Of a stretch of DNA of 64,000 nucleotides, positions 1 through 64,000 are shown in pieces. The DNA is from Deltaproteobacteria bacterium GWC2_55_46. GTDB taxonomy: Bacteria > Desulfobacterota > GWC2-55-46. The stretch lies in the NCBI GenBank assembly GCA_001595385.3, contig LVEI03000001.1, forward strand, positions 2,485,344-2,549,343, in the 5' to 3' direction. Below the pieces are notes generated by a model that worked only from the letters and a program-made list of their open reading frames with translations, was not told the DNA's origin and searched no databases. Both the position numbers and the translations under genes were made by a program. Each line of letters begins with the position of its first letter. Position 1 is the stretch's first letter.

Positions 1-168
1 CTTAAGGACATCGACACAGCGGTCGAGGAGCTTAAAGAGGAACTCGGCATAATGGACGCTGTCCGGTCGGTCAGGGAAGGTCTTGACGGGGCTGTTGGCG
101 AGGCGCTGGGAGCAGCCTTCGCGCAGGCGGAAATGAAGGGGAGCAATGCATATGCAGAAAAGGCCTGA
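1..168 (+). CDS. C-terminal end of an unidentified gas vesicle operon protein (partial)
   Basis: The window opens inside a reading frame that stays open for 55 codons and stops with TGA at 166-168. The visible residues are charged and probably helical, with a stretch VEELKEELGIMDAV near the cut edge and an alanine-rich tail. The frame overlaps the start of the GvpL/F gene by 23 bases, so the two are translationally coupled and the product is probably a gas vesicle protein. The tail does not match what I know of the GvpK, GvpG or GvpF/L C-termini, so I assign no name. The start lies outside the window. Confidence 0.6.
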   Translation, partial: LKDIDTAVEELKEELGIMDAVRSVREGLDGAVGEALGAAFAQAEMKGSNAYAEKA

Positions 169-940
169 GGAAAAAAAATATCCTCAGGGGAGCGCCTATC
201 TTTACTGTGTTACCAGGGGCGAGGGCAGCCTGGCCGCCGGGATCCGGGGAATAGAGGCGGGAGAGATAAAAAGGGTCAGGGCCGGGGACCTCTCGGCCTT
301 TGTCCAGGAGCCGTCGTTCATGCAGGGGCTTCCTGACAAGGCCCTGCTGGAGGAATGGATAGTCATCCACCACAGGACCATCGAGGCTGTTATCCTGGGC
401 TTCGGGGCGGCCTTGCCATTCGGCTTCGGAAAGGTGCTGGCAGGCGAGGATGGAAAGTCTCCCGATGAGTTCCTGCTGGGGTGGCTCGCTGCGAATTATG
501 AAGACCTGAAAGAGAAGCTGGACAGGGTCGAAGGAAGGGACGAGTACGGAGTACAGGTCTTCTGGGATGCACAGGCCGTTGCGCAAATGGTCTCATCCGG
601 CCCGGAGATAAAAAAGATGGTTGATGAAGTGGCCTGGTGTTCGGAAGGGACGGCTTATCTTCAAGGCGAAAGGCTCAAGCGTGCGGTCCAGCACGCTATG
701 GCCGAACTTGCGGGCAGCTATTTTGCAGAGATATATAGGGGCCTCGGCCCCTATTCCGACAGGATAAAGGTCGAACAGGTAAAAAAAGCAGCCGAAGGCA
801 GGCAGATGATAGTGAACGTCTCATGCCTGGTAAGGCGGGAGAGCGCAGACGCGCTTGGAGAGTACCTCGGCAAGGTCGAAACCGAGCGCGGAGCGCAGGT
901 GAGGTTTACCGGACCCTGGCCCCCGTACTCTTTTGTTTGA
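146..940 (+). CDS. gvpL/F: Gas vesicle protein GvpL/GvpF family
   Basis: This 264-aa protein has the hallmarks of the GvpL/GvpF family: an N-terminal YLYCVTRGEG strand, the segment LLEEWIVIHHRTIEAVI followed by LPFGFGKVL, and the family-typical ending FTGPWPPYSFV. Family members are accessory proteins that bind the GvpA shell protein and are needed for gas vesicle assembly in the cytoplasm. Two ATGs (146 and 152) could serve as start; both lie inside the preceding gene, indicating coupling. The GvpA/J-like gene follows after 7 bases. F and L types share this fold and I cannot separate them from sequence alone. Confidence 0.9.
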   Translation: MHMQKRPEEKKYPQGSAYLYCVTRGEGSLAAGIRGIEAGEIKRVRAGDLSAFVQEPSFMQGLPDKALLEEWIVIHHRTIEAVILGFGAALPFGFGKVLAGEDGKSPDEFLLGWLAANYEDLKEKLDRVEGRDEYGVQVFWDAQAVAQMVSSGPEIKKMVDEVAWCSEGTAYLQGERLKRAVQHAMAELAGSYFAEIYRGLGPYSDRIKVEQVKKAAEGRQMIVNVSCLVRRESADALGEYLGKVETERGAQVRFTGPWPPYSFV

Positions 941-947
941 GGCCGCA

Positions 948-1196
948 ATGATACCCGAAAACAGGCTTGAGTTTACGCTTTCTGACGCGCTTGACAGGCT
1001 CCTTGACAAAGGGCTGGTGATAAACGCGGATGTCATAATAACAGTCGCCGGAATCCCCCTTGTGGCTGTCGCATTGAGGGCGGCTATATCGGGAATGGAG
1101 ACCATGCTCGAATACGGAATGATGAGGGATTGGGACAGGAGCATAAGGGGTATTTGCCCTGAAGACCACATGGAGGGAGCATGGCAAAAGCGGTAG
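948..1196 (+). CDS. Gas vesicle structural/minor shell protein, GvpA/J/M-type
   Basis: This 82-aa protein follows the GvpA-superfamily layout: an amphipathic helix (LSDALDRLLDKGLVI), two short strands around NADVIITVAGIPLVAV, then a second helix (LRAAISGMETMLEYG). GvpA forms the gas vesicle wall; GvpJ, M and S are minor relatives implicated in nucleation. The core differs from canonical GvpA (which has DAWVRVSLVGIELL here), so a minor J/M/S-type role is more likely than the major shell protein. The ATG at 948 is preceded by GAGG that overlaps the upstream stop; a TTG at 933 in frame would add five residues and is less likely. Its 3' end overlaps the Hsp70 gene by 16 bases. Confidence 0.85.
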   Translation: MIPENRLEFTLSDALDRLLDKGLVINADVIITVAGIPLVAVALRAAISGMETMLEYGMMRDWDRSIRGICPEDHMEGAWQKR

Positions 1197-2965
1197 GCAT
1201 AGACCTTGGCACGACCTTTTCGGTCGCCGCATTCCTGGATGGGCAGGGAAGGCCTGTGGTCATCCCCGGCCCTGGCGGCAACAGGTTTACGCCCTCTGTG
1301 GTGGCGATACTCGAAAACGGGCAGAGGATAGCAGGTGCGCAGGCAAAGGACCGTGCTCTGATAGACCCTGAAAGAACGGTATTCTCGGTAAAGAGGAAGA
1401 TGGGCAGAAGGACTTACCTTGAGCTTGCCGGCTCTGAGGTGATCGCGCAGATAAAAAGGCGCATGGGATCGGACTTCAGGGTCAGCATCGGGGACAGGGA
1501 GTACACCCCTGAGGAGATATCTGCGGTGATTTTAAGGAAGCTCAAGGAGGATGCCGAACGGTATCTCGGAGCCGAGGTCAGGAAGGCGGTTGTAAGCGTG
1601 CCTGCCTATTTCAATATAACCCAGCGCCAGGCGACCCTGGACGCCGGGGCAATAGCAGGTCTTGATGTGATGAGGATAATAGACGAGCCAACGGCCGCTG
1701 CGCTTGCATACGGGGCTGACCTGGCCGGGGCCGAGACAATCATGGTCTGGGACCTTGGCGGCGGCACCTTTGACGTCTCGGTACTGGAGCTGGGGGACGG
1801 GGTCTTCGAGGTGAAGGGCGTTTGCGGTGATAACTGGCTTGGCGGAGACGATTATGACTCCAGGCTGGCCGGGCTAATAGCCGAGGGAATAGAAAAGGAA
1901 CATGGGGTTGACCCGAGGAAAGACGGCTCGGCGAATATCATGCTCAGGGAGCTTGCGGAGCAATGCAAGATGGAGCTTTCAAAAAAGACGGAGACGCGGG
2001 TAACTTTTGATTTTCCCGTACTCGGAAAGAAACTCCGCTGGGAGAGGACCATCTCCAGGCAGGAGTTCGAGCGCCTCACTTCGGATCTCGTGGAAAGAAT
2101 GGCCGGCCCAGCTGAGAAGGCATTGAGGGACGCTGGGCTTGCTCCAGGCGACATAGACAGGGTGCTTATGGTGGGCGGCTCGACCAGGATGCCGCAGGTA
2201 AGGAAGGCGGTTGAAAGGCTCATGGGGAAGGGGCCATGTTTCGGGGTTAACCCCGACGAGGCAGTCGCGATGGGGGCGGCGATACAGGCCGGGATACTCC
2301 TCGGGCAGGTCAAGAGGAAGGTGCTTATTGACGTCATCCCTATATCGATCGGCGTGGAGACCGAAGGCGGGGTCTTCACCAGGCTGATTGAAAGGAATAC
2401 CTCGATACCGGCCGCCAAAAGCCGGATTTTCACCAATTCATTCGATAACCAGGCCTCGATGGATATACATGTGCTCCAGGGTGAGAGGGCCATGGCCGCG
2501 GACAATATAACCATGGACAGTTTCGAGCTTGATGGGATATCGCCGGCCCTGAGGGGCGAGTCGCTCGTGGAGGTCAGGTTCGAGATAAACGCTAACGGGG
2601 TGCTAAATGTATCCGCAACCGACCTGCGCAGCGAAAAAAGCTCTTCGATCAGGGTCAGCCCGCGGTTCTACGGACTTCCGAAAGAAGAGATAGAGCGCAT
2701 GCTGAGGGAGGCAGAGGAGCATGAGGACCATGACCGTATCGGGCGTGCAAGGGCCGAAGCGGCCATAGCCGCGGCGAACATGGTATCTGCGGCGAGACTG
2801 CAGGCAGGGGAGGCAGCCGCCTCTGGTGAGATTACAGCCCTTGCGGACGCGCTCGAAGCGGCACTGGGAGAGAAGGACGCCCCTGAGATAGAAAGGCTGT
2901 CAGCGGAACTTAAGCGGCTCATGGAGAGCCTGCCCGGCTGGCGCGCTATGGCAGGGAACTACTGA
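1181..2965 (+). CDS. DnaK/Hsp70-like chaperone of the gas vesicle operon
   Basis: A 594-aa Hsp70 family ATPase. The N-terminal ATPase domain shows the phosphate-1 motif GIDLGTTFSVAAF (residues 6-18), the phosphate-2 motif DLGGGTFDVSVLE and the adenosine motif VGGSTRMPQVRKAV. The substrate-binding beta domain and a shortened alpha-helical lid follow. It is about 40 residues shorter than typical DnaK and lacks the acidic EEVD-like tail. Its embedding between a GvpA-type gene (16-base overlap) and an Hsp20 gene, with no DnaJ or GrpE gene nearby, suggests a dedicated chaperone for vesicle protein assembly rather than the housekeeping DnaK. Hsp70-like genes are known in some proteobacterial gvp clusters. 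Confidence 0.9.
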   Translation: MAKAVGIDLGTTFSVAAFLDGQGRPVVIPGPGGNRFTPSVVAILENGQRIAGAQAKDRALIDPERTVFSVKRKMGRRTYLELAGSEVIAQIKRRMGSDFRVSIGDREYTPEEISAVILRKLKEDAERYLGAEVRKAVVSVPAYFNITQRQATLDAGAIAGLDVMRIIDEPTAAALAYGADLAGAETIMVWDLGGGTFDVSVLELGDGVFEVKGVCGDNWLGGDDYDSRLAGLIAEGIEKEHGVDPRKDGSANIMLRELAEQCKMELSKKTETRVTFDFPVLGKKLRWERTISRQEFERLTSDLVERMAGPAEKALRDAGLAPGDIDRVLMVGGSTRMPQVRKAVERLMGKGPCFGVNPDEAVAMGAAIQAGILLGQVKRKVLIDVIPISIGVETEGGVFTRLIERNTSIPAAKSRIFTNSFDNQASMDIHVLQGERAMAADNITMDSFELDGISPALRGESLVEVRFEINANGVLNVSATDLRSEKSSSIRVSPRFYGLPKEEIERMLREAEEHEDHDRIGRARAEAAIAAANMVSAARLQAGEAAASGEITALADALEAALGEKDAPEIERLSAELKRLMESLPGWRAMAGNY

Positions 2966-2980
2966 GACGGGTGCACGAGG

Positions 2981-3370
2981 ATGGCGCTACGCAGCATACC
3001 ACCGAGGACTTCGCTTGACAAGGTCAGGAGGAAAACGGAAGTAGAGGACGCCCCCCGGCGGGAAGCGGTGCGTAAACCCCGGGAATGGATCTACGAGACC
3101 CGGCCCAATTTCAAGAGAGTAAGCGAGCCGCTTGTGGATGTATTCAAAGAGGCCGAGGTCGTCAAGATCATAATAGACCTGAGCGGTTTCAGTCGCGGCG
3201 ACATAGACATAGAAATCAAAAAGGACAGATACGTCATAAGCGCAAAGAAGGGAGACAACACGTTCAGCAAGGAGATAGTCTTCCCCAGGGACGTGGATAT
3301 TTCCCGTACAGAGGAAAGGTTCAAAAACGGCCTGCTTGAGATTATGCTGCCGAGGAAATCGCCGTCTTGA
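2981..3370 (+). CDS. Hsp20/alpha-crystallin-type small chaperone (GvpH-like)
   Basis: A 129-aa protein with a basic, Pro/Arg-rich N-terminus of about 45 residues and a C-terminal alpha-crystallin-like domain. The domain shows VVKIIIDLSGFSRGDIDIEI, a conserved FPRDVDI segment and the ending NGLLEIMLPR, which matches the A-x-x-x-n-GVL-x-hxxPK signature of Hsp20 proteins with small changes. In gas vesicle clusters the GvpH protein has this fold and acts as a small chaperone. It sits 15 bases after the Hsp70 gene, so the pair probably forms a holdase/foldase unit for hydrophobic Gvp proteins. Confidence 0.85.
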   Translation: MALRSIPPRTSLDKVRRKTEVEDAPRREAVRKPREWIYETRPNFKRVSEPLVDVFKEAEVVKIIIDLSGFSRGDIDIEIKKDRYVISAKKGDNTFSKEIVFPRDVDISRTEERFKNGLLEIMLPRKSPS

Positions 3371-3392
3371 GGATCTGTCCGAAGGAGGATAT

Positions 3393-3773
3393 ATGAGGAG
3401 GACCTCTCGCATCCTCGTAATAGGCGAGGAAAGGAGCAGGCGCGGCGAGCTGAGCGAGGCGCTTGAGAAAGAAGGGTTCAGCGTTGATGCATTTAAGTGC
3501 GCTGAAAAGGGAATAAGGGCCGCAGGCAGGAGCAGGCCGGACCTTGTGATAATAACCCTCAAAACACCGCTGTCCAGCGGTATGGACGCCCTCGGCAGGC
3601 TCAAGAGGGCTAATCCCGGCCTGAAGGTGATACTCATGACAAAGGCCGGCTCGATAATGACCGCGAAAAGGGCCATGATGATGGGCGCAGACGACTACAT
3701 AACCAGACCGCTTGATGTGGAACACATAAAGAACGTAGTACGGGGCCGTCCCGTCCTCTGGGGCAAGGCATAG
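3393..3773 (+). CDS. Degenerate (pseudo-)receiver domain protein
   Basis: A stand-alone 126-aa response-regulator-like domain with the usual alternating beta/alpha pattern (ILVIGEERSRRGEL, DLVIITLKTP, GLKVILMTKAG, GADDYITRPL). All key phospho-chemistry residues are changed: the acidic pair after strand 1 is GE instead of DD, the phosphoacceptor Asp is Thr in IITLKTP, and the conserved Lys of the YITKP motif is Arg. The fold is probably kept but phosphorylation is not expected. The start ATG at 3393 follows a strong GAAGGAGG; the frame is open further upstream but overlaps the Hsp20 gene. It is probably co-transcribed with the gas vesicle genes and may act as a protein-interaction module. Confidence 0.75.
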   Translation: MRRTSRILVIGEERSRRGELSEALEKEGFSVDAFKCAEKGIRAAGRSRPDLVIITLKTPLSSGMDALGRLKRANPGLKVILMTKAGSIMTAKRAMMMGADDYITRPLDVEHIKNVVRGRPVLWGKA

Positions 3774-3781
3774 GGCGCCCG

Positions 3782-4462
3782 ATGAGAAGGCTCCTGTACG
3801 CTCCCGTCATTCATATGAGCGCGGACCTGGGCGAGATCTCCTCTAAAGTGTCTGAAAAGGGCATCGCGCATATCGGAGAAGGCCTCTGGGCAGCGCACAT
3901 GAAGACAGTGGACGGCTTCTGGTTCGTGCTGGCTGATTTTTTCGGGCGTATTGAGGCGAAAGGGCTCAAGATATACCAGGACGGGATGCTGGCCAACGGT
4001 GATATTGGCCGGAGGATAGTCGATGATGCTGTAAGGAAAGGCAGCAGGAATTTCGAGATAATAGCGGACCTCATGAAACGGGGCGCCCTGCTTGTCAAGA
4101 CAGAGGACATCGGCCTATTGAAAAGGGAAAGAGACCTCCTGCACTCGCTCGGACGGGCCCGCACTTTCGGAGAGAGATTAATAAATTTCCTGAAATACAG
4201 GCTGGCAAGGAATGGGCTGCTCAGGGCCAGGGACAGGTTCATGGCTGAAAGGATCGACAAAACCCTGGCCGTCGGTGAGACAGGGGTCCTCTTCGTAGGG
4301 GCCTATCATGATGTCAGGCGCTGGCTGCCTGCGGATATAGAGGTGATAGAGATAAAGGACAGGGAAAAGGTCCGGGACTACCACAGGAAGTTCATCTCAT
4401 GCAGAAGGGGCCTGGAGCCTCTCAAAAAGTACCTGCTCTCTCCTGTCCAGGTCAGAGTCTGA
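3782..4462 (+). CDS. Unknown protein at the end of the gas vesicle operon
   Basis: A 226-aa protein that I do not recognise. It is mixed alpha/beta, with no signal peptide or membrane segment. It begins with a hydrophobic strand plus histidine (LLYAPVIHMSADLG), has a central charged helical region, and near the C-terminus carries a strand-turn GVLFVGAYHDVRRWLP followed by a basic tail. The N-terminal strand ending in His and the later GAYHDV segment could be parts of one active site (inference). It lies 8 bases after the pseudo-receiver gene and is the last gene before the terminator at 4550-4580, so it belongs to the gas vesicle transcription unit. Confidence 0.7.
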   Translation: MRRLLYAPVIHMSADLGEISSKVSEKGIAHIGEGLWAAHMKTVDGFWFVLADFFGRIEAKGLKIYQDGMLANGDIGRRIVDDAVRKGSRNFEIIADLMKRGALLVKTEDIGLLKRERDLLHSLGRARTFGERLINFLKYRLARNGLLRARDRFMAERIDKTLAVGETGVLFVGAYHDVRRWLPADIEVIEIKDREKVRDYHRKFISCRRGLEPLKKYLLSPVQVRV

Positions 4463-4549
4463 CTGCTCTCTTGCACGCCGGCGAGATCGGCATCCGGGAC
4501 CGCTGAACTATATTTAAAGGAGAGGCTTGAAAATTAAATAATAAAAAGG

Positions 4550-4580
4550 AAGGGGGTCGGCCTTTAAGACAACCCCCTTT
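4550..4580 (+). terminator. Intrinsic terminator of the gas vesicle operon
   Basis: An inverted repeat pairs AAGGGGGT (4550-4557) with ACCCCCTT (4572-4579) around a 14-base loop. It is followed by TAAATTATTT, which is T-rich though interrupted. It lies about 90 bases after the last operon gene and before AT-rich non-coding DNA, as expected for the end of the transcript. Confidence 0.75.
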
Positions 4581-4852
4581 AAATTATTTCAGAAAAAATT
4601 TGGCTGCCTGATCTGGACTATTTAGAAAAAACGTGGTTTCATATGCTGCTGAAATATTTGGACTTTTTCCTGATCTGAATTTGTATTTGACCGCTTAATC
4701 CAGAGAAAAATACGATTTTGGTTTTTTTATGATTTCTGCCATTAGAATCACATATCATATTAATTTTCCTATGTATTTTGGTTAAAAAGGAATCTGTTTT
4801 TTTGTTTTGGGAGTTTACTTTAGAACTCTTGTCCGAAAACGATGCTAACTGA
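4581..4852. other. AT-rich gene-free stretch
   Basis: About 270 bases that are conspicuously richer in A and T than the surrounding genes, with many T runs. No credible reading frame, repeat unit or RNA fold is apparent. It separates the gas vesicle operon from an IS30 remnant and may be foreign or decayed DNA. Confidence 0.5.
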
Positions 4853-4926
4853 TTGATTTACAAGTCTATCCCACCATTTGATACTTGTGTATCTTTTTGT
4901 GGACGAGCCCCGTATTTATTCCTAAT

Positions 4927-5040
4927 TCAACCTCGAAGTGCAACGAAGGGAGCAGCTACTTCGATTGGTTTTCTGAAGCCAAGGCATTTGGGCCTGTTGT
5001 TGATTAAGAACTCGATTCTGGCGATCTGTTCGTCGCTAAG
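4927..5040 (-). pseudogene. IS30-family transposase remnant (C-terminal end)
   Basis: On the minus strand the residues SDEQIARIEFLINNRP, KCLGF and PIEVAAPFVALRG followed by a stop match the C-terminal end of IS30-family transposases, which carry the I..INNRPRKCLGF.TP.EV core after the last catalytic Glu. One Arg of RPRK is missing. The frame continues upstream to a Met at 5112, but those residues no longer resemble the family. The DDE catalytic residues and the N-terminal DNA-binding region are absent, so this is a short relic, not an active element. Confidence 0.7.
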
Positions 5041-5071
5041 GCAGTTTTCAATCGAACGGGAGAGACCGATT

Positions 5072-5353
5072 GTGAAACCTGAATCCGCGCGCGCCCTCTG
5101 GATATTCGCCATTATACTTGCCGTGGCCGGCTCGGCTATACCGAGTCCGAGCGGAAGATTTTTCTTTAGCGTGGTTGCCGCGCTGGTTGCTCTGCCACCC
5201 GCAATCTTTGGGGCGGGCCGGGCCCGTCTTGGCGGTACGATTGCCTGTATTTTTTCACTGGTGCAGCACGGACAAATTGAAATGAGAGCACGCGCAGCTT
5301 GGACAGAGCGAAGCGAATCCCAAATTACTCACGAAGTCCGGGTATGTTTTTAG
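5072..5353 (+). CDS. Possible small membrane protein
   Basis: A possible 93-aa protein beginning at GTG 5072 behind a purine-rich GGGAGAG. It has two hydrophobic segments (ALWIFAIILAVAGSAI and FFFSVVAALVALPPAIFG), then a basic AGRARLGG stretch, a third weak hydrophobic segment and a polar tail. The frame remains open upstream to 4853, but that part overlaps the IS30 relic and looks non-coding. The clean hydrophobic pattern argues for a real or recently decayed membrane protein. No family is recognised and it has no functional neighbours. Confidence 0.35.
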   Translation: MKPESARALWIFAIILAVAGSAIPSPSGRFFFSVVAALVALPPAIFGAGRARLGGTIACIFSLVQHGQIEMRARAAWTERSESQITHEVRVCF

Positions 5354-5388
5354 ATGGTACATGCGGCACCTCAACCATTGAACTTTAG

Positions 5389-6315
5389 TTATCCTCTGCG
5401 CCAGTGTACCTGCGCATACTCGATGAAGATCGCAAGTATTACGCCCGCGAACATGGATATGACGAGGCTTAAAAAGACGATATGTTTCTTTTTGGGCCTT
5501 ATTCTTACGTCAGGTGGCCTTGGAGGGTCGATCACCTTGAAGGCGAAGTTCTCCTTCATCTCCGCCATCATTGAGATCTCTATCTGCTGCGTGAGAAGGT
5601 TGTATAGCTTCTGCCTGATGATAGGGTCCTCGGTCGTCTTTAGCAGGTTTTCAAGATGCCTCGCGTTTGCACCGGCCATCTTCTTCGACTCTTCGCTCAT
5701 GTGCTCGACAAGCTCGGCAAGGAAGTAGTTGACGAGCGCAGAGGCTAGTTCAGGGTCGCGGAACTCGGCTGACAGGGTTATCGTGTTGGAAGCGAGGTTG
5801 TTCTTGACCGACATGACGCCTTCAAGCATTCTGAGGGCGTCCCACATCGATGGGCCGTCTGAGCCCGCGCTGTCCTGAGTGCCATTGCCCCTGCTCATGG
5901 TCCCCGAAGACAGGGTCGGGGACGGGACCCCTTCCGCCCTCTTCCATGCCTTTTTATCTTCATCCCACTGATCGGGGAAAAGGACCGGAAGGAGGCTGTA
6001 TTTCCTGGTCACCCTTTCCCTGAGCACATTGGAATTAAGCAGGTTTATGATCTCGGATGAGCTTGCCGAACTGGGAAGCGATATGCCCACGATGCCGCCG
6101 AACTGCTGCGCCATTGCGGCCAATCCTTCTCCACCCTGTTGGTCGGCTATGGGCGAAATGATGGCCTTTGCCTGATAGACGTCCTTTATGAACAGGCTGT
6201 AAACCGAGGTCGTGAGAACAGACGCCGCGACTGTAAAGATTATCAGGAGCTTTCTTTTCCAGGCGGCGCGCAGATAGTCGGTAAGATATATCTCGTCGGG
6301 GGTGCGATCCTTCAT
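5389..6315 (-). CDS. wzz: Wzz-family polysaccharide chain-length determinant
   Basis: A 308-aa inner-membrane protein with the Wzz/PCP layout: a short cytoplasmic N-terminus (IYLTDYLRAAWKRK), TM1 at about residues 24-44, a large periplasmic region with coiled-coil propensity, then a Pro-rich segment (KVIDPPRPPDVRIRPKKK) directly before TM2 at about 280-300. The PP.P.RP motif before TM2 is diagnostic of the family. No C-terminal tyrosine kinase domain is attached, and no BY-kinase gene is seen in the window. It is the last gene of the leftward unit and should set glycan length together with Wzy at 50.7-52.0 kb. Confidence 0.9.
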   Translation of the reverse strand: MKDRTPDEIYLTDYLRAAWKRKLLIIFTVAASVLTTSVYSLFIKDVYQAKAIISPIADQQGGEGLAAMAQQFGGIVGISLPSSASSSEIINLLNSNVLRERVTRKYSLLPVLFPDQWDEDKKAWKRAEGVPSPTLSSGTMSRGNGTQDSAGSDGPSMWDALRMLEGVMSVKNNLASNTITLSAEFRDPELASALVNYFLAELVEHMSEESKKMAGANARHLENLLKTTEDPIIRQKLYNLLTQQIEISMMAEMKENFAFKVIDPPRPPDVRIRPKKKHIVFLSLVISMFAGVILAIFIEYAQVHWRRG

Positions 6316-6392
6316 TTTTTCCTTCTTTCTTCTATTCTGGTTTTTAATCCATCAGGATCAAAAAGCGAAAACACGCCCCTGTAGGATTCGTT

Positions 6393-6450
6393 TTAGCAGG
6401 CTGTAAAGCAATCCATGGACGGTAGACGGACTTTTTCAACATCCTGTCAG
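6393..6450. repeat. Dispersed palindromic repeat, short copy
   Basis: This imperfect palindrome contains AAGCAATCCATGG (6406-6418) and GGACTTTTTCAACATCCTG (6428-6446). The first block is identical to 29818-29830 and the second is nearly identical to 29961-29979. The element reaches into the stop codon of the upstream gene. It appears to be a collapsed version of the longer element at 29818-29985. Confidence 0.6.
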
Positions 6451-9368
6451 ATTTTTTCCATGCATGTTTTCTGCGATATTTCGAACTGCTTTACATATTT
6501 TCTGAGCGTATCCGTTATCTTCTGATGGTCGGTAAAGGGCCCGCTTACTGTCGACTCGAATTCTTCAAGTATCGACTCTATCTCATGCATCGAATAGCTT
6601 TCAGAGCTTTTGGCCACGAATATCTTCTCGTGATCGGTCGCCACCGTCCCCTCTTCGGCCGTAAGGAGATTTTCGAAGAGGTTCTCGCCAGGCCTGAGCC
6701 CTATGAAGTTTATGTCCACGTCTTTATAAGGTTGAAGCCCGTTGAGCCTTATAAGCTCCTCTGCCAGGGAAAGGATGCTGACCGGTTCCCCCATGTCGAG
6801 CACGAGCACGTCTTCGGCTTTACCTATCACCGAGGCCTGAAGGACGAGCGAGACAGCTTCGGGTATGGTCATGAAGTACCTTTTCATGTCCCTGTGAGTA
6901 ACGGTAAGGGGGCCGCCGTTTCTAAGCTGCTCCATAAAAAGGGGCAGGATGCTACCCCTGCTCCCGAGCACGTTGCCGAACCGGACCGAGACGAAAACAG
7001 TGCCCCTGCCGTTTGAGGCCTTGCAGATATGCTCGGCTATCCTTTTGGTCGCCCCCATGACGCTTGTAGGCCTGACTGCCTTGTCAGTGGAGATGAGTAT
7101 GAATTTCTCAACCCCGCATTCTATGGCCGTCTTTGCCACTATGTGAGAACCAAGGATATTGACCTTCACGGCCTCGGCAGGGTTATACTCCATCATGGGC
7201 ACGTGCTTGTAGGCGGCCGAATGGAAGACTATGTCTGCCCTGTAGGTCCTGAAAGCCCTGGCAACGCTTTCCCGGTCCCTGATGTCACCGACTATGAACG
7301 AGACCCTATCGTTCAGGCTGCATCCAGCCCTGCTACGGAAGAAATGCGGATACGCCCTTTTCAGATGGACCTCCATGTCATGGAGCGCTGTCTCGTTATT
7401 GTCCAGCAGCACCACCTTTTCCGGGTCGAAGGCACATATCTGCCTCACCAGCTCCGAGCCTATGGAGCCTCCTGCGCCTGTTACAAAGATGCTCTTCCTG
7501 GCCAGGAGCTGCCTGTTGTTGTCACAGTCCACTTTTACCGTCTGGCGGCCCAAAAGATCTTCAACCCTGATCTCCTCAAGGCTTTTTAGCGAGACTTCGG
7601 GCCTGTTGAAGTCATAGATGCGCGGTATGGTCTTCACATTCTTCACCTTCGCCTCTCTGGCGGCTTCGTATATTTTTCTCAGCACCCTGAAATTAAGGGA
7701 GGGGATGGCTATGATGATAGTCTCGACGCGGTGCTGGCGCACAAAGGCCTTAAGGCTTTCTATCTTGCCCAGGATCCTCACCCCGTGTATGTATGTGCCT
7801 ACCAGCTTCTCGTCATCGTCAAGGAACCCCACGGGATGGAAAATGGAAAAATTCTGCTTTATCATGTCCCGCAGTATCAGTTCCCCCATGTTGCCCGCAC
7901 CCAGTATCAGGGTTTTTTCCCCGTATTTGGCCTGCCTCTTCCTGCCTATCACCTCCAGAAAGACCCTCTTCGAGACCCTGAGTGTGGCGGTGAGGATGAC
8001 GAACAGGACGCCATCTATCAGAAATATGCCCCTTGGGAACTCCTTAAAGCCGGACAGGTCGATGAAGAGCGCAGGTAGAAGGACGTAAACCAAGGCTATT
8101 ATGGCCAGCTGCGCTACTGCGGAAGCCGTTACTATGTCGTATAAGTCCCTTACGCCCACATATCTCCATGTTATCCTGTAGATATTGGACCATGTGAACA
8201 CTATAAGGCGAAGTACCGCGAAAAACGGCAGCGAAACGGCGAAAAGCCCTGAGTACCCGGGTGGGAAAACAAAATCAAAACGGAAAAGGAATGCGAGGTA
8301 AAGGGAAAGTATCGTCGTCAAAACGTCCAATACGATGAACAGCAAAACCTTTTTGAACCTGGAAGGCTGGAGAAGATTTTTAATGAAGCCTCCACGCTGG
8401 TTCGTGGTCTGGCCGGCCAGGATGTAAAAGGAAGAGAAAAAAACAACGAAAGGCGCTATCACCAATATCTGGAGAACTATGCTGCCAAGATAATAGGCGG
8501 CCATGGATAAGGCCCCGAATATGAGCTGGATCGAGGCGTAAAGGAGAGCTACCTTCCAGTGGGCAAGCCCCGATCTGTTGCACAGGCGCTGATAGAGATG
8601 GCTCCTGTGCGGGGTCAGAAGGTTTCTCCCTTTTTTGATCCTGAGGGCGATGGTAATGAGCGCGTCGGCGTAGAATGGGCTGAGGAACATGGCAAGGCAA
8701 AGGAGCGCCTCAGGGCCGGAGGAGAGCAAAAAGGCGAGAGCGGCGAAAATCGCCCCGAGAAAGAGGCTGCCTGTATCACCGAGGAAGACCCTTGCTCTGG
8801 GGATATTGAAGGGCAGGAAGCCCAGGCATCCGGCGGCCACTGCAATGGCCATCAAAGCGATATCCGGCCTTCCTGCGAAGGAGTAGGAGAAAAAGGAGAG
8901 TAGGCCAAATGCAATGGCCCCGGTAAGCCCCGCGATCCCGTTTATGCCGTCCATGAAGTTGTAGAAGTTAGCCGTGCCCGCGATAAAGACTATCCAGAAG
9001 GCGGCCGTGACCGCCGCCTGGAAATGGGCAGGAGGGCCGGACCAAAGGAAAACTATCAGTGAAGATAGCGCCAGGTGTACGAAAAGCCGAGGCTTTGACG
9101 AAAGCGAGAAGCGGTCTTCAAGAAGGCCGAAGAGACCGAAGGCCCCGCCCGTGAGCGCAATCGGCCAATTGTCCAAAACCAGGACAGAGGCGAGAGCAAA
9201 AAACGCCCATATACCGATTCCGGCGCCCCTTGGGGTAGGCACCGAGTGGGAGCTTCTCTCATTTGGCACATCCACGAGCGCGAGTCTGCGCCCGAGCCGG
9301 TATATCGTGGCACTCCCAAGCAATCCTGAAAAAAAACCGCCGACGCTGAGAGTTATGGCTGTCAACAT
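6447..9368 (-). CDS. Fusion of WecA/WbpL-type glycosyl-1-phosphate transferase and WbpM-type UDP-GlcNAc 4,6-dehydratase
   Basis: A 973-aa protein that joins two enzymes usually encoded separately. Residues 1-320 form a multi-spanning polyprenyl-phosphate sugar-1-phosphate transferase, with NFYNFMDGINGIAG (134-147), VFLGDTGS (194-201) and HRSHLYQRL (254-262). Residues 330-973 are a full-length WbpM/CapD/PglF-like nucleotide-sugar dehydratase. It has its own membrane segments, a first Rossmann fold (LILGAGNMGE), and a catalytic SDR domain with TGAGGSIG (630-637) and TDKAVRPTSVMGATK (761-775), where Met replaces the usual Tyr as in WbpM. The expected job is conversion of UDP-GlcNAc to the 4-keto-6-deoxy intermediate and glycan initiation on undecaprenyl phosphate at the inner membrane. 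Direct channelling between the two is inference. Confidence 0.92.
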   Translation of the reverse strand: MLTAITLSVGGFFSGLLGSATIYRLGRRLALVDVPNERSSHSVPTPRGAGIGIWAFFALASVLVLDNWPIALTGGAFGLFGLLEDRFSLSSKPRLFVHLALSSLIVFLWSGPPAHFQAAVTAAFWIVFIAGTANFYNFMDGINGIAGLTGAIAFGLLSFFSYSFAGRPDIALMAIAVAAGCLGFLPFNIPRARVFLGDTGSLFLGAIFAALAFLLSSGPEALLCLAMFLSPFYADALITIALRIKKGRNLLTPHRSHLYQRLCNRSGLAHWKVALLYASIQLIFGALSMAAYYLGSIVLQILVIAPFVVFFSSFYILAGQTTNQRGGFIKNLLQPSRFKKVLLFIVLDVLTTILSLYLAFLFRFDFVFPPGYSGLFAVSLPFFAVLRLIVFTWSNIYRITWRYVGVRDLYDIVTASAVAQLAIIALVYVLLPALFIDLSGFKEFPRGIFLIDGVLFVILTATLRVSKRVFLEVIGRKRQAKYGEKTLILGAGNMGELILRDMIKQNFSIFHPVGFLDDDEKLVGTYIHGVRILGKIESLKAFVRQHRVETIIIAIPSLNFRVLRKIYEAAREAKVKNVKTIPRIYDFNRPEVSLKSLEEIRVEDLLGRQTVKVDCDNNRQLLARKSIFVTGAGGSIGSELVRQICAFDPEKVVLLDNNETALHDMEVHLKRAYPHFFRSRAGCSLNDRVSFIVGDIRDRESVARAFRTYRADIVFHSAAYKHVPMMEYNPAEAVKVNILGSHIVAKTAIECGVEKFILISTDKAVRPTSVMGATKRIAEHICKASNGRGTVFVSVRFGNVLGSRGSILPLFMEQLRNGGPLTVTHRDMKRYFMTIPEAVSLVLQASVIGKAEDVLVLDMGEPVSILSLAEELIRLNGLQPYKDVDINFIGLRPGENLFENLLTAEEGTVATDHEKIFVAKSSESYSMHEIESILEEFESTVSGPFTDHQKITDTLRKYVKQFEISQKTCMEKI

Positions 9369-9497
9369 GGATAGGCCTCTATATTTTTAAACGCGCAGAT
9401 CCCATAATTCATATGTCCTCTCCGATTTTTTAGCAGTGGGTGAGGAGGCTTGAATTCCGCATCCCTCATTCTTCTCCCCGAGGAAGGATGACCGATG

Positions 9498-9529
9498 CCC
9501 CGCAGCTTACTGTGGGGTAGTTCATTTAT
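9498..9529. repeat. Hairpin repeat with GGGGTAGTTCATTTAT tail, copy 1
   Basis: CCCCGCAG (9498-9505) pairs with CTGTGGGG (9510-9517) with one G-T wobble around CTTA. The 16-base tail from 9514 to 9529 recurs exactly at 54660-54675, again directly after a hairpin. The tail overlaps the stop codon of the SDR-like gene, so the hairpin may also help end the upstream transcript. Confidence 0.6.
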
Positions 9530-10409
9530 GGTGGTTAGCTCTCGTTCTTAAAAACAGATCTACTTCCCTTTCCACGCCATCCTGGAAGCTTAATGGCGCG
9601 TAGCCGAAGTCCCTGGAGGCATCGGTTATGTCTACGTCCTTGTTCTCGCTGAGCCTGAGTATCTGCTCATCGGATACAGGGAACCTCCCCGCTACGGTTC
9701 TGACAGCCCTGGCGACACAAAGGGACGCGCCTATGGGTATATGCACTCTGGCGACCCTTTTGCCGAGCTTTCGCGCAGTTATATCGATAAGCTCGTTATA
9801 TGCCAGGGATGATGGGCCTCCGATGTTGTAGCTCTTTTTTGCGGTCTCCGGCGTATCCACGGCTCTGATCACTGCCCCCACGACGTCGTCTATGTAGACT
9901 GGCTGCACAAGATTGTTTCCCTTGCCGAAGACAGGGAAAAGCGGGTACCTGTAAAGAAAAGAGATGAGCCGGAAGATGTTCCTGTCCTTGGCCGTCCCAT
10001 AGACCATCGTGGGACGAAGGATCGTGTAGGGGACCGATGAGTTTTTTATCAGCCCCTCAGCCGTTCTTTTGTCCTCTGCGGAGCGGCTCGGAAGTCCTGT
10101 ATATATGCCGGTGGATCCTATGTAGATAATCCTTTTGAGGCTTGCCCTGGCCTCTCTTGTTGCTTTAAGGATATTCTCGGCATAGACTATGTACGAGGCG
10201 TTGATGATGATTTCCGCGTTACTTATAGCGGGTTTTATCGTTTCGCTATCCTCCAGGTCACCATTGAAGACCCTTATCCCGCTCCTGGCAAGAGCGCCTG
10301 ATGCGCCAGCCCTTCTTACAAAGGCCGAAACGCTGTGGCCGAGCCACCTGAGCCTTTCGGCAAGGATTGATCCTATGTTGCCTGAAGCTCCCAAAACGAG
10401 TATTTTCAT
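9522..10409 (-). CDS. Atypical SDR-family NAD(P)-binding protein
   Basis: A 295-aa protein with an N-terminal Rossmann nucleotide-binding motif (KILVLGASGNIGSIL) and the extended-SDR order: DLED, then a GSTGIYTG strand, then PYTILRPTMVYG and a substrate-binding QPVYIDDVV. The usual YxxxK catalytic pair is not visible after the GSTG strand, so it is an atypical SDR. In O-antigen loci proteins of this kind reduce the 4-keto sugar made by WbpM-type dehydratases (WbpV-like, giving UDP-QuiNAc). The position directly upstream of the WecA-WbpM fusion fits this, but the missing catalytic pair leaves it uncertain. Its start overlaps the end of the GT4 gene by 4 bases. Confidence 0.8.
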   Translation of the reverse strand: MKILVLGASGNIGSILAERLRWLGHSVSAFVRRAGASGALARSGIRVFNGDLEDSETIKPAISNAEIIINASYIVYAENILKATREARASLKRIIYIGSTGIYTGLPSRSAEDKRTAEGLIKNSSVPYTILRPTMVYGTAKDRNIFRLISFLYRYPLFPVFGKGNNLVQPVYIDDVVGAVIRAVDTPETAKKSYNIGGPSSLAYNELIDITARKLGKRVARVHIPIGASLCVARAVRTVAGRFPVSDEQILRLSENKDVDITDASRDFGYAPLSFQDGVEREVDLFLRTRANHHK

Positions 10410-11632
10410 CGGGGCCGGACCGCCTCATTTATGACCTCCTCCATCTTGTCCGCGGATAGGCGCCTGGAGTAGCGCTCCTCGACGTAGCGCCTGCCGTGTG
10501 CGCCGAGCCGCCTTCCCAGCTCCCGGTCGTTGTAAAGAGTAGTTACGGCCTCGGCCAGCCGGGCCGGGTCTTCAGGCTCTACACATACTCCTGCCTCGGC
10601 CTCATCCAGAATGCCCTTCGATTCACCCCTGCCAGCCAGGACGACGGGAAGCGAGCACGCCATGTAGCAGAACATCTTTACAAGGATGACCCCGTCGCAA
10701 AAAGGCAGATCCCTTAGCGTGGCAAGGCCAGCATGTGAATGGCCGAGGAACCTCGCGAGGGCCTCCACGGGCTGGTCACTGATGAAATGGATGTTATCGA
10801 GCCCGAGCCTTTCAGCTTCCGTCTTTAGTTCCCTTTTTTTTACGCCTTCCCCGATGAAGACGAATGCGATATCCCTTTGCCCCGATAAAAGTGAAGCGGC
10901 CCTTGCCACGAAGGCGGTGCCATGCTGGACCCCGATCACCCCGGCATAGACGATTATGAATTTTCCGGCAAGCCCGAGGCTTTCGTAGGGGTTCGGGCCA
11001 CGCTCGGCAAGGTCAAAGACATCCGTATTAACACCATTGGTAACGAGATTGACCTTCCATTCGGGGACTTTCCTTGAAATAAGGCTTTTCAGTATTCCCC
11101 TGGTCACGACCGTTACGCGGTCGCTTTTGCCGTAAAAAAACAGCTCCAGCCTTGTAAGGGCCCTGGTGAGGAAAGACTCTTTCATCTCTCCAAGGTCTAC
11201 CGCGGCTTGCGGCCAGAGGTCCCTGACGTCGAGGATAAGAGGCCTTCTCATCAAGAGTTTGAACGCAAGACCGGTTGCGCCCAGGAAAAGCGGCGGCATG
11301 GTCAGCAGGATAACATCAGGCCTTTTTACGAAGAGAAGGCCGAGGAGCGCGCAGAAAGCGAATGAGAGATGGTTGACCAGCCGCGATGTCGGCGTTTTTC
11401 CGGGGCTTGCGTACACGTATGTCCTTATGACGTCGGCCCCCATATGCTTCTCCCTGCATACGACCATGCCCCTGTAGCGTTCTTGAACCACTCCCGCCGG
11501 GTGGTTAGGAAGCGCCGTTATGACCTGGACGGCGTGCCCTTTTCGCTTAAAGAACCGGACGAACTCGCATGCCCGCTCCGGGGCGGCACCGGTCTCTGGC
11601 GGATAGTATTGGGTTATAAAAAGGATGTTCAT
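10406..11632 (-). CDS. GT4-family glycosyltransferase, WbuB-like
   Basis: A 408-aa GT-B fold glycosyltransferase. The N-terminus ILFITQYYPPETGAAPER and the early VITALPNHPAGVV segment are typical of the WbuB-like group, which adds N-acetylfucosamine-type sugars to lipid-linked intermediates. The donor-site region is KMFCYMACSLPVVLAG. It uses a cytoplasmic NDP-sugar. It shares one base with the upstream radical SAM gene (TAATG) and overlaps the downstream SDR gene by 4 bases, so the three are translationally coupled. The exact donor sugar cannot be read from sequence. Confidence 0.88.
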   Translation of the reverse strand: MNILFITQYYPPETGAAPERACEFVRFFKRKGHAVQVITALPNHPAGVVQERYRGMVVCREKHMGADVIRTYVYASPGKTPTSRLVNHLSFAFCALLGLLFVKRPDVILLTMPPLFLGATGLAFKLLMRRPLILDVRDLWPQAAVDLGEMKESFLTRALTRLELFFYGKSDRVTVVTRGILKSLISRKVPEWKVNLVTNGVNTDVFDLAERGPNPYESLGLAGKFIIVYAGVIGVQHGTAFVARAASLLSGQRDIAFVFIGEGVKKRELKTEAERLGLDNIHFISDQPVEALARFLGHSHAGLATLRDLPFCDGVILVKMFCYMACSLPVVLAGRGESKGILDEAEAGVCVEPEDPARLAEAVTTLYNDRELGRRLGAHGRRYVEERYSRRLSADKMEEVINEAVRPR

Positions 11633-13215
11633 TACGCAAGCGCAGGGTGTTCTTTCTTTTTCCGGAGCGACTCAAGAACCCGGAGCTGGACCTTCGTGGA
11701 CTCTCTCCTTTTTTGCTGTTCCAGTACTATGTCGTTAAGCTCCCGGCATATCGTCTCGCCTGTGGCGTCGTCCGCCTCACCGCGTTTTATGAGAGGGTAG
11801 ACGACCTCCGGCAGGTAAACATAGGCGGCGAACATCTTTTTGAAGCCGCTCAGTTCCTTCCTGACTATGCCAGGCAGGTCCAGCACCGAGTCGCAGAAGT
11901 CATGGAAAGGGGTTTCGTCGTTGAAGTCGCCCGTTATGAAATTCCCCTTGAGGCTCATGTCGTGGATGGCGGTCTTCCTGTACGGGAACAGAAGGAAGGC
12001 CGTCACCGAGTCCGGGTCTGCCCTCCTGTTGAGGGAAACCGTGTCAAAAAGCGTTTTTTTCGTTTCGTGCGGTATGCCTATGAGATTGTATGCGGAGGAC
12101 CTTATGCATACGTCCCTCAGGTTCCTGAAGGCGGTTATTATCTGCTCGTCGCTCATCTTCCGGCCAAGGACCTTCTCACGAAGTTCAGGGTTGCCGTGCT
12201 CTATGCCGATGGATACGGCCGTGCACCCCATCTCCTCAAGCAGGCGCGTCTTTGGCGCCGTCAACCCGTCAGGCCTGGTGGTTATGAAGAACGGCAGGCC
12301 TATCTCCTTTTTGTAGGCGTCCGAGAACTCCTTTATCCTGTCTTCCTGGAAAAGCAGGAACGTCTCGTCAACGAACCTGATGATGTCGAGGTCGTGCCTT
12401 TGCTTGAGATACTTGAGGTCGCTTATTACCCTGGACAAGCTCCTTTTCCTGTTGTACCGCCCCTGTCCACTTGTCTTTTTCTGCATGAACTCGTTTATGC
12501 AGTAGGTGCACCTGTAGGGGCACCCCCTCTGCATCTCGTAGCTCGCTATCCTGTATACCCCCGTAAGATATGGCTGGTAGAAGTACCTTTCGTCGAAGAT
12601 ATCCATGTCAGGGCAGGGGTTCTCATCCAGGTCCGAAAGCGGCGGCGGGTCGTTCTTTATTATCCCTTGTCCCGTCCTTACGGACAGCCCCGGTATCCTG
12701 TTATAGTCCCTTCCGGCCTCCATCATCGCAAGGAGACTTATGAACGGCTCTTCGCCGTCGCCATTGCAGGCGATATGGAAGCATCTGTGTGATGAGAGCA
12801 TCTCTTCGGCCGCCACATGGGCGTGCGGCCCCCCCACGACGACGGGTATCTTCGAGTATTCTCCCTCAAGCGAGTTCAGCAGGTCCCGGCCAAGCTCGAA
12901 AAACTGCGTCATAAGCGACATGGCAATCACATCGGGCCCGAAAGACTTGACCTTGCCGCGAAAATCCTCGGCCACCTCGTCGAAGGTCTTTTCCCTGAGG
13001 TCCATGAGCTTTTCAAAATCAGTCTTGATGTACTGGCCCTGCCTGACGGACTCCTGGGTGGTGTTCACGTATCCCTTCCGGTTTATCCTGTAGAAGGTAG
13101 TGTCGAAAAGGGCCACCTCATGGCCGTTTTTCTTGGCAAGGGCCGATAGTATCGATATGCCGAGCGGCACCCAGTTCGCGTTCGTGTTGCACGGCCATAC
13201 AAAAAGCACTTTCAT
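11632..13215 (-). CDS. B12-binding-type radical SAM protein 1
   Basis: A 527-aa BchE-like protein. The N-terminal part (about 1-170) has the cobalamin-binding-type fold: KVLFVWPC, GPDVIAMSLMTQF, IPVVVGGPHAHV and an NGDGEEPF strand. The radical SAM core starts with RGCPYRCTYC (Cys232, Cys236, Cys239). A DxHxxG cobalamin-histidine motif is not visible. I start it at ATG 13215, behind GGAGG. The frame is open for another 103 codons upstream, but that part lies wholly inside the acetyltransferase gene and looks like out-of-frame sequence. The stop/start overlap TGATG couples it to that gene. Members of this class perform methylations, cyclisations or rearrangements; the substrate here is unknown. 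Confidence 0.88.
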   Translation of the reverse strand: MKVLFVWPCNTNANWVPLGISILSALAKKNGHEVALFDTTFYRINRKGYVNTTQESVRQGQYIKTDFEKLMDLREKTFDEVAEDFRGKVKSFGPDVIAMSLMTQFFELGRDLLNSLEGEYSKIPVVVGGPHAHVAAEEMLSSHRCFHIACNGDGEEPFISLLAMMEAGRDYNRIPGLSVRTGQGIIKNDPPPLSDLDENPCPDMDIFDERYFYQPYLTGVYRIASYEMQRGCPYRCTYCINEFMQKKTSGQGRYNRKRSLSRVISDLKYLKQRHDLDIIRFVDETFLLFQEDRIKEFSDAYKKEIGLPFFITTRPDGLTAPKTRLLEEMGCTAVSIGIEHGNPELREKVLGRKMSDEQIITAFRNLRDVCIRSSAYNLIGIPHETKKTLFDTVSLNRRADPDSVTAFLLFPYRKTAIHDMSLKGNFITGDFNDETPFHDFCDSVLDLPGIVRKELSGFKKMFAAYVYLPEVVYPLIKRGEADDATGETICRELNDIVLEQQKRRESTKVQLRVLESLRKKKEHPALA

Positions 13216-13874
13216 CAGAGGAGCCCTCCGTCCGATCCGGCCTGCGCCAGCTCCATCAGGTGGCCGTATGATTTTATCGTGAGGATGCTTTTGATGAACC
13301 TTGCCGGGTTGCCGCCAACGACCTGGCAGTCGGGCACGTTTTTTGTGACCACGCTCCCGGCCCCCACAAGAGCGCATTTGCCGATAACAACGCCGGGAAG
13401 AAGGGTGCTGTTCGCTCCAATTATGGCATTTTTTTTCACATGGGCGCCCTGCAGGTCCTTTTTCGCGTCGGGGGAGAAGGGGTACTTGGCATTCGTGATG
13501 ACCACGTTGGGTCCTATCCAGCACTCGTCGTCCAGGATAGTGAACTCAGGGACGAACACCTGCGTGTGAATCCTTACGCCATTGCCTATCTTTACGCGGT
13601 GCTCGATGACGGAAAGCGTCCCTACATTCACGTTATCGCCTATCTCGTTCAGTTCCCTGATATTCGCCTTGTTCCCGGTCCGGAAGTTCTCGCCTATCCT
13701 GTTGCCCGCATAGATGACCGTATGGGACCTTATGACGGCGTTTGCGCCTATCACGGTTGCAAGCTCTCCGCTCGCAAACCCATCCGGGGGGGAGCCTATT
13801 ATGGCATAGTCCTCGATCTTGCAGCCGGGCCCCAGCTTCACGTTCGGGTAGAGTATCGCCTTTTCACTTATCAT
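13215..13874 (-). CDS. Left-handed beta-helix N-acetyltransferase (WbpD-like)
   Basis: A 219-aa hexapeptide-repeat acyltransferase. Isoleucine/valine-rich hexads run through most of the chain ([56 protein letters not shown]), and a NPAR segment lies near the end. Such trimeric enzymes use acetyl-CoA to N-acetylate amino-sugar nucleotides. The flanking oxidoreductase and aminotransferase genes match the WbpB-WbpE-WbpD order used for 2,3-diacetamido sugars, so it probably acetylates the 3-amino group made by the upstream aminotransferase. It overlaps the oxidoreductase gene by 11 bases. Confidence 0.85.
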
Positions 13875-14943
13875 TGTTCACCCCCAGGCGGCACATTCTG
13901 GGCGTAAACCGCAGGAACACTTCCTTGCCGGTCTCCGCCGATTCGTAGATTGCGTTTATCAGCTCCACGGACTTGCGTCCCTCAAGCCCATCTATCAAGG
14001 CTTTCCGTTTGCTCCTGAGGCTTCCTATTACATTCAGGAAAAACTCGGTATGGTTCCACGCCTGGCCTTCAGGCACTCCGGAGTGCCTTTCCCAAACATC
14101 ATTGTCCATGTCGTCTGGCTCACTGAAGCTCCATATCTTTAGCTCGTTCATGAAAAAACCGCCGACCTCAACGGCCCCTTTCTCTCCCAGGATGCCGATG
14201 GAGCCTTCGAGGTCCTTCGGACGGGTGGCTGTCGTGGCCTCGATGACACCGAGCGCGCCGTTTTTGAACCTGAGCACTGCCACACCCGTGTCCTCGGCCT
14301 CTATGCTTACGAGTCGGGAGGCGGTCTTTGCCATCACGCTTTCGACCTCACCCATCATCCATATCAGCATGTCTATATGGTGGCTCGCCTGGTTCGTCAG
14401 TACCCCTCCGTCAAGCGCCCATGTCCCGCGCCAGGGTTTCTGGTCGTAGTAGGACTGGTCTCTGCACCACCTGACCCTTACAGAGCCTATGACGAGCTTA
14501 CCGAACCTGCCTTTGTCAAGGGCTTCCTTGGTCTTGCGTATGGGAGGATTGAAGCGGTTTTGCTGAACCACGAAGATCTTGAGGCCCCTTTTATCGCATT
14601 CCTCCAGTACGCGGTCTATCTGTTCGAGCCTGAGCGCAAGCGGCTTTTCCACGACGAAATGCCTGTTGAAGCACGTAAGCTCCATTATGTTTTTCGCATG
14701 GATGCCCGAAGGCGTAAGGATGACGAGCACGTGCGGGTCGGCCTCTTTTATCATCTCATCCAGGCTTGAGAACGGGCGAACGGGATATCTCCCGGCAAAG
14801 GCTTCGAGAGCCGCTGGATCCTTGTCATACACCCCCGACACCTCGGCCTCGCTGATTCTGCCTATGGCGGCCATGTGCTTGTTGGCTATGGCGCCGCATC
14901 CGACGAATGCGAACTTTATCTTATCCCCAGGTCTTATAACCAT
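13864..14943 (-). CDS. Gfo/Idh/MocA-family sugar-nucleotide oxidoreductase (WbpB-like)
   Basis: A 359-aa NAD(P)-dependent oxidoreductase with the N-terminal Rossmann motif [17 protein letters not shown], the family VEKPLAL motif (EKP), and a C-terminal alpha/beta domain with [20 protein letters not shown] carrying the conserved His. WbpB/WlbA members oxidise the 3-hydroxyl of UDP-GlcNAc(A) to the 3-keto form for transamination. Immediate neighbours are the matching aminotransferase (9 bases upstream) and acetyltransferase. No WbpA-type 6-dehydrogenase is present in the window, so whether the sugar is a uronic acid is unresolved. Confidence 0.88.
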
Positions 14944-14952
14944 CCTGCCCCC

Positions 14953-16074
14953 TTAATAAGCCCCGGCCAGCGAGCCTGCCGCGTTCTTAAGCTCAGTTAT
15001 GACGTATTGCGCCTGTTCATCGGTCATGTCCGCGTATATGGGAAGGCTTAGTATCTCGTCCTTGAGCGAATACGCGACGGGACAGTCCTCTGGTTTATAG
15101 TTCAGATGCGCGTAAGCCTTGAGCATCGGGAGGGGGATTGGATAATGCACCCCTGTGGATATGCCTTTGCCCTGCAAGGCTTTCCTTACGGCCTCTCTAT
15201 ACTTTATGCGGATGACATAGAGATGATATGCGTGCTCAACCCCGGGAAGGACCGCGGGTGTTATGGCGATATCCTTAAGCCCTTCATCGTAGACCCTTGC
15301 GATCTCGGCCCTTCTTTTAGTCCATCTTTCGAGATGCCTGAGCTTCACGTCGAGGACTGCGGCCTGAAGGCCGTCGAGCCTGCTGTTCACTCCCTCGAAT
15401 ACATGGTCGTACTTGTCGATTCTCCCATGGTTGGCGTACATCCGCGCCTTGAGCGCCAGAGCGTCGTCATTGGTGACTATCGCGCCGGCATCCCCATACG
15501 CGCCGAGGTTCTTTCCCGGGAAGAAACTGAAGCACGCAAGGTTACCGAGGGTTCCGACGGGACGGCCCCTGTACCTTGCCCCGTGGGCCTGGGCAGCGTC
15601 TTCAATGACATACAGGCCGTGTCTGCAGGCTATATCGGATATTCGGTCCATCTCTGCCGGCTGTCCGTAGAGATGTACGGGTATGACCGCCTTGGTCCTG
15701 TCCGTGATAGCGCTTTCAAGCCTTTCCACGTCTATGTTGTAGGTCTTTTTGTCGCAGTCCGCAAACACGGGCCTTGCGCCGCAAAGCGTTATCGCCTCGG
15801 AAGTGGCTATGAAGGAATTCGCCGCCGTTATTACCTCGTCCCCGGTGCCTATGCCGAGCGCCTTCATGGCGATGAAAAGCGCGTCCGTGCCGTTGCCGAC
15901 ACTTATGCAGCTGGCCGCGCCGACATACCTTGCGAAGTTCGTCTCGAAGGACTTGACGAATCTGCCCCCGATGAACGAGGCGGTCGTTATCACTTCCCTT
16001 ATGGTCTGGTCTATTTCGCTTGAGATGCTCAGGTATTGGGCCTTGAGGTCTACGAAATCTATTTTCCTCGTCAT
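14953..16074 (-). CDS. DegT/DnrJ/EryC1 sugar aminotransferase (WbpE-like)
   Basis: A 373-aa PLP enzyme. Typical motifs are SVGNGTDALFIAMKALG, the aspartate-containing VIEDAAQAHGARY, and the PLP-lysine site SFFPGKNLGAYGDAGA. It should transfer an amino group from glutamate to a keto-sugar nucleotide, most likely C-3, as the first gene of the aminotransferase/oxidoreductase/acetyltransferase set. The ATG at 16074 follows GGGAG and gives the usual MxxIDFVDLKAQY start; the frame extends 32 codons further upstream but without family character. It is the first gene of the leftward unit. Confidence 0.9.
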   Translation of the reverse strand: MTRKIDFVDLKAQYLSISSEIDQTIREVITTASFIGGRFVKSFETNFARYVGAASCISVGNGTDALFIAMKALGIGTGDEVITAANSFIATSEAITLCGARPVFADCDKKTYNIDVERLESAITDRTKAVIPVHLYGQPAEMDRISDIACRHGLYVIEDAAQAHGARYRGRPVGTLGNLACFSFFPGKNLGAYGDAGAIVTNDDALALKARMYANHGRIDKYDHVFEGVNSRLDGLQAAVLDVKLRHLERWTKRRAEIARVYDEGLKDIAITPAVLPGVEHAYHLYVIRIKYREAVRKALQGKGISTGVHYPIPLPMLKAYAHLNYKPEDCPVAYSLKDEILSLPIYADMTDEQAQYVITELKNAAGSLAGAY

Positions 16075-16104
16075 CGCGCTCAATCTCCCGGGCATGGGGT
16101 TTTT

Positions 16105-16122
16105 GCAAACCTCAGGGTTTGC
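16105..16122 (-). promoter_or_regulatory. Small hairpin in the leader of the leftward operon
   Basis: GCAAACC (16105-16111) and GGTTTGC (16116-16122) form a perfect 7-base stem around TCAG, 30-48 bases upstream of the aminotransferase start. It could affect translation or transcription in the leader; no protein or ligand is implied. Confidence 0.3.
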
Positions 16123-16584
16123 GGCTTTAATACCTTTTAAAAATCCATGGCTGAATGAGCCTTGTATCACGCTAACGATTTTGAATATTCGTTTTTAAAG
16201 CGCTTGAAGCCAGGCTTTTCGAGAAATAACAGGGATGTTTGTCTGTTGGAAAGGTGAGGTGCGGGAAAATACTTGAGAGAAGTGGTGCCGGGATGCCCGT
16301 TCTTCCCAAACTGATGAAGCGACCGCTCAGGATCCCTTAAGATCCGAAAAAATGATCCGTTCGCGCGTTGATCTTAAATCCATTTGTGTTTATAAGGAGC
16401 GGCATGAATGCCTGCCTTTTAAAAAGCCGCGCGCGGCCTAAGACTCCTCTTTTCTGCTTTTGATGGACTGGTTTTCTCTGGGTATATGCTCTGGTTGGGT
16501 GACAAGGTTGGGTACGACCATACATATTAAACAGAAAACGGAATCATTTGTCAACTGGTTGCTGTTTAAAAAAGAAAGTAAATA

Positions 16585-16734
16585 GGTTTTAATGAGAGCT
16601 TGAGCCCCACTTTGAGGGAAAACCCCCCCGAGGGCAAGAACAGGCGAAACGGCAAGGCCTCGAAGACCATGAAGTCCGGGCACGGGGCCTTTGAGCTCGA
16701 AGTCCAGAGGGAAAGGAACTCCACCGTTGGCTGA
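16585..16734 (+). pseudogene. IS256/mutator-family transposase remnant
   Basis: A plus-strand frame bounded by TAG (16582) and TGA (16732) contains PPEGKNRRNGKASKTMKSGHG followed by FELEVQRERN. This matches the N-terminal conserved block of IS256-family transposases (G.NRRNGK..KT.K...G...L..PRDRNG). The catalytic DDE region is absent and no inverted repeats were seen, so it is a relic. It lies in the gene-poor gap between the two divergent arms of the glycan locus. Confidence 0.75.
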
Positions 16735-16747
16735 ACAATCTCGTTTA

Positions 16748-16774
16748 ATATGGCAGAGAATATATGGCAGAGAA
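16748..16774. repeat. Two-copy short tandem repeat
   Basis: The 13-mer ATATGGCAGAGAA occurs at 16748-16760 and again at 16762-16774, a period of 14. It lies just after the IS256 relic and may be a replication-slippage duplication or a footprint. Confidence 0.5.
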
Positions 16775-17111
16775 CCAAATGGATGTCTCATAATGGGATC
16801 TAAATCCCATGCCTTCCAGGTCTATACTACCGCATAATCGGAGAACATTGCCGCACAACCGCCCAAAGCCGCATTGAGGTAAAGATTATGTTTTGTCAGT
16901 TTAACAAATACAGAAAGCTCTCTGTGAACAGGCGAAGAGGCTCTGCATTTGCGTGAAGTAATCGGGCGGATATGTACGCGTACAAGGCATGAAACAGGTG
17001 AACTCCTGGGGTCACATTGCCTGTCTGGCCGCGAAAACCACCGATCAAAACTTTGGGCCACCGGCTTTAGGGCGGTTGGTTCAGTTTGCCATCTGGTTTA
17101 TTAATCAATAC
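16775..17111. other. Gene-free stretch upstream of the rightward promoter
   Basis: Short open frames on both strands (for example 16822-17061 on the minus strand) have no recognisable domain, no convincing ribosome site and no coding-like composition. I see no coding or RNA feature here. Confidence 0.4.
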
Positions 17112-17139
17112 TTGACAAAAAAATCCGAATAGGTATAGT
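17112..17139 (+). promoter_or_regulatory. Sigma70-type promoter for the rightward glycan array
   Basis: A consensus -35 box TTGACA (17112-17117) and a -10 box TATAGT (17134-17139) are separated by 16 bases. It is the best promoter-like sequence in the divergent gap. Transcription from it would start near 17146 and give a leader of about 400 bases before the SLBB gene at 17550. Confidence 0.65.
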
Positions 17140-17549
17140 TGTAATAACTTCCGTACACTTCAGGAAACTCACCCAGCCGCAACCAAAAACGGAAAACTCC
17201 CAATCATCATAGGCACGAAGGCGGACTTTCAAAGCAGCCCCGGAATGGTTTTTTACGCCTTTTTTGCCAAGGATTTATCCACTCTGGCAGCCGAACAGAA
17301 ATCTCAGCCACGGCCGTTTTTTGGCGGATTACGCCCGCTCTAAAGCAAATTCACCTTTGAAACTCATTATTGATTCTTTTAACGCAGTTAAGCTCTTATG
17401 TAGCCGTAAGCGCTATATTTTCGGCGCAACATGTGACTTGGCCGCGCGCTGTTCGTCAAAATCCGCATGGAAGGACAGTATTTCTGAAGATTAAAGGTAT
17501 ATCGCCATATGACCGTGGCAGAATATTTTCACGGGTGGCTTCTTCGCGG
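17140..17549 (+). other. Long putative 5' leader of the SLBB export gene
   Basis: About 400 bases between the promoter and the start codon. A frame in phase with the SLBB gene is open from 17370, but its residues show no signal peptide or domain and it precedes a clear signal sequence starting at 17550. I could not fit a known riboswitch. The length is enough for RNA-level control. Confidence 0.35.
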
Positions 17550-20351
17550 ATGAGAGTACTATCTACCATGGTTTTTTTTCTGCTTTCGCTCTGTATGAGA
17601 ACAGCCGCCGCTGATGAGAATCGCTGCGTATTGCCCCAGGGCCTGACCGGCTTTCAGTCGGAAGTGCTTACGAAAGACGAGTGCGAAAAGGTCTCCTCGG
17701 AGATAATGAAAAAAGAAAGGGCGCAAGCAGAGATTTTAAATAAGCTCGGCGGAAAGACAAAGGCCGTGGTAGAACCTGCCGAAATATCTTCGGCTGTAGA
17801 GGCCCGGGAAACTACCGACGTCCAATCTTCAGTTCCACAGCCGTCTTTGTTCGACAGATACATCTCGGCAACTCAGAAGTGGGACGTGCAGGCCTCCTCC
17901 CTCAAGCCTTTCGGCTACGATATATTCACCACTGGCTCGGCCTCGCAGCAGAATCTGCCCGTGTCGCAGGATTATGTTATAGGGCCCGGTGACGAGATAC
18001 AGGTGCTCCTGTGGGGCAGGGTCACCGGACAGTACAGCCTTTCCGTAAACAGGGACGGTACGATTCAGTTCCCGAACGTCGGCCCTCTGACGGTTTCCGG
18101 CATGACTTTCGAGAAGATGAAGTCATATCTCTCCTCCAAGGCCGGTAAAATCGTCGGCACGCAGATAAGTGTCACCATGGGCAGGCTCAGAAGCATTCAG
18201 GTCTTTGTCCTCGGGGAAGTAAAAAGGCCCGGCGCCTACGAGATAAGCGCTATGTCGACTGTCACAAACGCTCTCATGGCTTCCGGAGGGGCTTCAGGTA
18301 TAGGGTCGCTTCGGCGAGTTGATCTGAAAAGGGGCAACATGACCGTAGCGTCGATAGATTTCTATGAACTTCTCACAAGCGGCGACAAGAGCTCTGATCT
18401 AAGGCTCCACGACTCCGACGTTGTGTTCGTCAATGTCGTTGGTCCGATAGTGGGAATAGCGGGAAATGTCAAGAGGCCCGCGGTATATGAGCTGAAGGAA
18501 TCGACAGACCTTGCAGCCGCCCTCAGGCTTGCCGGAGGGACCATTCCCACCGCCTTTACCCAGAGGCTGCAGGTCGAAAGGGTGCAGGACAACCTCAAGA
18601 AGGTCGTCATTGACATAGATGCCTCGCAAGAGGCAGCCGCGAGGTCTTTCATTCTCCTTGATGGAGACTTTATCAAGGTGTTCCCGGTGGTGGACAGGGA
18701 CTCCAACGCCGTCTACCTCGAGGGGAACGTAAAAAGGCCCGGCAAATACGAGCTTAAGAAAGGGATGCGTGTCAGGGACATAATAAAGGACGAGAGGGAT
18801 CTCCTTGAGGAATCGGCCCTTGATTATGCCATTGTGAAAAGGTTTTCAGCTCCGGCCATGAACGCCGTAATGCTCATGCCGTTCAATCCTGGCGCCCTTT
18901 TCAGCGGTTCTGAAAAAGACGATATCTCGCTTATGCCTGGAGACGTCATACAGATATTCTCCAGATGGGCTTTCATGGACAAGTCGACCGTGAGCATCTT
19001 CGGCGAGGTCAGGTGCGATAAGTTGAACGGCGGGCAGGACGCGGGGGGATGCTATTTCGAGCTCGAAAACAGATTGACTGTAAAAGACCTTGTCCATAAG
19101 GCGGGCGGCCTTACGAAAGACGCGTCCCTGGAGTGGTTAGAAATATACAGGACGGACAAGCGGAACAAGGAGGTCACCCTCATCAAGCTGAGCCTGGGGA
19201 GCGCCCTTTCAGGGGACAATCGGGACAATATCATGCTTGAGGACATGGACAGGGTCGTGGTCCATTCGGTCCGGGAGACTACCCCTCAGAGCTATGTCAC
19301 ACTGCACGGCGCGTTGAACAGGCCTGGCAAATATCCTTATGCCTCCAACATGACTGTAAAGGACATGGTTTTTGCCGCCGGAGGTGTTCACGAATCGGCG
19401 TATCTCGAAGACGCGGAGCTTGCCATCGGCACGGTGGCTGATTCGAGGAACTACGTATTCGAGTACAGGAAGATAGATCTTTCCAAGGCTCTTGCCGGGG
19501 ACCCTGAGCACAATCTGCCCGTGCCGCCTTACGCAAGTCTTTTCGTCATGCAGGTACGCAACTGGCAGTCCGAACTGTTCGTGGAGCTTAAGGGAGAGTT
19601 CGTCAACCCCGGCAACTACAGGATAAAAAGGGGAGAGAAGCTAAGCTCGGTCATCAAGAGGGCCGGCGGTTTTACCACAAGGGCATACCTCAAGGGCGCC
19701 GTGTTCACCAGGGAGTCCATAAGGGACTTTCAGCAGAAAAACATCGACGAGGCGGCAAGCAGGCTGGAAAAGGTTCTTCTGTCCTCGGCGCCTTCGGAAA
19801 TTGAGGGCGCCATGGGCCCGGAGGCCGCGAAGCAGGCTCAGGCGGCCATAGAGCAGAAAAAGGCGTTGATCGCGCAGATGAGGGCCTCAAGGGCCGAGGG
19901 CAGGATAGGCATAACGCTTGAGGAACACCTTGAAGGCACGCCCTATGATTTCGAGTTTGAGGACAAGGACGTTCTTACGGTGCCCAGCAGGCCAAGCCAG
20001 GTGCAGGTCATGGGCTCGGTTTATAACCAGCTCGCTTTCCTTTACACCCCGGATGCGACTGTGGAGGGCTACCTCAAGAAAGCTGGCGGCACGACCGCCA
20101 ATGCGGACGAGGATGCGATATTCATCTTGAAGGTGGACGGTACCGCGGTGAGCAAGAAAGAAAGCAGTTGGGATTCGGGCAGCAAAAGCTGGTTCTCTGG
20201 CGGTTTCATGTCCGCGAAGCTCAACCCCGGGGACACGATAATAGTGCCGGAGAAGCTCGATAAAATCCATTGGCTCCGCGAGATAAAGGATTTAACCCAG
20301 ATACTCTACCAGATAGCAGTGACGGCGGGTGTATTGATAGTGGTTTTCTGA
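17550..20351 (+). CDS. Large SLBB-repeat polysaccharide export protein (Wza-like)
   Basis: A 933-aa secreted or envelope protein, far longer than Wza (about 380 aa). It has a signal peptide (MRVLSTMVFFLLSLCMRTAAA), a polysaccharide-export domain at about residues 110-200 (YVIGPGDEIQVLLWG, DGTIQFPNVGPL), and then roughly seven SLBB units. These are recognisable by G.V.RPG.YEL and AGG motifs (GEVKRPGAYEI, GNVKRPAVYEL, GNVKRPGKYEL, GALNRPGKYPY, GEFVNPGNYRI). A hydrophobic segment (ILYQIAVTAGVLIVVF) ends the protein. Wza-type proteins form the outer-membrane exit channel; the C-terminal helix may be the membrane-spanning part. I chose ATG 17550 because it begins the signal peptide. It is the first gene of the rightward array. 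Confidence 0.9.
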   Translation: MRVLSTMVFFLLSLCMRTAAADENRCVLPQGLTGFQSEVLTKDECEKVSSEIMKKERAQAEILNKLGGKTKAVVEPAEISSAVEARETTDVQSSVPQPSLFDRYISATQKWDVQASSLKPFGYDIFTTGSASQQNLPVSQDYVIGPGDEIQVLLWGRVTGQYSLSVNRDGTIQFPNVGPLTVSGMTFEKMKSYLSSKAGKIVGTQISVTMGRLRSIQVFVLGEVKRPGAYEISAMSTVTNALMASGGASGIGSLRRVDLKRGNMTVASIDFYELLTSGDKSSDLRLHDSDVVFVNVVGPIVGIAGNVKRPAVYELKESTDLAAALRLAGGTIPTAFTQRLQVERVQDNLKKVVIDIDASQEAAARSFILLDGDFIKVFPVVDRDSNAVYLEGNVKRPGKYELKKGMRVRDIIKDERDLLEESALDYAIVKRFSAPAMNAVMLMPFNPGALFSGSEKDDISLMPGDVIQIFSRWAFMDKSTVSIFGEVRCDKLNGGQDAGGCYFELENRLTVKDLVHKAGGLTKDASLEWLEIYRTDKRNKEVTLIKLSLGSALSGDNRDNIMLEDMDRVVVHSVRETTPQSYVTLHGALNRPGKYPYASNMTVKDMVFAAGGVHESAYLEDAELAIGTVADSRNYVFEYRKIDLSKALAGDPEHNLPVPPYASLFVMQVRNWQSELFVELKGEFVNPGNYRIKRGEKLSSVIKRAGGFTTRAYLKGAVFTRESIRDFQQKNIDEAASRLEKVLLSSAPSEIEGAMGPEAAKQAQAAIEQKKALIAQMRASRAEGRIGITLEEHLEGTPYDFEFEDKDVLTVPSRPSQVQVMGSVYNQLAFLYTPDATVEGYLKKAGGTTANADEDAIFILKVDGTAVSKKESSWDSGSKSWFSGGFMSAKLNPGDTIIVPEKLDKIHWLREIKDLTQILYQIAVTAGVLIVVF

Positions 20352-20640
20352 TGTTTCAGGTACTGCCCGGCAAGGGATGAACCGAAGCAAGCGTTAGACC
20401 GGCAGCAAGGTTAAAAGGCGGCACTCCTCCAGGAAAACTCATCTCCGATTCCAGCCAAGTCCTGTCAGACCTTTTTCAACTCGAAAACACTCCAAGCGAT
20501 CAGGGGCTCAGTCATAGCGTTTCGAATCCGCTCCCGAGTTAGCATTGCGAAACAGGTGCCGGGTCCAGTTCTCATGTGATCCGCCGAGGCGCTCAGGGTT
20601 TTGCGTGAAGACAAAACGAATCGTAAGCAAAAGGGTAGCT

Positions 20641-21984
20641 TTGGCTAAAGTCCTGTTGATATCGCCTCCTTTTTACCGCCTGATGGGGAGCCATTATAAC
20701 GGCATCCACCTGGGACTTTGCTACATAGCCTCTGTGTTGAATAAAAAAGGCTACGACACAAAGATATATAACGCGGATTTTCTTGACAGCGTGACATATT
20801 CGAACCAGAAGGAGCTTTTTGACAACTTCGATGTCTATATCAAGATACTGAACGACCCTGCCCAACCCGTCTGGCAAGAGGTCGCTGACATGATAAGAAA
20901 AGCAAGTCCAGAGTACATAGGCATCCAGATGTACACCGGCACATTCAAAAGCGCCCAGATGGTAGCGTCCATCGCCAAGTCCCTGAACCCTGAGGTCAAG
21001 ATAGTCGTAGGCGGCACGCACCCTTCGCTCGACCCGCTCGGCACTATAAAGTGCGAGCACTATGACTATGTGATAAGGGGGGAAGGCGAATACACCTTTA
21101 CGGAGATACTCGAAGGCAAAGACCGTGGAGGCATCAAAGGTCTAACCTTCAGGGATGATAACGGCAAGATAGTGAGCAATCCTCCCAGGGACTTTATTGA
21201 CGACCTGGATTCGCTTCCCTTCCCCGCGAGGGATAGGCTTTTCAACGGCAATGGGAACACCGATACCGGGGCAATCATCACCGGCCGGGGCTGCCCGTTC
21301 CAGTGCTCATACTGCGCCAGCCCAGAGCTTTCAAACAAGAAGACGAGATACAGAAGCGTTGAGAACGTCCTTTCCGAGCTTGAATTCATGACAAAGCGCC
21401 TCAATATCTCTCTTGTCCGCTTTCAGGACGACACATTCACTCTTAACAAGAGCCGCACCTCCGAGATATGCGAGGGGATACTGAGAAAGGGGCTCGCCTT
21501 CCAGTGGGTTTGCGACACCAGGGTAGACAGGATTGACAGGGAACTTTTGAAGCTGATGAAGCGTGCCGGGTGCATAAGAGTAAAGATAGGCGTGGAGTCC
21601 GGCAGCGACGAGATCCTCAAGAAGGTGAGAAAAGGCGTGACCGTGGAAAGAATAAGAAGGGGGGTAGGGGTCATAAAGGAGGCCGGCATACCGCTTACCA
21701 TATATCTGATGATCGGCTTTCCGGGGGAGACCGACGAGGACGTAAAAAAGACGATACGCTTCGCACGGGAGATAGACGCCGACTACAACAGCTTAAGTGT
21801 CGTAGCGCCGTACTACGGTACCGGAATTTACAAGAATCTTGTAAAGGATGGCTTCGAGTTCGCCAAAAACAACTGGGAATATTTCTTCCACCAGAGCAGG
21901 GCCATGATTATGAACACGAAGATATCAAGGCAGGTGATCGACGAGTTTTTCGGGCTGAACGAGAGGAACAAGGAAAGGGTCTGA
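20641..21984 (+). CDS. B12-binding-type radical SAM protein 2
   Basis: A 447-aa protein. The N-terminal cobalamin-binding-type domain has KVLLISPPFYRLMG, YIGIQMYTGTF, KIVVGGTHPSLDP and VIRGEGEYTFTEIL; the radical SAM core starts at RGCPFQCSYC (Cys218, Cys222, Cys225) and continues with the FQDDTFTLNK and GVESGSDEILKKV motifs of this family. Start choice: TTG 20641, five bases after AAGGG, gives the usual family start; GTG 20605 is an alternative. It precedes the DegT aminotransferase by 3 bases, so it probably acts on the same sugar or its glycoside. The reaction is not predictable. Confidence 0.87.
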   Translation: MAKVLLISPPFYRLMGSHYNGIHLGLCYIASVLNKKGYDTKIYNADFLDSVTYSNQKELFDNFDVYIKILNDPAQPVWQEVADMIRKASPEYIGIQMYTGTFKSAQMVASIAKSLNPEVKIVVGGTHPSLDPLGTIKCEHYDYVIRGEGEYTFTEILEGKDRGGIKGLTFRDDNGKIVSNPPRDFIDDLDSLPFPARDRLFNGNGNTDTGAIITGRGCPFQCSYCASPELSNKKTRYRSVENVLSELEFMTKRLNISLVRFQDDTFTLNKSRTSEICEGILRKGLAFQWVCDTRVDRIDRELLKLMKRAGCIRVKIGVESGSDEILKKVRKGVTVERIRRGVGVIKEAGIPLTIYLMIGFPGETDEDVKKTIRFAREIDADYNSLSVVAPYYGTGIYKNLVKDGFEFAKNNWEYFFHQSRAMIMNTKISRQVIDEFFGLNERNKERV

Positions 21985-21987
21985 GTC

Positions 21988-23181
21988 ATGAAGATACCGA
22001 TACTGCGTCTCGCCTATGACGAAGAGGACATAAGATACATAAAGGGCGAGATAGAAAAGGTACTTCGCAGCAACTATCTCACCATGTCCGGCCGGGTCAG
22101 AGAGTTCGAGTCAAGGTTCGCCGCTTACTGCGGGACCGGATACGCCATAGGGACGAACACCGGTACCAGCTCGATAGAGATAATACTCAGGGCCATAGGG
22201 GTAGAAGACTCTACCGTCATAGTCCCTTCAAATACCTATATGGCGACCCCGCTTGCCGTGATCAAAGCCGGGGGGCGGGTGATATTCGCGGATTGTCGCC
22301 GGGAGAACCTTCAAATAGACCCGCAGGACATCGAAATGAAGATTCGTCCAGATACCAAGGGCGTCATAGTGGTGCACATAGGCGGCATTATCACGCCTCT
22401 TTTTGGAAGGATAAAGGAGATATGCAGGAAGAAAGGGCTATTTCTCATCGAAGACGCCGCTCACGCACACGGAGCGTCCATAGACGGGAAAAAGGCCGGA
22501 TCTCTTGGCCAGGCAGGCTCGTTCTCGTTTTATCCCACGAAAGTAATGACCACGGCCGAGGGCGGCATGATAACGACGGACGACGAGGAGATATTGAAGA
22601 AGGCGCGCATTCTGAGGGAGCATGGCAAGGGAGATCCGGCTTACAACATCCATGTGGAGATTGGGGACAACTGGAGGTTCAGCGAGCTTCACGCCGTGCT
22701 CGGCATCCAGCAGATGATGAAGGCGGACCGGATATTGAACGAGCGAAGAGAAATCGCCCGGTTGTATACGGCGCTTCTCAGAGACATGGAAGGCGTTAGG
22801 CTCCTTGAGGTTCCGTCAAACATAGAGCCGTCGTATTACAAATACATAGCCTTCTTAGAGGGCGGGATTGACAGAGGCGAGCTAAAGGAGATGATGAGGT
22901 CCGAATACGATATCTTCATGCCCGGAGAGGTTTACTCTGATGCATGCCACAGCCAGCCGGTTTTCAAAAAATATCCGGGAAAGGCCATGAACACGGAAGA
23001 TGTCTTTCCTAATACCGACTTCGTATGCGCCAGGCATATCTGTCTGCCGCTATATCCGGGCTTGAGCGCTAACGAGGTCGAGTATGTGGCCGTGTCTTTG
23101 AGGAAGTGCGTTGGCAAGCTTGCCGGCAACCGCAAGGCAAGGGGTCTGAGACTTCGGCGTGGCGCGCATCTGGAAAAATAA
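21988..23181 (+). CDS. DegT/DnrJ/EryC1 sugar aminotransferase
   Basis: A 397-aa PLP-dependent aminotransferase with TNTGTSSIEIILRAIG, the cofactor-contacting LIEDAAHAHGAS and the Schiff-base site SFSFYPTKVMTTAEGG. It should aminate a keto-sugar nucleotide. It differs from the aminotransferase at 14953-16074 in the PLP-lysine context (PTKVMTTAEGG versus PGKNLGAYGD), which places it in another DegT subgroup, so the locus probably makes at least two amino sugars. It follows the radical SAM gene after 3 bases and is followed by an SDR. Confidence 0.9.
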   Translation: MKIPILRLAYDEEDIRYIKGEIEKVLRSNYLTMSGRVREFESRFAAYCGTGYAIGTNTGTSSIEIILRAIGVEDSTVIVPSNTYMATPLAVIKAGGRVIFADCRRENLQIDPQDIEMKIRPDTKGVIVVHIGGIITPLFGRIKEICRKKGLFLIEDAAHAHGASIDGKKAGSLGQAGSFSFYPTKVMTTAEGGMITTDDEEILKKARILREHGKGDPAYNIHVEIGDNWRFSELHAVLGIQQMMKADRILNERREIARLYTALLRDMEGVRLLEVPSNIEPSYYKYIAFLEGGIDRGELKEMMRSEYDIFMPGEVYSDACHSQPVFKKYPGKAMNTEDVFPNTDFVCARHICLPLYPGLSANEVEYVAVSLRKCVGKLAGNRKARGLRLRRGAHLEK

Positions 23182-23286
23182 ATAGACAAATGGCCTGCGC
23201 GGAAAAACAGCTCCTCGCAATTGGCGACCAAAGTTTTTTTCTTCATTTTATTCAAGAAATTTTCGGCTAACAGTGAGGGATTCGCG

Positions 23287-24153
23287 ATGAAGGTCTTTGT
23301 CACAGGGTGCAGCGGATTTATCGGAAGCCACGTTGTAGACGTGTTATTGGAGGGAGGCTACGAGGTGACGGGCCTGGATGTCAAGCCCCCGCACAGGGAT
23401 GGCTTCAGGCATGTCAGCGGGTCCATGCTCGACAGGCATCTGCTCAATCGCCTGGTCAAGGGGAACGATGCGATATTTCATATCGCGGGTTTTTCGAATA
23501 TCGACTTCGTCAAGGAGAGCCCCGTTGAAGCAATAGAGCTGAGCATACTTTCCACCGCGTATCTTCTGGACGCGTGCAGGAGATACGCGCCACATGCGCG
23601 CTTTATTTACGCAAGCTCCGTGTATGCTTTCGACAGAGGCGGCCACCTGTACACGACCTCAAAGGCGTCTTCCGAGAAGATCATAGAGGACTTCAATACA
23701 CTTTACGGTATCCCTTATACATTGCTCAGGTATGCAACCGTATACGGACCGCGAAGCCGCGAGGCGGACGCGGTATGGCTGTTCGTAAAAAGCGCCGTAG
23801 AGGGAAGGCCGATAGAGATACACGGCGGGGGCGACCAGAGGCGAAACTTCACACATGTGAGGGATTTGGCCGAAGGGAGCGTTAAAGCCCTTGAGACGGA
23901 GGAGGCGAGGAACAGGACCCTTGTAATAGCCAATCACCGAAGCGTTTCGATAGTCGAGTTGGCGGAGTTGGTCAGAGAGATAGTAAACCCTGCCGTTCAG
24001 ATAACCCTTGCCGGCCCGAAACGCGACAGAGACTACCACGGAGCAATAAGCGCTATCGAAGAATCGCAGCGGATACTCGGCTGGAGGTGCAGGATACCGA
24101 TAGAAGAAGGGATAAGAGAGCTTTCGGAAAGAAGGGAATGCCTCAAAATATGA
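23287..24153 (+). CDS. Extended SDR NDP-sugar epimerase/dehydratase
   Basis: A 288-aa NAD(P)-binding enzyme: TGCSGFIGSHVV (nucleotide site), FHIAGFSNIDFV, ASSVYAF and the catalytic YTTSK (YxxxK), then LLRYATVYGPRS and a GGGDQRRNFTHVRDLA substrate segment. This order is that of UDP-glucose/GlcNAc 4-epimerase relatives. I start at ATG 23287 behind GAGGG; the frame opens at 23221 but those 22 residues precede the Rossmann strand without function. Exact reaction (epimerase, dehydratase or reductase) is open. Confidence 0.88.
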   Translation: MKVFVTGCSGFIGSHVVDVLLEGGYEVTGLDVKPPHRDGFRHVSGSMLDRHLLNRLVKGNDAIFHIAGFSNIDFVKESPVEAIELSILSTAYLLDACRRYAPHARFIYASSVYAFDRGGHLYTTSKASSEKIIEDFNTLYGIPYTLLRYATVYGPRSREADAVWLFVKSAVEGRPIEIHGGGDQRRNFTHVRDLAEGSVKALETEEARNRTLVIANHRSVSIVELAELVREIVNPAVQITLAGPKRDRDYHGAISAIEESQRILGWRCRIPIEEGIRELSERRECLKI

Positions 24154-24239
24154 ATTACCAATGGCGTATAAGCTTGCACTGATTTTTCGTTAAGAAAAGC
24201 CCCGCAGTTTAGCGCGTCAACTCTTTTTGGTGGTATATC

Positions 24240-25196
24240 ATGTACAGGGAAAAACGGATATCACTTGTCATACCGGCATACAACGAAGCGAGGTTGATCG
24301 GGCCTACACTCGAAAGGGTCCCCGGGATAATAGACAAGATCTATGTCGTCGATGACTGCAGTCCGGACAATCAGAACGAGGTCGTTCTGCGATACGCGGA
24401 GAAAGACCCGAGGATAGAGCTTCTTAAGCACGAGGTTAACCAGGGGCCCGGCGGAGCCATCATAACCGGGTATCTGCGCTCCGCGAAGGACGGATTTGAC
24501 ATCTCCATCGTGGTCGGCGGGGATAATCAGATGCCGCTTGAGGAAGTAGAGCGTTTTTTGAACCCGTTGATAGACGGCAGGGCGGACTATACCAAGGGGA
24601 ACCGCTTCCTGCTCCTTCAGGTAGACGACACGCTCAAAAAGATGCCCAGGACGAGGCTATTTGGAAACTGGCTGATCACGTCTCTTACAAAGATAGCATC
24701 GGGCTACTACAAGACCATGGACGTGGTAGATGGGTACACTGGCATCACAAGGGAAGCGATCCTGATGATCAACTGGTCAAACGCGTGGAGGGGCTACGGA
24801 TATCCCATGGACTTCCTGATACGCCTGAACGCATACGGTTTCAGGATAATTGATATCCCGAGGACGGCCATCTACCTGCCTGGCGAGAGGCAATCCCAGA
24901 TAAAGGGCTTGAATTATGCGCTAAAGGTCGCGCCCATGCTGGTGCGCAATTTTTTCTGGAGACTGAACTTCAGGTACATATACAGGGACTTCCATCCGCT
25001 GGTGTTTTTCTATTACTTCTCGTTACTGCTTTTGCCGGCCGGCGTTCTGTTCGGGTTGTACCTCGTGGCAAAGCAGTTTGTCTTCCAAACCGGGGTCTCC
25101 GGCCCGCAGGCCATATTCTGCGCCATGCTGGTCATCATGGGTTTTCAGAGTTTGCTTTTTGCGATGCTCTTTGACATGCAGGAAGGCCATAAATGA
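24240..25196 (+). CDS. GT2-family glycosyltransferase with C-terminal membrane helices
   Basis: A 318-aa protein with a GT-A domain of the dolichol-phosphate-mannose-synthase type (ISLVIPAYNEARLIGPTLE, VVDDCSPDN, VVGGDNQMP) and two C-terminal hydrophobic segments (about 255-280 and 290-312). The metal-binding DxD is in the modified form GGDNQ. Proteins of this build usually transfer a sugar to polyprenyl phosphate at the inner leaflet, which would supply GT-C enzymes such as the ArnT-like protein at 44607-46166 (inference). The end overlaps the next radical SAM gene by 4 bases. Confidence 0.85.
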   Translation: MYREKRISLVIPAYNEARLIGPTLERVPGIIDKIYVVDDCSPDNQNEVVLRYAEKDPRIELLKHEVNQGPGGAIITGYLRSAKDGFDISIVVGGDNQMPLEEVERFLNPLIDGRADYTKGNRFLLLQVDDTLKKMPRTRLFGNWLITSLTKIASGYYKTMDVVDGYTGITREAILMINWSNAWRGYGYPMDFLIRLNAYGFRIIDIPRTAIYLPGERQSQIKGLNYALKVAPMLVRNFFWRLNFRYIYRDFHPLVFFYYFSLLLLPAGVLFGLYLVAKQFVFQTGVSGPQAIFCAMLVIMGFQSLLFAMLFDMQEGHK

Positions 25197-26644
25197 GCAA
25201 GCACGCGAAGACCAAGGCCTTGATAATAAACCCTGTGTGGGATACCCGCGGAAATGGCACCGGTTGCAGGAGCAATACGCGCTGGCCCCACATAAGGAAG
25301 GACAAATACCTGCTTTTTCCGATATACCTGGCGTACGCGGCTGCGGTCCTTGAAAGGGAAGGGGTAAGGGTAAAGGTCGTAGATGCGGTGGCTGAGGAGT
25401 TGGGGCTCCGCCAGCTGGTGAAACAGGCAAAGGCAGAGGCTCCTGAGTATTGCTTCATCGAATCGTCCACTCCGACAATAGACCAGGATCTTAAAAGTTC
25501 TATGTCGATAAAGGAAGCTACTGGCTCAAGAGTATTCCTGATAGGGGCGCACCCGACGGTTTTCCACAGGGAGCTGATGAAGGAAAACCCCTGGCTTGAC
25601 GGAGTGGTAAGGGGGGAGTTCGAGCTTACCATGAGGGACATAGTGTGCGGGCTCGAGTATCCCCTCATAGCGGGCCTGACATATCGTGACGGGACAGAGG
25701 TCAATGCGAACCCGGACAGGAGCCCCATAGAGAATCTTGACGACATGCCGTTTCCAGCCTGGCATCAGTTCGTCCTTAAGAAGTACGAAAGCCACCTGTA
25801 CGTGAGACCTTCCGCCATGGTCATTCCGACGAGGGGGTGCCCTTTCCAGTGCACCTATTGCCTGTGGCCTCAGGTCCTCTACGGCCACAGGCAGAGGAGG
25901 AGGTCCCCGGGCAATGTCTGCGACGAGATCGAGATGCTTATAGGGCTTTACGGGGTGAAGCACATACGTTTTGACGACGACACCTTCGCGCTCAACAAGC
26001 AGTATGTCATCGGATGCTGCGACGAGATGATAAAACGCGGCCTTCACAGGAAGATCACATGGAACTGCTTCGGCCATATCACGCAGCCGGACCATGAGAT
26101 GTATGAGCGCATGTCTGAGGCCGGGTGCACGAAGATAGCCGTGGGAGTGGAATCCGGGTCCGAAAGGATATTAAAGGTGATAAACAAGCCGATAGACCTG
26201 GAAAAGGCAAGGCAGGTGGTCAGGAGTTGCCGCAGGGCCGGGATTGAGATCTATTGCGACTTCATGATCGGGTTCCCTTACGAGACCGAGCAGGACATAA
26301 GAAAGAGCATGGATCTGGCCATAGAGCTCGACCCTGACTACATACAGGTCAGCTACGCCGTGCCGTACCCTGGCACGAAGATGCACAGCGATGGCGTGCG
26401 GGAGAAGTTCCTGAAATATCCGGCCGACTGGGAAAGGTACTCGTCCTGCGAAACAATGATAGACACGGGGACCATCGATGCGAAGAGGCTTGAGCAGATG
26501 TATGTCGAGTTCTGGCGCAGGTTCTATCTGAGGCCGGCCTTCATCATGAGGAACGCGAAGAAGGCGCTATCCTCTGCAGACAACATGAAGAAGGTTTCCA
26601 GAGGGGCTGTCTCGTTCTTCAACCGCTTCATGAGGCGGCAATGA
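25193..26644 (+). CDS. B12-binding-type radical SAM protein 3
   Basis: A 483-aa protein. The N-terminal domain has ALIINPVWDTRG, FLIGAHPTVFHREL and VVRGEFELTMRD; the radical SAM cluster is RGCPFQCTYC (Cys216, Cys220, Cys223), followed by RFDDDTFALNK and GVESGSERILKV. A basic tail with a short C-terminal helix completes it. It overlaps both the GT2 gene (ATGA) and the following GT4 gene (ATGA), so translation of all three is coupled and its substrate is probably an intermediate shared with these transferases. Reaction unknown. Confidence 0.87.
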   Translation: MSKHAKTKALIINPVWDTRGNGTGCRSNTRWPHIRKDKYLLFPIYLAYAAAVLEREGVRVKVVDAVAEELGLRQLVKQAKAEAPEYCFIESSTPTIDQDLKSSMSIKEATGSRVFLIGAHPTVFHRELMKENPWLDGVVRGEFELTMRDIVCGLEYPLIAGLTYRDGTEVNANPDRSPIENLDDMPFPAWHQFVLKKYESHLYVRPSAMVIPTRGCPFQCTYCLWPQVLYGHRQRRRSPGNVCDEIEMLIGLYGVKHIRFDDDTFALNKQYVIGCCDEMIKRGLHRKITWNCFGHITQPDHEMYERMSEAGCTKIAVGVESGSERILKVINKPIDLEKARQVVRSCRRAGIEIYCDFMIGFPYETEQDIRKSMDLAIELDPDYIQVSYAVPYPGTKMHSDGVREKFLKYPADWERYSSCETMIDTGTIDAKRLEQMYVEFWRRFYLRPAFIMRNAKKALSSADNMKKVSRGAVSFFNRFMRRQ

Positions 26645-27834
26645 AGATATGTATTGTCATGTGCTGGGGATTCGAGAAGCTCGACGGCAGCAACCTTCGG
26701 GTCTACTTCCTTTTGAATGAGCTTATCGGCAGGAACCACGATGTCACAGTGGTCCATTCGACAGAGGAGCAGGCCGAGTACACCCGAAGGCACTTCGGGT
26801 GCCGGTCGATCGGCGTGGGGCTGAAGATAAACCGCTGGGATACCGTCAAGGAGAAGATGAAAAGCTACTACCGCTTCGTCATGGCTGCTCGAAGCGCCGT
26901 TTCCGTGATCGACTGCGATGTTATCTTCGGGATAAGCCTCATAAATTCCATGGTTGTTGTGTCAAAGAAGGATGCCGGAAAAAGGATCATGTACGTGGAT
27001 TTCATGAGTCGGTACTTCCAGTACGGATACCCGGATGGCCTTAAGAACAAGATGGCCTTCAGAATGGGCAAAGCCCTGGAGGAGCGGACGATACGAAAGG
27101 CCGACAAGGTGCTGATGATAACCGGCGCGTTAAGGAACCTGGTGGACGGCAGGTATCACGAGAAGATCGAGATAGTGCCGGATGGCGCTGATACGGAACT
27201 GTTTAGGCCAGGGCTCAACTCGGGCGTTATCAGGAAGGAATACAACCTGAAAGACGAGTACATAATCGGGTACCAGGGCGGGATAGAGCCGCATGACGGG
27301 CTTCAGTTCCTTGCCCGGACCGCGCCCGCTATCCTCAAGGAGGCCCCGGCCACAAAGTTCCTGGTGGCGGGAAGGGGTTCGTACCTCGACAGGATAAAGC
27401 AGACCGTGAAAGACAACGGCACGCAGAGGAGCTGGATATTCACGGGGTGGGTGGATTTCAAGAAGATACCTTACTTCATGGCGGCGACAAACCTTAATGT
27501 GGTGCCAATACCCAGGCATCCTGCCACCCTCGGCGTCATTACCTTCAGGCTGCTGGAGAGCATGGCAGCCGGCGTTAGCGTCGTAGCGAGCGACCTTCCG
27601 GGCATCAGGGAGGTCGCCGACGAGACCATGATCGACTTCACGCATCCTGAAGATACCGCTCGGTTTGCCAATGACGTCCTGAGGGTGATGGGCAAGAGAG
27701 AAGAGGAGCTTGAGAGGCAAAGGGCGGCGGCGAGAAAAAGGGTCGAGCGGCTCGACTGGCGAAGGGTGGCGGAGAAAGACGCGGATTTCGTAGAGGGCAA
27801 AAAGCCCGGGTGCTGTAACCCGCAGATGTTTTAA
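26641..27834 (+). CDS. GT4-family glycosyltransferase
   Basis: A 397-aa GT-B fold enzyme. The acceptor domain begins CIVMCWGFEKLDGSNLR; the donor domain has IEIVPDGADTELFRP, GYQGGIEPHDGL and the nucleotide-sugar site FRLLESMAAGVSVVASDLPG with the conserved Glu. It is cytoplasmic and uses an NDP-sugar; donor and linkage are unknown. It overlaps the radical SAM gene by 4 bases. Confidence 0.88.
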   Translation: MKICIVMCWGFEKLDGSNLRVYFLLNELIGRNHDVTVVHSTEEQAEYTRRHFGCRSIGVGLKINRWDTVKEKMKSYYRFVMAARSAVSVIDCDVIFGISLINSMVVVSKKDAGKRIMYVDFMSRYFQYGYPDGLKNKMAFRMGKALEERTIRKADKVLMITGALRNLVDGRYHEKIEIVPDGADTELFRPGLNSGVIRKEYNLKDEYIIGYQGGIEPHDGLQFLARTAPAILKEAPATKFLVAGRGSYLDRIKQTVKDNGTQRSWIFTGWVDFKKIPYFMAATNLNVVPIPRHPATLGVITFRLLESMAAGVSVVASDLPGIREVADETMIDFTHPEDTARFANDVLRVMGKREEELERQRAAARKRVERLDWRRVAEKDADFVEGKKPGCCNPQMF

Positions 27835-27975
27835 CGCAAGATATTCAGTGAAACTCTGAAAGATTCTCGGTTGATGACATCGCGAGGTCTGGAGACAGGG
27901 CAATCTCAAAGTCGATTTGCCTGGAAGCGAGAATTGGTTCTCTCGCTTCCGTTTATCGAAGAAGGAGGGTGGCGG

Positions 27976-28965
27976 ATGAAGGCGTTGGTGACGGGAGGGG
28001 CCGGGTTCATCGGCTCCCACGTGGCGGAGGAGCTATTGAGGAAAAAAATAGATTGCGTTGTGCTGGACGACCTCAGCGGAGGCTTCAAGGAGAATGTCCC
28101 TGACGGAGCGGAGTTCGTTTGCGGTTCCATACTCGATGAAGGGCTGGTAAACCGCCTTTTCGCCGAGCACCGATTCGACTACGTTTACCACCTTGCGGCC
28201 TATGCCGCCGAGGGGCTCAGCCACTTCATCAAGCGGTTCAATTACCAGAACAACCTTCTGGGAAGCGTGAATATCATAAACGCGTCCGTCAACTTCGGGG
28301 CGAAGTGTCTCGTCTTCACATCGTCCATCGCCGTGTACGGCAAAAACCAGCTCCCGATGAGCGAGGATCTGACGCCTACGCCCGAGGACCCTTACGGGAT
28401 AGCGAAATACGCGGTAGAGCAGGAGCTGAAGGTGTCGAAAGAGATGTTCGGCCTCGATTACATAATCTTCAGGCCCCACAACGTGTACGGCGAAAGGCAG
28501 AACACGGGCGACAGGTACAGAAATGTCATCGGGATATTCATGAACCAGATAACGCAGGGAAGTCCAGTTACGGTCTTCGGGGACGGCGAGCAGACAAGGG
28601 CCTTCAGCTATGTGGGCGACGTGGCCCCGGTGATAGCGGCTTCGGCCTTTAAGCCCGAGTGCTACGGTCATGTGTTCAATATCGGCGCCGACGAGGTCTA
28701 CACGGTAAACGAGCTTGCGAAAGAGGTGTTCAGGGCCATCGGGACAAAAACCTCGATAGATTACCTGGCCGAGAGGAAAGAGGTCAAGCACGCGTACTCC
28801 GACCATAGGAAGGTAAGGGAGTTCTTCGGGGACCGGAAAAGGACCGCACTGAGGGAAGGGCTCGCGAAGATGGCCGGATGGGTCAAGGAGGCGGGATGCA
28901 GGGAGAGCCCCAGGTTCGAGAACATCGAGATAAGGATGAACCTCCCCGAAGTCTGGACACTGTAG
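27976..28965 (+). CDS. NDP-sugar epimerase/dehydratase (extended SDR)
   Basis: A 329-aa extended SDR with TGGAGFIGSHVAEELL, the diagnostic LDDLSGG after the second strand, TSSIAVYG, the catalytic pair in PYGIAKYAVEQ (YxxxK), FRPHNVYGERQ and TRAFSYVGDV. This is close to the UDP-glucose 4-epimerase/UDP-glucuronate decarboxylase group. ATG 27976 follows GGAGGGTGGCGG; the longer frame to 27871 adds 35 residues without family character. It is followed after 10 bases by a GT2-like gene. Confidence 0.9.
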   Translation: MKALVTGGAGFIGSHVAEELLRKKIDCVVLDDLSGGFKENVPDGAEFVCGSILDEGLVNRLFAEHRFDYVYHLAAYAAEGLSHFIKRFNYQNNLLGSVNIINASVNFGAKCLVFTSSIAVYGKNQLPMSEDLTPTPEDPYGIAKYAVEQELKVSKEMFGLDYIIFRPHNVYGERQNTGDRYRNVIGIFMNQITQGSPVTVFGDGEQTRAFSYVGDVAPVIAASAFKPECYGHVFNIGADEVYTVNELAKEVFRAIGTKTSIDYLAERKEVKHAYSDHRKVREFFGDRKRTALREGLAKMAGWVKEAGCRESPRFENIEIRMNLPEVWTL

Positions 28966-28975
28966 GCGGACATCC

Positions 28976-29791
28976 ATGAGGAGCGCCCGGAGCGGCAAAA
29001 AGATAGGGCTCATGATCCCGTGCTATAACGTTGAGCCTTTCATTGCGGACGTGCTGCGCGGGATACCGGAAGGCGTCTACGAAAGGCTGGAGACGCTTCT
29101 TGTCATAGACAACCACAGCGAGGACAGGACAAGAGAGGCCGTGCTGCGTACTCGCAGCGAGATGTCCCGCGGAAGGATCAGGCTTCTTTGCAACAGGAGG
29201 AACCTCGATCTCGGAGGGAGCTACAAGGCAGGATTCGACTACTTCATAGGCAACTCATTCGACTATCTCATCGTGGTCCACGGCCGTGGCCAGGGACAGG
29301 CCGGCGTGGACGCGGAGAACTTCATAAGGATCATCGATTCGGGAGACCTCTTCGATTTCATGGGGTGCAGCAGGTTCCTCAACAGAAGCGAGCTTACAAA
29401 CTATCCGGCTCTAAGGAGGTACGGCAATTACCTGGTGATAGGGCTTCAGCGCCTGGCGACCGGCAAAGGGATGTCGGATCCCGGCACGGGCCATTTCTGC
29501 GTGAATCTGAAGACGCTGGCCACGATCCCGTACCGTAACCTTACCAGCAAGAGGCATTTTAATAATGAGCTTCAGATGAGCCTTGCGCTTAAAGGAGCGG
29601 TGATGAGGGAGGTCCCCCACGTGTGGCATGCGTTCTCCTACGAAAAGGCGAAGTTCAACATCTGGACGCTCGGGTTCGACATAGTGGGTTCGCTTACGAA
29701 GTTCTATCTCACAAAAAAGGGGCTCGCGAGGTTCAGGGAGTTTTCAGGGGAACAAGATGCCGTTAAAAATCCGGAAGACGACATCATCTGA
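28976..29791 (+). CDS. GT2-like protein lacking a canonical DxD motif
   Basis: A 271-aa protein with a GT-A fold start (KIGLMIPCYNVEPFIADVL, VIDNHSEDRT, NLDLGGSYKAGFDYF). At the place where GT2 enzymes carry D-x-D (usually DADGQ), it reads VHGRGQGQ, so the metal-binding aspartates are gone. The rest (GCSRFLNRSEL, PGTGHFCVNLKTL) is well conserved with polyprenol-phosphate-type GT2s. Either it has another donor-binding mode or it is a catalytically altered partner of the GT2 at 24240-25196. No membrane helices are visible at the C-terminus, unlike that paralogue. Confidence 0.78.
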   Translation: MRSARSGKKIGLMIPCYNVEPFIADVLRGIPEGVYERLETLLVIDNHSEDRTREAVLRTRSEMSRGRIRLLCNRRNLDLGGSYKAGFDYFIGNSFDYLIVVHGRGQGQAGVDAENFIRIIDSGDLFDFMGCSRFLNRSELTNYPALRRYGNYLVIGLQRLATGKGMSDPGTGHFCVNLKTLATIPYRNLTSKRHFNNELQMSLALKGAVMREVPHVWHAFSYEKAKFNIWTLGFDIVGSLTKFYLTKKGLARFREFSGEQDAVKNPEDDII

Positions 29792-29816
29792 CAGGTTGCG
29801 TAAAAACGCAACCTGT
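29791..29816 (+). terminator. Hairpin directly after the GT2-like gene
   Basis: A perfect 11-base inverted repeat (ACAGGTTGCGT / ACGCAACCTGT) with an AAAA loop starts at the last base of the stop codon. It resembles an intrinsic terminator, although only TT follows it. It may instead protect the 3' end of the transcript. Confidence 0.5.
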
Positions 29817-29817
29817 T

Positions 29818-29985
29818 AAGCAATCCATGGGCGATTGCCCCTGGGTGCTCGCCGTCTCACGAAGTGATAAGGCGAGCTATGCAAAAGCAATTTTTCCTGC
29901 CGGGCAGAACGGAGTTCTGCCATTCACTTCGGCCAAGTCGTTGCTGAAAAAGCCATGGATGGACTTTTTCAGCATCCTGCTAAGA
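29818..29985. repeat. Dispersed palindromic repeat, long copy
   Basis: The left end AAGCAATCCATGG (29818-29830) and the right end with GCTGAAAAAG / CTTTTTCAGC (29943-29952 and 29964-29973, a perfect 10-base stem) both recur in the short copy at 6393-6450. About 110 bases of unique non-coding DNA lie between. The ends are roughly inverted (CAATCCATGG versus CCATGGATGG), which suggests a small non-autonomous mobile element. It fills the gap between the GT2-like gene and the flippase-kinase fusion. Confidence 0.6.
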
Positions 29986-29989
29986 GACT

Positions 29990-32131
29990 ATGAATAAACG
30001 CTTTCTCATAATCCTTTTCGGCGGCGGGGTCCTTGTGAGCGGGGCATACTTCTATTTCTTCTTCAAGGAGAACCATTTCGCCATGGCCGCATTTCCAGCG
30101 ACACTGAGGTTGCAGTACGCCCTTTACGCGGCGCTTTTTTTCCTTGCCGGAGAATTCGTCCGCGTAAAGAACTCCCAGATACTCGTCGGCCTGATAGCAC
30201 CGAACAGGTTCGCAGACCTTTTCCGGGCGCAGGCGTTCGGGTCGCTCTTTAACGTGTTCATGCCTTTCCGCACAGGAGAGCTTGTGAGGGCATATGTGCT
30301 CGGAAGGATGCTGACCTGCAGCAGGACCTCCATTTTAATGACCATAGTTGTGGAAAGGATGGCGGACCTCCTCGTGCTCGTCTTTTTCCTCTCCGGCCTC
30401 CTGGCCTTCAACTCGCTGTTTCTCAAGATGGCCTTTTTGAACTCCCCGTCATTTTATCTGCTCTACGCCTACCTGCTGGCGCTTTTCCTCGCGGCCTTGG
30501 TCGTTCTTTACCTCATGGCCTCGCAGAACCGCTATCTGCTGAGAGCAATATACAGGTCCACTGTCCTTTTCAATGACGCAATCAGAGACCGGCTGAGGTA
30601 CGCATTGTGGGGAAGCATCTGCTCAGTACGCACAATATTCCTGAAGGCAAGGCTGGGCAGGTATGTCGCTCAGGCGGCCGCCATGTGGCTACTGTACGTC
30701 TCCGGGGCCTTTTTCGCGGTCAAGGCCTTCTATCTTTTTGAGCCGTGGCAGGCCCTTTTCCTTTCGTTCTCAAGCTTCCTGTGCCTGGCCGTCCCGTCGG
30801 GGCCGGGCTTCCTTGGGACATTCAACTATTATTTTCTTGAGATCCTTCGCCCTGTCACAGGGGGGGGAGGGGCCGAAAGCCATGTCGTGTTCACTTTTTT
30901 TATATGGGGCCTGATCGTCATGACGCCTGTTACATCGGGCGGGATTTTTCTTTTATTGTACAAGAGGCAGAAATCGCCATTCGACCGAAACGACCTCTAC
31001 CTCAACAAGCTCATGAGACATGACAACATATCTTCCGACTTAAGCCACTTCCTGGACGAATATTTTTCCCAGAACATGATCTACAGCATAGTCACAGGGT
31101 TCGAGACCGAAGGGGCCTCGAAGGTGATGACGGTCTTCAAGGGAGGCTCGAACGCGGTGACGCTCTTGATGTGTGGCCAGGACAGGGACAAGTTCGTCCG
31201 CAAAATAGCGTTGCCCCAATACGAGGGAAAACTGAGGGCGCAGTACCAGTGGCTCCGGTCCTACGACCTTCCTGAGTTCCCCAAGCCTCTTTCCTGCTCG
31301 AAGAACGAGAGGTTTTACTGCTACGACCTCAAGTACTACGGCGAGTACGCGCCGTTTTTCGATTACATTCACAAGAACCCGCTTGCCAGTTCCGTAAAGG
31401 TGCTCGAATCGATACTCGATTTCATGAACAGGAGGGTCTATCTGAACGGCAGGCAGGTACGGTCTGAAAAGACGATGAGCGAATACATAAGCCGCAAGGC
31501 AGTGGGCAAGGTCATGGATGTTGCCGCCATGAGCCCCGTAATGCGAAGGCTCCTAAGCTTCGAACAGATAGAGATAAACGGGATCCTTTACGACAACTTT
31601 CATTCGATCCTTCGCAAGATCATGGACTCAAAGGAGATTTTAGAGGAGCTTTCGAGCTTTCGCGAATGCCAGATACACGGAGACCTAACGGTAGATAACA
31701 TAATCGTAAATGACGGCAGGTTCATACTTCTTGACCCTAATGACGAGAACGCGGTCTCCGACCCGATGGTTGACATAGCGAAGCTGTACCAGTCGCTGCA
31801 CTCAGGGTATGAGTTCCTCTGCGATATAAACGAGGTAAGGGTCGACGGCCATAGGATAAGCTTCAAGGAGCAGCTATCGAACAGGTACCAGAACCTTTTC
31901 CACAGCCTCGACCGGAAGATGAGAAGAGAACTGGCGCCGAAGGACTACAGGTCGCTATTTTTTCATGAGGGCGTACACTACTGCAGGATGCTGCCTTACA
32001 AGGCAAGGCAGAACGAGCATACGCTTCCGCTTTTCTATTCGGTAGGTGTGCGCCTTTTCAACGAATACTATGCGCAGTGCACGAAAGAAAAAAACTCTGA
32101 AAAGGTCGAGGGGCTGAGATGGGCACATTGA
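29990..32131 (+). CDS. Fusion of YbhN/LPG-synthase-type membrane domain and an APH-like kinase
   Basis: A 713-aa two-part protein. Residues 1-325 form a multi-spanning domain of the UPF0104/lysylphosphatidylglycerol synthase TM family (RFADLFRAQAFGSLFNVF, PFRTGELVRAYVLGR, VVERMADLLVLVFFLSG, PSGPGFLGTFNYYFLE); related proteins act on lipid-linked substrates at the membrane. Residues 350-713 form a soluble aminoglycoside/choline-kinase-like domain with the catalytic loop HGDLTVDN (563-570) and the metal site LDPND (581-585). The next gene, overlapping by 13 bases, is a nucleotidyltransferase-HAD protein, the usual partner of a small-molecule kinase. I infer phosphorylation of an alcohol or sugar destined for NDP activation; fusion to the membrane domain is unusual. 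Confidence 0.82.
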   Translation: MNKRFLIILFGGGVLVSGAYFYFFFKENHFAMAAFPATLRLQYALYAALFFLAGEFVRVKNSQILVGLIAPNRFADLFRAQAFGSLFNVFMPFRTGELVRAYVLGRMLTCSRTSILMTIVVERMADLLVLVFFLSGLLAFNSLFLKMAFLNSPSFYLLYAYLLALFLAALVVLYLMASQNRYLLRAIYRSTVLFNDAIRDRLRYALWGSICSVRTIFLKARLGRYVAQAAAMWLLYVSGAFFAVKAFYLFEPWQALFLSFSSFLCLAVPSGPGFLGTFNYYFLEILRPVTGGGGAESHVVFTFFIWGLIVMTPVTSGGIFLLLYKRQKSPFDRNDLYLNKLMRHDNISSDLSHFLDEYFSQNMIYSIVTGFETEGASKVMTVFKGGSNAVTLLMCGQDRDKFVRKIALPQYEGKLRAQYQWLRSYDLPEFPKPLSCSKNERFYCYDLKYYGEYAPFFDYIHKNPLASSVKVLESILDFMNRRVYLNGRQVRSEKTMSEYISRKAVGKVMDVAAMSPVMRRLLSFEQIEINGILYDNFHSILRKIMDSKEILEELSSFRECQIHGDLTVDNIIVNDGRFILLDPNDENAVSDPMVDIAKLYQSLHSGYEFLCDINEVRVDGHRISFKEQLSNRYQNLFHSLDRKMRRELAPKDYRSLFFHEGVHYCRMLPYKARQNEHTLPLFYSVGVRLFNEYYAQCTKEKNSEKVEGLRWAH

Positions 32132-33180
32132 TAGTGCCTTGCGCAGGGCGCTCAACGAGGTTTCCCATGGTCAGGCCGAAGTGGATGCTCACCTATCCCG
32201 ACGGCAAGCTCATGGCGGAAAAGGCGGTGGAAGGCCTTAGTCTGCCTTTCGCTGCAAGGGTGATCGTGACCGTGGTAGATGAACACTGCCGTAGATACTC
32301 GGCTGATAAGGTGGCTGCCCAGGCCTTCGGCGGCAAGGCCGAGGTCTGCGTCCTCGACGGGTTTACCCGGTCGCAGAGCGAGACGATTGCGATGACGATA
32401 AGGAAGATGGGGGTAAGCGGCCCGCTTGTGGCGAAGGACTCTGACGGATTCGTGAAAGTGGGCATTGAAAGGCCGGGCAACTTCCTGGTCGGCGTGGATA
32501 TAAGGAAAAGACGTGAGGTAAGGGACGTGGGCTCGAAGAGCTTTATAGTCCTCGACGGGGACAGGCGCGTTGCCGACATAGTGGAGAAGTCGGCAAGCTC
32601 GAACATTATCTGCACAGGGGTCTACGGGTTTGAATCCGCCGAGGGTTTTCTTGATGTTTACGATGAGATAGACGGCTCATGGCAGGGCAAAGGCGAGATA
32701 TATCTCAGCCATGTAGTCTCGCGCCTTATACGCAGAAAAAGCGCCTTCGCGTTCCTTGAAGCGGAGGACTACGAGGACTGGGGGCTTCTCTGCGACTGGT
32801 ACAGGGTCTTGAGGCGCAAAAGGACTTACTTCATAGACGTGGACGGGGTCATCTTCAGGAACAAGGGGAAGTACGGGCTGGACAACTGGGACGGCGAGGA
32901 CGAGCCCCTTGCAAATAACATCTCGGTCATCAAGGGATGGGCCGAGCAGGGCGCGCAGATAGTCGTGTGCACCTCAAGGCCGGAGAGGTACAGGGAGAAG
33001 CTCGAAGCCTCTCTTAAAAGGCACGGGATAAGCTGGCACTCCATCGTCATGGGCTGCAATCACGCTCAAAGGGTAATCGTAAACGACTTCGCAAGGACAA
33101 ACCCGTACCCTTCTTGCTCGGCCGTAAGCATCCCGCGCGACGGCGATGAGCTTGATAAGTACGCCTTGTCTGAAGAATAG
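32119..33180 (+). CDS. Nucleotidyltransferase fused to a HAD-like phosphatase domain
   Basis: A 353-aa protein. The N-terminal NTP-transferase domain carries PCAGRSTRFPMVRPKWML, a variant of the GxGxRxxPxTxxxPK signature, and a later CTGVYGFESAEGFL. From about residue 235, a HAD domain has motif I YFIDVDGVIF, a motif II-like VVCTSRPERY and a late IVNDF. Such proteins sit in capsule clusters next to an APH-like kinase and make an NDP-activated substituent. The overlap with the kinase fusion supports this. The HAD part could trim a phosphate or be regulatory. Substrate not deducible. Confidence 0.85.
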   Translation: MGTLIVPCAGRSTRFPMVRPKWMLTYPDGKLMAEKAVEGLSLPFAARVIVTVVDEHCRRYSADKVAAQAFGGKAEVCVLDGFTRSQSETIAMTIRKMGVSGPLVAKDSDGFVKVGIERPGNFLVGVDIRKRREVRDVGSKSFIVLDGDRRVADIVEKSASSNIICTGVYGFESAEGFLDVYDEIDGSWQGKGEIYLSHVVSRLIRRKSAFAFLEAEDYEDWGLLCDWYRVLRRKRTYFIDVDGVIFRNKGKYGLDNWDGEDEPLANNISVIKGWAEQGAQIVVCTSRPERYREKLEASLKRHGISWHSIVMGCNHAQRVIVNDFARTNPYPSCSAVSIPRDGDELDKYALSEE

Positions 33181-33189
33181 GAGGAGGAG

Positions 33190-34104
33190 TTGGGCGGCAG
33201 GCAGCCGGTAACGTACGCATACCTGGAGACAACGAACTTCTGCAACATCGACTGCAGGTTCTGCAACAGAAGGGATGTCGTCAGGCAGCCCAGGCACATG
33301 GGCCTCAAGGAGTGGGATATCGTGCTCGATAAACTGTCCTCGGAGCCGATCAGGGAGGCCAAGCTAATGGGCCTCGGAGAGCCGTTCCTGCATCCTGAGT
33401 TTCATAAGATATGCCGCAGGTTCAAGGAGACTTTCCCGGAGGCCTTTACCATCACAGCGACCAATTGCCAGCATGGATTGAACGGCAACTTCATCAAGGC
33501 GCTGCCTTTCATAGGGCTGCTCTATCTTTCGGTGGACGGGCATGCTGAAAACTACGAGAGGGAAAGAAGGGGCGCGAGATGGGCCAGGTTGCTGAGGTTC
33601 CTGGACGGGCTCTCAGCCGTCGACAGGGGGCAGACGCGCATGGCAATAAACTTCGTAGTTACCGACAGGAACTGCCGGGACATAGAGAAGATCAATCTCC
33701 TTGTGCGCGAGAGGTATCCCTGGATCGAGGAGGTCAGGCTGAATATAGCCCAGTGGTGGGGCGAGGGGCAGGACATAAGGGTGGAGTTCACAGAGAATCT
33801 TTATGAGACCCTGATCAGGTACAAAACAAACGTGAAAGGCAAGGCGCCCTGGGATTTTCACGATTGCTTCTGGCCCAGAAGCGGCTTCTACATGGACGTG
33901 AACGGAGACGTGAGGATATGCTGCCTGAATACGTCGTCGAGCCCGGTGGGCAACATATTCAGGTCTTCACTCGACGAGCTGCTCGGCTCGCCTAAGAGGC
34001 TTCAGGTGGCCGAGGAATGCAGGCTGGACAGCCCTGGCGTCCACTGCAGGAGGTGCGACTACAAGAAGCTTTCAAGCGTGCTTGAAAGGATCTTCAGAGA
34101 GTGA
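33190..34104 (+). CDS. Radical SAM protein with SPASM-like C-terminus (A)
   Basis: A 304-aa protein that starts directly with the radical SAM core: ETTNFCNIDCRFC (Cys18, Cys22, Cys25). The C-terminus has further cysteines (DVRICCLNT and CRRCDYKKL) as in SPASM/twitch domains that bind an auxiliary Fe-S cluster. The TTG start at 33190 is set by the strong GAGGAGGAG at 33181-33189 and lies 9 bases after the upstream stop. It lacks a cobalamin-binding domain. SPASM-type enzymes include peptide modifiers and sugar or alcohol dehydrogenases; its place after the kinase and nucleotidyltransferase genes favours a small-molecule or sugar substrate (inference). Confidence 0.85.
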   Translation: MGGRQPVTYAYLETTNFCNIDCRFCNRRDVVRQPRHMGLKEWDIVLDKLSSEPIREAKLMGLGEPFLHPEFHKICRRFKETFPEAFTITATNCQHGLNGNFIKALPFIGLLYLSVDGHAENYERERRGARWARLLRFLDGLSAVDRGQTRMAINFVVTDRNCRDIEKINLLVRERYPWIEEVRLNIAQWWGEGQDIRVEFTENLYETLIRYKTNVKGKAPWDFHDCFWPRSGFYMDVNGDVRICCLNTSSSPVGNIFRSSLDELLGSPKRLQVAEECRLDSPGVHCRRCDYKKLSSVLERIFRE

Positions 34105-34108
34105 GCGC

Positions 34109-35500
34109 ATGCGCATGAAGATACTTCTTATCGTTCTCGACAAGGGATCTTACGTCAATTTCTTTCCGCTCGCGGCGGCTTATCTCGCCTCCGCGGCCAG
34201 GATGCGCGGTTACAGGGACATAACCATATACAACCAGGAGGTCTATCACTATCCGGACGAGGCCATAAAAGACTTTCTCGATAAGGAGCGGTTCGACGTG
34301 CTGGGGGTCGGGATATACGGCTACCAGCAGTACATAAAGGCCGTCAGCTTCCTCGCCCAAGTCAACGCGTCGAAGCACAGGCCGACGGTTGTTCTAGGAG
34401 GCCACGGCCCCACGGCCGCCCCCGAATACTTCATCAGGAAGCTGGAGGCCGACATCGCTGTCCTTGGCGAAGGGGAGACGGTTTTTTGCAACCTTCTCGA
34501 CGCGCTTTCGTCCAAAAGGCCTCTTGAAGGGGTCAAGGGCATAGCCTACCGCTATGGGGTTGAAGTCAGGGTCAACGAGAGGGAGAAGCTCGTAACAGAG
34601 CTCGACTCGGTCCCGTTCCCGGCATGGGACCTCTTCCCCATGGAGCACTACGTCCTTGAGAGGCACATAGCCGCTTCCCACACGGACAGGTGCTTCCCTG
34701 TGCTTGCAAGCAGGGGATGCGTCTACCGGTGCAACTTCTGCTACAGGATGGACACCGGCTACAGGCTGAGGAGCGTTGAGAACGTGATGGAGGAGATAAA
34801 GAAGCTCAGGAAGGACTACAACGTTACCCATATAACGTTTGCCGACGAGAATCTCATGGTATCTGAAAAGCACATACTCAGGTTCGTGGAGGGCATCGGG
34901 AAACATGGGCTGGAGTTCGGATGGAACTGCATGGGCAGGCTCAAGGTGGCAAGGCCGCATATCCTCAAGAGGGTGAAGGAGGCCGGCTGCGTTTACATAA
35001 ACTACGGCGTCGAATCCCTCGACCAGAAGGTCCTCGACATGATGAACAAGAAACAGACTGTTGAGGAGGCGTATCAGGGCGTGGAGAACACTATAAAGGC
35101 AGGCATGCACCCGGGGCTGAACATTATCTGGGGCAGCCCCGGGGATACGGCGGAATCGCTAAGGAAAGGGGTGGATTTCCTCAACAGGTACAATACCGGC
35201 ATACAGCTCAGGACCATAAAGCCAGTGACCCCGTATCCGGGGACCGCGCTCTTCAAGCTTGCGGTTGAAAGGGGGCTTCTTAAAGACGCGGAGGACTTCT
35301 ACTCGAAGTACGTCAACTCCGACAGGATGACCGCGAATTTCACGGACATACCTGACGAGGAGTTCTACAGGCTCCTTTTCGAGGCGAACAGGACGGTCAT
35401 AAACAATTATTATGGCAAGCTCGACGCCAACGCGGTCGAGGGCTTCAGGAGATGCTACTTCGAGCACGATACCTCATTCAGAGGCCCCAGGCACAGGTAA
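34109..35500 (+). CDS. B12-binding-type radical SAM protein 4
   Basis: A 463-aa protein with MKILLIVLDKGSYVNFFP, the cobalamin-binding-type strands FDVLGVGIYGYQQY, TVVLGGHGPTAAPE and VLGEGET, then the radical SAM motif RGCVYRCNFC (Cys204, Cys208, Cys211), FADENLMVSEKH and YGVESLDQKVLDMM. Two ATGs at 34109 and 34115 are possible; an upstream in-frame TTG at 34082 lies inside the previous gene. It begins 4 bases after SPASM protein A, so the two radical SAM enzymes are expected to be made together. Reaction unknown. Confidence 0.87.
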   Translation: MRMKILLIVLDKGSYVNFFPLAAAYLASAARMRGYRDITIYNQEVYHYPDEAIKDFLDKERFDVLGVGIYGYQQYIKAVSFLAQVNASKHRPTVVLGGHGPTAAPEYFIRKLEADIAVLGEGETVFCNLLDALSSKRPLEGVKGIAYRYGVEVRVNEREKLVTELDSVPFPAWDLFPMEHYVLERHIAASHTDRCFPVLASRGCVYRCNFCYRMDTGYRLRSVENVMEEIKKLRKDYNVTHITFADENLMVSEKHILRFVEGIGKHGLEFGWNCMGRLKVARPHILKRVKEAGCVYINYGVESLDQKVLDMMNKKQTVEEAYQGVENTIKAGMHPGLNIIWGSPGDTAESLRKGVDFLNRYNTGIQLRTIKPVTPYPGTALFKLAVERGLLKDAEDFYSKYVNSDRMTANFTDIPDEEFYRLLFEANRTVINNYYGKLDANAVEGFRRCYFEHDTSFRGPRHR

Positions 35501-35527
35501 ATAGACATTTTCTGAACGGAGGTTTAA

Positions 35528-36646
35528 ATGAGCAGGAGCAAACCCTGGCTTGATTCTGTGGTAAGGGTCCCTAACGCAGTTGTGGAGAGGCACTCAAACA
35601 AGGCCCGGCTGGACAAGAGCGAGAGGCTGACGCGGTTTGCAGAAGGGTTTTTCGGAAGGTTCATAAGCTCGATAACGCAGGAAGACATCCTGTGCTACCC
35701 TGAAACGACAGGGCTTGTGCAGAGGCTTGCTGCCCATCACGGGCTGAAGGAGCGCAACTTTTTTCTCGTGCCCGGCGTTGACGCTGCGATAAAGGCATTT
35801 TTCGAATCATACGTATCTCCCGGAGGCGAGGTCATAATAACCGAGCCGTGTTTCCCGATGTACAGGGTGTACAGCGATCTTTTCAACGCCAGGGCCGTAA
35901 AGGTCCCCTATGTTACGAGGGACACGCTGGACTTCTCCAGGCTCCTTGATTCGATAAACAGGGATACCGCGCTTTTGGCCATCGCGAATCCCAATAGCCC
36001 CCTGGGCGACTTCATAGAGATAGGCGTTCTTGAGTCGGCCGTCAGGAAATGCGGCGGCTACGGGATACCCGTGCTGATAGACGAAGCGTACCGCGAATAC
36101 GCGCCAGATTCGGCCATAGGCCTTATAGAGAGATACGACAATGTAGCCATAGCCCGGACATTCTCAAAGGCCTTCGGCGGGGCAGGGCTCAGGGCAGGAT
36201 ATCTGGCAGGAAGCTTCAAGATCATCGATGAGCTGTCGAAATGGCGCCTTCTGTACGAGATCAACCAGGTCGCGGTCAAGTTCGCCTCTTACATGCTCGA
36301 CAACATGACCGAGGTCATCGATTACGCGGAGAAGACCATAAAAGAGCGCGAGCTTCTCGTCTCTCTGCTTGAGGGAGCGGGTTATGACGTGATCCCGTCG
36401 AAAACGAATTGGTTGCATATGCACGGCAGAGATGAGAACGACAAGGTCCTTGACGTGCTGAAAAGACACAATGTCCTTTTCAAGACGGACTCGAGGATAC
36501 CGGTTGACCGCAGGGACTGGATACGCCTGACCGTAGGCCCGGATCTGTCAAAAACACGGTTTATGACTGAGATATTGGCTGGCGTTAATGGGCGAGCAAA
36601 AGGGACGCGCAAACTGGGAGACTTCAAACGCAGTATCAAGGCATGA
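35528..36646 (+). CDS. HisC/CobD-like PLP-dependent aminotransferase or decarboxylase
   Basis: A 372-aa fold-type I PLP enzyme: VPGVDAAIKAFFESYVSPG, IANPNSPLGDF (for the usual NPNNPTG), IDEAYREYAPD and the PLP-lysine loop ARTFSKAFGGAGLRAGYLAG. It is closest in pattern to histidinol-phosphate aminotransferase and threonine-phosphate decarboxylase. The only nearby genes are glycan and activation genes, with no histidine or cobalamin genes in the window. In capsule loci relatives of this type decarboxylate serine- or threonine-phosphate to feed CDP-ethanolamine-type donors. With the kinase and nucleotidyltransferase at 30-33 kb, such a role is plausible but inferred. Confidence 0.85.
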   Translation: MSRSKPWLDSVVRVPNAVVERHSNKARLDKSERLTRFAEGFFGRFISSITQEDILCYPETTGLVQRLAAHHGLKERNFFLVPGVDAAIKAFFESYVSPGGEVIITEPCFPMYRVYSDLFNARAVKVPYVTRDTLDFSRLLDSINRDTALLAIANPNSPLGDFIEIGVLESAVRKCGGYGIPVLIDEAYREYAPDSAIGLIERYDNVAIARTFSKAFGGAGLRAGYLAGSFKIIDELSKWRLLYEINQVAVKFASYMLDNMTEVIDYAEKTIKERELLVSLLEGAGYDVIPSKTNWLHMHGRDENDKVLDVLKRHNVLFKTDSRIPVDRRDWIRLTVGPDLSKTRFMTEILAGVNGRAKGTRKLGDFKRSIKA

Positions 36647-39342
36647 CTATCATGAACGGACATATGAGAGGCAAGACGCCTTATATTACCGCCCACAGGT
36701 TATTCATCAGCATTACGGGCACCGTGGCGCTCGTCTATCTGTTCAGGGAGCCCATCTTCTTCGGAAAGGCCCTTATCGGGCCTGAGATATGGAGCCAGGG
36801 GATTGCGGTGAACGACTTTGCCTTCGGCTCTCTGAAAAACGGGGTCCTTCCTTTGTGGCGCAGCGAGATCGACCTCGGCTATCCTATTATGGCGGAGCCA
36901 GCCTTTTCATACTGGCTCCATCCGATAAACATCCTTTTTCTGTTCCTGCCCGCCTATACGGCTGTCAATTATCTCCTGGTCGCGCACTACGCCATGAGCC
37001 TTTTTTTCATGTACTTTTTCGCCCTCGCTATCGGGATAGGCCGCATAGGGTCTTACATGGCTGCGGTTGTATATACGTTTTCCTCCGTCATGGTGAGCCA
37101 GTCCGACCAGTATTGCATTTCCCCCGCGATGGCGTGGCTGCCGCTTATCCTTCTTTTAATAAACACGGCTTATAAAAGACGCGATGCCAGGTTCTTTGCC
37201 GCCGCCGGGGCAGTCTACGGGTTCCAGTTCTTTCAGGGCCATGTGCAATTCTGGAGCTACACATTCCTGATGGCAGCTTTATTTATCGTCTATAAGGCGG
37301 CATCCATGGACGGTGGCCGCTCGGAAAGCAAGTGGGGCGAGGCTGTTTTTGCCGCCAGGGGGCTTGCGTTGGTTCTAGGGGCCGGGATAGGAATTGCGGC
37401 AATAAAATTCCTGCCGCTACTTGAGCTTTCAGGCCAGGGAGGCCGGGTTGAAAGCTCCGCCGGAGGGTTGGACTTTCTAACGTCGTCATATTACAGCATG
37501 AAACTTTCCGATCTGCCCCTGCTGGTATTTCCTGACCTATACGGAGCGCATCTGACCGAGGGCTTCGAGGGGTTCAACTCGGAATACAGCGCAGAAAGGT
37601 ACTGCTATATAGGGGTTGCGGCCCTGATTTTTGCCGCAACCGCGATTATGTCCGGTAAAAACGGGCACAAAAAGTTTTTTGGGTATGCCGCGGCTTTTTC
37701 CCTGATTTTCGCGATGGGGCGAGACCTGCCCTTCTATTTTTTTCAGTTTCATCTTGTCCCGGGCTTCGGAAACTTCCAGATACCGCTTAGGTATCTGTAC
37801 CTGTTCAGCTTCTCCGGGGCCGTTCTTGCCGGCATATGCATCGGCGCGGCCACGGACGGTTGTCAAGAGGGTCAAAAGGATAAAACAGCGAGGCTGGCAG
37901 GTCATCTTACGTTATTTTTGATGGCCACGGCCACGGCGATTATGCTTGCAGGATGGCTGCTGGCGCCTTACGCCGCGGAATTAAACAGATTCATGGGCCA
38001 AATTTCCAGCTCTTATGAGACCGGGCTTAAAATGTTCGCCACGGCACCCGTGGAGTCGCTATATTCCAGGAGCTTTTACAGGCAGATTGCGCCCCGGTTC
38101 CTTTTATCCTCGCAATTCCTCGTCCTTGTTCTGCCGGCGGCTGCCTATTTTCTCATGCGGCACAGGAAAAGGATCGCCGGGGACAGGCGCCTTATTTTAG
38201 TCGTTCACGCGGGTGCGGTCATGACCGCCCTGTGGATACTGCTCCGTTCGGGTTCGTTCCCGGAGAGGCTGGTGAACGAGCGCATCGGCAGGCAGCTTAT
38301 AATGCTCGCCTCCGTGTTGGTTTGCCTTTACCTCTGGAAAAAGGGCGTTTTAAAAAGCGCCGCTTTCGGATACCTGATGATTTTAATTGTACTATTAGAC
38401 CTCATAGGGCAGAACGGCAGGTATGTAAATACAATTGACAGTGAATTCTACAGTACCTATCCGAAGACAGCCATGTTCATAAAAAAAGACGGTTCTCTTT
38501 TCAGGGTAAATTACGCCATAGGGGATGAATACATGAAAAGGCACCGGATACAGTCTTATAGGCTGGATGACGGGGCGTACTATAAATGGAGGGAGACACT
38601 TGCTACGTCCTTTGTGTACGGAGGGATAAATATATGGAAGGGCGCGGACGGCAAGCCCTCCATAGGCATACAGAGGCAGAACGATTTCCACCATGCGTTT
38701 GAACGGGGCTACATGGAGGGGAGCCCTTCCGGGTCAGCGATATCGGCCCTCTCGCTGCTCAACGTCAAATACCTTGTGAGGACCGGGGAGCTCGACTCTA
38801 ATGACTTGAAGCTGGTCTACAGCCGGCCGGACGGCGTTAAGGTCTACGAAAACAAACAGGTCATGCCGAGGGCTTTTACCGTAGACGGTTCCGTAGTGCT
38901 TGCGAAGGAAAAAGTCCTTGAGTTCATGAAGGGAGGGCTTTTCGACCCTCGATCGGTCGTTATATTAGAAGAGCCAGCCGGAACGAATCCAGAGAAGCAC
39001 GGCGAAGGACAGCCCTGCGCCATGCCGGTAATCACCGCTTATTCGCAATCAAGGGTGACTCTGGAGACGGCGTGCGAAAGGCCGGGTTTTTTGGTCATGA
39101 GCGATTCGTATTACCCGGGGTGGAAGGCCTATATAGACGGGAACGAGACGAAGATATACCGGGCGAACTATGTCATGCGCTCTGTATCAGTGCCCGTGGG
39201 AGCCCACAAGGTCGAGTTCAAGTATGAACCAGAGGTATTCAGGGCCGGGGCCGTCATTTCAGCCGTAACGCTTGTGGCGCTTGTGTTATATCTTTCGCAG
39301 CCGTTCATCAGGCGCAAACACAGAGCGGCGCGCGCCGCATAG
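36643..39342 (+). CDS. YfhO-family large membrane protein
   Basis: An 899-aa protein with about a dozen transmembrane segments spread over residues 20-580, followed by an extracytoplasmic region and a last C-terminal helix. The late motif SYYPGWKAYIDGNETKI with the following HKVEFKYEP is the signature of the YfhO family, a GT-C-like group linked to teichoic acid and glycan glycosylation in Firmicutes. The N-terminal part includes LWRSEIDLGYPIMAEPAF, whose acidic residues could be GT-C catalytic residues. It probably uses a polyprenyl-phosphate sugar outside the membrane. It overlaps the PLP-enzyme gene (ATGA). Confidence 0.82.
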   Translation: MTIMNGHMRGKTPYITAHRLFISITGTVALVYLFREPIFFGKALIGPEIWSQGIAVNDFAFGSLKNGVLPLWRSEIDLGYPIMAEPAFSYWLHPINILFLFLPAYTAVNYLLVAHYAMSLFFMYFFALAIGIGRIGSYMAAVVYTFSSVMVSQSDQYCISPAMAWLPLILLLINTAYKRRDARFFAAAGAVYGFQFFQGHVQFWSYTFLMAALFIVYKAASMDGGRSESKWGEAVFAARGLALVLGAGIGIAAIKFLPLLELSGQGGRVESSAGGLDFLTSSYYSMKLSDLPLLVFPDLYGAHLTEGFEGFNSEYSAERYCYIGVAALIFAATAIMSGKNGHKKFFGYAAAFSLIFAMGRDLPFYFFQFHLVPGFGNFQIPLRYLYLFSFSGAVLAGICIGAATDGCQEGQKDKTARLAGHLTLFLMATATAIMLAGWLLAPYAAELNRFMGQISSSYETGLKMFATAPVESLYSRSFYRQIAPRFLLSSQFLVLVLPAAAYFLMRHRKRIAGDRRLILVVHAGAVMTALWILLRSGSFPERLVNERIGRQLIMLASVLVCLYLWKKGVLKSAAFGYLMILIVLLDLIGQNGRYVNTIDSEFYSTYPKTAMFIKKDGSLFRVNYAIGDEYMKRHRIQSYRLDDGAYYKWRETLATSFVYGGINIWKGADGKPSIGIQRQNDFHHAFERGYMEGSPSGSAISALSLLNVKYLVRTGELDSNDLKLVYSRPDGVKVYENKQVMPRAFTVDGSVVLAKEKVLEFMKGGLFDPRSVVILEEPAGTNPEKHGEGQPCAMPVITAYSQSRVTLETACERPGFLVMSDSYYPGWKAYIDGNETKIYRANYVMRSVSVPVGAHKVEFKYEPEVFRAGAVISAVTLVALVLYLSQPFIRRKHRAARAA

Positions 39343-39353
39343 AGGACTTTTGG

Positions 39354-40595
39354 ATGAGACACGCTGCAAGGGGCCTGGGGAACGGAAAAGCCATATGCCT
39401 CATCGGGCATGAGTTTTACGGAAATGTCCGTTCCGGAAATGGCTCTTTCGCCATAGCGCTGGCAGAGGGGCTGCTCGGGGAAGGCTACGGGATAACCTTC
39501 ATAACGCCTTGTGCTGAAGGGCTTAAGCGCCATGAGATGTCGGGGAGGCTCGAGATTATCCGTGTACCTGTCCCGGGCAGTTCTTTTCTTGACAGGATGA
39601 TACCGAACGTCCTCGACAACAGATGGATGTTCGCCTTGAAGATGAAGGTCTTCGCAAGGCGCCTGGAGCTTTCGCCTTTCTCGCTGGTCCACGTGCTTGA
39701 CGTAAACGACTCTCATTTTGTGGACGACAGGATCAAAAAGACGGGCATACCGCTGGTTGTCTCCGTAAACGACTATTACTGCTTCGAGGGTGGCAGCGTC
39801 TTCAATTTCCCGTACAAGACCGGCCACGTGCTTATGAGGGCCATCCATTACAGGGCCCAGTACCTTCTCAACAGGGCTGCGCTTCGAAGGTTTGATTTCA
39901 TCGTGTCCAACACAAGATATCTTAAAAACAAGCTCCTGGAGCATTACAGGTTGCCTGAATACAGGGTTTCAGTGATACACAGGGGCAAGGACGTAGATCG
40001 TTACCTCGCTGCTGAAGGCAAATACCTGAGCGCAAGGGTGCTGTTCATCGGCTCAAACATGGAGAGAAAAGGCGTGCTCGACCTTATACTGGCATCCAGA
40101 AAGGTCGTCGCGAGGAAAACAGGCGTCAAGTTCGTCATCGTCGGCAAAATAGGCGTCAAGCTCGGCACGCAGATATCAAGGCTCATCGAAAGGGACGGTC
40201 TCAAGGATAATTTCATCTTCCACGACTACCTTGCGCCGGAAGAAGTAAGGCGCGAGCTGTCCGTGGCAAGCGTTTTCGTCCTTCCGGCCCACATCGAGAA
40301 CCTTGCGCAATCAATCCTTGAGGCCATGGCCTCGAAGACGCCCGTGGTCGTAACCGACGTCGGAGGCAACAGCGAGGCCGTAAACGGGCAGTGCGGAGTC
40401 CTGGTCAAGAAGAACGACATCGAGGCGATCTCGGACGCTGTCTTGAGGATAATAGATGCCCCTGGGCTAGCAAAAGAAATGGGAGAGGCTGGCTACAGGA
40501 ACATAGTTGAGAATTTTTCAGTAAAAAAGATGATAGGGCATTACGTAAGCCTGTACGAAAGGGCGTTTGCCGGAAGAGACCGGTCAGCGTGCTGA
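39354..40595 (+). CDS. GT4-family glycosyltransferase
   Basis: A 413-aa GT-B enzyme: CLIGHEFYGNVRSGNGSFA at the acceptor side, VIHRGKDVDRYL, VLFIGSNMERKGVLDLI, and the donor-site SILEAMASKTPVVVTDVGGN with its conserved Glu. It acts in the cytoplasm on a lipid-linked acceptor. It overlaps the next SPASM gene by 7 bases. Donor unknown. Confidence 0.9.
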   Translation: MRHAARGLGNGKAICLIGHEFYGNVRSGNGSFAIALAEGLLGEGYGITFITPCAEGLKRHEMSGRLEIIRVPVPGSSFLDRMIPNVLDNRWMFALKMKVFARRLELSPFSLVHVLDVNDSHFVDDRIKKTGIPLVVSVNDYYCFEGGSVFNFPYKTGHVLMRAIHYRAQYLLNRAALRRFDFIVSNTRYLKNKLLEHYRLPEYRVSVIHRGKDVDRYLAAEGKYLSARVLFIGSNMERKGVLDLILASRKVVARKTGVKFVIVGKIGVKLGTQISRLIERDGLKDNFIFHDYLAPEEVRRELSVASVFVLPAHIENLAQSILEAMASKTPVVVTDVGGNSEAVNGQCGVLVKKNDIEAISDAVLRIIDAPGLAKEMGEAGYRNIVENFSVKKMIGHYVSLYERAFAGRDRSAC

Positions 40596-41497
40596 ATGGC
40601 ATTTTGAAGATGGCTGTGTCAAAGGTGAAGGTCGGAAGGTTAAAGCGGGTTTTCTTGCTGAACGTCAACAGACTGAGGAGGCACTATTACCCCTATCTCA
40701 GGAGGAAGACGCCGCTTTTTTCGCACATAAACATCCAGACCACCTCTTACTGCACGAGGAGGTGCAGCTTTTGCGCCCTGGGCGACCCTGCAAGGGCGCG
40801 CATCAAACACAAGATGGACGAGGGGCTTTTCCGAAAGATTATTGACGATCTTGAGGGCCTCGATTATTCGGGCAGGGTCAGCCTTTTTGAGATAAACGAG
40901 CCGCTTTCTGATGAAAGGATATGCGCCTTTGTCGGATACGTGAAAAAGAAGCTCCCGAAGGCTTTCCAGTTCCTCAACACCAACGGGGACCTTCTAACGC
41001 TTGAGCTCCTCGACGGGCTTTTCACAAACGGGCTGGACCACCTGATAATGTCGTGCTATGACGACCGGGTTCTGCAAAAGTCAAAGGAGCTTGTAGCCAG
41101 GAGGAGATACTACTGCACTGTGCAGGACAAAGGGAAGGACCAGTTCTTCTTCCATGACAACCGGGGAGGGCACGTAAAAGGCCTGTTCATGCTACGGCCC
41201 GTGGTCAATATGTTCTGCGAGCGCGTATACAAGCAGCTTTACATAAAGCCGGACGGCAAGGTGGTCTCCTGCGTGGCCGATCATGACGATGTTAACTATA
41301 TGGGCAATGTCGGTGATTCGTCCGTGAAGGACATCTGGTTTTCCGAAAAATTCGAGGAGATAAGGGAAAAGCTCAGAAGAGGAGACAGGGCGTTTTCACC
41401 CCTTTGCGTAAACTGCAATTATGCAGGTGAAGGCGGGATATACCGCGTGCCAAAGCTAAGGCGCTTATTGAAAAGGATCGGGTGTCAGTCGCGGTGA
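40589..41497 (+). CDS. Radical SAM protein with SPASM-like C-terminus (B)
   Basis: A 302-aa protein with a basic N-terminal segment of about 45 residues, the radical SAM motif TSYCTRRCSFC (Cys55, Cys59, Cys62), EINEPLSDERI and a C-terminal cluster region with FCERVYKQLYIKPDGKVVSC and CVNCNYAGEGG. The GTG at 40589 overlaps the preceding GT4 gene by 7 bases, and an ATG lies at 40610. It is followed by an overlapping Gfo/Idh/MocA oxidoreductase, a pairing that suggests successive oxidations on one sugar (inference). Confidence 0.83.
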   Translation: MLNGILKMAVSKVKVGRLKRVFLLNVNRLRRHYYPYLRRKTPLFSHINIQTTSYCTRRCSFCALGDPARARIKHKMDEGLFRKIIDDLEGLDYSGRVSLFEINEPLSDERICAFVGYVKKKLPKAFQFLNTNGDLLTLELLDGLFTNGLDHLIMSCYDDRVLQKSKELVARRRYYCTVQDKGKDQFFFHDNRGGHVKGLFMLRPVVNMFCERVYKQLYIKPDGKVVSCVADHDDVNYMGNVGDSSVKDIWFSEKFEEIREKLRRGDRAFSPLCVNCNYAGEGGIYRVPKLRRLLKRIGCQSR

Positions 41498-42525
41498 AAA
41501 AGGTCAATGTCGCGATAGTCGGGACAGGCGGGTTTGCCGGGGAGCACGCAAGGGCGTTGACGGGCGATGCTCGTTCGGCGGTGGCCGGGGTCTACGGGAG
41601 CGACCCGGAAAGAAGAAACGAGTTCGCCCGTAGATACGGCGTCAAAAGCTATTCCTCGTTCGAGGAATGCCTGAACGACAATGAGGTGTCCTTCGTGGAC
41701 ATTGTGTGCCGCCATAACGAGCACGCCAGATACGGGATCATGGCGGCCGAGGCAGGGAAGAACGTCATAGTGGAAAAGCCCATCGACATAGAGCTTGAGG
41801 CCGCCAGAAGGCTTGTAGATGTTTGCGCGAAGAAAGGGGTAAGGCTCTATGTGATAAGCCAGTTCCGCTACAGCCAGGCGCTGAGGAAGATAAAAAAAGA
41901 GATTGAGGCTGGCAGTTTCGGCAGGGTTTACGCCATGAACCTTTCCATGAACTGGCACAGGCCGCAGGCCTACTACGACAGCTCCGGGGGCTGGCGTAAA
42001 AGGCCGGACCTTGCTGGAGGAGGGGTGCTCATGATGCAGTGCATTCACTGGATAGACGTCTTGCTGTGGCTCGGAGGGGAAGCAGAGGGGCTTGGCTGCG
42101 AGATGCGCACGGTATCTCACCAAATAGGAGTGGAAGACACAGCCTCAGGGCAGATACTGTTCAAGGGAGGAGCCGTCGCATCTTTCCAGGCCTCGACCTC
42201 AGCCAGCTCAAGGCAGCCGGACAGGCTCGAGGTGTACGGCACAAAGGGGGCTGCCGCGGTACAGAACAACCGCATCGTACAATGGAGCTTTGGGGCCGAC
42301 GCAAAGGGGAGCAGGGCGCGCTGGCTGGCGGTTTCTCTCATTTATTCAATGATGCCGTGGAGGAAGGGCCTGCTCGGGGACCAGCTCCTGGATATCATCT
42401 CAAACAGGGCCGAGCCTAACGGCAAAGAGGCCTTGAAGGCCCTCGAGGTGATAATCGATCTTTACAGGTGCGCCAAAAGAATTCAGTGCAGTGACGCGGA
42501 CTCTCAGGTGCTCAAGTGTTTTTAG
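41494..42525 (+). CDS. Gfo/Idh/MocA-family oxidoreductase
   Basis: A 343-aa NAD(P)-dependent dehydrogenase: NVAIVGTGGFAGEHARAL (Rossmann), IVEKPIDIELEAA (EKP motif), and GGGVLMMQCIHWIDVLLWLGG with the conserved His. It is a paralogue of 13864-14943 but clearly different in the C-terminal half. The GTG at 41494 overlaps the upstream TGA; GTG 41482 is an alternative. It probably oxidises an NDP-sugar hydroxyl; no third aminotransferase lies next to it, so the product may remain a keto-sugar or be processed by the flanking SPASM enzymes. Confidence 0.87.
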   Translation: MKKVNVAIVGTGGFAGEHARALTGDARSAVAGVYGSDPERRNEFARRYGVKSYSSFEECLNDNEVSFVDIVCRHNEHARYGIMAAEAGKNVIVEKPIDIELEAARRLVDVCAKKGVRLYVISQFRYSQALRKIKKEIEAGSFGRVYAMNLSMNWHRPQAYYDSSGGWRKRPDLAGGGVLMMQCIHWIDVLLWLGGEAEGLGCEMRTVSHQIGVEDTASGQILFKGGAVASFQASTSASSRQPDRLEVYGTKGAAAVQNNRIVQWSFGADAKGSRARWLAVSLIYSMMPWRKGLLGDQLLDIISNRAEPNGKEALKALEVIIDLYRCAKRIQCSDADSQVLKCF

Positions 42526-43658
42526 AAGGGATAATAAACAGAAGGTTCGGCGGAACGCTTCTGAAAGGCCTGGCCAGGCTGGGGGCGTACAACACGGTAC
42601 GCAGACAGTTCATAAGGTGCTCCAGGTTTGAGAGCCGCAGGGCCTTTGGGAAGATAGCGAAGGATTATGTGCTTGCGCCCCCGTCGAACATCGTCTTTGA
42701 GCCGACGTACAGATGCAATCTCAGGTGCTCGATGTGCTATCAGGAGAGGAACGCTGATTTGACCTCAAACGAGCTGAGCATCGAGGAGATCAAAAGCATA
42801 TTCGCGTCACGCGTAAAAGGGGTTAGAAAGGTAAGCCTCATCGGAGGCGAGGTCTTCATGAGGAAGGACGTCTTCGAGATGATCGGTTTTTTCGACTCAA
42901 TGAAAGTCCCTGTGCATATAACCACAAACGGTACGCTGTTAAATGAGGAGGTTTGCGGGAAGCTCTCAATGCTATCCAACATACAGGCTATCGGTGTCTC
43001 TATCGACGGTCCCGAGGATCTGCATAACAGGATGCGAAACTGGGACCATGCCTTTGAGCGCGCCGCACGCGGCATAAAGCTTGCGCGCAAACGCTTTTTC
43101 GTGTTCATGGTCGCGGTGATCTCTGATGAGAACATCAGGCGGCTTTCCGAGATAGTTGATACCGCTCACGGCCTCGGCCTTGACAACCTCATACTCGAAT
43201 TCGAGCGGAAGTACACGGGCCAGGACCTCAGGGAAGCGTCCGAAGTCCTGGGATTCCCTGAGTCGGATTTCAAGCTGAGGATAAGCGAGTCGAAAGACGC
43301 GGGCTATCCGTTTGCGCTTCTCATGGAGGGGATTAAGGCCGCAGAGGAAAGGGCCGGAAGTCTGGGGATGAGGATATTCTACCTGCCGGATGATTTCACC
43401 TCCTCAGCCGAAACGCACTACTCAAAAAACAACAGGTCCAAGGGAAGTTGTTTTTGCAGGTCTATATTCAAGGGCAGGATAGATTCGAGAGGCAACGTCT
43501 TTCATTGCTACGCCATCCGCAGAAGCTTCGGCAGCGTCCTTGAAAAGCCTCTATACGATATATGGAACTCTCCCGAATATACCGGCTTCAGGAGGAGGCT
43601 AATGGATAATAACCTCCTTTCGCTTTGCGAGACATGCCTGTACATGGAGCGGATATGA
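42516..43658 (+). CDS. Radical SAM protein with SPASM-like C-terminus (C)
   Basis: A 380-aa protein with about 60 residues before the radical SAM motif TYRCNLRCSMC (Cys67, Cys71, Cys74), then KVSLIGGEVFMRKD, HITTNGTLL and GVSIDGPED, which are textbook features of the MoaA/SPASM group. The C-terminus has CFCRSIFKGRIDSRGNVFHC and CETCLYMER, which match a SPASM cluster domain. The GTG start at 42516 overlaps the oxidoreductase gene by 10 bases. The closest general resemblance is to maturases and dehydrogenases of the SPASM class; no precursor-peptide gene is seen next to it. Confidence 0.86.
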   Translation: MFLEGIINRRFGGTLLKGLARLGAYNTVRRQFIRCSRFESRRAFGKIAKDYVLAPPSNIVFEPTYRCNLRCSMCYQERNADLTSNELSIEEIKSIFASRVKGVRKVSLIGGEVFMRKDVFEMIGFFDSMKVPVHITTNGTLLNEEVCGKLSMLSNIQAIGVSIDGPEDLHNRMRNWDHAFERAARGIKLARKRFFVFMVAVISDENIRRLSEIVDTAHGLGLDNLILEFERKYTGQDLREASEVLGFPESDFKLRISESKDAGYPFALLMEGIKAAEERAGSLGMRIFYLPDDFTSSAETHYSKNNRSKGSCFCRSIFKGRIDSRGNVFHCYAIRRSFGSVLEKPLYDIWNSPEYTGFRRRLMDNNLLSLCETCLYMERI

Positions 43659-44599
43659 TGGAAGAGCTGATTGGCCGTCTGACCATATATTCGTCCGGGT
43701 TCATCTTTAACATAGCTGTCGCGCTTATCGTTAATTCAGTGGCGATAATCATCTTCGCAAAGAGGTTTCAGGCGATCCTGGCGCAGCTGGGCCAGCCCAT
43801 CTCGTCTGTACATTCCTTTCTCATCACGAACACCGTGCAGCTTGCGGCGTATGTGGCGCCGCTCGGGACAGGGGCCTTAATCTCAAAACCGATGATGACG
43901 TACTTCTACAGCAAGGTCCCTGTCAGAAAGACCGTGCTGGCGGTCATTTTCGAGCAGATTTATACCCTGTACTGGGACCTGTTCCTGCTCTTATCGATAC
44001 TCCTGTTCGCGGGAGGGGCGTTCCTTGAGGGAGTAAGGACGGTAACCATCGCAGCCTGGCTTTCAATACTCGGCATATTTACGCTATCGATGACCCAATA
44101 TGAGAAGGCGCTCCTTTATATCATAGACAAAGGCGAAGGGGCTCCACGGTTTTTCAGGAAAGCCATGGCAAAGTTTGGCGTGTCGGAAAGGAAGGACGTC
44201 GAGTCGCTCAAGCAGAGCCTAAGGGCATTTCTCGACAACGGTTTTTTGATCCGCTATTCGCTGTACATTGTCTCCGTCATTTTGATTCTCCCGCTTACGC
44301 TATACTTCACTGGCAGGAGCTGCGGCGTTGAGCTGATGTACTCCTCGGCGTTCATAGGCTATTGGAGTTCGATGATACTCGGCAGGCTCTCCGGGCTACC
44401 GGGCGGGATCGGGGTAAGGGATGTCAGTATGGGTGCCTTTCTTGTGTACTTGCAGGTACCAGCAGCTGATGCGGCCGTTATAACGCTTCTCAACCGGCTC
44501 GTCGTGACCTTCCAGTACGTCGTCGTCGGAGGTCCTCTTCTAACCAGGGCCATGAGGGACGTCGCGGTGATCGAGCTTATGAAAAGGCATAAAGGATGA
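43655..44599 (+). CDS. YbhN/LPG-synthase-type membrane protein (stand-alone)
   Basis: A 314-aa integral membrane protein with about eight hydrophobic segments and the UPF0104-type features TNTVQLAAYVAPLGTGALI, VIFEQIYTLYWDLFLLLS and SGLPGGIGVRDVSMGAFLVYL. It is a relative of the N-terminal half of the fusion at 29990-32131 but without a kinase domain. Members (for example archaeal AglD-like proteins) act late in lipid-linked glycan pathways or flip lipids. ATG 43655 overlaps the previous stop and has GGAG upstream. Confidence 0.82.
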   Translation: MMEELIGRLTIYSSGFIFNIAVALIVNSVAIIIFAKRFQAILAQLGQPISSVHSFLITNTVQLAAYVAPLGTGALISKPMMTYFYSKVPVRKTVLAVIFEQIYTLYWDLFLLLSILLFAGGAFLEGVRTVTIAAWLSILGIFTLSMTQYEKALLYIIDKGEGAPRFFRKAMAKFGVSERKDVESLKQSLRAFLDNGFLIRYSLYIVSVILILPLTLYFTGRSCGVELMYSSAFIGYWSSMILGRLSGLPGGIGVRDVSMGAFLVYLQVPAADAAVITLLNRLVVTFQYVVVGGPLLTRAMRDVAVIELMKRHKG

Positions 44600-44606
44600 T
44601 TTTCTT

Positions 44607-46166
44607 ATGGGCATGAGCTTGTGCTTGAAGAGCGCCCCGGGGCTTTCGCTTGCGGTTGTGGTCGTTATCGCACTGGGGGCAAGGCTTCTTCTTCTTTACG
44701 GCTTTGACGTGGTAGCGCCTGACGGGGTCGTCCTTATAGAGATGGCAAAGACATTCGCCGCAGGAGACTTCTTCACCGTAGACGTGCCGGAGCACCACCA
44801 TGAGCCTTTGTATCCTGCTTTGATCTTCGCTGTCTCGGCATTGACTCCACTGGATTACGTAAGAAGCGGCCAGCTGGTCTCGCTCGCCTCAGCAGTAGCC
44901 ACGATATATCTTGTCTACATGCTCGCTAAAAGGCTCTACGGACAGAAAACAGGCATCTATTCGGCTCTCATATTGTCGCTGGTGCCCCTGCACGCGCTCT
45001 CATCCGTGACGGTTCTCAAGGAATCTTTTTATACGCTCATGGCCGTGGCAGTAATCTATTCATGCGCGCTTGCGATAGAGAGAAGAGGCAGGGCATATTT
45101 TTTTCTGACCGGCCTGTTCCTGGGGCTTTCTTACCTTGTGCGTTTTGACGGCATTTTGCTTCTATTGTCGATTCCTTTCCTCTATTACGCTATCGACTCA
45201 GGGGCTTTGCGGGCAAATTTGTTATCCATGTTCGTTTTGATTTTTGCCGCATTAACTCTCTACGCGGCTTATGCCGCGGTCCTGTACATTCAGACCGGAG
45301 AGATTACGATAAGCAAGAAGCTAAATTATTATGTAACCCCCGTTGCGGCGCCCGAGGCCGCGAAAGAAAAGCTTATCAGGGATTACGGCTATATAGAAGG
45401 CGAAGAGATAATAAAGAGCGGATCTCAGTGGAGGGCGTTTTTGACAAAAAGAACGGAGGGCTTGTACAAGGCCGTGCACTACATTCTGCCTGCTGTCTTT
45501 CCTGTGCTTCTGATGCTTTTTGCCGGAGCAGGGATCGGGGCCGGGGCTGGTAAAAAAGAGATGCTGCTTCTCTTGATCCCTGTGATCTATGCGTTCGTCT
45601 TTCCGTTTATGAAGTATCCGACAGATAACAGGTATTTTCTGTGCGTAACGCCGTTTTTTTCCGTTTTTGCCGGCAGGGGCCTTGCGCTCCTTCAGAATGG
45701 ATTGGCGCAGAGACATAGGCATCTGCCCGGGGTTTTTATGATTATTTTTCTAATTGTCTTTGCGCCATGGGCAGTCAAGCCGATGTTTGACGGAAAGACC
45801 TACAGGGATGAGCTGCTCCAAAAGGAGGTCGGTCTGTTCATACGGGGAATTGAGCAGAAGGAAAGAATTAAGATCGTCTCGCCATTGCCGGTCGTTTCAT
45901 TCTATGCTGGAGCCAGGCTTTTTTATCTTGGGCCTCTGAAAAAAGAAGGCGAGATAATTGGTCTGCTGAGAGATACAGGGGCTGATTACGCCGTCTTGGA
46001 TGACATAAGAGCCGTTGAACGCCTCCTGAAAGAATCAAAGAAAAAGCAATCTGCTCTCGGAATAGAAAAAATAAAAGAGTTTTCCGGAGGCGGCATCCAG
46101 GTGATCGTCTTGAAGGTGCGCCGATGCATGGAAAAAGGAGGATACGGTGAGATTCAGGCTTGCTGA
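44607..46166 (+). CDS. ArnT/PMT-like GT-C membrane glycosyltransferase
   Basis: A 519-aa protein with about eleven hydrophobic segments. The first extracytoplasmic loop has VVAPDGVVLIEMAKTF and VDVPEHHHEPLYPAL, a position and pattern typical of the catalytic loop of PMT/ArnT-like enzymes; RFDGILLLL and KYPTDNRYFLCVTPF are further family-like segments. A soluble C-terminal region ends it. Such enzymes use polyprenyl-phosphate sugars on the periplasmic side. A candidate donor maker is the GT2 at 24240-25196. The overlap with the Cys-rich gene is 20 bases. Confidence 0.82.
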   Translation: MGMSLCLKSAPGLSLAVVVVIALGARLLLLYGFDVVAPDGVVLIEMAKTFAAGDFFTVDVPEHHHEPLYPALIFAVSALTPLDYVRSGQLVSLASAVATIYLVYMLAKRLYGQKTGIYSALILSLVPLHALSSVTVLKESFYTLMAVAVIYSCALAIERRGRAYFFLTGLFLGLSYLVRFDGILLLLSIPFLYYAIDSGALRANLLSMFVLIFAALTLYAAYAAVLYIQTGEITISKKLNYYVTPVAAPEAAKEKLIRDYGYIEGEEIIKSGSQWRAFLTKRTEGLYKAVHYILPAVFPVLLMLFAGAGIGAGAGKKEMLLLLIPVIYAFVFPFMKYPTDNRYFLCVTPFFSVFAGRGLALLQNGLAQRHRHLPGVFMIIFLIVFAPWAVKPMFDGKTYRDELLQKEVGLFIRGIEQKERIKIVSPLPVVSFYAGARLFYLGPLKKEGEIIGLLRDTGADYAVLDDIRAVERLLKESKKKQSALGIEKIKEFSGGGIQVIVLKVRRCMEKGGYGEIQAC

Positions 46167-46557
46167 TTTTCCGAGTGCCTCAAACCAGAGCGTCCCGCTA
46201 AACAAGATGAACAGGCTTGCGAGGAAGGTACGCGAGCTTTTCATCGAAGGGGAGATATGCGTATGTTGCGGGACGAAGATAAGGGCTTATTTTTTCAGAT
46301 CCGAGCATACGCTCAGCATGAGGCAGTGCCATGTCGAATGCAGCGGGTGCAGGTGCGTTTTCCATTTCCTGTGCTATCTGGAGGCAGTGGGCGCAAGTAA
46401 GGGGGATGGGGCCGTTTACAGGTGGCCGAAGGGGGGTCAAGGAGAGTGTCATGTTGCGCCTTGCCCCAAGTGCAAAAAAAAGGACGCCTGCATGATCGTG
46501 CTGGAGGGTGCAAAAAAACCGTTTGCGAAAGACGAGACCGTTCGCGCCGGGGTTTGA
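46147..46557 (+). CDS. Unknown cysteine-rich small protein
   Basis: A 136-aa protein with 11 cysteines in three groups: CVCC near residue 40, CHVECSGCRCVFHFLC in the middle, and CPKCKKKDAC near the end. No signal peptide or membrane helix is present. The pattern looks like paired zinc ribbons or Fe-S ligands; no known family comes to mind. The GTG start is supported by GGAGG five bases upstream. It lies between the GT-C gene (20-base overlap) and SPASM protein D (1-base gap), so it may be a metal-cluster partner of that enzyme. Confidence 0.7.
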   Translation: MRFRLADFPSASNQSVPLNKMNRLARKVRELFIEGEICVCCGTKIRAYFFRSEHTLSMRQCHVECSGCRCVFHFLCYLEAVGASKGDGAVYRWPKGGQGECHVAPCPKCKKKDACMIVLEGAKKPFAKDETVRAGV

Positions 46558-46558
46558 T

Positions 46559-47566
46559 ATGGCAAGAGAGGGGCTGACTGGATCGCGAACAGATGACCTG
46601 GGCTTATTAAGCTCCATAGCCCATGGTGACGCGGAACAACCGATGGTGAACGGCACGCCAATCCTTGAAAGGGCTTTTTCCCACATAGAGATAGGCATCC
46701 ACAAATATTGTAACAGCAAATGCCCTTTCTGCCCGCATGGCCAGGAGGAAAGCTCATCCATGCCCAAGGGGGCGATGTCCGAAGAACTTTACCTGAAGGT
46801 GCTCGGAGACCTTAAGGAGATGGGATTTTGCGGGCGGATCTCGTTCCACCTGATGAACGAGCCCCTTTTGAGCAAGAACCTCGTGAGGTTTGTAAGGCTT
46901 GCCAGGGAATATTGTAATGACGCCTGCATACTCATAATCACCAACGGGAGCGTCCTTTCATACAGGTATCTCGTGGAGCTTTTTGAGAACGGCGCCGACA
47001 GGATAGCGATCAACCATTATTCAAAGGCGAGAAAGCGGCTGGTATTCCCACTGATCAATGCGCTTGCGTCTGTCGTAAAGATGAGCCGTCGAAACGCCGT
47101 ATTGCATCGATGGTCGAGCGTTGTCTTCCTTGGGACTTATTATTTGCTCACGCTTGACGACACGTCAAAAAAATACTTAAGGATATTCTTCAGGCTGGAG
47201 AGCGAGCGCATGGCCCGCGTCTCTTTTTCCATTACGAGGTTTTACACGAATTACACGAACCGGGCAGGCAATCTCAAGACAAAAGTGCTTAAGGAGCCGT
47301 TAAAGGAATTCTGTATCTATCCGTTCGTGCAGATGTACATAACCTATGACGGCAAGGCCGTTATCTGCAGCGCGGATTACTTTCACAAGGAGGTCGTGGG
47401 AGACGTCGAAACGAGTTCGCTCCTGGAGATATGGAACAGCCGGCGCTACAAGATGATACGCTCAAAATTGTTCCGGGGCGACAGAGGCGGCCTTATATGC
47501 GAACAATGCGACACTTTTTTTCTGTACGAGCCCGATCTCTATTATCCGGTGCCGGGCGACAGATGA
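46559..47566 (+). CDS. Radical SAM protein with SPASM-like C-terminus (D)
   Basis: A 335-aa protein: a 48-residue leader segment, then HKYCNSKCPFCPHG (Cys51, Cys55, Cys58), LMNEPLLSKN, ITNGSVLS, and a C-terminal SPASM-like region with FCIYPFVQMYITYDGKAVIC and ICEQCDTF. It resembles SPASM protein B at 40589-41497 in the NEPL and C-terminal segments. The ATG at 46559 starts one base after the Cys-rich gene; the frame is open upstream to 46508 but overlaps that gene. Confidence 0.84.
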   Translation: MAREGLTGSRTDDLGLLSSIAHGDAEQPMVNGTPILERAFSHIEIGIHKYCNSKCPFCPHGQEESSSMPKGAMSEELYLKVLGDLKEMGFCGRISFHLMNEPLLSKNLVRFVRLAREYCNDACILIITNGSVLSYRYLVELFENGADRIAINHYSKARKRLVFPLINALASVVKMSRRNAVLHRWSSVVFLGTYYLLTLDDTSKKYLRIFFRLESERMARVSFSITRFYTNYTNRAGNLKTKVLKEPLKEFCIYPFVQMYITYDGKAVICSADYFHKEVVGDVETSSLLEIWNSRRYKMIRSKLFRGDRGGLICEQCDTFFLYEPDLYYPVPGDR

Positions 47567-47609
47567 GGAAGGACTGGCCGGAGAGTTAATTCGGAGAGCT
47601 GATACTGAA

Positions 47610-49133
47610 ATGGCGAGGATACTGCTCACGGCTACACGCTCGTTTTACAGGCCAACGAACGCGAATTTTCATTACGGTCTGCTTGCGCTCGCTAGCTACA
47701 TAAAAAAGAACTCCGGCCATCATGTCGAGATCCTCGACGGGTCCATCCATACCTACGGGGAGTATCTGGGTCTGCTTGAGCAAAAGGCCCGCTCGTCGGA
47801 TATAGTGGGCTTTTCGATGATGACGCCTCAAGTGGGGGACACTTGCAGGAGCATGCTCCATCTCAGGGACAAGGGACTCAGGCCATTCATCGTCGTGGGC
47901 GGGCATCATGTCACGCTCTATCCGGGCCAGACCGTACAATCCGACCTGATAGATTTCGCCGTGGCCGGCGACGGCGAAAAGAGTCTCCTGGCGCTCTGTA
48001 ATGCCCTCGATTCAGGCGGAAGTACGGACAACATTGCAAATGTGCTCACCAGGTCCAATGCGACAGAGATGCTCAAAAAGCCGTTCGAGACGCTTCCTTA
48101 TGAGGAGCTTTATGACGCCGACTACGGCGTCATAGACCCTGGCATTATGAAGGCGATGAAAAAGCAGTTTTGCTACCTGACCGGGCGCGGGTGCATGTTC
48201 AAATGCACGTTTTGCTACAACAGCGCCATAGGAAACAGGTGGAGGGGCAAGACGGCCGATGTTGTCCTCGATGAGGTCGGACGCCTTTACGAGAAGTACC
48301 GCTTCGAGAAGCTCTATTTCAGGGACGAGTACTTCTTCGCTGACAGGGACCGCGTGGCAAGGATACTTTCGGGTCTTGCCGTGAAAAATTATCCGTTTAC
48401 ATGGATCACCACATGCAGGGCCAGCGACTTCAGGAGCAAGATAGACAGGGAGATAATAGATCTTCTGATAGCCAGCAAATGCGAGGAGTTGAGGTTCGGG
48501 GCAGAGTCCGGTTCTGACAGGTGCCTCAAGTTCCTCAAAAAAGGGATCACGGTGGAGGACACCCTGAGGGCCGCAAGGGTCTGCGCCGAGATAGGCATAC
48601 GCGGATCCTTTTCGTTCCTCTCCGGATATCCGACCGAGACGAGCGAGGACAGGATACAGACCGTAAGGCTTATCGGCAAGATAAAGAAGATAGACAAGAG
48701 GCATATTATCCTCGGGCCTTTCGCCTACTACATATATCCAGGCGGCAAGCTCTACGAAATGATAGCCGGGAACAGTGAATGGAGCATGAAGTTCCCTGAG
48801 TCTTTCGAGGGCTGGGCGCGGTCCAAATACGGGAATATGTTCGAGCAGCAGTCGGAGCCGGAAAAGTTCGCATGGCTCGATGAGCCGGATTTTGTCAAAT
48901 ACTTCTGGTATATCATCTTCTTCCGCTACATAGACGACCACTTCAGAGGATTCGGCTGTGTAAAATCGGCCCTTCTGAAGTTGGCGCTAAGCCCCTGGCT
49001 TATATCCACCAGGATTAGATGGCGGCTTTTGAGATTCGGGAAGCTTTACGACTACCGCCTCTACGAATGGCTCGACATGCGACGGCGCTCGGTAAAAAAG
49101 CATCTGCAATCCTTGCTTAAGACGTTTAAATAG
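47610..49133 (+). CDS. B12-binding-type radical SAM protein 5
   Basis: A 507-aa protein: N-terminal MARILLTATRSFYRPTN, DIVGFSMMTPQVGDT, FIVVGGHHVTLYP and VAGDGEKSLL, then the radical SAM motif RGCMFKCTFC (Cys195, Cys199, Cys202), FRDEYFFADRDR and FGAESGSDRCLKFL. A basic C-terminal tail with amphipathic helices suggests membrane association. It is the longest of the + strand set. The Wzx gene follows after a 95-base gap. Confidence 0.87.
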   Translation: MARILLTATRSFYRPTNANFHYGLLALASYIKKNSGHHVEILDGSIHTYGEYLGLLEQKARSSDIVGFSMMTPQVGDTCRSMLHLRDKGLRPFIVVGGHHVTLYPGQTVQSDLIDFAVAGDGEKSLLALCNALDSGGSTDNIANVLTRSNATEMLKKPFETLPYEELYDADYGVIDPGIMKAMKKQFCYLTGRGCMFKCTFCYNSAIGNRWRGKTADVVLDEVGRLYEKYRFEKLYFRDEYFFADRDRVARILSGLAVKNYPFTWITTCRASDFRSKIDREIIDLLIASKCEELRFGAESGSDRCLKFLKKGITVEDTLRAARVCAEIGIRGSFSFLSGYPTETSEDRIQTVRLIGKIKKIDKRHIILGPFAYYIYPGGKLYEMIAGNSEWSMKFPESFEGWARSKYGNMFEQQSEPEKFAWLDEPDFVKYFWYIIFFRYIDDHFRGFGCVKSALLKLALSPWLISTRIRWRLLRFGKLYDYRLYEWLDMRRRSVKKHLQSLLKTFK

Positions 49134-49228
49134 GACAAGCCGGGCCTCTGCGGAAATCGCGACCATTTGACTTCTCAACCAACGCATCCAGAATCCTCTC
49201 CTCGCTCAAACTGACTGGAGACTGTTTC

Positions 49229-50677
49229 ATGAGGTCGGGCGAAACACTTTTCAAGAACACGACCTATCTTCTGATATCCACCACCATCCAGAAGGCTGTG
49301 GGGCTAGTCCTTACTGTCGTTCTGGCAAGGTATCTCGGCGCCGATGGGTACGGACGGTATTCCTTCATCCTGGCCTTTGTGATAATGGCCGACACCGTAC
49401 TGTGCTACGGGGTCGACGTCCTGATGGTAAGGGAGATAGCCAGGGAAAGGAGCAAGGGTGAGCCTATACTGATGAACGTACTGACGCTCAGGGCCCTTCT
49501 TGTCCCGGTATTCATCGGCATTGTAGCCGGGTGGATGTTATTGTCCGACAAGGCGTGGGAGATCAAGGTCTTGGTGCTGCTCCTCTCCATGTTCCACCTT
49601 TTTTATTCGTTCAACAAGACAATATGCTCATTTTTCGGCGGCTATGAGCGGCTCGAATACGTGACCATGCTCGACATAGCCTACAGCGTGTTGAAGAGTT
49701 CCTTTATCATAGCCGCCGTCTACCTCGACCTGGGGCTGGGCTATATTGTCGCGGGCATCTCGGTTTCGTATTTTCTCGTCTTTGCCTTCGGGGCCGCGAT
49801 CTACCGCTCAAGGTTTTTTCCTCTGGCCTTCAGGATGGACTGGGGGTGGCTGCGTCAGAACCTGAACAGCTCGTTTTGGTTTGTCCTATCCGTCATCGTC
49901 TTCGGGTATTACTGGAAGGTAGACCAGCTTATTATCTCGGATCTCCTTCCCTACGAGAAGGTCGGCATATACAGCGCGGCCTTCCTTTTCATAGACCTGT
50001 CTATAGCCTTCTCCCTTGCCTACTTCTCGTCGGTCTATCCGCTGATATCAAGGATCTACCATGAGGACAGCGGCCATTTCGAGCTCATATGCAGAAAGAG
50101 CAACAAGTTCTTCCTGATCATTGGCGTCCCGATTCCATTCATCGGCCTTTTTATCATAGACGGGCTGATACCGCTTATCTACGGGAGGTCTTTCATTGAA
50201 ACCGGGCAGATCGTGAAGATATTCCTCTTCACGATACCTTTCGTGTTCTTAAAATCTTTTATGATCCGGATAGCCTATTCGACGGGCAGGGAGAGAAGCC
50301 TTTTTTTCGTCACCCTTGTTGCCATCGGCTTGAAGATAGGCCTGAATTACCTCCTGGTAGAGGGGTTCGGGATAGTCGCCGCCGCGCTCGTAATGCTTGC
50401 CGTCGAGATACTGTACACCCTTCTTATAAAGGCCTTCTGTTTTCCCTCAGAGGATTTTTTGGTCAAAAGCATTCTGTCATATGCTTATAAGCCGTTGCTT
50501 TCATCAGTCGTCATGATGACTGGCTTATTCATCCTCCATGGCTACGGCATCGTCATAACGTGCCTTGCAGGTGTCACGCTGTACATCCTTGCACTATTTT
50601 TGCTTAAGGCCATAGATGAAGACGAATGGTTCGTGATCTCCGCCAAATTCAACAGTTTGCTGAGGAGCAGGAATTGA
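49229..50677 (+). CDS. wzx: Wzx-type lipid-linked oligosaccharide flippase
   Basis: A 482-aa polytopic protein of the MOP/RfbX group with about 12-14 hydrophobic segments. The N-terminus SGETLFKNTTYLLISTTIQKAVG and the next segment LARYLGADGYGRYSF match the family start (G..Y). The later GLIPLIYGRSFIETGQIVKI is typical of the second half. It should flip undecaprenyl-diphosphate-linked repeat units to the periplasm. It overlaps the Wzy gene by 4 bases. Confidence 0.9.
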   Translation: MRSGETLFKNTTYLLISTTIQKAVGLVLTVVLARYLGADGYGRYSFILAFVIMADTVLCYGVDVLMVREIARERSKGEPILMNVLTLRALLVPVFIGIVAGWMLLSDKAWEIKVLVLLLSMFHLFYSFNKTICSFFGGYERLEYVTMLDIAYSVLKSSFIIAAVYLDLGLGYIVAGISVSYFLVFAFGAAIYRSRFFPLAFRMDWGWLRQNLNSSFWFVLSVIVFGYYWKVDQLIISDLLPYEKVGIYSAAFLFIDLSIAFSLAYFSSVYPLISRIYHEDSGHFELICRKSNKFFLIIGVPIPFIGLFIIDGLIPLIYGRSFIETGQIVKIFLFTIPFVFLKSFMIRIAYSTGRERSLFFVTLVAIGLKIGLNYLLVEGFGIVAAALVMLAVEILYTLLIKAFCFPSEDFLVKSILSYAYKPLLSSVVMMTGLFILHGYGIVITCLAGVTLYILALFLLKAIDEDEWFVISAKFNSLLRSRN

Positions 50678-51984
50678 GTTTTTTCGTTAAACTCTCGTTC
50701 TTGATGCTGGGGCTCACCTATGACGCGCAGTTCCTGCAGATTTCCCAGGGACTGTTCGTCTATGACGTTCTTTTTTTCGGGATGATGGCCTTTTATATCG
50801 CCGGTACCGGGTTCAAGGTCAAGGTGATGATACCCAGGCCGTGGCTATATTTATCGGGCCTTTTCATACTGGCCCATCTGACCACGATCATCGTCACGTT
50901 TGTCATCGGATATCCCAACCTCGACATGGAGACGGTTATTTTCATCAAGTTCCTATACCTGTTCTCGCTCATGGTGTTCGCTAGCCTGATTGTTGATGAT
51001 AGGCTCGTGGAAGACGCCTTCTGGTATTTTGCCGTCGGCGTTATTGCGGTAGCCGCCTTCGGGCTATACCAGGTCTCTCACGCCACAGGAGGACACCTGC
51101 TGGCCGGGCATTATTACCGCATCGCGCACCATGACGAGGGCCTGCTTAACGCCAATACCCTTACTATACAGACAAGCATAGGCGGCACGATAGTCCTCAT
51201 GTTTTTCATTAAGGAGAGGTCGGTTCTCAAAAAATGGGGCGTCTATCTTCCGGCATTTCTTTTCCTTATGGGCGTGACTTTTTTCACCTTCTCGAAAGGC
51301 GGTTGGACGGGTTTTGCCCTGGGCACAGTAGTCTCATTGGCGCTGTGCGTCAAGAGGATTGGTTTTTTGAGGCTTGGCGCGTCATGCCTCGTCTTGGCGG
51401 CGACCGTATACTTTGCGCTTGTCAAAATCCCCTTTTTGGAATATCTACCGGCGGCGGTAGGGCACCGTCTCTCGGAAGGGCAGATGACTGGGAGCTTCCA
51501 AAGGGTGGATTATTTTTATGATGTTTTCGTTCTTTTGTTCATGGAGCCTGTGGTAGTGCTCCTTAGCGGGGCCGGGTTTAAGAATTACACATACATGGTT
51601 CACGAAAAATATCAGTTTTTCGCTCCGGGCGACAATCCGCATAATCTCTTGTCCTATCTTTTCTTCGGCACCGGGTTTACCGGCGCTTTTCTTGTGATCG
51701 CCCTTTTCGCATCGATATTATGGACTGTTTTCAAGTGCAGAAGGGCCTGTGTAAGGCTGGAGGGCCGAGGCGGGCAAAGGGCCCTGTACGTGAATATGTT
51801 CATCTCCTGGCTGATCGTATCGATATGGTTTTCACTCATATCAGCTTACCCGATCTTCCATCATACCTTCTGGGTGTTCACGGGAATTGCGGGAAGATAC
51901 ATGCACGACCTTATTAAGATGAAGCAGTCATCGCCTAACGCGTCTCGCGGGGCTGAATCGGGCCTTGGGCCCGTGACAAGGTAA
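50674..51984 (+). CDS. wzy: Wzy/O-antigen ligase-type polymerase
   Basis: A 436-aa membrane protein with about ten to twelve hydrophobic segments and a large periplasmic loop (roughly residues 265-330). The loop region contains VLLSGAGFKNYTYMVHE and DNPHNLLSYLFFGTGFTGAFL. The P-H-N motif there is characteristic of the Wzy_C/WaaL family. The TTG start at 50674 is preceded by GGAG and overlaps the Wzx stop; the frame is open from 50626 inside that gene. Polymerase rather than ligase is inferred from the Wzx and Wzz partners. Confidence 0.82.
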   Translation: MSFFVKLSFLMLGLTYDAQFLQISQGLFVYDVLFFGMMAFYIAGTGFKVKVMIPRPWLYLSGLFILAHLTTIIVTFVIGYPNLDMETVIFIKFLYLFSLMVFASLIVDDRLVEDAFWYFAVGVIAVAAFGLYQVSHATGGHLLAGHYYRIAHHDEGLLNANTLTIQTSIGGTIVLMFFIKERSVLKKWGVYLPAFLFLMGVTFFTFSKGGWTGFALGTVVSLALCVKRIGFLRLGASCLVLAATVYFALVKIPFLEYLPAAVGHRLSEGQMTGSFQRVDYFYDVFVLLFMEPVVVLLSGAGFKNYTYMVHEKYQFFAPGDNPHNLLSYLFFGTGFTGAFLVIALFASILWTVFKCRRACVRLEGRGGQRALYVNMFISWLIVSIWFSLISAYPIFHHTFWVFTGIAGRYMHDLIKMKQSSPNASRGAESGLGPVTR

Positions 51985-52041
51985 TTACGGATTTGCGGAT
52001 TTCAGGGCTGTTTGCGCGCACACTGGCGGAGGAAGAGACGG

Positions 52042-53208
52042 ATGAGAGTAGCCTATTTTTCTAACGGGGAGACGATACATGACCAGAGGTTCTTTGATAT
52101 GTTCGCCGGCTCCGGAATCGAGCTTCACATAGTGTCTTTCCAGAGAGGGCTTCAAGAAGTGAGAATGAAAAACAGGCTGCCTGAGATCATGGGGGCGCAG
52201 CTGCATAACCTGCCGCTTGAAAGTTTTACCGGGTCATCAGCAATAGATAACTTCCTGAACATGGTCAGGGCTGTTGTTTATTCAAGAAGGGTGGTGCGCA
52301 AAATAAGGCCAGCTGTCGTCCTGGCCTGTCATATCATCGATAAATACGGATTCATTGCCGCTCTGGCAAATGCCAGGCCGCTGGTGTTGCTGCCCGGCGG
52401 GACGGACGTGCAGATAAGCGCGAGAAAATCAAAGCTCAGGAGGTTTTTTATCCAATTCGCCGTAAGGCGATCCGAGATAATACTTGCTGATGCCGAGATA
52501 ATCAAGAAGGAGGTCCTTGACCTTGTCCCTGAATATCCCGGGGAGAAGATTAAGGTCACGCTGCTTCCCGGCGTGGACCTTGATAATTTCAACCCTTCCG
52601 TTCCAAAGGCGGAAATAGTGAAAGAGCTTGGCTGGGAGGGAAAGAAGATCCTAATCATGACGAGGTCGCTGATAGACATTGTATACGGGGTTGAATATTT
52701 TCTTGAAGCACTTGTCCAGGTCACGAGGGACTTTCCGGATGTCAGGGTGATATTCTGCGGCGACGGCCCCTACAGGCAGGCTCATATGGAGTTTTTGAAG
52801 AGGCACAATATCGACGGATACGCCTACTTCGCCGGACACGTAGAGAATGGCACTCTTGCCGCGTTCCTTAACGCCGCTGACATATACGTCTCAAGCTCGC
52901 TTAGCGATGGGACTCCCCTTTCGCTGCTTGAGGCCATGGCCTGCGCCCTTCCGGTGGTAGTCACCGACGTGCCTGCGGTGATGGAGTGGATAAAAGATGG
53001 GGATAATGGATACGTCGTCCCTCGCAGAGACCCCGATGCGCTCGCAAAAAAGATCGTGGAGCTTCTGCGCGATGACATGCTTCGCGGCCAGATGGCGCAG
53101 AAGAACTTCAGGATAGCCGTTGAGCGGATCGACATAGAAAAGAACTTTGAGAGATTGATGCAGACCCTTTGCGATTCTATCTCCGAACGGGAAGGAAGAG
53201 GGATATGA
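52042..53208 (+). CDS. GT4-family glycosyltransferase
   Basis: A 388-aa GT-B enzyme with VAYFSNGETIHDQRFFDMF, LLPGGTDVQISARKSK, VTLLPGVDLDNFNPS, KILIMTRSL, and the donor-site LSLLEAMACALPVVVTDVPA. ATG 52042 is preceded by GGAGGAAGAGACGG; the frame is open ten codons further upstream. It overlaps the next radical SAM gene by 4 bases (ATGA), so transferase and radical SAM enzyme are coupled. Confidence 0.9.
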   Translation: MRVAYFSNGETIHDQRFFDMFAGSGIELHIVSFQRGLQEVRMKNRLPEIMGAQLHNLPLESFTGSSAIDNFLNMVRAVVYSRRVVRKIRPAVVLACHIIDKYGFIAALANARPLVLLPGGTDVQISARKSKLRRFFIQFAVRRSEIILADAEIIKKEVLDLVPEYPGEKIKVTLLPGVDLDNFNPSVPKAEIVKELGWEGKKILIMTRSLIDIVYGVEYFLEALVQVTRDFPDVRVIFCGDGPYRQAHMEFLKRHNIDGYAYFAGHVENGTLAAFLNAADIYVSSSLSDGTPLSLLEAMACALPVVVTDVPAVMEWIKDGDNGYVVPRRDPDALAKKIVELLRDDMLRGQMAQKNFRIAVERIDIEKNFERLMQTLCDSISEREGRGI

Positions 53209-54617
53209 AGATAGCGCTCGCGAATCCTGTAGAGTCAAACAACAGGCAGGGTAACGTAATAGGCTATCCGAACATGGGGCTGCTGTCCCTCATAAGTTAC
53301 ATCCGCGAAAAGATGAAGGACAAGGTGAGCGTAGAATACATAGAGACAATGTCATTTGACATGCACATCCGGATGGTTGAGAAGATCAGGCCGGATGTCT
53401 ATGGCATCTCCTTCGCCTCCCACACTCTCACATACAAGAAAAACCCGTACGCCCTTATCAACGAGGTCAAAAACAGGTTTCCTGATATCCCCGTCATCTG
53501 CGGGGGTACTCACCCGACCGCCATGCCCGAGGACGTCCTCGAAAAGTCGAGGGCCGACATCGTGTGCATAGGTGAGGGAGAGGAGACGCTAGTGGAGATA
53601 ATTTCCTACTTCCGGGGCGAAATATCCTCGCTTGGCGACATAAACGGGATAGCCTACCGGGAAAACGGCCGTATCGTAAGGACGGCTAAAAGGAAGTTCT
53701 GCGATATAAACAAACTGCCCATGCCGGCATGGGACATGATAGATATTCAGCGTTATTCGGGCCCGCATCTAAGGAAGTCCGGAGGGTACGCCACCTGCGT
53801 TCTTTCGAGCAGGGGATGCCCTTTCAACTGCGTCTACTGCTCAAACCCGATCTGGAGGACTGACAAGCCATGGTTCAGGATGAAAGACCCGAAGCTCGTT
53901 GTCCAGGAGATAGGCTACCTGTACGACAGGGGCGTGCGCGAGATATACATCCGCGCCGACGAGCTCAACCCGAATATGTCGTGGTGCCTCAAGCTGTGCA
54001 ACGAGATAAGGAAGGCGGGCTGGAAGGACCTTTACTTCCAGTGCAATCTCCGGGTGGACACGATAAACGACGAGCTTGCCTCGGCGCTCGCTGATATCAA
54101 TTGCTGGCTCGTGTACCTCGGCATAGAGAGCGTGAACCAGCGCGTGATAGACGGCATCGACAAACGGTACAAGGTCGATAAGATACCGGATGTCTGCAGG
54201 CTCCTCAAGAGATACGGTATCCAGATATTCGGCTATATGATGCTCTATCAGGTATGGGAGGAGAACAACGAGCTCAGGTGGGAGACGCCCGCAGAGGTCA
54301 ACAATACCTTGAAAACGGCATGGAGGCTTTCAAAGGAGGGCCTTCTCGATTATATCTCCTGGCAGTTCGCAACGCCCATGCCAGGGGCGCGCCTGTGGGA
54401 CATCGCCGTCAGACACGACCTGATGAAGAAGGAGATGAAGGGCGTGTGGGACATCAATATGCGCATCCCCGGCGTAAGCGAAAGGACGATGACGCGCCAG
54501 AGGCTACTGGGTTTCCTGATGCAGGGGTATTTCGCTTTCAGAAAAGGACGCATAAACTGGCGCATGTGGAAGAGGATACTAAGGAAGATGTCGTATATAG
54601 TGAGGTCGCTCAAATAA
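53205..54617 (+). CDS. B12-binding-type radical SAM protein 6
   Basis: A 470-aa protein: MKIALANPVESNNRQGNV, DVYGISFASHTLTYKK, PVICGGTHPTAMPE, CIGEGEETL, then RGCPFNCVYC (Cys205, Cys209, Cys212), YIRADELNPNM and YLGIESVNQRVIDGI. It has a basic C-terminus. It is followed by another gene of the same class (54688-56112) after a hairpin repeat, so the two are adjacent paralogues, though their sequences differ throughout. Reaction unknown. Confidence 0.87.
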   Translation: MKIALANPVESNNRQGNVIGYPNMGLLSLISYIREKMKDKVSVEYIETMSFDMHIRMVEKIRPDVYGISFASHTLTYKKNPYALINEVKNRFPDIPVICGGTHPTAMPEDVLEKSRADIVCIGEGEETLVEIISYFRGEISSLGDINGIAYRENGRIVRTAKRKFCDINKLPMPAWDMIDIQRYSGPHLRKSGGYATCVLSSRGCPFNCVYCSNPIWRTDKPWFRMKDPKLVVQEIGYLYDRGVREIYIRADELNPNMSWCLKLCNEIRKAGWKDLYFQCNLRVDTINDELASALADINCWLVYLGIESVNQRVIDGIDKRYKVDKIPDVCRLLKRYGIQIFGYMMLYQVWEENNELRWETPAEVNNTLKTAWRLSKEGLLDYISWQFATPMPGARLWDIAVRHDLMKKEMKGVWDINMRIPGVSERTMTRQRLLGFLMQGYFAFRKGRINWRMWKRILRKMSYIVRSLK

Positions 54618-54639
54618 GGGGCGCTTATTTCTCCCCCCT

Positions 54640-54675
54640 CCCGTGAAGAGTGCTTCGGCGGGGTAGTTCATTTAT
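54640..54675. repeat. Hairpin repeat with GGGGTAGTTCATTTAT tail, copy 2
   Basis: CCCGTGAAG (54640-54648) pairs, with one bulge and one wobble, with CTTCGGCGGG (54653-54662). The tail 54660-54675 is identical over 16 bases to 9514-9529. It lies between two radical SAM genes, just upstream of the ribosome site of the second. Confidence 0.6.
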
Positions 54676-54687
54676 AAGGTGACGGAC

Positions 54688-56112
54688 ATGAAAGTATCCC
54701 TGTTTGACGCGGGCCAGGGTCCGCAGAGCTTCAATACCTTCGGTAAATCCTACTGGACCTCCATGCCCCATTACGGGCTTTGCGCCCTGTCCGCCTCGGC
54801 CAAGGGCGCAGGCCACTCGGTCTGCCTGATAGACGTAAGGCAGGTAAACGGCTACGGCGAGCTTGAAAGGGTGATAGCAGGTCAAGAACCAGACGTCGTC
54901 GGGCTGAGCATGCGAACCTGCGACGAGCTGTTCCTTTCCGACATCGCGGCGCGGATAAAAAAGATAAACCCTAAGACCTTCGTCGTCGTAGGAGGCGTAC
55001 ACGTCGGGATAGCCTGGGACAGGCTGCAGAAAGACCCGAACTACGACTACCTGGTGGCAGGGGAGGGCGAGGGGACTTTCCCGAAGCTCCTGTCACATCT
55101 TTCCGACGGAGCCCGGAGGGGGCTTAACTTCATAAGCGAGAAGGTCATAAGGGGCGAGCCTATGGTAATGGACTCCCTTCCTTTCGTGGACAGGGAATTG
55201 TATCCGTTTGCGGAATGCGTAAAACACCCGAATTATCCGGGGCTCCTGCCTGCCCCCATGATAACGATGATATCGAGCAGAGGATGCCCGTACGGATGCA
55301 GGTACTGCGCCCCTTCGGAGAGGTCGAGCGACGATGCGCTTTTCGGAAGAAAATTGAAGTACGCCTCTGTGGACAGGGTGATCGATGAGCTCAAATACCT
55401 CAGGGAAAAATACGCATTCAGGTCTATAAAGTTCTACGACTACACATTCACGATAAACAAGGGCTGGGTAGAGGAGTTCTGCCGCAAATACCGGGATAAC
55501 GGCTTTGACCAGAGGTTCGCCATACAGACGCGCGCCGATCTTATCGTGAAGAACCAGGACCTTATCCGCGACCTCAGCGAGGCAGGGCTAAAGATAGCCA
55601 TCGTCGGCTACGAATCCGGGAGCAACAGTGTCCTTGAATCGCTCGGAAAAAAGATCACCGCCGAGCAGAACCTGGCCGCCGCAGAGATACTCAGGAAGTA
55701 CAAGGTGGTGAATGTGGCCAATTTTATGCTTGGCACGCCGTTCGAGAGCAGGCAGGACGTGGACATGACTGTAAGGCACGTGCGAAAGATGAAGCCGGAT
55801 ATCGTTTCCGTCTCTTTCTACACGCCCATCGAAGGCACCGCCTTGTACGACTACGTAACCGAGCACGGGCTTTCCCTTGTGAACTCACCGGATGAGATGT
55901 ACACTTATGCGCCTGACTACAGAAGGATCAAGGGGATTGATTACAACTACCTCAGGAAGGCCTCGATAAAGATGCTCTCAGGCAGGTTCCCTGTGCCTTT
56001 CCTGGGCTATCTCGCCTTCCTTTTGTACGTAAAGACTAAAAAGCACGTGGTGGTGCGCGAATACCTGACCCGTGCCTACACAATGTATTTGGATTTCGTG
56101 AGCGGTAGATAA
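54688..56112 (+). CDS. B12-binding-type radical SAM protein 7
   Basis: A 474-aa protein: MKVSLFDAGQGPQSFNTF, VVGLSMRTCDELFLS, FVVVGGVHVGIAW, VAGEGEGTFPKLL, then RGCPYGCRYC (Cys200, Cys204, Cys207), FYDYTFTINKGW and GYESGSNSVLESLG. ATG 54688 has AAGG eight bases upstream; an in-frame GTG at 54679 is possible. It precedes the last GT4 of the array. Confidence 0.87.
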   Translation: MKVSLFDAGQGPQSFNTFGKSYWTSMPHYGLCALSASAKGAGHSVCLIDVRQVNGYGELERVIAGQEPDVVGLSMRTCDELFLSDIAARIKKINPKTFVVVGGVHVGIAWDRLQKDPNYDYLVAGEGEGTFPKLLSHLSDGARRGLNFISEKVIRGEPMVMDSLPFVDRELYPFAECVKHPNYPGLLPAPMITMISSRGCPYGCRYCAPSERSSDDALFGRKLKYASVDRVIDELKYLREKYAFRSIKFYDYTFTINKGWVEEFCRKYRDNGFDQRFAIQTRADLIVKNQDLIRDLSEAGLKIAIVGYESGSNSVLESLGKKITAEQNLAAAEILRKYKVVNVANFMLGTPFESRQDVDMTVRHVRKMKPDIVSVSFYTPIEGTALYDYVTEHGLSLVNSPDEMYTYAPDYRRIKGIDYNYLRKASIKMLSGRFPVPFLGYLAFLLYVKTKKHVVVREYLTRAYTMYLDFVSGR

Positions 56113-56140
56113 GCTTCATCCGCGAAAACAGGTTAAAGGT

Positions 56141-57265
56141 ATGGGAAAGATAAAGCTCCTCCATGTCGCTCCGTCTCTTAACAAGGGCGGGCAGGAAAAA
56201 CAGTTATTCGAGCTTGTAAGGAGGCTGGATAGTCAAAGCTACGACATCATGGTGGTGAGCCTTTCCGAAGGCTGCTTCTGGACGAAAGAGATATCGAGAT
56301 ACGCCAGGTGCGTGGAGATCGAAAGAAAAGGACGCATCGAGCTACGGAGGCTGTCCAGGCTTGTAAGCCTCATAAGGGATTTCAGGCCCGATATCATACA
56401 GTGCTGGAGTTACTCGGCGATTGCCTACGGCATAAGCGGCGCTCTTTTAGCCTCGGTCCCCATAAAGATAATAACCATAAGGGGCAAGGAGAGGTGCAAA
56501 AGCGCCGTTTATCTGGCGAATAATGCGTTGTACAGGCTGAGCGACCTTGTGATATACAACTCGGCCGAGGCCCTGATGTACGAAAAAAGGCTTTACCGCC
56601 TGCCAGAGCGCAGAGCAAAGGTCATCTATAACGGGATCGATTGGACTGAGTTCGACCCCGTTATTGAGGACAGGTCCAGTGTTCTTGGCTTTCCAGTGCC
56701 CGAAGGCCAAAGCGTCATAGGCACTGTGGCGAGCCTTACAGGGAGAAAGAACCTTAAGATGTTCCTCGAGGCCGCCAAGGAGGTGCTTACGCGGGCCGAA
56801 GGCCTCGTCTTTGTCCTGGCAGGCTCAGGTGACAGGGAAAAAGAGTTGAAAGATTACTCTATGTCTCTGGGCCTGGAACGCGCGGTGCGCTTCATCGGGC
56901 GAAGGGACGACGTCCCGAAACTTTTGAAGTGCTTCGACGCCTTCTGGCTGACCTCGATGGAAGAGGGCACCCCGAACTCGATACTTGAGGCTATGGCCGC
57001 CGGGGTGCCGGTAGTAGCGACCGATGTAGGAGGGAATAGCGAGATAATAGAGCACGGCGCCAACGGCTTTCTGGTCCCGTTGAACGACATTAAGCGTATG
57101 GCGGATCATACAATGCAGGTCCTGATAAAAGGGCCGGAACGGGAAAAAATCACTGCAAATGCCAGAAGGACGGTTCGCATGAGGTTTGACATGGCAAGGA
57201 TGGTGGAGGATTACGACAGCACCTATCGCGCCCTCTATGGGGGTAATCCGTGCAGGCTTCGGTAG
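56141..57265 (+). CDS. GT4-family glycosyltransferase
   Basis: A 374-aa GT-B enzyme with LLHVAPSLNKGGQEKQLFEL (the GG loop of the GT4 acceptor domain), KVIYNGIDWTEFDP, GTVASLTGRKNLKMFL, FIGRRDDVPKLLK and the donor-site EEGTPNSILEAMAAGVPVVATD. It is the last gene of the rightward glycan array and ends in convergent orientation to the sensor gene at 57463-59925. Confidence 0.9.
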   Translation: MGKIKLLHVAPSLNKGGQEKQLFELVRRLDSQSYDIMVVSLSEGCFWTKEISRYARCVEIERKGRIELRRLSRLVSLIRDFRPDIIQCWSYSAIAYGISGALLASVPIKIITIRGKERCKSAVYLANNALYRLSDLVIYNSAEALMYEKRLYRLPERRAKVIYNGIDWTEFDPVIEDRSSVLGFPVPEGQSVIGTVASLTGRKNLKMFLEAAKEVLTRAEGLVFVLAGSGDREKELKDYSMSLGLERAVRFIGRRDDVPKLLKCFDAFWLTSMEEGTPNSILEAMAAGVPVVATDVGGNSEIIEHGANGFLVPLNDIKRMADHTMQVLIKGPEREKITANARRTVRMRFDMARMVEDYDSTYRALYGGNPCRLR

Positions 57266-57267
57266 CG

Positions 57268-57405
57268 ATGCGCCTGTTGCGTTTTTTGAAAAGCTCCTGC
57301 CTTGCGCTGGCCGTCGTCCTTTCGGCCTGGGGCTGGTGCCATGCCGACGCGGATATACTGGTGGGCGGCTCCGTGTACGATGATAAGGAACCCCCTGTCT
57401 GCTAA
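57268..57405 (+). CDS. Very small putative secreted peptide, possibly a truncated gene
   Basis: A 45-codon frame starting two bases after the GT4 stop. It encodes a convincing signal peptide (basic start, then SCLALAVVLSAWGWCHADA) but only about 20 mature residues before TAA. The +1 frame continues downstream with residues such as PPNPALKNIVAGQYPSD, which suggests a frameshifted or cut-off remnant of a larger secreted protein whose end was lost near 57460. No family is recognised. Confidence 0.35.
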   Translation: MRLLRFLKSSCLALAVVLSAWGWCHADADILVGGSVYDDKEPPVC

Positions 57406-57462
57406 GCCCATCCCTCCAAACCCGGCGCTCAAGAACATAGTAGCCGGGCAGTATCCTTCCGA

Positions 57463-59925
57463 TCAGAACACTAAAGGCTCCGGCTTGCCGATAAAATATC
57501 CCTGTGCATAGTCGACGCCAAGTTTTTTTATGATCTTGAGCGTCTCCTCGCTCTCCACGAATTCGGCAACGCTCTTTATCCCCATGCCTCTCGCCACGTC
57601 GGCGATGGCCTTGACGAAGAGCTGGTTGTTCCTGTTGTGTCCGAGGTCTCGTATGAAAGTGCCGTCTATCTTGATGTAGTCAACATCCAATTCTTTCAGA
57701 TAGGTAAAGGACGTGAAGCCTACGCCGAAATCGTCGAGTGAGAAACGGCATCCGATCGATTTCAGCGCCTTGACGAATTTAGCGGCCCGTTCGATGTCAA
57801 TGACCGCCGCCGTCTCAGTGATCTCGAAGACTATGCGGTCGGGGTCGGCCCCCGTTTTGGATATGGCCGACCTTATGAACAGGGGAAACTCATCATCCAT
57901 CAGATCCTTTCCAGACAGGTTTATGCTAAAAGTTTTGCCTTTACGGCCTTCCGCTGACATTAGTTCCAGAGTTTTTCTTATTATCTGCTTGTCGACGGCG
58001 CCTATTATATCAAACCTTTCAGCCACCTCGATAAAGGCGCCCGGCAGAAGTATGCTTCCGTCTTCGTCACGCATCCTCGCGAGCGACTCATAGTGGATGA
58101 CCTTATCGTCCTTCAGATCAAGGATGGGCTGAGCCCATACCTCGAAGCGGTCGTCTTCAAGGGCCTTTAGTATTCGCTCTTTCCACTTGAGCCTTGAGTG
58201 GATGTCTTCCAGGATATGGTCTTCCTCGCGATAGAGGTGGCACCGGTTGCGCCCAAGCTCCTTGGCCCGGTACATGGCCGCGTCAACTTTTGTGAAGAGT
58301 TCGCTCACGGTTGACCCGTGGACGGGATAGATGACCATGCCAAGGCTTACGGACAAACGGAAAGGGATGTTTCCTGACCGGAATCCCTCTATTTGTTCCC
58401 TTATTTTCTCGGCCGTAACGATACCCTTCTTTTCATCGATTGACGGCAGGTAGATCGCGAATTCGTCTCCGCCAAGCCGCCCCAGTATGGATTCTTCGTC
58501 ATGAAGGGCTTTCTTAAGCAGCCTGGATACGCTTCTCAGTATTTCGTCTCCGAGGCCATGGCCGTACGAATCGTTTATGGATTTGAAGTGGTCGATGTCA
58601 AGCATCATCAAAACTCCGGGCTCCTTGTCTTCATGACTGCTTAAAAGCCGCTCGGCAAAAAGGTATATGAAACGCGATCTGTTCAGAAGGTCGGTCATCT
58701 CGTCATGAAAGGCGAGATATTTGATCTTTTCCTCCGAGGCTCTTTTTTCAGTGATGTCCTCCTGTACAGTTAGGTAATTTATAATATTTCCGTCCTGGTC
58801 CTTGACCGGGCTTATGACCGTATTGCACCAGTAATGCCTGCTGTATCTTGTTTTGTTTTTAAGCACACCGCGCCACGTCAAGCCCCTTTTGATGGTCCCC
58901 CACAACTCCTGGTACAGGGAATCGGGGGTCTCCCCTGAAGAAAGGATGCGGGGCGTCTGGCCCAGAGCCTCCTGCCGGGTGTAGCCTGTGACCTGCTCGA
59001 AAACGGGATTTACGTATTCGATGACTCCGTCGCAGTCCGTTATGAACACAATGTTGCTGCTCTGCTCTATCGCCGTGGAAAGCTTTTTGATCTCGATCAT
59101 CGCCTGCCGCTGCTCCGTGACGTCGATGCCGTAAATATTTACATAGCCGCTGTTCGCCACCGGCGAGAATACCATCGAGAATATCCGGTCTTTATTCTTT
59201 AACTCTATCATTTTATTTTTTTGAGAGTCGTAGATGCCCTTGACAGTCTGCTTCAAGGCCTCCGGCACTGACTGCCCTGCCTCGCAGCCCCATTCATTCA
59301 GCAAAGGGGCGCTCGCACCATTCCCGTACAGCACCGTCCCATCAACCGCGATGCGCAACACCGGGTTCGGATTCTCCGAAGGAAACTTCGCCAGAACCTT
59401 TATCTCCTCTTCCGCCCGCTTGCGTTCCGCGATCTCGGTGCGCAAAGCCTCGTTGGACAGCTCCAGTTCGCCCGTCTGTGTCTCAAGACGGGCATTGACG
59501 ATGCGAAGCTCCTCCGGGCTCGGCATCGATAGGGCCTTTGGAATAAGCGGCCACAGCAGCACGGCTGTGATGACGGAGGACACGGCTGTAACGGCCTTTA
59601 TGTAACCGTCAAGCCAGTAAACCGGCGTCCATACGGTCCAGACGCTCATCAGGTGAGTCGTCCCGCACGCCAGGATGAAAATGCCGAACATGACGAACAT
59701 CCACCGGAAGGCCAGGTTCCTGCGGGTGCATACGAAGTAAACCAGCGCAAGGGGAATGGAGTAGTATGATATCACGATGAGGAGGTCCGAGACCACGTGA
59801 AGCCAGAGCAGGCCCGGTTTCCACAAGTAGCAGTGTCCATGAGGCATAAATCCGTCATCGCCGAAAAATTGACTCGCGAAATCAACATATGCTCTCAGAT
59901 TGTCCACGCGCCACTCCGAATACAT
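57463..59925 (-). CDS. Ethylene-receptor-like PAS-GGDEF-EAL sensor
   Basis: An 820-aa membrane signalling protein. Residues 30-135 form three hydrophobic helices that align with the ethylene-binding domain of plant ETR1: Asp47, Tyr54, Ile57, Pro58, Ile84, Cys87 and His91 correspond to ETR1 Asp25, Tyr32, Ile35, Pro36, Ile62, Cys65 and His69, including the copper ligands in CGTTH. A coiled-coil linker (about 140-178), two PAS modules (about 178-275 and 282-395), a GGDEF domain with intact GGDEF (485-489) and an EAL-type domain with YESLAR (612-617) and DDFGVGF follow. It should make and/or break cyclic di-GMP in response to a signal at the membrane. The usual RxxD inhibitory site is not visible. 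Ethylene as ligand is inference. Confidence 0.9.
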   Translation of the reverse strand: MYSEWRVDNLRAYVDFASQFFGDDGFMPHGHCYLWKPGLLWLHVVSDLLIVISYYSIPLALVYFVCTRRNLAFRWMFVMFGIFILACGTTHLMSVWTVWTPVYWLDGYIKAVTAVSSVITAVLLWPLIPKALSMPSPEELRIVNARLETQTGELELSNEALRTEIAERKRAEEEIKVLAKFPSENPNPVLRIAVDGTVLYGNGASAPLLNEWGCEAGQSVPEALKQTVKGIYDSQKNKMIELKNKDRIFSMVFSPVANSGYVNIYGIDVTEQRQAMIEIKKLSTAIEQSSNIVFITDCDGVIEYVNPVFEQVTGYTRQEALGQTPRILSSGETPDSLYQELWGTIKRGLTWRGVLKNKTRYSRHYWCNTVISPVKDQDGNIINYLTVQEDITEKRASEEKIKYLAFHDEMTDLLNRSRFIYLFAERLLSSHEDKEPGVLMMLDIDHFKSINDSYGHGLGDEILRSVSRLLKKALHDEESILGRLGGDEFAIYLPSIDEKKGIVTAEKIREQIEGFRSGNIPFRLSVSLGMVIYPVHGSTVSELFTKVDAAMYRAKELGRNRCHLYREEDHILEDIHSRLKWKERILKALEDDRFEVWAQPILDLKDDKVIHYESLARMRDEDGSILLPGAFIEVAERFDIIGAVDKQIIRKTLELMSAEGRKGKTFSINLSGKDLMDDEFPLFIRSAISKTGADPDRIVFEITETAAVIDIERAAKFVKALKSIGCRFSLDDFGVGFTSFTYLKELDVDYIKIDGTFIRDLGHNRNNQLFVKAIADVARGMGIKSVAEFVESEETLKIIKKLGVDYAQGYFIGKPEPLVF

Positions 59926-60380
59926 TTTTAACCAGCCCTGTTTATCCGGCGGACAATAGTCGGAGGCGACGGGAGAAAATATCGTAACTGACAGGTTTTT
60001 CGGGATGAGTGGGTCGCCGGAGGTTTTATTTCAAAGGATAAACGGGATGAGGCTTTTCTGAAAAAAGTATACATATGAGGGGCCTGAATTTCAATGGATT
60101 TTATCGTAAGCCCCCCAAAATAAAAAAGCGCAGGGTGTGTTCCCCGCGCTTTTATTCTGTATCTTCACGTCCCAGCGAACAGAAGTTGACAACGGCTATT
60201 ACTGGGAAGGCGAAGAGGCCATAAGACGCTGCAAGCAGAATGGACACCTGGCCTCCTTATGCTGAAAGAAATTGACCTGCCGCTTCAATTTGAGACATTT
60301 GTCTCCTATCGCGGGGACAGTCCGGGGACACGGTTTTGGGGGTGTTTAAAAAGGTAAGTTATTTGATTCCGAAGAGAAAA
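59926..60380. other. Intergenic stretch between the sensor gene and the TatB-like fragment
   Basis: Apart from the terminator at 60124-60153, this holds only short open frames. A stretch at about 60180-60240 could be a decayed coding fragment (NGYYWEGEEAIRRCKQNGH in one frame), and CGGGGACA occurs twice close together at about 60314-60331. No gene is supported. Confidence 0.4.
60124..60153. terminator. Bidirectional-looking intrinsic terminator
   Basis: AAAAGCGC followed by GGG pairs with CCC and GCGCTTTT, with one unpaired base per side, around a short loop. The A run before and the T run after allow termination on either strand. It lies about 200 bases upstream of the minus-strand sensor gene. 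Confidence 0.7.
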
Positions 60381-60554
60381 ATGGGGTGGACGAGGGGATT
60401 CGAACCTGGGGTCACGGAATTATTCCGGATATTGATAGCAGCCCTTGTTTTTATCGGTCCGGATAAGCTTCCGGAAATTGCGAGGATGCTCTGGAGAACT
60501 TTCGCGGAACTCAAGCGCATAACCGATGGAATAATCTTTCTGTCGAGTGCTTGA
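60381..60554 (+). pseudogene. Truncated TatA/TatB-like fragment joined to a tRNA 3' end
   Basis: The 57-codon frame reads GVTELFRILIAALVFIGPDKLPEIARML and then an amphipathic helix FAELKRITDGI. This matches the N-terminal membrane helix, the FGPxKLPE hinge and the start of the amphipathic helix of TatA/TatB translocase subunits. It stops right there, without the charged tail, and its first eight codons are encoded by DNA that looks like the reverse of a tRNA 3' end. No ribosome site is obvious and tatC is not nearby. A relic is more likely than a working Tat protein. Confidence 0.55.
60382..60406 (-). other. tRNA 3'-end fragment (tRNA-His-like)
   Basis: On the minus strand the sequence reads GGTTCGAATCCCC, then TCGTCCAC, then C and CCA: the T-loop, the acceptor 3' strand, a C discriminator and CCA. 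The C discriminator before CCA is characteristic of tRNA-His. The T-stem 5' half and everything upstream do not fold into a tRNA, so only the 3' end is present, as in an attachment-site footprint. Confidence 0.5.
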
Positions 60555-60614
60555 GGCATGCTGTGGCGGTGCTCGAACAAAAGCGGTTACAATTTGGTGA
60601 CACTGGAAAAGAAA

Positions 60615-60641
60615 AAGGGGCTGCGCATAGCGAAACCCCTT
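60615..60641 (-). terminator. Terminator after tRNA-Glu
   Basis: Read on the minus strand, AAGGGG and CCCCTT form a stem with an inner CGC/GCG pairing, followed by TTTCTTTTCC. It begins 9 bases downstream of the tRNA CCA end. Confidence 0.75.
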
Positions 60642-60649
60642 GATTTAAC

Positions 60650-60725
60650 TGGCGGTCCTACGGGGATTCGAACCCCGGTTTTAGCCTTGAGAGGGCCACG
60701 TCCTAGGCCTCTAGACGATAGGACC
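60650..60725 (-). tRNA. tRNA-Glu (anticodon CTC)
   Basis: The minus strand gives a complete 76-base tRNA. The acceptor stem GGTCCTA pairs with TAGGACC, followed by discriminator G and an encoded CCA. The T-arm is CGGGG-TTCGAAT-CCCCG, and the anticodon loop is CTCTCAA with anticodon CTC, reading GAG codons. The start GGTCCTATCGTCTAG is typical of tRNA-Glu. It has its own promoter and terminator, so it is probably a single-gene transcript. Confidence 0.93.
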
Positions 60726-60744
60726 AAAGAAATAATATCACGAA

Positions 60745-60774
60745 ACGATACAATATCGGATGTCCTGTTGTCAA
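60745..60774 (-). promoter_or_regulatory. Promoter of tRNA-Glu
   Basis: On the minus strand a perfect TTGACA (60774-60769) is followed after 18 bases by TATCGT (60750-60745). Transcription would start near 60738, about a dozen bases before the tRNA 5' end. Confidence 0.6.
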
Positions 60775-60792
60775 CCGGTTTTTAACCTATTT

Positions 60793-61674
60793 TTACTCTC
60801 CGGACACTTTTATCGCCTGTATGAAAAGCTCGGTCGAGGCCTTGAAGCGCTCTATGGCACGCTGCCTGTCCCCCGAACCAAGCGACCTTTGCGCCTCTTC
60901 CCTGGCCGAGAGCGCCGCGTCCATGAGCCCTCCGGTCTTCTGTTCGCCGGATTTTACCATGAGTGAGGCAAGGTATTCATAGGTGTCGTTCTTTTTAAGC
61001 TCATAGGTTATCAGCTCTTGCTGGTCGGCTGGTCTTTTCTTCGGGAACGTTATTATCTCGCCTTGCGAACGCTTATACTCCTTTATGGCCGAGGTGGCAA
61101 GCGCGTAGGCGGTGTTCATCTCGCTAATCGCTCCGTCAAGGTCGCCGCTGGCGGATTTTTTTACCGATGACGCGTAAAGCTTTCTGCCCTCGGCAAGCTT
61201 TTCTGCCTGGAGACCTTCAGCCCCTGCCATGAGCCTTTCGGCGGTCCTCATGAATATCTCCACCTCTGCCTTGGCCTTCCGGAGCCGCTCCTCTTTCCTC
61301 TCGATATCCTTTACGCCCCTGGCATCGGCCTCCTCCACAAGGACAAGCTCCCTTATCGTGAGGTCTTTGGAGAGCATGATGGCGTTGACGGCGGCCTCGA
61401 CCGCGTCGGAGAGGCCTTGTGCCGCCGCATCGTATTCGCCTGCGTTGTAATCCTTTGCCCCTTGGTCGGCAGCCGCGTCAGCCAGCGCCATGAGCGACTC
61501 CGCCTGCTTTGACGACCCTTCAGCTACTATCTTCCTGGCGGCGTTCAGAAGCTCTATAGACCTTTTCATCTTGAGCTCGGTCTTCTTCTGAGCGCTGACT
61601 TCGCCGGGTTGCGCCTGTAACGTATGCTGGAAGGCGAAGAGCAGGGCCAATGAAATGATGATGATTTTAAGCAT
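60793..61674 (-). CDS. Secreted helical protein of unknown function
   Basis: A 293-aa protein with a clear signal peptide (MLKIIIISLALLFAFQHTLQA) and an almost entirely alpha-helical, Ala/Glu/Lys-rich mature part. Repeated helical pairs suggest a TPR-like or coiled-coil periplasmic protein: for example EYDAAAQGLSDAVEAAVNAI, GDLDGAISEMNTAYALATSAI and GDRQRAIERFKASTELFIQAI, all of the form G-D/E-x-x-x-A-I. The start has a strong AAAGGAGGT. It is 50 bases downstream of the M1-like peptidase gene, probably in one operon. No function can be assigned. Confidence 0.75.
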   Translation of the reverse strand: MLKIIIISLALLFAFQHTLQAQPGEVSAQKKTELKMKRSIELLNAARKIVAEGSSKQAESLMALADAAADQGAKDYNAGEYDAAAQGLSDAVEAAVNAIMLSKDLTIRELVLVEEADARGVKDIERKEERLRKAKAEVEIFMRTAERLMAGAEGLQAEKLAEGRKLYASSVKKSASGDLDGAISEMNTAYALATSAIKEYKRSQGEIITFPKKRPADQQELITYELKKNDTYEYLASLMVKSGEQKTGGLMDAALSAREEAQRSLGSGDRQRAIERFKASTELFIQAIKVSGE

Positions 61675-61724
61675 GGATACCTCCTTTTTTTTGCGATCCC
61701 GGAGGTGTACGTCAAAGGTGCCTG

Positions 61725-63812
61725 TCAGAAAACGTGTTTGAGCGTGCGCTTGCCCTCGAAGAGCCCCTTTTCTACACGGCCATCGGTAAAGACGAGGTAG
61801 CTGAAGTCCGTGAAATAACGGACCCTTCTTGCCGCTTCCATCATCGCGTCCCTGTCGCTGCCGCCTGTCATAAGGGCAAGGGTCTTGGAGGGGTCATGGG
61901 GGTTTTTAACCGCGAGTACCAGCGTGGAGCCTTCCGACGGGAAGGTTTTGCCTCCGATTTCAAAGGAGCTCCCGGTTATCCGCGCCTGCCTTGAGAAGTA
62001 CTGGCCCGTAAGCCAATAGAGCCTGTTCTCTCCCGGCCCGCCCAGGATAAAGAGGGAGTGGTCCTTTAAATAATCTTTACGTCCTATTTCAGCGTCAGTC
62101 GTTATCTCCAGCTCGAAGTCCTTTGAGACGAGGTCCGCCGCCCGGAGGTACTTGTCATAGGGCTTGCTGCTGTTCGGAAGGACTATGACAGCCTCCTTGT
62201 CGCCAAGTAGGCCGGCGAGCGTCGGCGGTATCTCTTCGTCTGAGAGTACGCGGAAGATCCGGTAGTCCGGGTCGACTTCAATCGAAAGCGGGGCGGCTTC
62301 GAGGTCGACCGTGAACTCCTGTGCTTCATCTTTCATCCTGAACGTCTTCCAGGTCTCGCCGGAGGCGGTCTTTACAAGGACAGGAAGGTCGATTACATAC
62401 GCTGGCGATGACTGCCTCAAGGCTAAGGTAACCGCATAACCCTTATCCGTCTTTTCAGACCTCGCCTTCTCAAGGGTGAGCCGTGGCCCGCCAACGCGGT
62501 CGAGCCACTGGACGAAAAACCACCCGAGGTCACGTCCAGTAGCGCCTTCAAAGGCCCTTCGTATATCCGCCCAGGACGCGCGCTTAAAGGTGTTCTCCGA
62601 GTAGAACCTCCTGAGGCCTTCCCCGAACTGCTCCTTTCCGATGGTCCTCTCGAGCATGTTGAAGACCATGACGCCTTTATTATAACCGACCGCCCTCGAC
62701 GCGGTGCTTGTGGCGTCGGTAAAATCCTTGAGGGCTATCTCACCGCCGTCCTTGGTGAAGTTCTTGTAGCCCCGGAGCTTGGCCGCCATGAATTCTCTTG
62801 CCTTCACAGGCCCTTTCTCGGCATCGAACCTGTAGTCGGCGATGAATGTGGTAAGGGCCTCGGCCCAGTTGCCGAGTGATGAGTCTATGAATACGGAGTT
62901 GCCAAGCCAGTTGTGCGCTATCTCATGGCCTAGCGAGATATCCGGTATGAACGGGAGCCTTATTACCGAAGAGCCCAGGAGCGTGAAAGACGGCATGCCG
63001 TAGCCAGTCGGCATGAAGTTCTCGACCACGGCGAACTTTTTAAAGGGGTACGGGCCTATGATCGACTGGAAGGCGTCCAGGTGCCCCTTTGATTTCTCGA
63101 TATACGTCCTTGACAGTGGCTCATCTTTTTGAAAGAAGAAGGTGTAGATGTCTATGCCCTTGTAGCTCTCTTTTTCTACGAAGTACCTGCCTGCTATGAG
63201 GTCGACCCCGTCAACGGGCCTCCATTCCTTCCATGTCTCCACTACGATAGAGCCTTTTGTCACGCTTGAGGCGAGATCACCTTCCATTACTGAAGAATAT
63301 CCGGCTGGCAGGGTCACCTCGGCCTCGAAGATCACGAGAGAGCCTTCTTCCTGAGGGAACCAGGTCGCGGAAGAGGGGAGATAGACCCCTTCCTCACCGA
63401 TGACGCCGTCGTTCACATAGGCCACGCCACGCTTGAAGCCCTCCGCCGCCTCACGCGGCGTCTGGAACTTCCCGCGAAAGCCAATGGAAAGCCTTTTCCC
63501 GGCCCTGGGCATCTTGATGGTGATCTCGTTGAGGCCGTTATCGATCTTTTTTACCTCTGTTTTGAGTCCTACGCCGTCCGCTTCGGCCCGGAGTGTTTCT
63601 GAGCCGGACCGGAGCAGCAGCCTGACCTCAGAGGCGTCCCTGCCGAGGGTTATATTGTCGGTTCCTTCGATAGTCCCGGAGGCGATATCTACCGATACCT
63701 TTATAGAATGGCGGGACGCTTCATCGGCAAGGCCTTCGCCCTGTACATCCGCCGACGATAAGAGCGCGAAAAGCGCGGCAAGCAGTACATTAAAGATGAT
63801 ATGCCTTTTCAT
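61725..63812 (-). CDS. Secreted M1-like metallopeptidase, atypical
   Basis: A 695-aa protein with a signal peptide (MKRHIIFNVLLAALFALLSSADVQG) and a peptidase M1 core. The zinc motif is HEIAHNWLGN with a downstream Glu in GNWAEALTTF. The spacing is 17 residues instead of the usual 18, and the exopeptidase GAMEN motif is replaced by a GYGMPSF segment without the Glu, so the amino-terminus-binding function may be lost. A beta-rich N-terminal domain and a C-terminal region with a Rossmann-like GGPGENRLYWL segment flank it. ATG 63812 starts the signal peptide; the open frame to 63935 has no such feature. Substrate unknown. Confidence 0.82.
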   Translation of the reverse strand: MKRHIIFNVLLAALFALLSSADVQGEGLADEASRHSIKVSVDIASGTIEGTDNITLGRDASEVRLLLRSGSETLRAEADGVGLKTEVKKIDNGLNEITIKMPRAGKRLSIGFRGKFQTPREAAEGFKRGVAYVNDGVIGEEGVYLPSSATWFPQEEGSLVIFEAEVTLPAGYSSVMEGDLASSVTKGSIVVETWKEWRPVDGVDLIAGRYFVEKESYKGIDIYTFFFQKDEPLSRTYIEKSKGHLDAFQSIIGPYPFKKFAVVENFMPTGYGMPSFTLLGSSVIRLPFIPDISLGHEIAHNWLGNSVFIDSSLGNWAEALTTFIADYRFDAEKGPVKAREFMAAKLRGYKNFTKDGGEIALKDFTDATSTASRAVGYNKGVMVFNMLERTIGKEQFGEGLRRFYSENTFKRASWADIRRAFEGATGRDLGWFFVQWLDRVGGPRLTLEKARSEKTDKGYAVTLALRQSSPAYVIDLPVLVKTASGETWKTFRMKDEAQEFTVDLEAAPLSIEVDPDYRIFRVLSDEEIPPTLAGLLGDKEAVIVLPNSSKPYDKYLRAADLVSKDFELEITTDAEIGRKDYLKDHSLFILGGPGENRLYWLTGQYFSRQARITGSSFEIGGKTFPSEGSTLVLAVKNPHDPSKTLALMTGGSDRDAMMEAARRVRYFTDFSYLVFTDGRVEKGLFEGKRTLKHVF

Positions 63813-63878
63813 GTTGTGATAAGGATACCACATCCGGAAAACAAGGTCTATGGCTCGGCATGGTATGTACTTTTTCTC

Positions 63879-63887
63879 TGATATACT
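63879..63887 (+). promoter_or_regulatory. Extended -10 promoter element
   Basis: TGATATACT fits the extended -10 form TGnTATAAT with one mismatch. No good -35 box lies upstream, as is common for extended -10 promoters. A transcript starting near 63894 would have a leader of about 35 bases before the gene at 63929. Confidence 0.4.
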
Positions 63888-63928
63888 AAAATAAGAGCCG
63901 CAAACAAAAAAACTCAAGGAGAGGGAAA

Positions 63929-64000
63929 ATGGCAAGGAAGATGAACTTGAATGAGTTCGTTTCCTTCGAAGAAGGACTTTCCAGCCAGAAAGCGGCTCTT
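63929..64000 (+). CDS. Start of an unidentified gene (partial)
   Basis: The ATG at 63929 follows AAGGAGAGGG at good spacing, and 24 codons remain open to the window edge (MARKMNLNEFVSFEEGLSSQ and onwards). Composition looks coding, but the piece is too short to name. It is divergent from the M1-like peptidase gene. Confidence 0.6.
   Translation, partial: MARKMNLNEFVSFEEGLSSQKAAL

Follow-up and report, generated by a model that had tools for sequence, protein, structure and literature searches.

A UPF0104 membrane domain fused to an APH-fold kinase in a deltaproteobacterial polysaccharide locus

In the genome of Deltaproteobacteria bacterium GWC2_55_46, we analysed a stretch of 64,000 nucleotides (the window) in which the ORF at 29990-32131 forms one unbroken frame, with an ATG at 29990 and a stop codon ending at 32131, and encodes a protein of 713 aa. 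An initial annotation assigned a UPF0104 membrane domain to the first part of this protein and an APH-like kinase to the second, and both the domains and their coordinates agree with the ORF, with Pfam, and with the structure predicted for the kinase (Table 1). The next gene is the ORF at 32119-33180. A perfect inverted repeat (CAGGTTGCG-TAAAAA-CGCAACCTG; 29792-29815) directly follows the upstream GT2 gene and occurs once in the window. Just before the start codon of the fusion gene lies an element of ~60 bases with a strong hairpin (29922-29982; z -3.7), of which ~17 more full or partial copies with 82-96% identity occur genome-wide, in the manner of a REP-like dispersed palindrome.

Table 1. 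Coordinates of the fusion gene, its parts, and neighbouring genes in the window.
Feature	Coordinates	Strand	Evidence
NAD-dependent sugar epimerase/dehydratase, possibly donor pathway	27871..28965	+	Pfam Epimerase E 4.7e-54; epimerase also in L039 operon
GT2, ArnC/DPM1-like, without TM helix; proposed polyprenyl-phosphate loader	28976..29791	+	ArnC E 3.5e-4; Dol-P-Man synthase
UPF0104/LPG_synthase_TM (PF03706) membrane domain, residues 1-325	29990..30964	+	Pfam E 1.3e-17; conserved family residues
Linker, residues 321-362, cytoplasmic by positive-inside reasoning (YKRQK past last helix)	30950..31075	+	pLDDT <50; hydropathy
APH/choline-kinase-fold kinase domain, residues 363-713	31076..32128	+	AF2 model; PDB fold matches; homologous to phage G gp311
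K405, putative ATP-binding lysine	31202..31204	+	Near-invariant in 28 kinases, invariant in 5 fused proteins
Catalytic loop HGDLTVDN, residues 563-570 (D565 base, N570 metal)	31676..31699	+	H, G, D, N invariant in 28 kinases
D582, putative metal-binding Asp in LLDPND	31733..31735	+	Invariant in 28 kinases
Nucleotidyltransferase domain of next gene, overlapping fusion gene by 13 bases	32119..32802	+	NDP-sugar pyrophosphorylase 4evw E 1.4e-6
HAD phosphatase-like domain, fused behind nucleotidyltransferase	32803..33177	+	Weak HAD_PNKP / HAD_SAK_2 / Hydrolase_6 matches
YfhO-type GT-C membrane protein, candidate user of flipped donor	36643..39342	+	Pfam YfhO E 1.7e-21; ~10 TM segments

The locus also carries a Wza-type exporter (17370-20351), a Wzx-type flippase (49229-50677), and a weak Wzy match (50626-51984). 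A second GT2 (24240-25196) has two C-terminal transmembrane helices, and a second, standalone UPF0104 gene (43625-44599) stands directly before a PMT-type (PMT_2) GT-C gene (44607-46166), so two loader/UPF0104/GT-C sets can be drawn in one locus. Scattered over 11632-56112 are ~10 radical SAM genes, several with B12-binding domains (examples: 11632-13524, 20545-21984, 34082-35500, 47610-49133, 53169-54617, and 54679-56112); the protein encoded at 34082-35500 scores far below the cut-offs of P-methyltransferase-type families.

Two further genomes of the order, both MAGs, encode full-length fused proteins, with 78% (locus L002) and 41% (L003) identity to the window protein. The fused architecture is also present on a complete Pseudochrobactrum algeriensis plasmid (L038), where the RefSeq name describes the membrane domain only, and in a human-gut contig (L039; GenBank MT837550) filed as "Bacteriophage sp." The recognisable genes of this contig (L039:1-6634) all form a bacterial glycan operon, and MT837550 is probably no phage. 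An assembly error, which the initial annotation had raised as a possible source of the join, is ruled out by these full-length proteins of the same domain order, as is a frameshift artefact; the fusion of membrane domain and kinase is genuine. It is a new domain architecture built from known parts. The literature we searched, with incomplete coverage, yielded no paper on a UPF0104-kinase architecture, and the initial view that the domain order is uncharacterised stands; the order, though, is not unique to the source genome.

A genome-wide scan with the first kinase profile matched only the two known orthologues, and wider sampling of the phylum identified weak, unfused relatives only. Viral scans with the fused-protein profile and with the gut protein gave no match, and only three independent fused lineages were found. 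Compared with the 78% orthologue, the membrane half has a dN/dS of 0.13 and the kinase half one of 0.09, and both evolve under purifying selection; the linker has been conserved as well. The five fused proteins form one clade in the kinase trees (support 100/99) and one clade with the same branching in the membrane-domain trees (support 99/98). This agreement is consistent with a single old fusion; a single origin is likely, although long branches in the trees leave it short of proof.

Pfam identified LPG_synthase_TM over residues 13-309 of the window protein (64.7 bits versus a cut-off of 33.4; E 1.3e-17), and the residues conserved in the family are kept (N88, P92-x-R94-x-G96-E97-x-x-R100, E122-R123-x-x-D126, and P272-G273-x-x-G276). 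By the tests run, the protein is a member of UPF0104. This family is very common, with matches in 11 of the 14 well-known genomes used as controls; to our knowledge, its cargo is little characterised outside MprF. The full-length model places helices at residues 3-27, 41-66, 74-108, 112-145, 153-177, 196-248, 252-286, and 295-324, with those at 74-108 and 252-286 each made of two half-helices. This resembles the described flippase domain of PaMprF, which has eight transmembrane helices and two re-entrant hairpins (PMC11980842). The pLDDT of the model is mostly 45-76 in the membrane part and <50 in the linker (residues 321-362), which is predicted to be disordered; the arrangement of the two domains is not confident (pTM 0.52), and the model offers no usable interface. 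Based on basic residues at the N-terminus, in the loop at 176-225, and after residue 323, the kinase would lie in the cytoplasm, where ATP is. The plasmid and gut proteins have shortened, divergent membrane domains that lack PSGPGFxGTF and have partly lost the P-x-R-x-G-E-x-x-R, E-R-x-x-D, and P-G-x-x-G-T motifs.

In the kinase half, the Pfam match to APH (PF01636) covers residues 556-602 only and, at 18.8 bits, falls below the cut-off of 23.2; there was no Pfam match to Choline_kinase. Although its sequence has diverged too far for the curated families to recognise it, the kinase half alone was modelled with confidence by AlphaFold2 (mean pLDDT 86.6, pTM 0.86) from an alignment of 28 sequences from the window, related genomes, and viruses. 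Using Foldseek against the PDB, we identified APH-fold kinases, with the best match to APH(3')-IIIa (E 7e-7), and VIA-align 2 returned Z values of 16-18.5 for PsiK, maltokinase, glucosamine kinase, methylthioribose kinase, and aminoglycoside kinases; these values are nearly tied, and the fold therefore names no substrate. 25-hydroxysteroid kinase is also among the fold matches. The motifs HGDLTVDN and LDPND from the initial annotation occupy residues 563-570 and 581-585. Across 28 homologues, K405 is near-invariant, and H563, G564, D565, N570, and D582 are invariant. Because these catalytic residues are conserved across the relatives, the kinase is probably active; the intact set rules out a degenerate pseudokinase and settles the earlier concern that nucleotide-binding residues might be missing.

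The kinase is homologous to gp311 of Bacillus phage G and others (PHROG 21938, E 7e-22). The nearest solved sequence in the PDB is a choline kinase, only weakly matched (E 0.2 and 0.056), and by sequence the protein does not appear to belong to the choline kinases. Choline uptake and trapping is known as a two-protein system of LicB (permease) and LicA (kinase), and the membrane domain could likewise import a compound that the fused kinase traps as a phosphate. The weak choline kinase match would suit such vectorial uptake, as would the existence of LicA-LicC as a known pair of kinase and nucleotidyltransferase; however, lipids rather than solutes are the cargo of the UPF0104/MprF domain that has been characterised (PMC11980842), the HAD partner is absent from the Lic pathway, and the window proteins scanned with Pfam (those larger than small ORFs) include no LicD-type transferase. 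We regard uptake as very improbable.

The strongest functional clue, absent from the initial annotation, is a conserved module of kinase, nucleotidyltransferase (NTase), and HAD. The NTase of the next gene is related to the NTases of other loci, and a profile match links the window HAD to the HADs of other loci. The overlaps with the fusion gene (13 nt in the window and L002, 11 nt in L003, and 7 nt in L038) suggest translational coupling. A separate nucleotidyltransferase and an HAD of another type adjoin the fusion in L003, whereas the gene order is GtrA-GT2-NTase-fusion-HAD on the plasmid and GT2-epimerase-NTase-fusion-HAD on the gut contig. Unfused kinases of the same family keep the same company in Bacillus phage G (gp311-310-309) and cyanophage S-SKS1, and a Planktothrix plasmid encodes an NTase-kinase fusion plus an HAD. 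Kinase, NTase, and HAD thus occur together in the window/L002, L003, L038, L039, L040, L041, and L042. Among 53 IMG/VR contigs found by the kinase profile alone, an NTase is present in 48, an HAD in 41, and both in 39; these counts cover the fetched flanks, some of the contigs nearly duplicate one another, and several loci are truncated where the contig stops. The trio persists even where the HAD type changes, which suggests that its members act in one pathway that phosphorylates, dephosphorylates, and activates a compound with a nucleotide; we consider this part of our proposal likely. The module apparently has no name; it recurs in phages and bacteria, and we did not find an assigned function.

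In cyanophage S-SKS1, an NTase is fused to a DHBP synthase (RibB; L041:4172-5599; PF00926, E 5e-65) beside the kinase, the HAD, and a transaldolase-like gene, and the NTase ORF is of similar length in several IMG/VR loci. The label "phosphoheptose isomerase" that PHROG 1238 places on L041:6548-6904 (118 aa) looks wrong, as Pfam identifies an HAD phosphatase.

The composition of the module bears on what the kinase phosphorylates and on why it is fused. The initial annotation suggested a lipid-linked alcohol as substrate, which the membrane domain would hold (e.g., a polyprenol or a lipid-linked sugar). The kinase is physically fused to a lipid-handling domain, and APH-fold kinases for hydrophobic alcohols exist, such as the 25-hydroxysteroid kinase named above. 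However, in dozens of viral loci, kinases of the same family have no membrane domain and stand beside the same soluble NTase and HAD partners; the substrate is therefore most probably a small, soluble compound that goes on to nucleotide activation, and we give a lipid-linked one little weight. It is similarly improbable that kinase and membrane domain serve separate reactions of one pathway and were joined without functional coupling. NTase-HAD, NTase-kinase, and NTase-HAD-kinase fusions all occur (the latter in L054, L057, and L061), so fusion in this module may be cheap and independent of order, but the fusion with the membrane domain appears old and single and has been retained in distant bacteria.

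A GT2 adjoins the fused gene in the window/L002, L038, and L039, with 30-45% identity among lineages (the L003 flank is too short to judge), whereas 0 of the 53 unfused viral loci have a GT2 of this profile. L038 also encodes a polytopic protein with 11 transmembrane segments and no Pfam match, possibly a GT-C, and L039 encodes a partial one likewise. In MprF, the flippase domain is followed by a cytosolic synthase (PMC8131360); in archaeal AglD, UPF0104 is fused to a GT2 and predicted to flip lipid-linked saccharides (PMC5898192); and GpgF, encoded in a glycolipid operon, is another UPF0104 protein predicted to act as a flippase (PMC12713373). Taken with these precedents, the loci lead us to propose a route from kinase through NTase-HAD, GT2, and flipping to GT-C, in which the fusion protein would be a bifunctional, MprF-like protein of a surface-polysaccharide pathway. 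Its cytoplasmic C-terminal kinase would phosphorylate X, a small hydroxyl compound for which a sugar or polyol is the likeliest identity; the neighbouring NTase-HAD protein would convert X-phosphate to NDP-X, with the HAD part removing surplus phosphate; the ArnC/DPM1-like GT2 would transfer X to polyprenyl phosphate; the N-terminal UPF0104 domain would move lipid-linked X to the outer leaflet; and the YfhO-type GT-C enzyme would add X to a glycan. Fusing the first step to the translocating step would tie synthesis to export.

The proposal is built on the fusion and its conservation, the fold and catalytic residues of the kinase, the grouping of the trio, and the neighbouring GT2, all of which are observed. 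The role of the kinase is well supported, whereas flipping by the membrane domain, the polyprenyl carrier, the order of the steps, and the identity of X are inferred. For the full chain, we estimate a probability of roughly 45%. Against it, the ArnC matches of the GT2 proteins are weak (E 3.5e-4 in the window and only 0.098 in L038), the full-length model gives no confident domain arrangement, the window locus also has the Wzx-type flippase and the weak Wzy match, and only three independent fused lineages were found. The shortened L038 and L039 membrane domains without PSGPGFxGTF also count against it, as does the GtrA encoded by L038; GtrA is the usual flippase in such loader/flippase/GT-C systems.

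These last two observations would fit a membrane domain that acts only as an anchor or scaffold, its flippase activity lost or unused, holding the kinase and perhaps its partners near the glycan-assembly enzymes. The initial annotation had likewise suggested that the kinase is tethered near the glycan machinery, and that part of its functional reading fits the polysaccharide locus, the overlapping NTase-HAD gene, and the ArnC-like GT2 ahead. In phages and other loci, the kinase also does its work with no membrane domain attached. However, the UPF0104 domain of the window lineage is complete, with its motifs kept and a low dN/dS; a 300-residue flippase fold is unneeded for anchoring; and a GT2 is found as a partner of the fused form alone. 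A mere anchor is rather unlikely. If the fusion protein does couple synthesis to flipping, it might stand for a class of flippase-kinases that join a UPF0104 lipid translocator covalently to the first enzyme of a kinase-NTase-phosphatase module for an activated sugar or polyol, with joint control of synthesis and translocation; we put this forward tentatively, as a doubtful generalisation. In plain terms, one component of the sugar layer on the cell surface is probably produced and carried outside by coupled machinery. A UPF0104-kinase fusion with defined metabolic partners shows the pathway served by one UPF0104 branch and offers a direct test. Identifying what the module makes would allow many surface-glycan loci to be annotated, as the module is found repeatedly in phages and in bacteria.

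Several other identities were considered and set aside. PADLOC gave no match that would indicate an anti-phage defence protein. The Cj1436/Cj1437-type route yields serinol or ethanolamine phosphate; we found no link to it, and the PLP protein encoded at 35528-36646 best matches HisC-type structures. The heptose-type HddA/GmhB/HddC pathway follows a similar logic, but the kinase here has the APH fold, and no heptose isomerase or GHMP kinase is present among the window proteins scanned. A lead to a fructose capsule ended with the C. jejuni HS1-complex paper (PMC7901785), which is unconnected to the kinase-NTase-HAD trio.

Among known systems, gp311-gp310-gp309 of Bacillus phage G (PHROG 21938; kinase, HAD, and NTase) have the same kinase family and the same two partners; however, they lack the membrane domain and the GT2 neighbour. 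In the LicA/LicC pathway, a kinase of the choline-kinase/APH fold and a nucleotidyltransferase provide an NDP-activated group for glycans (PMC10434233), and the overlapping gene at 32119-33180 supplies the corresponding nucleotidyltransferase here; the HAD partner and the marginal similarity to choline kinase set our system apart. Extracytoplasmic glycosylation by GtrA/GtrB/GT-C, including a pentofuranose variant (PMC11127046), uses a loader, a flippase, and a GT-C. The window likewise has genes for DPM1/GtrB/ArnC-like GT2 proteins (28976-29791 and 24240-25196) and GT-C genes (YfhO, 36643-39342; PMT_2, 44607-46166), but UPF0104 takes the place of GtrA/MATE as the candidate flippase, and the kinase of the precursor pathway is fused to it. 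Archaeal proteins of the AglD type also tie UPF0104 to a DPM1-like GT2 in glycosylation (PMC5898192); here, the GT2 (28976-29791) is separate from the fusion (29990-32131), and the fused enzyme is a kinase.

The closest parallel is MprF, in which an N-terminal UPF0104-type flippase domain precedes a C-terminal cytosolic enzyme, so that one protein makes and moves a membrane-linked group, and whose flippase domain scrambles many lipids (PMC11980842). The C-terminal enzyme of MprF is an aminoacyl transferase (pfam09924), whereas here it is an APH-fold kinase with NTase and HAD partners, and Pfam found no match to the LPG synthase domain (PF09924) in the fusion protein. Lacking that synthase domain, the fusion protein is not an MprF; it is most like an MprF in which a kinase replaces the aminoacyl transferase.
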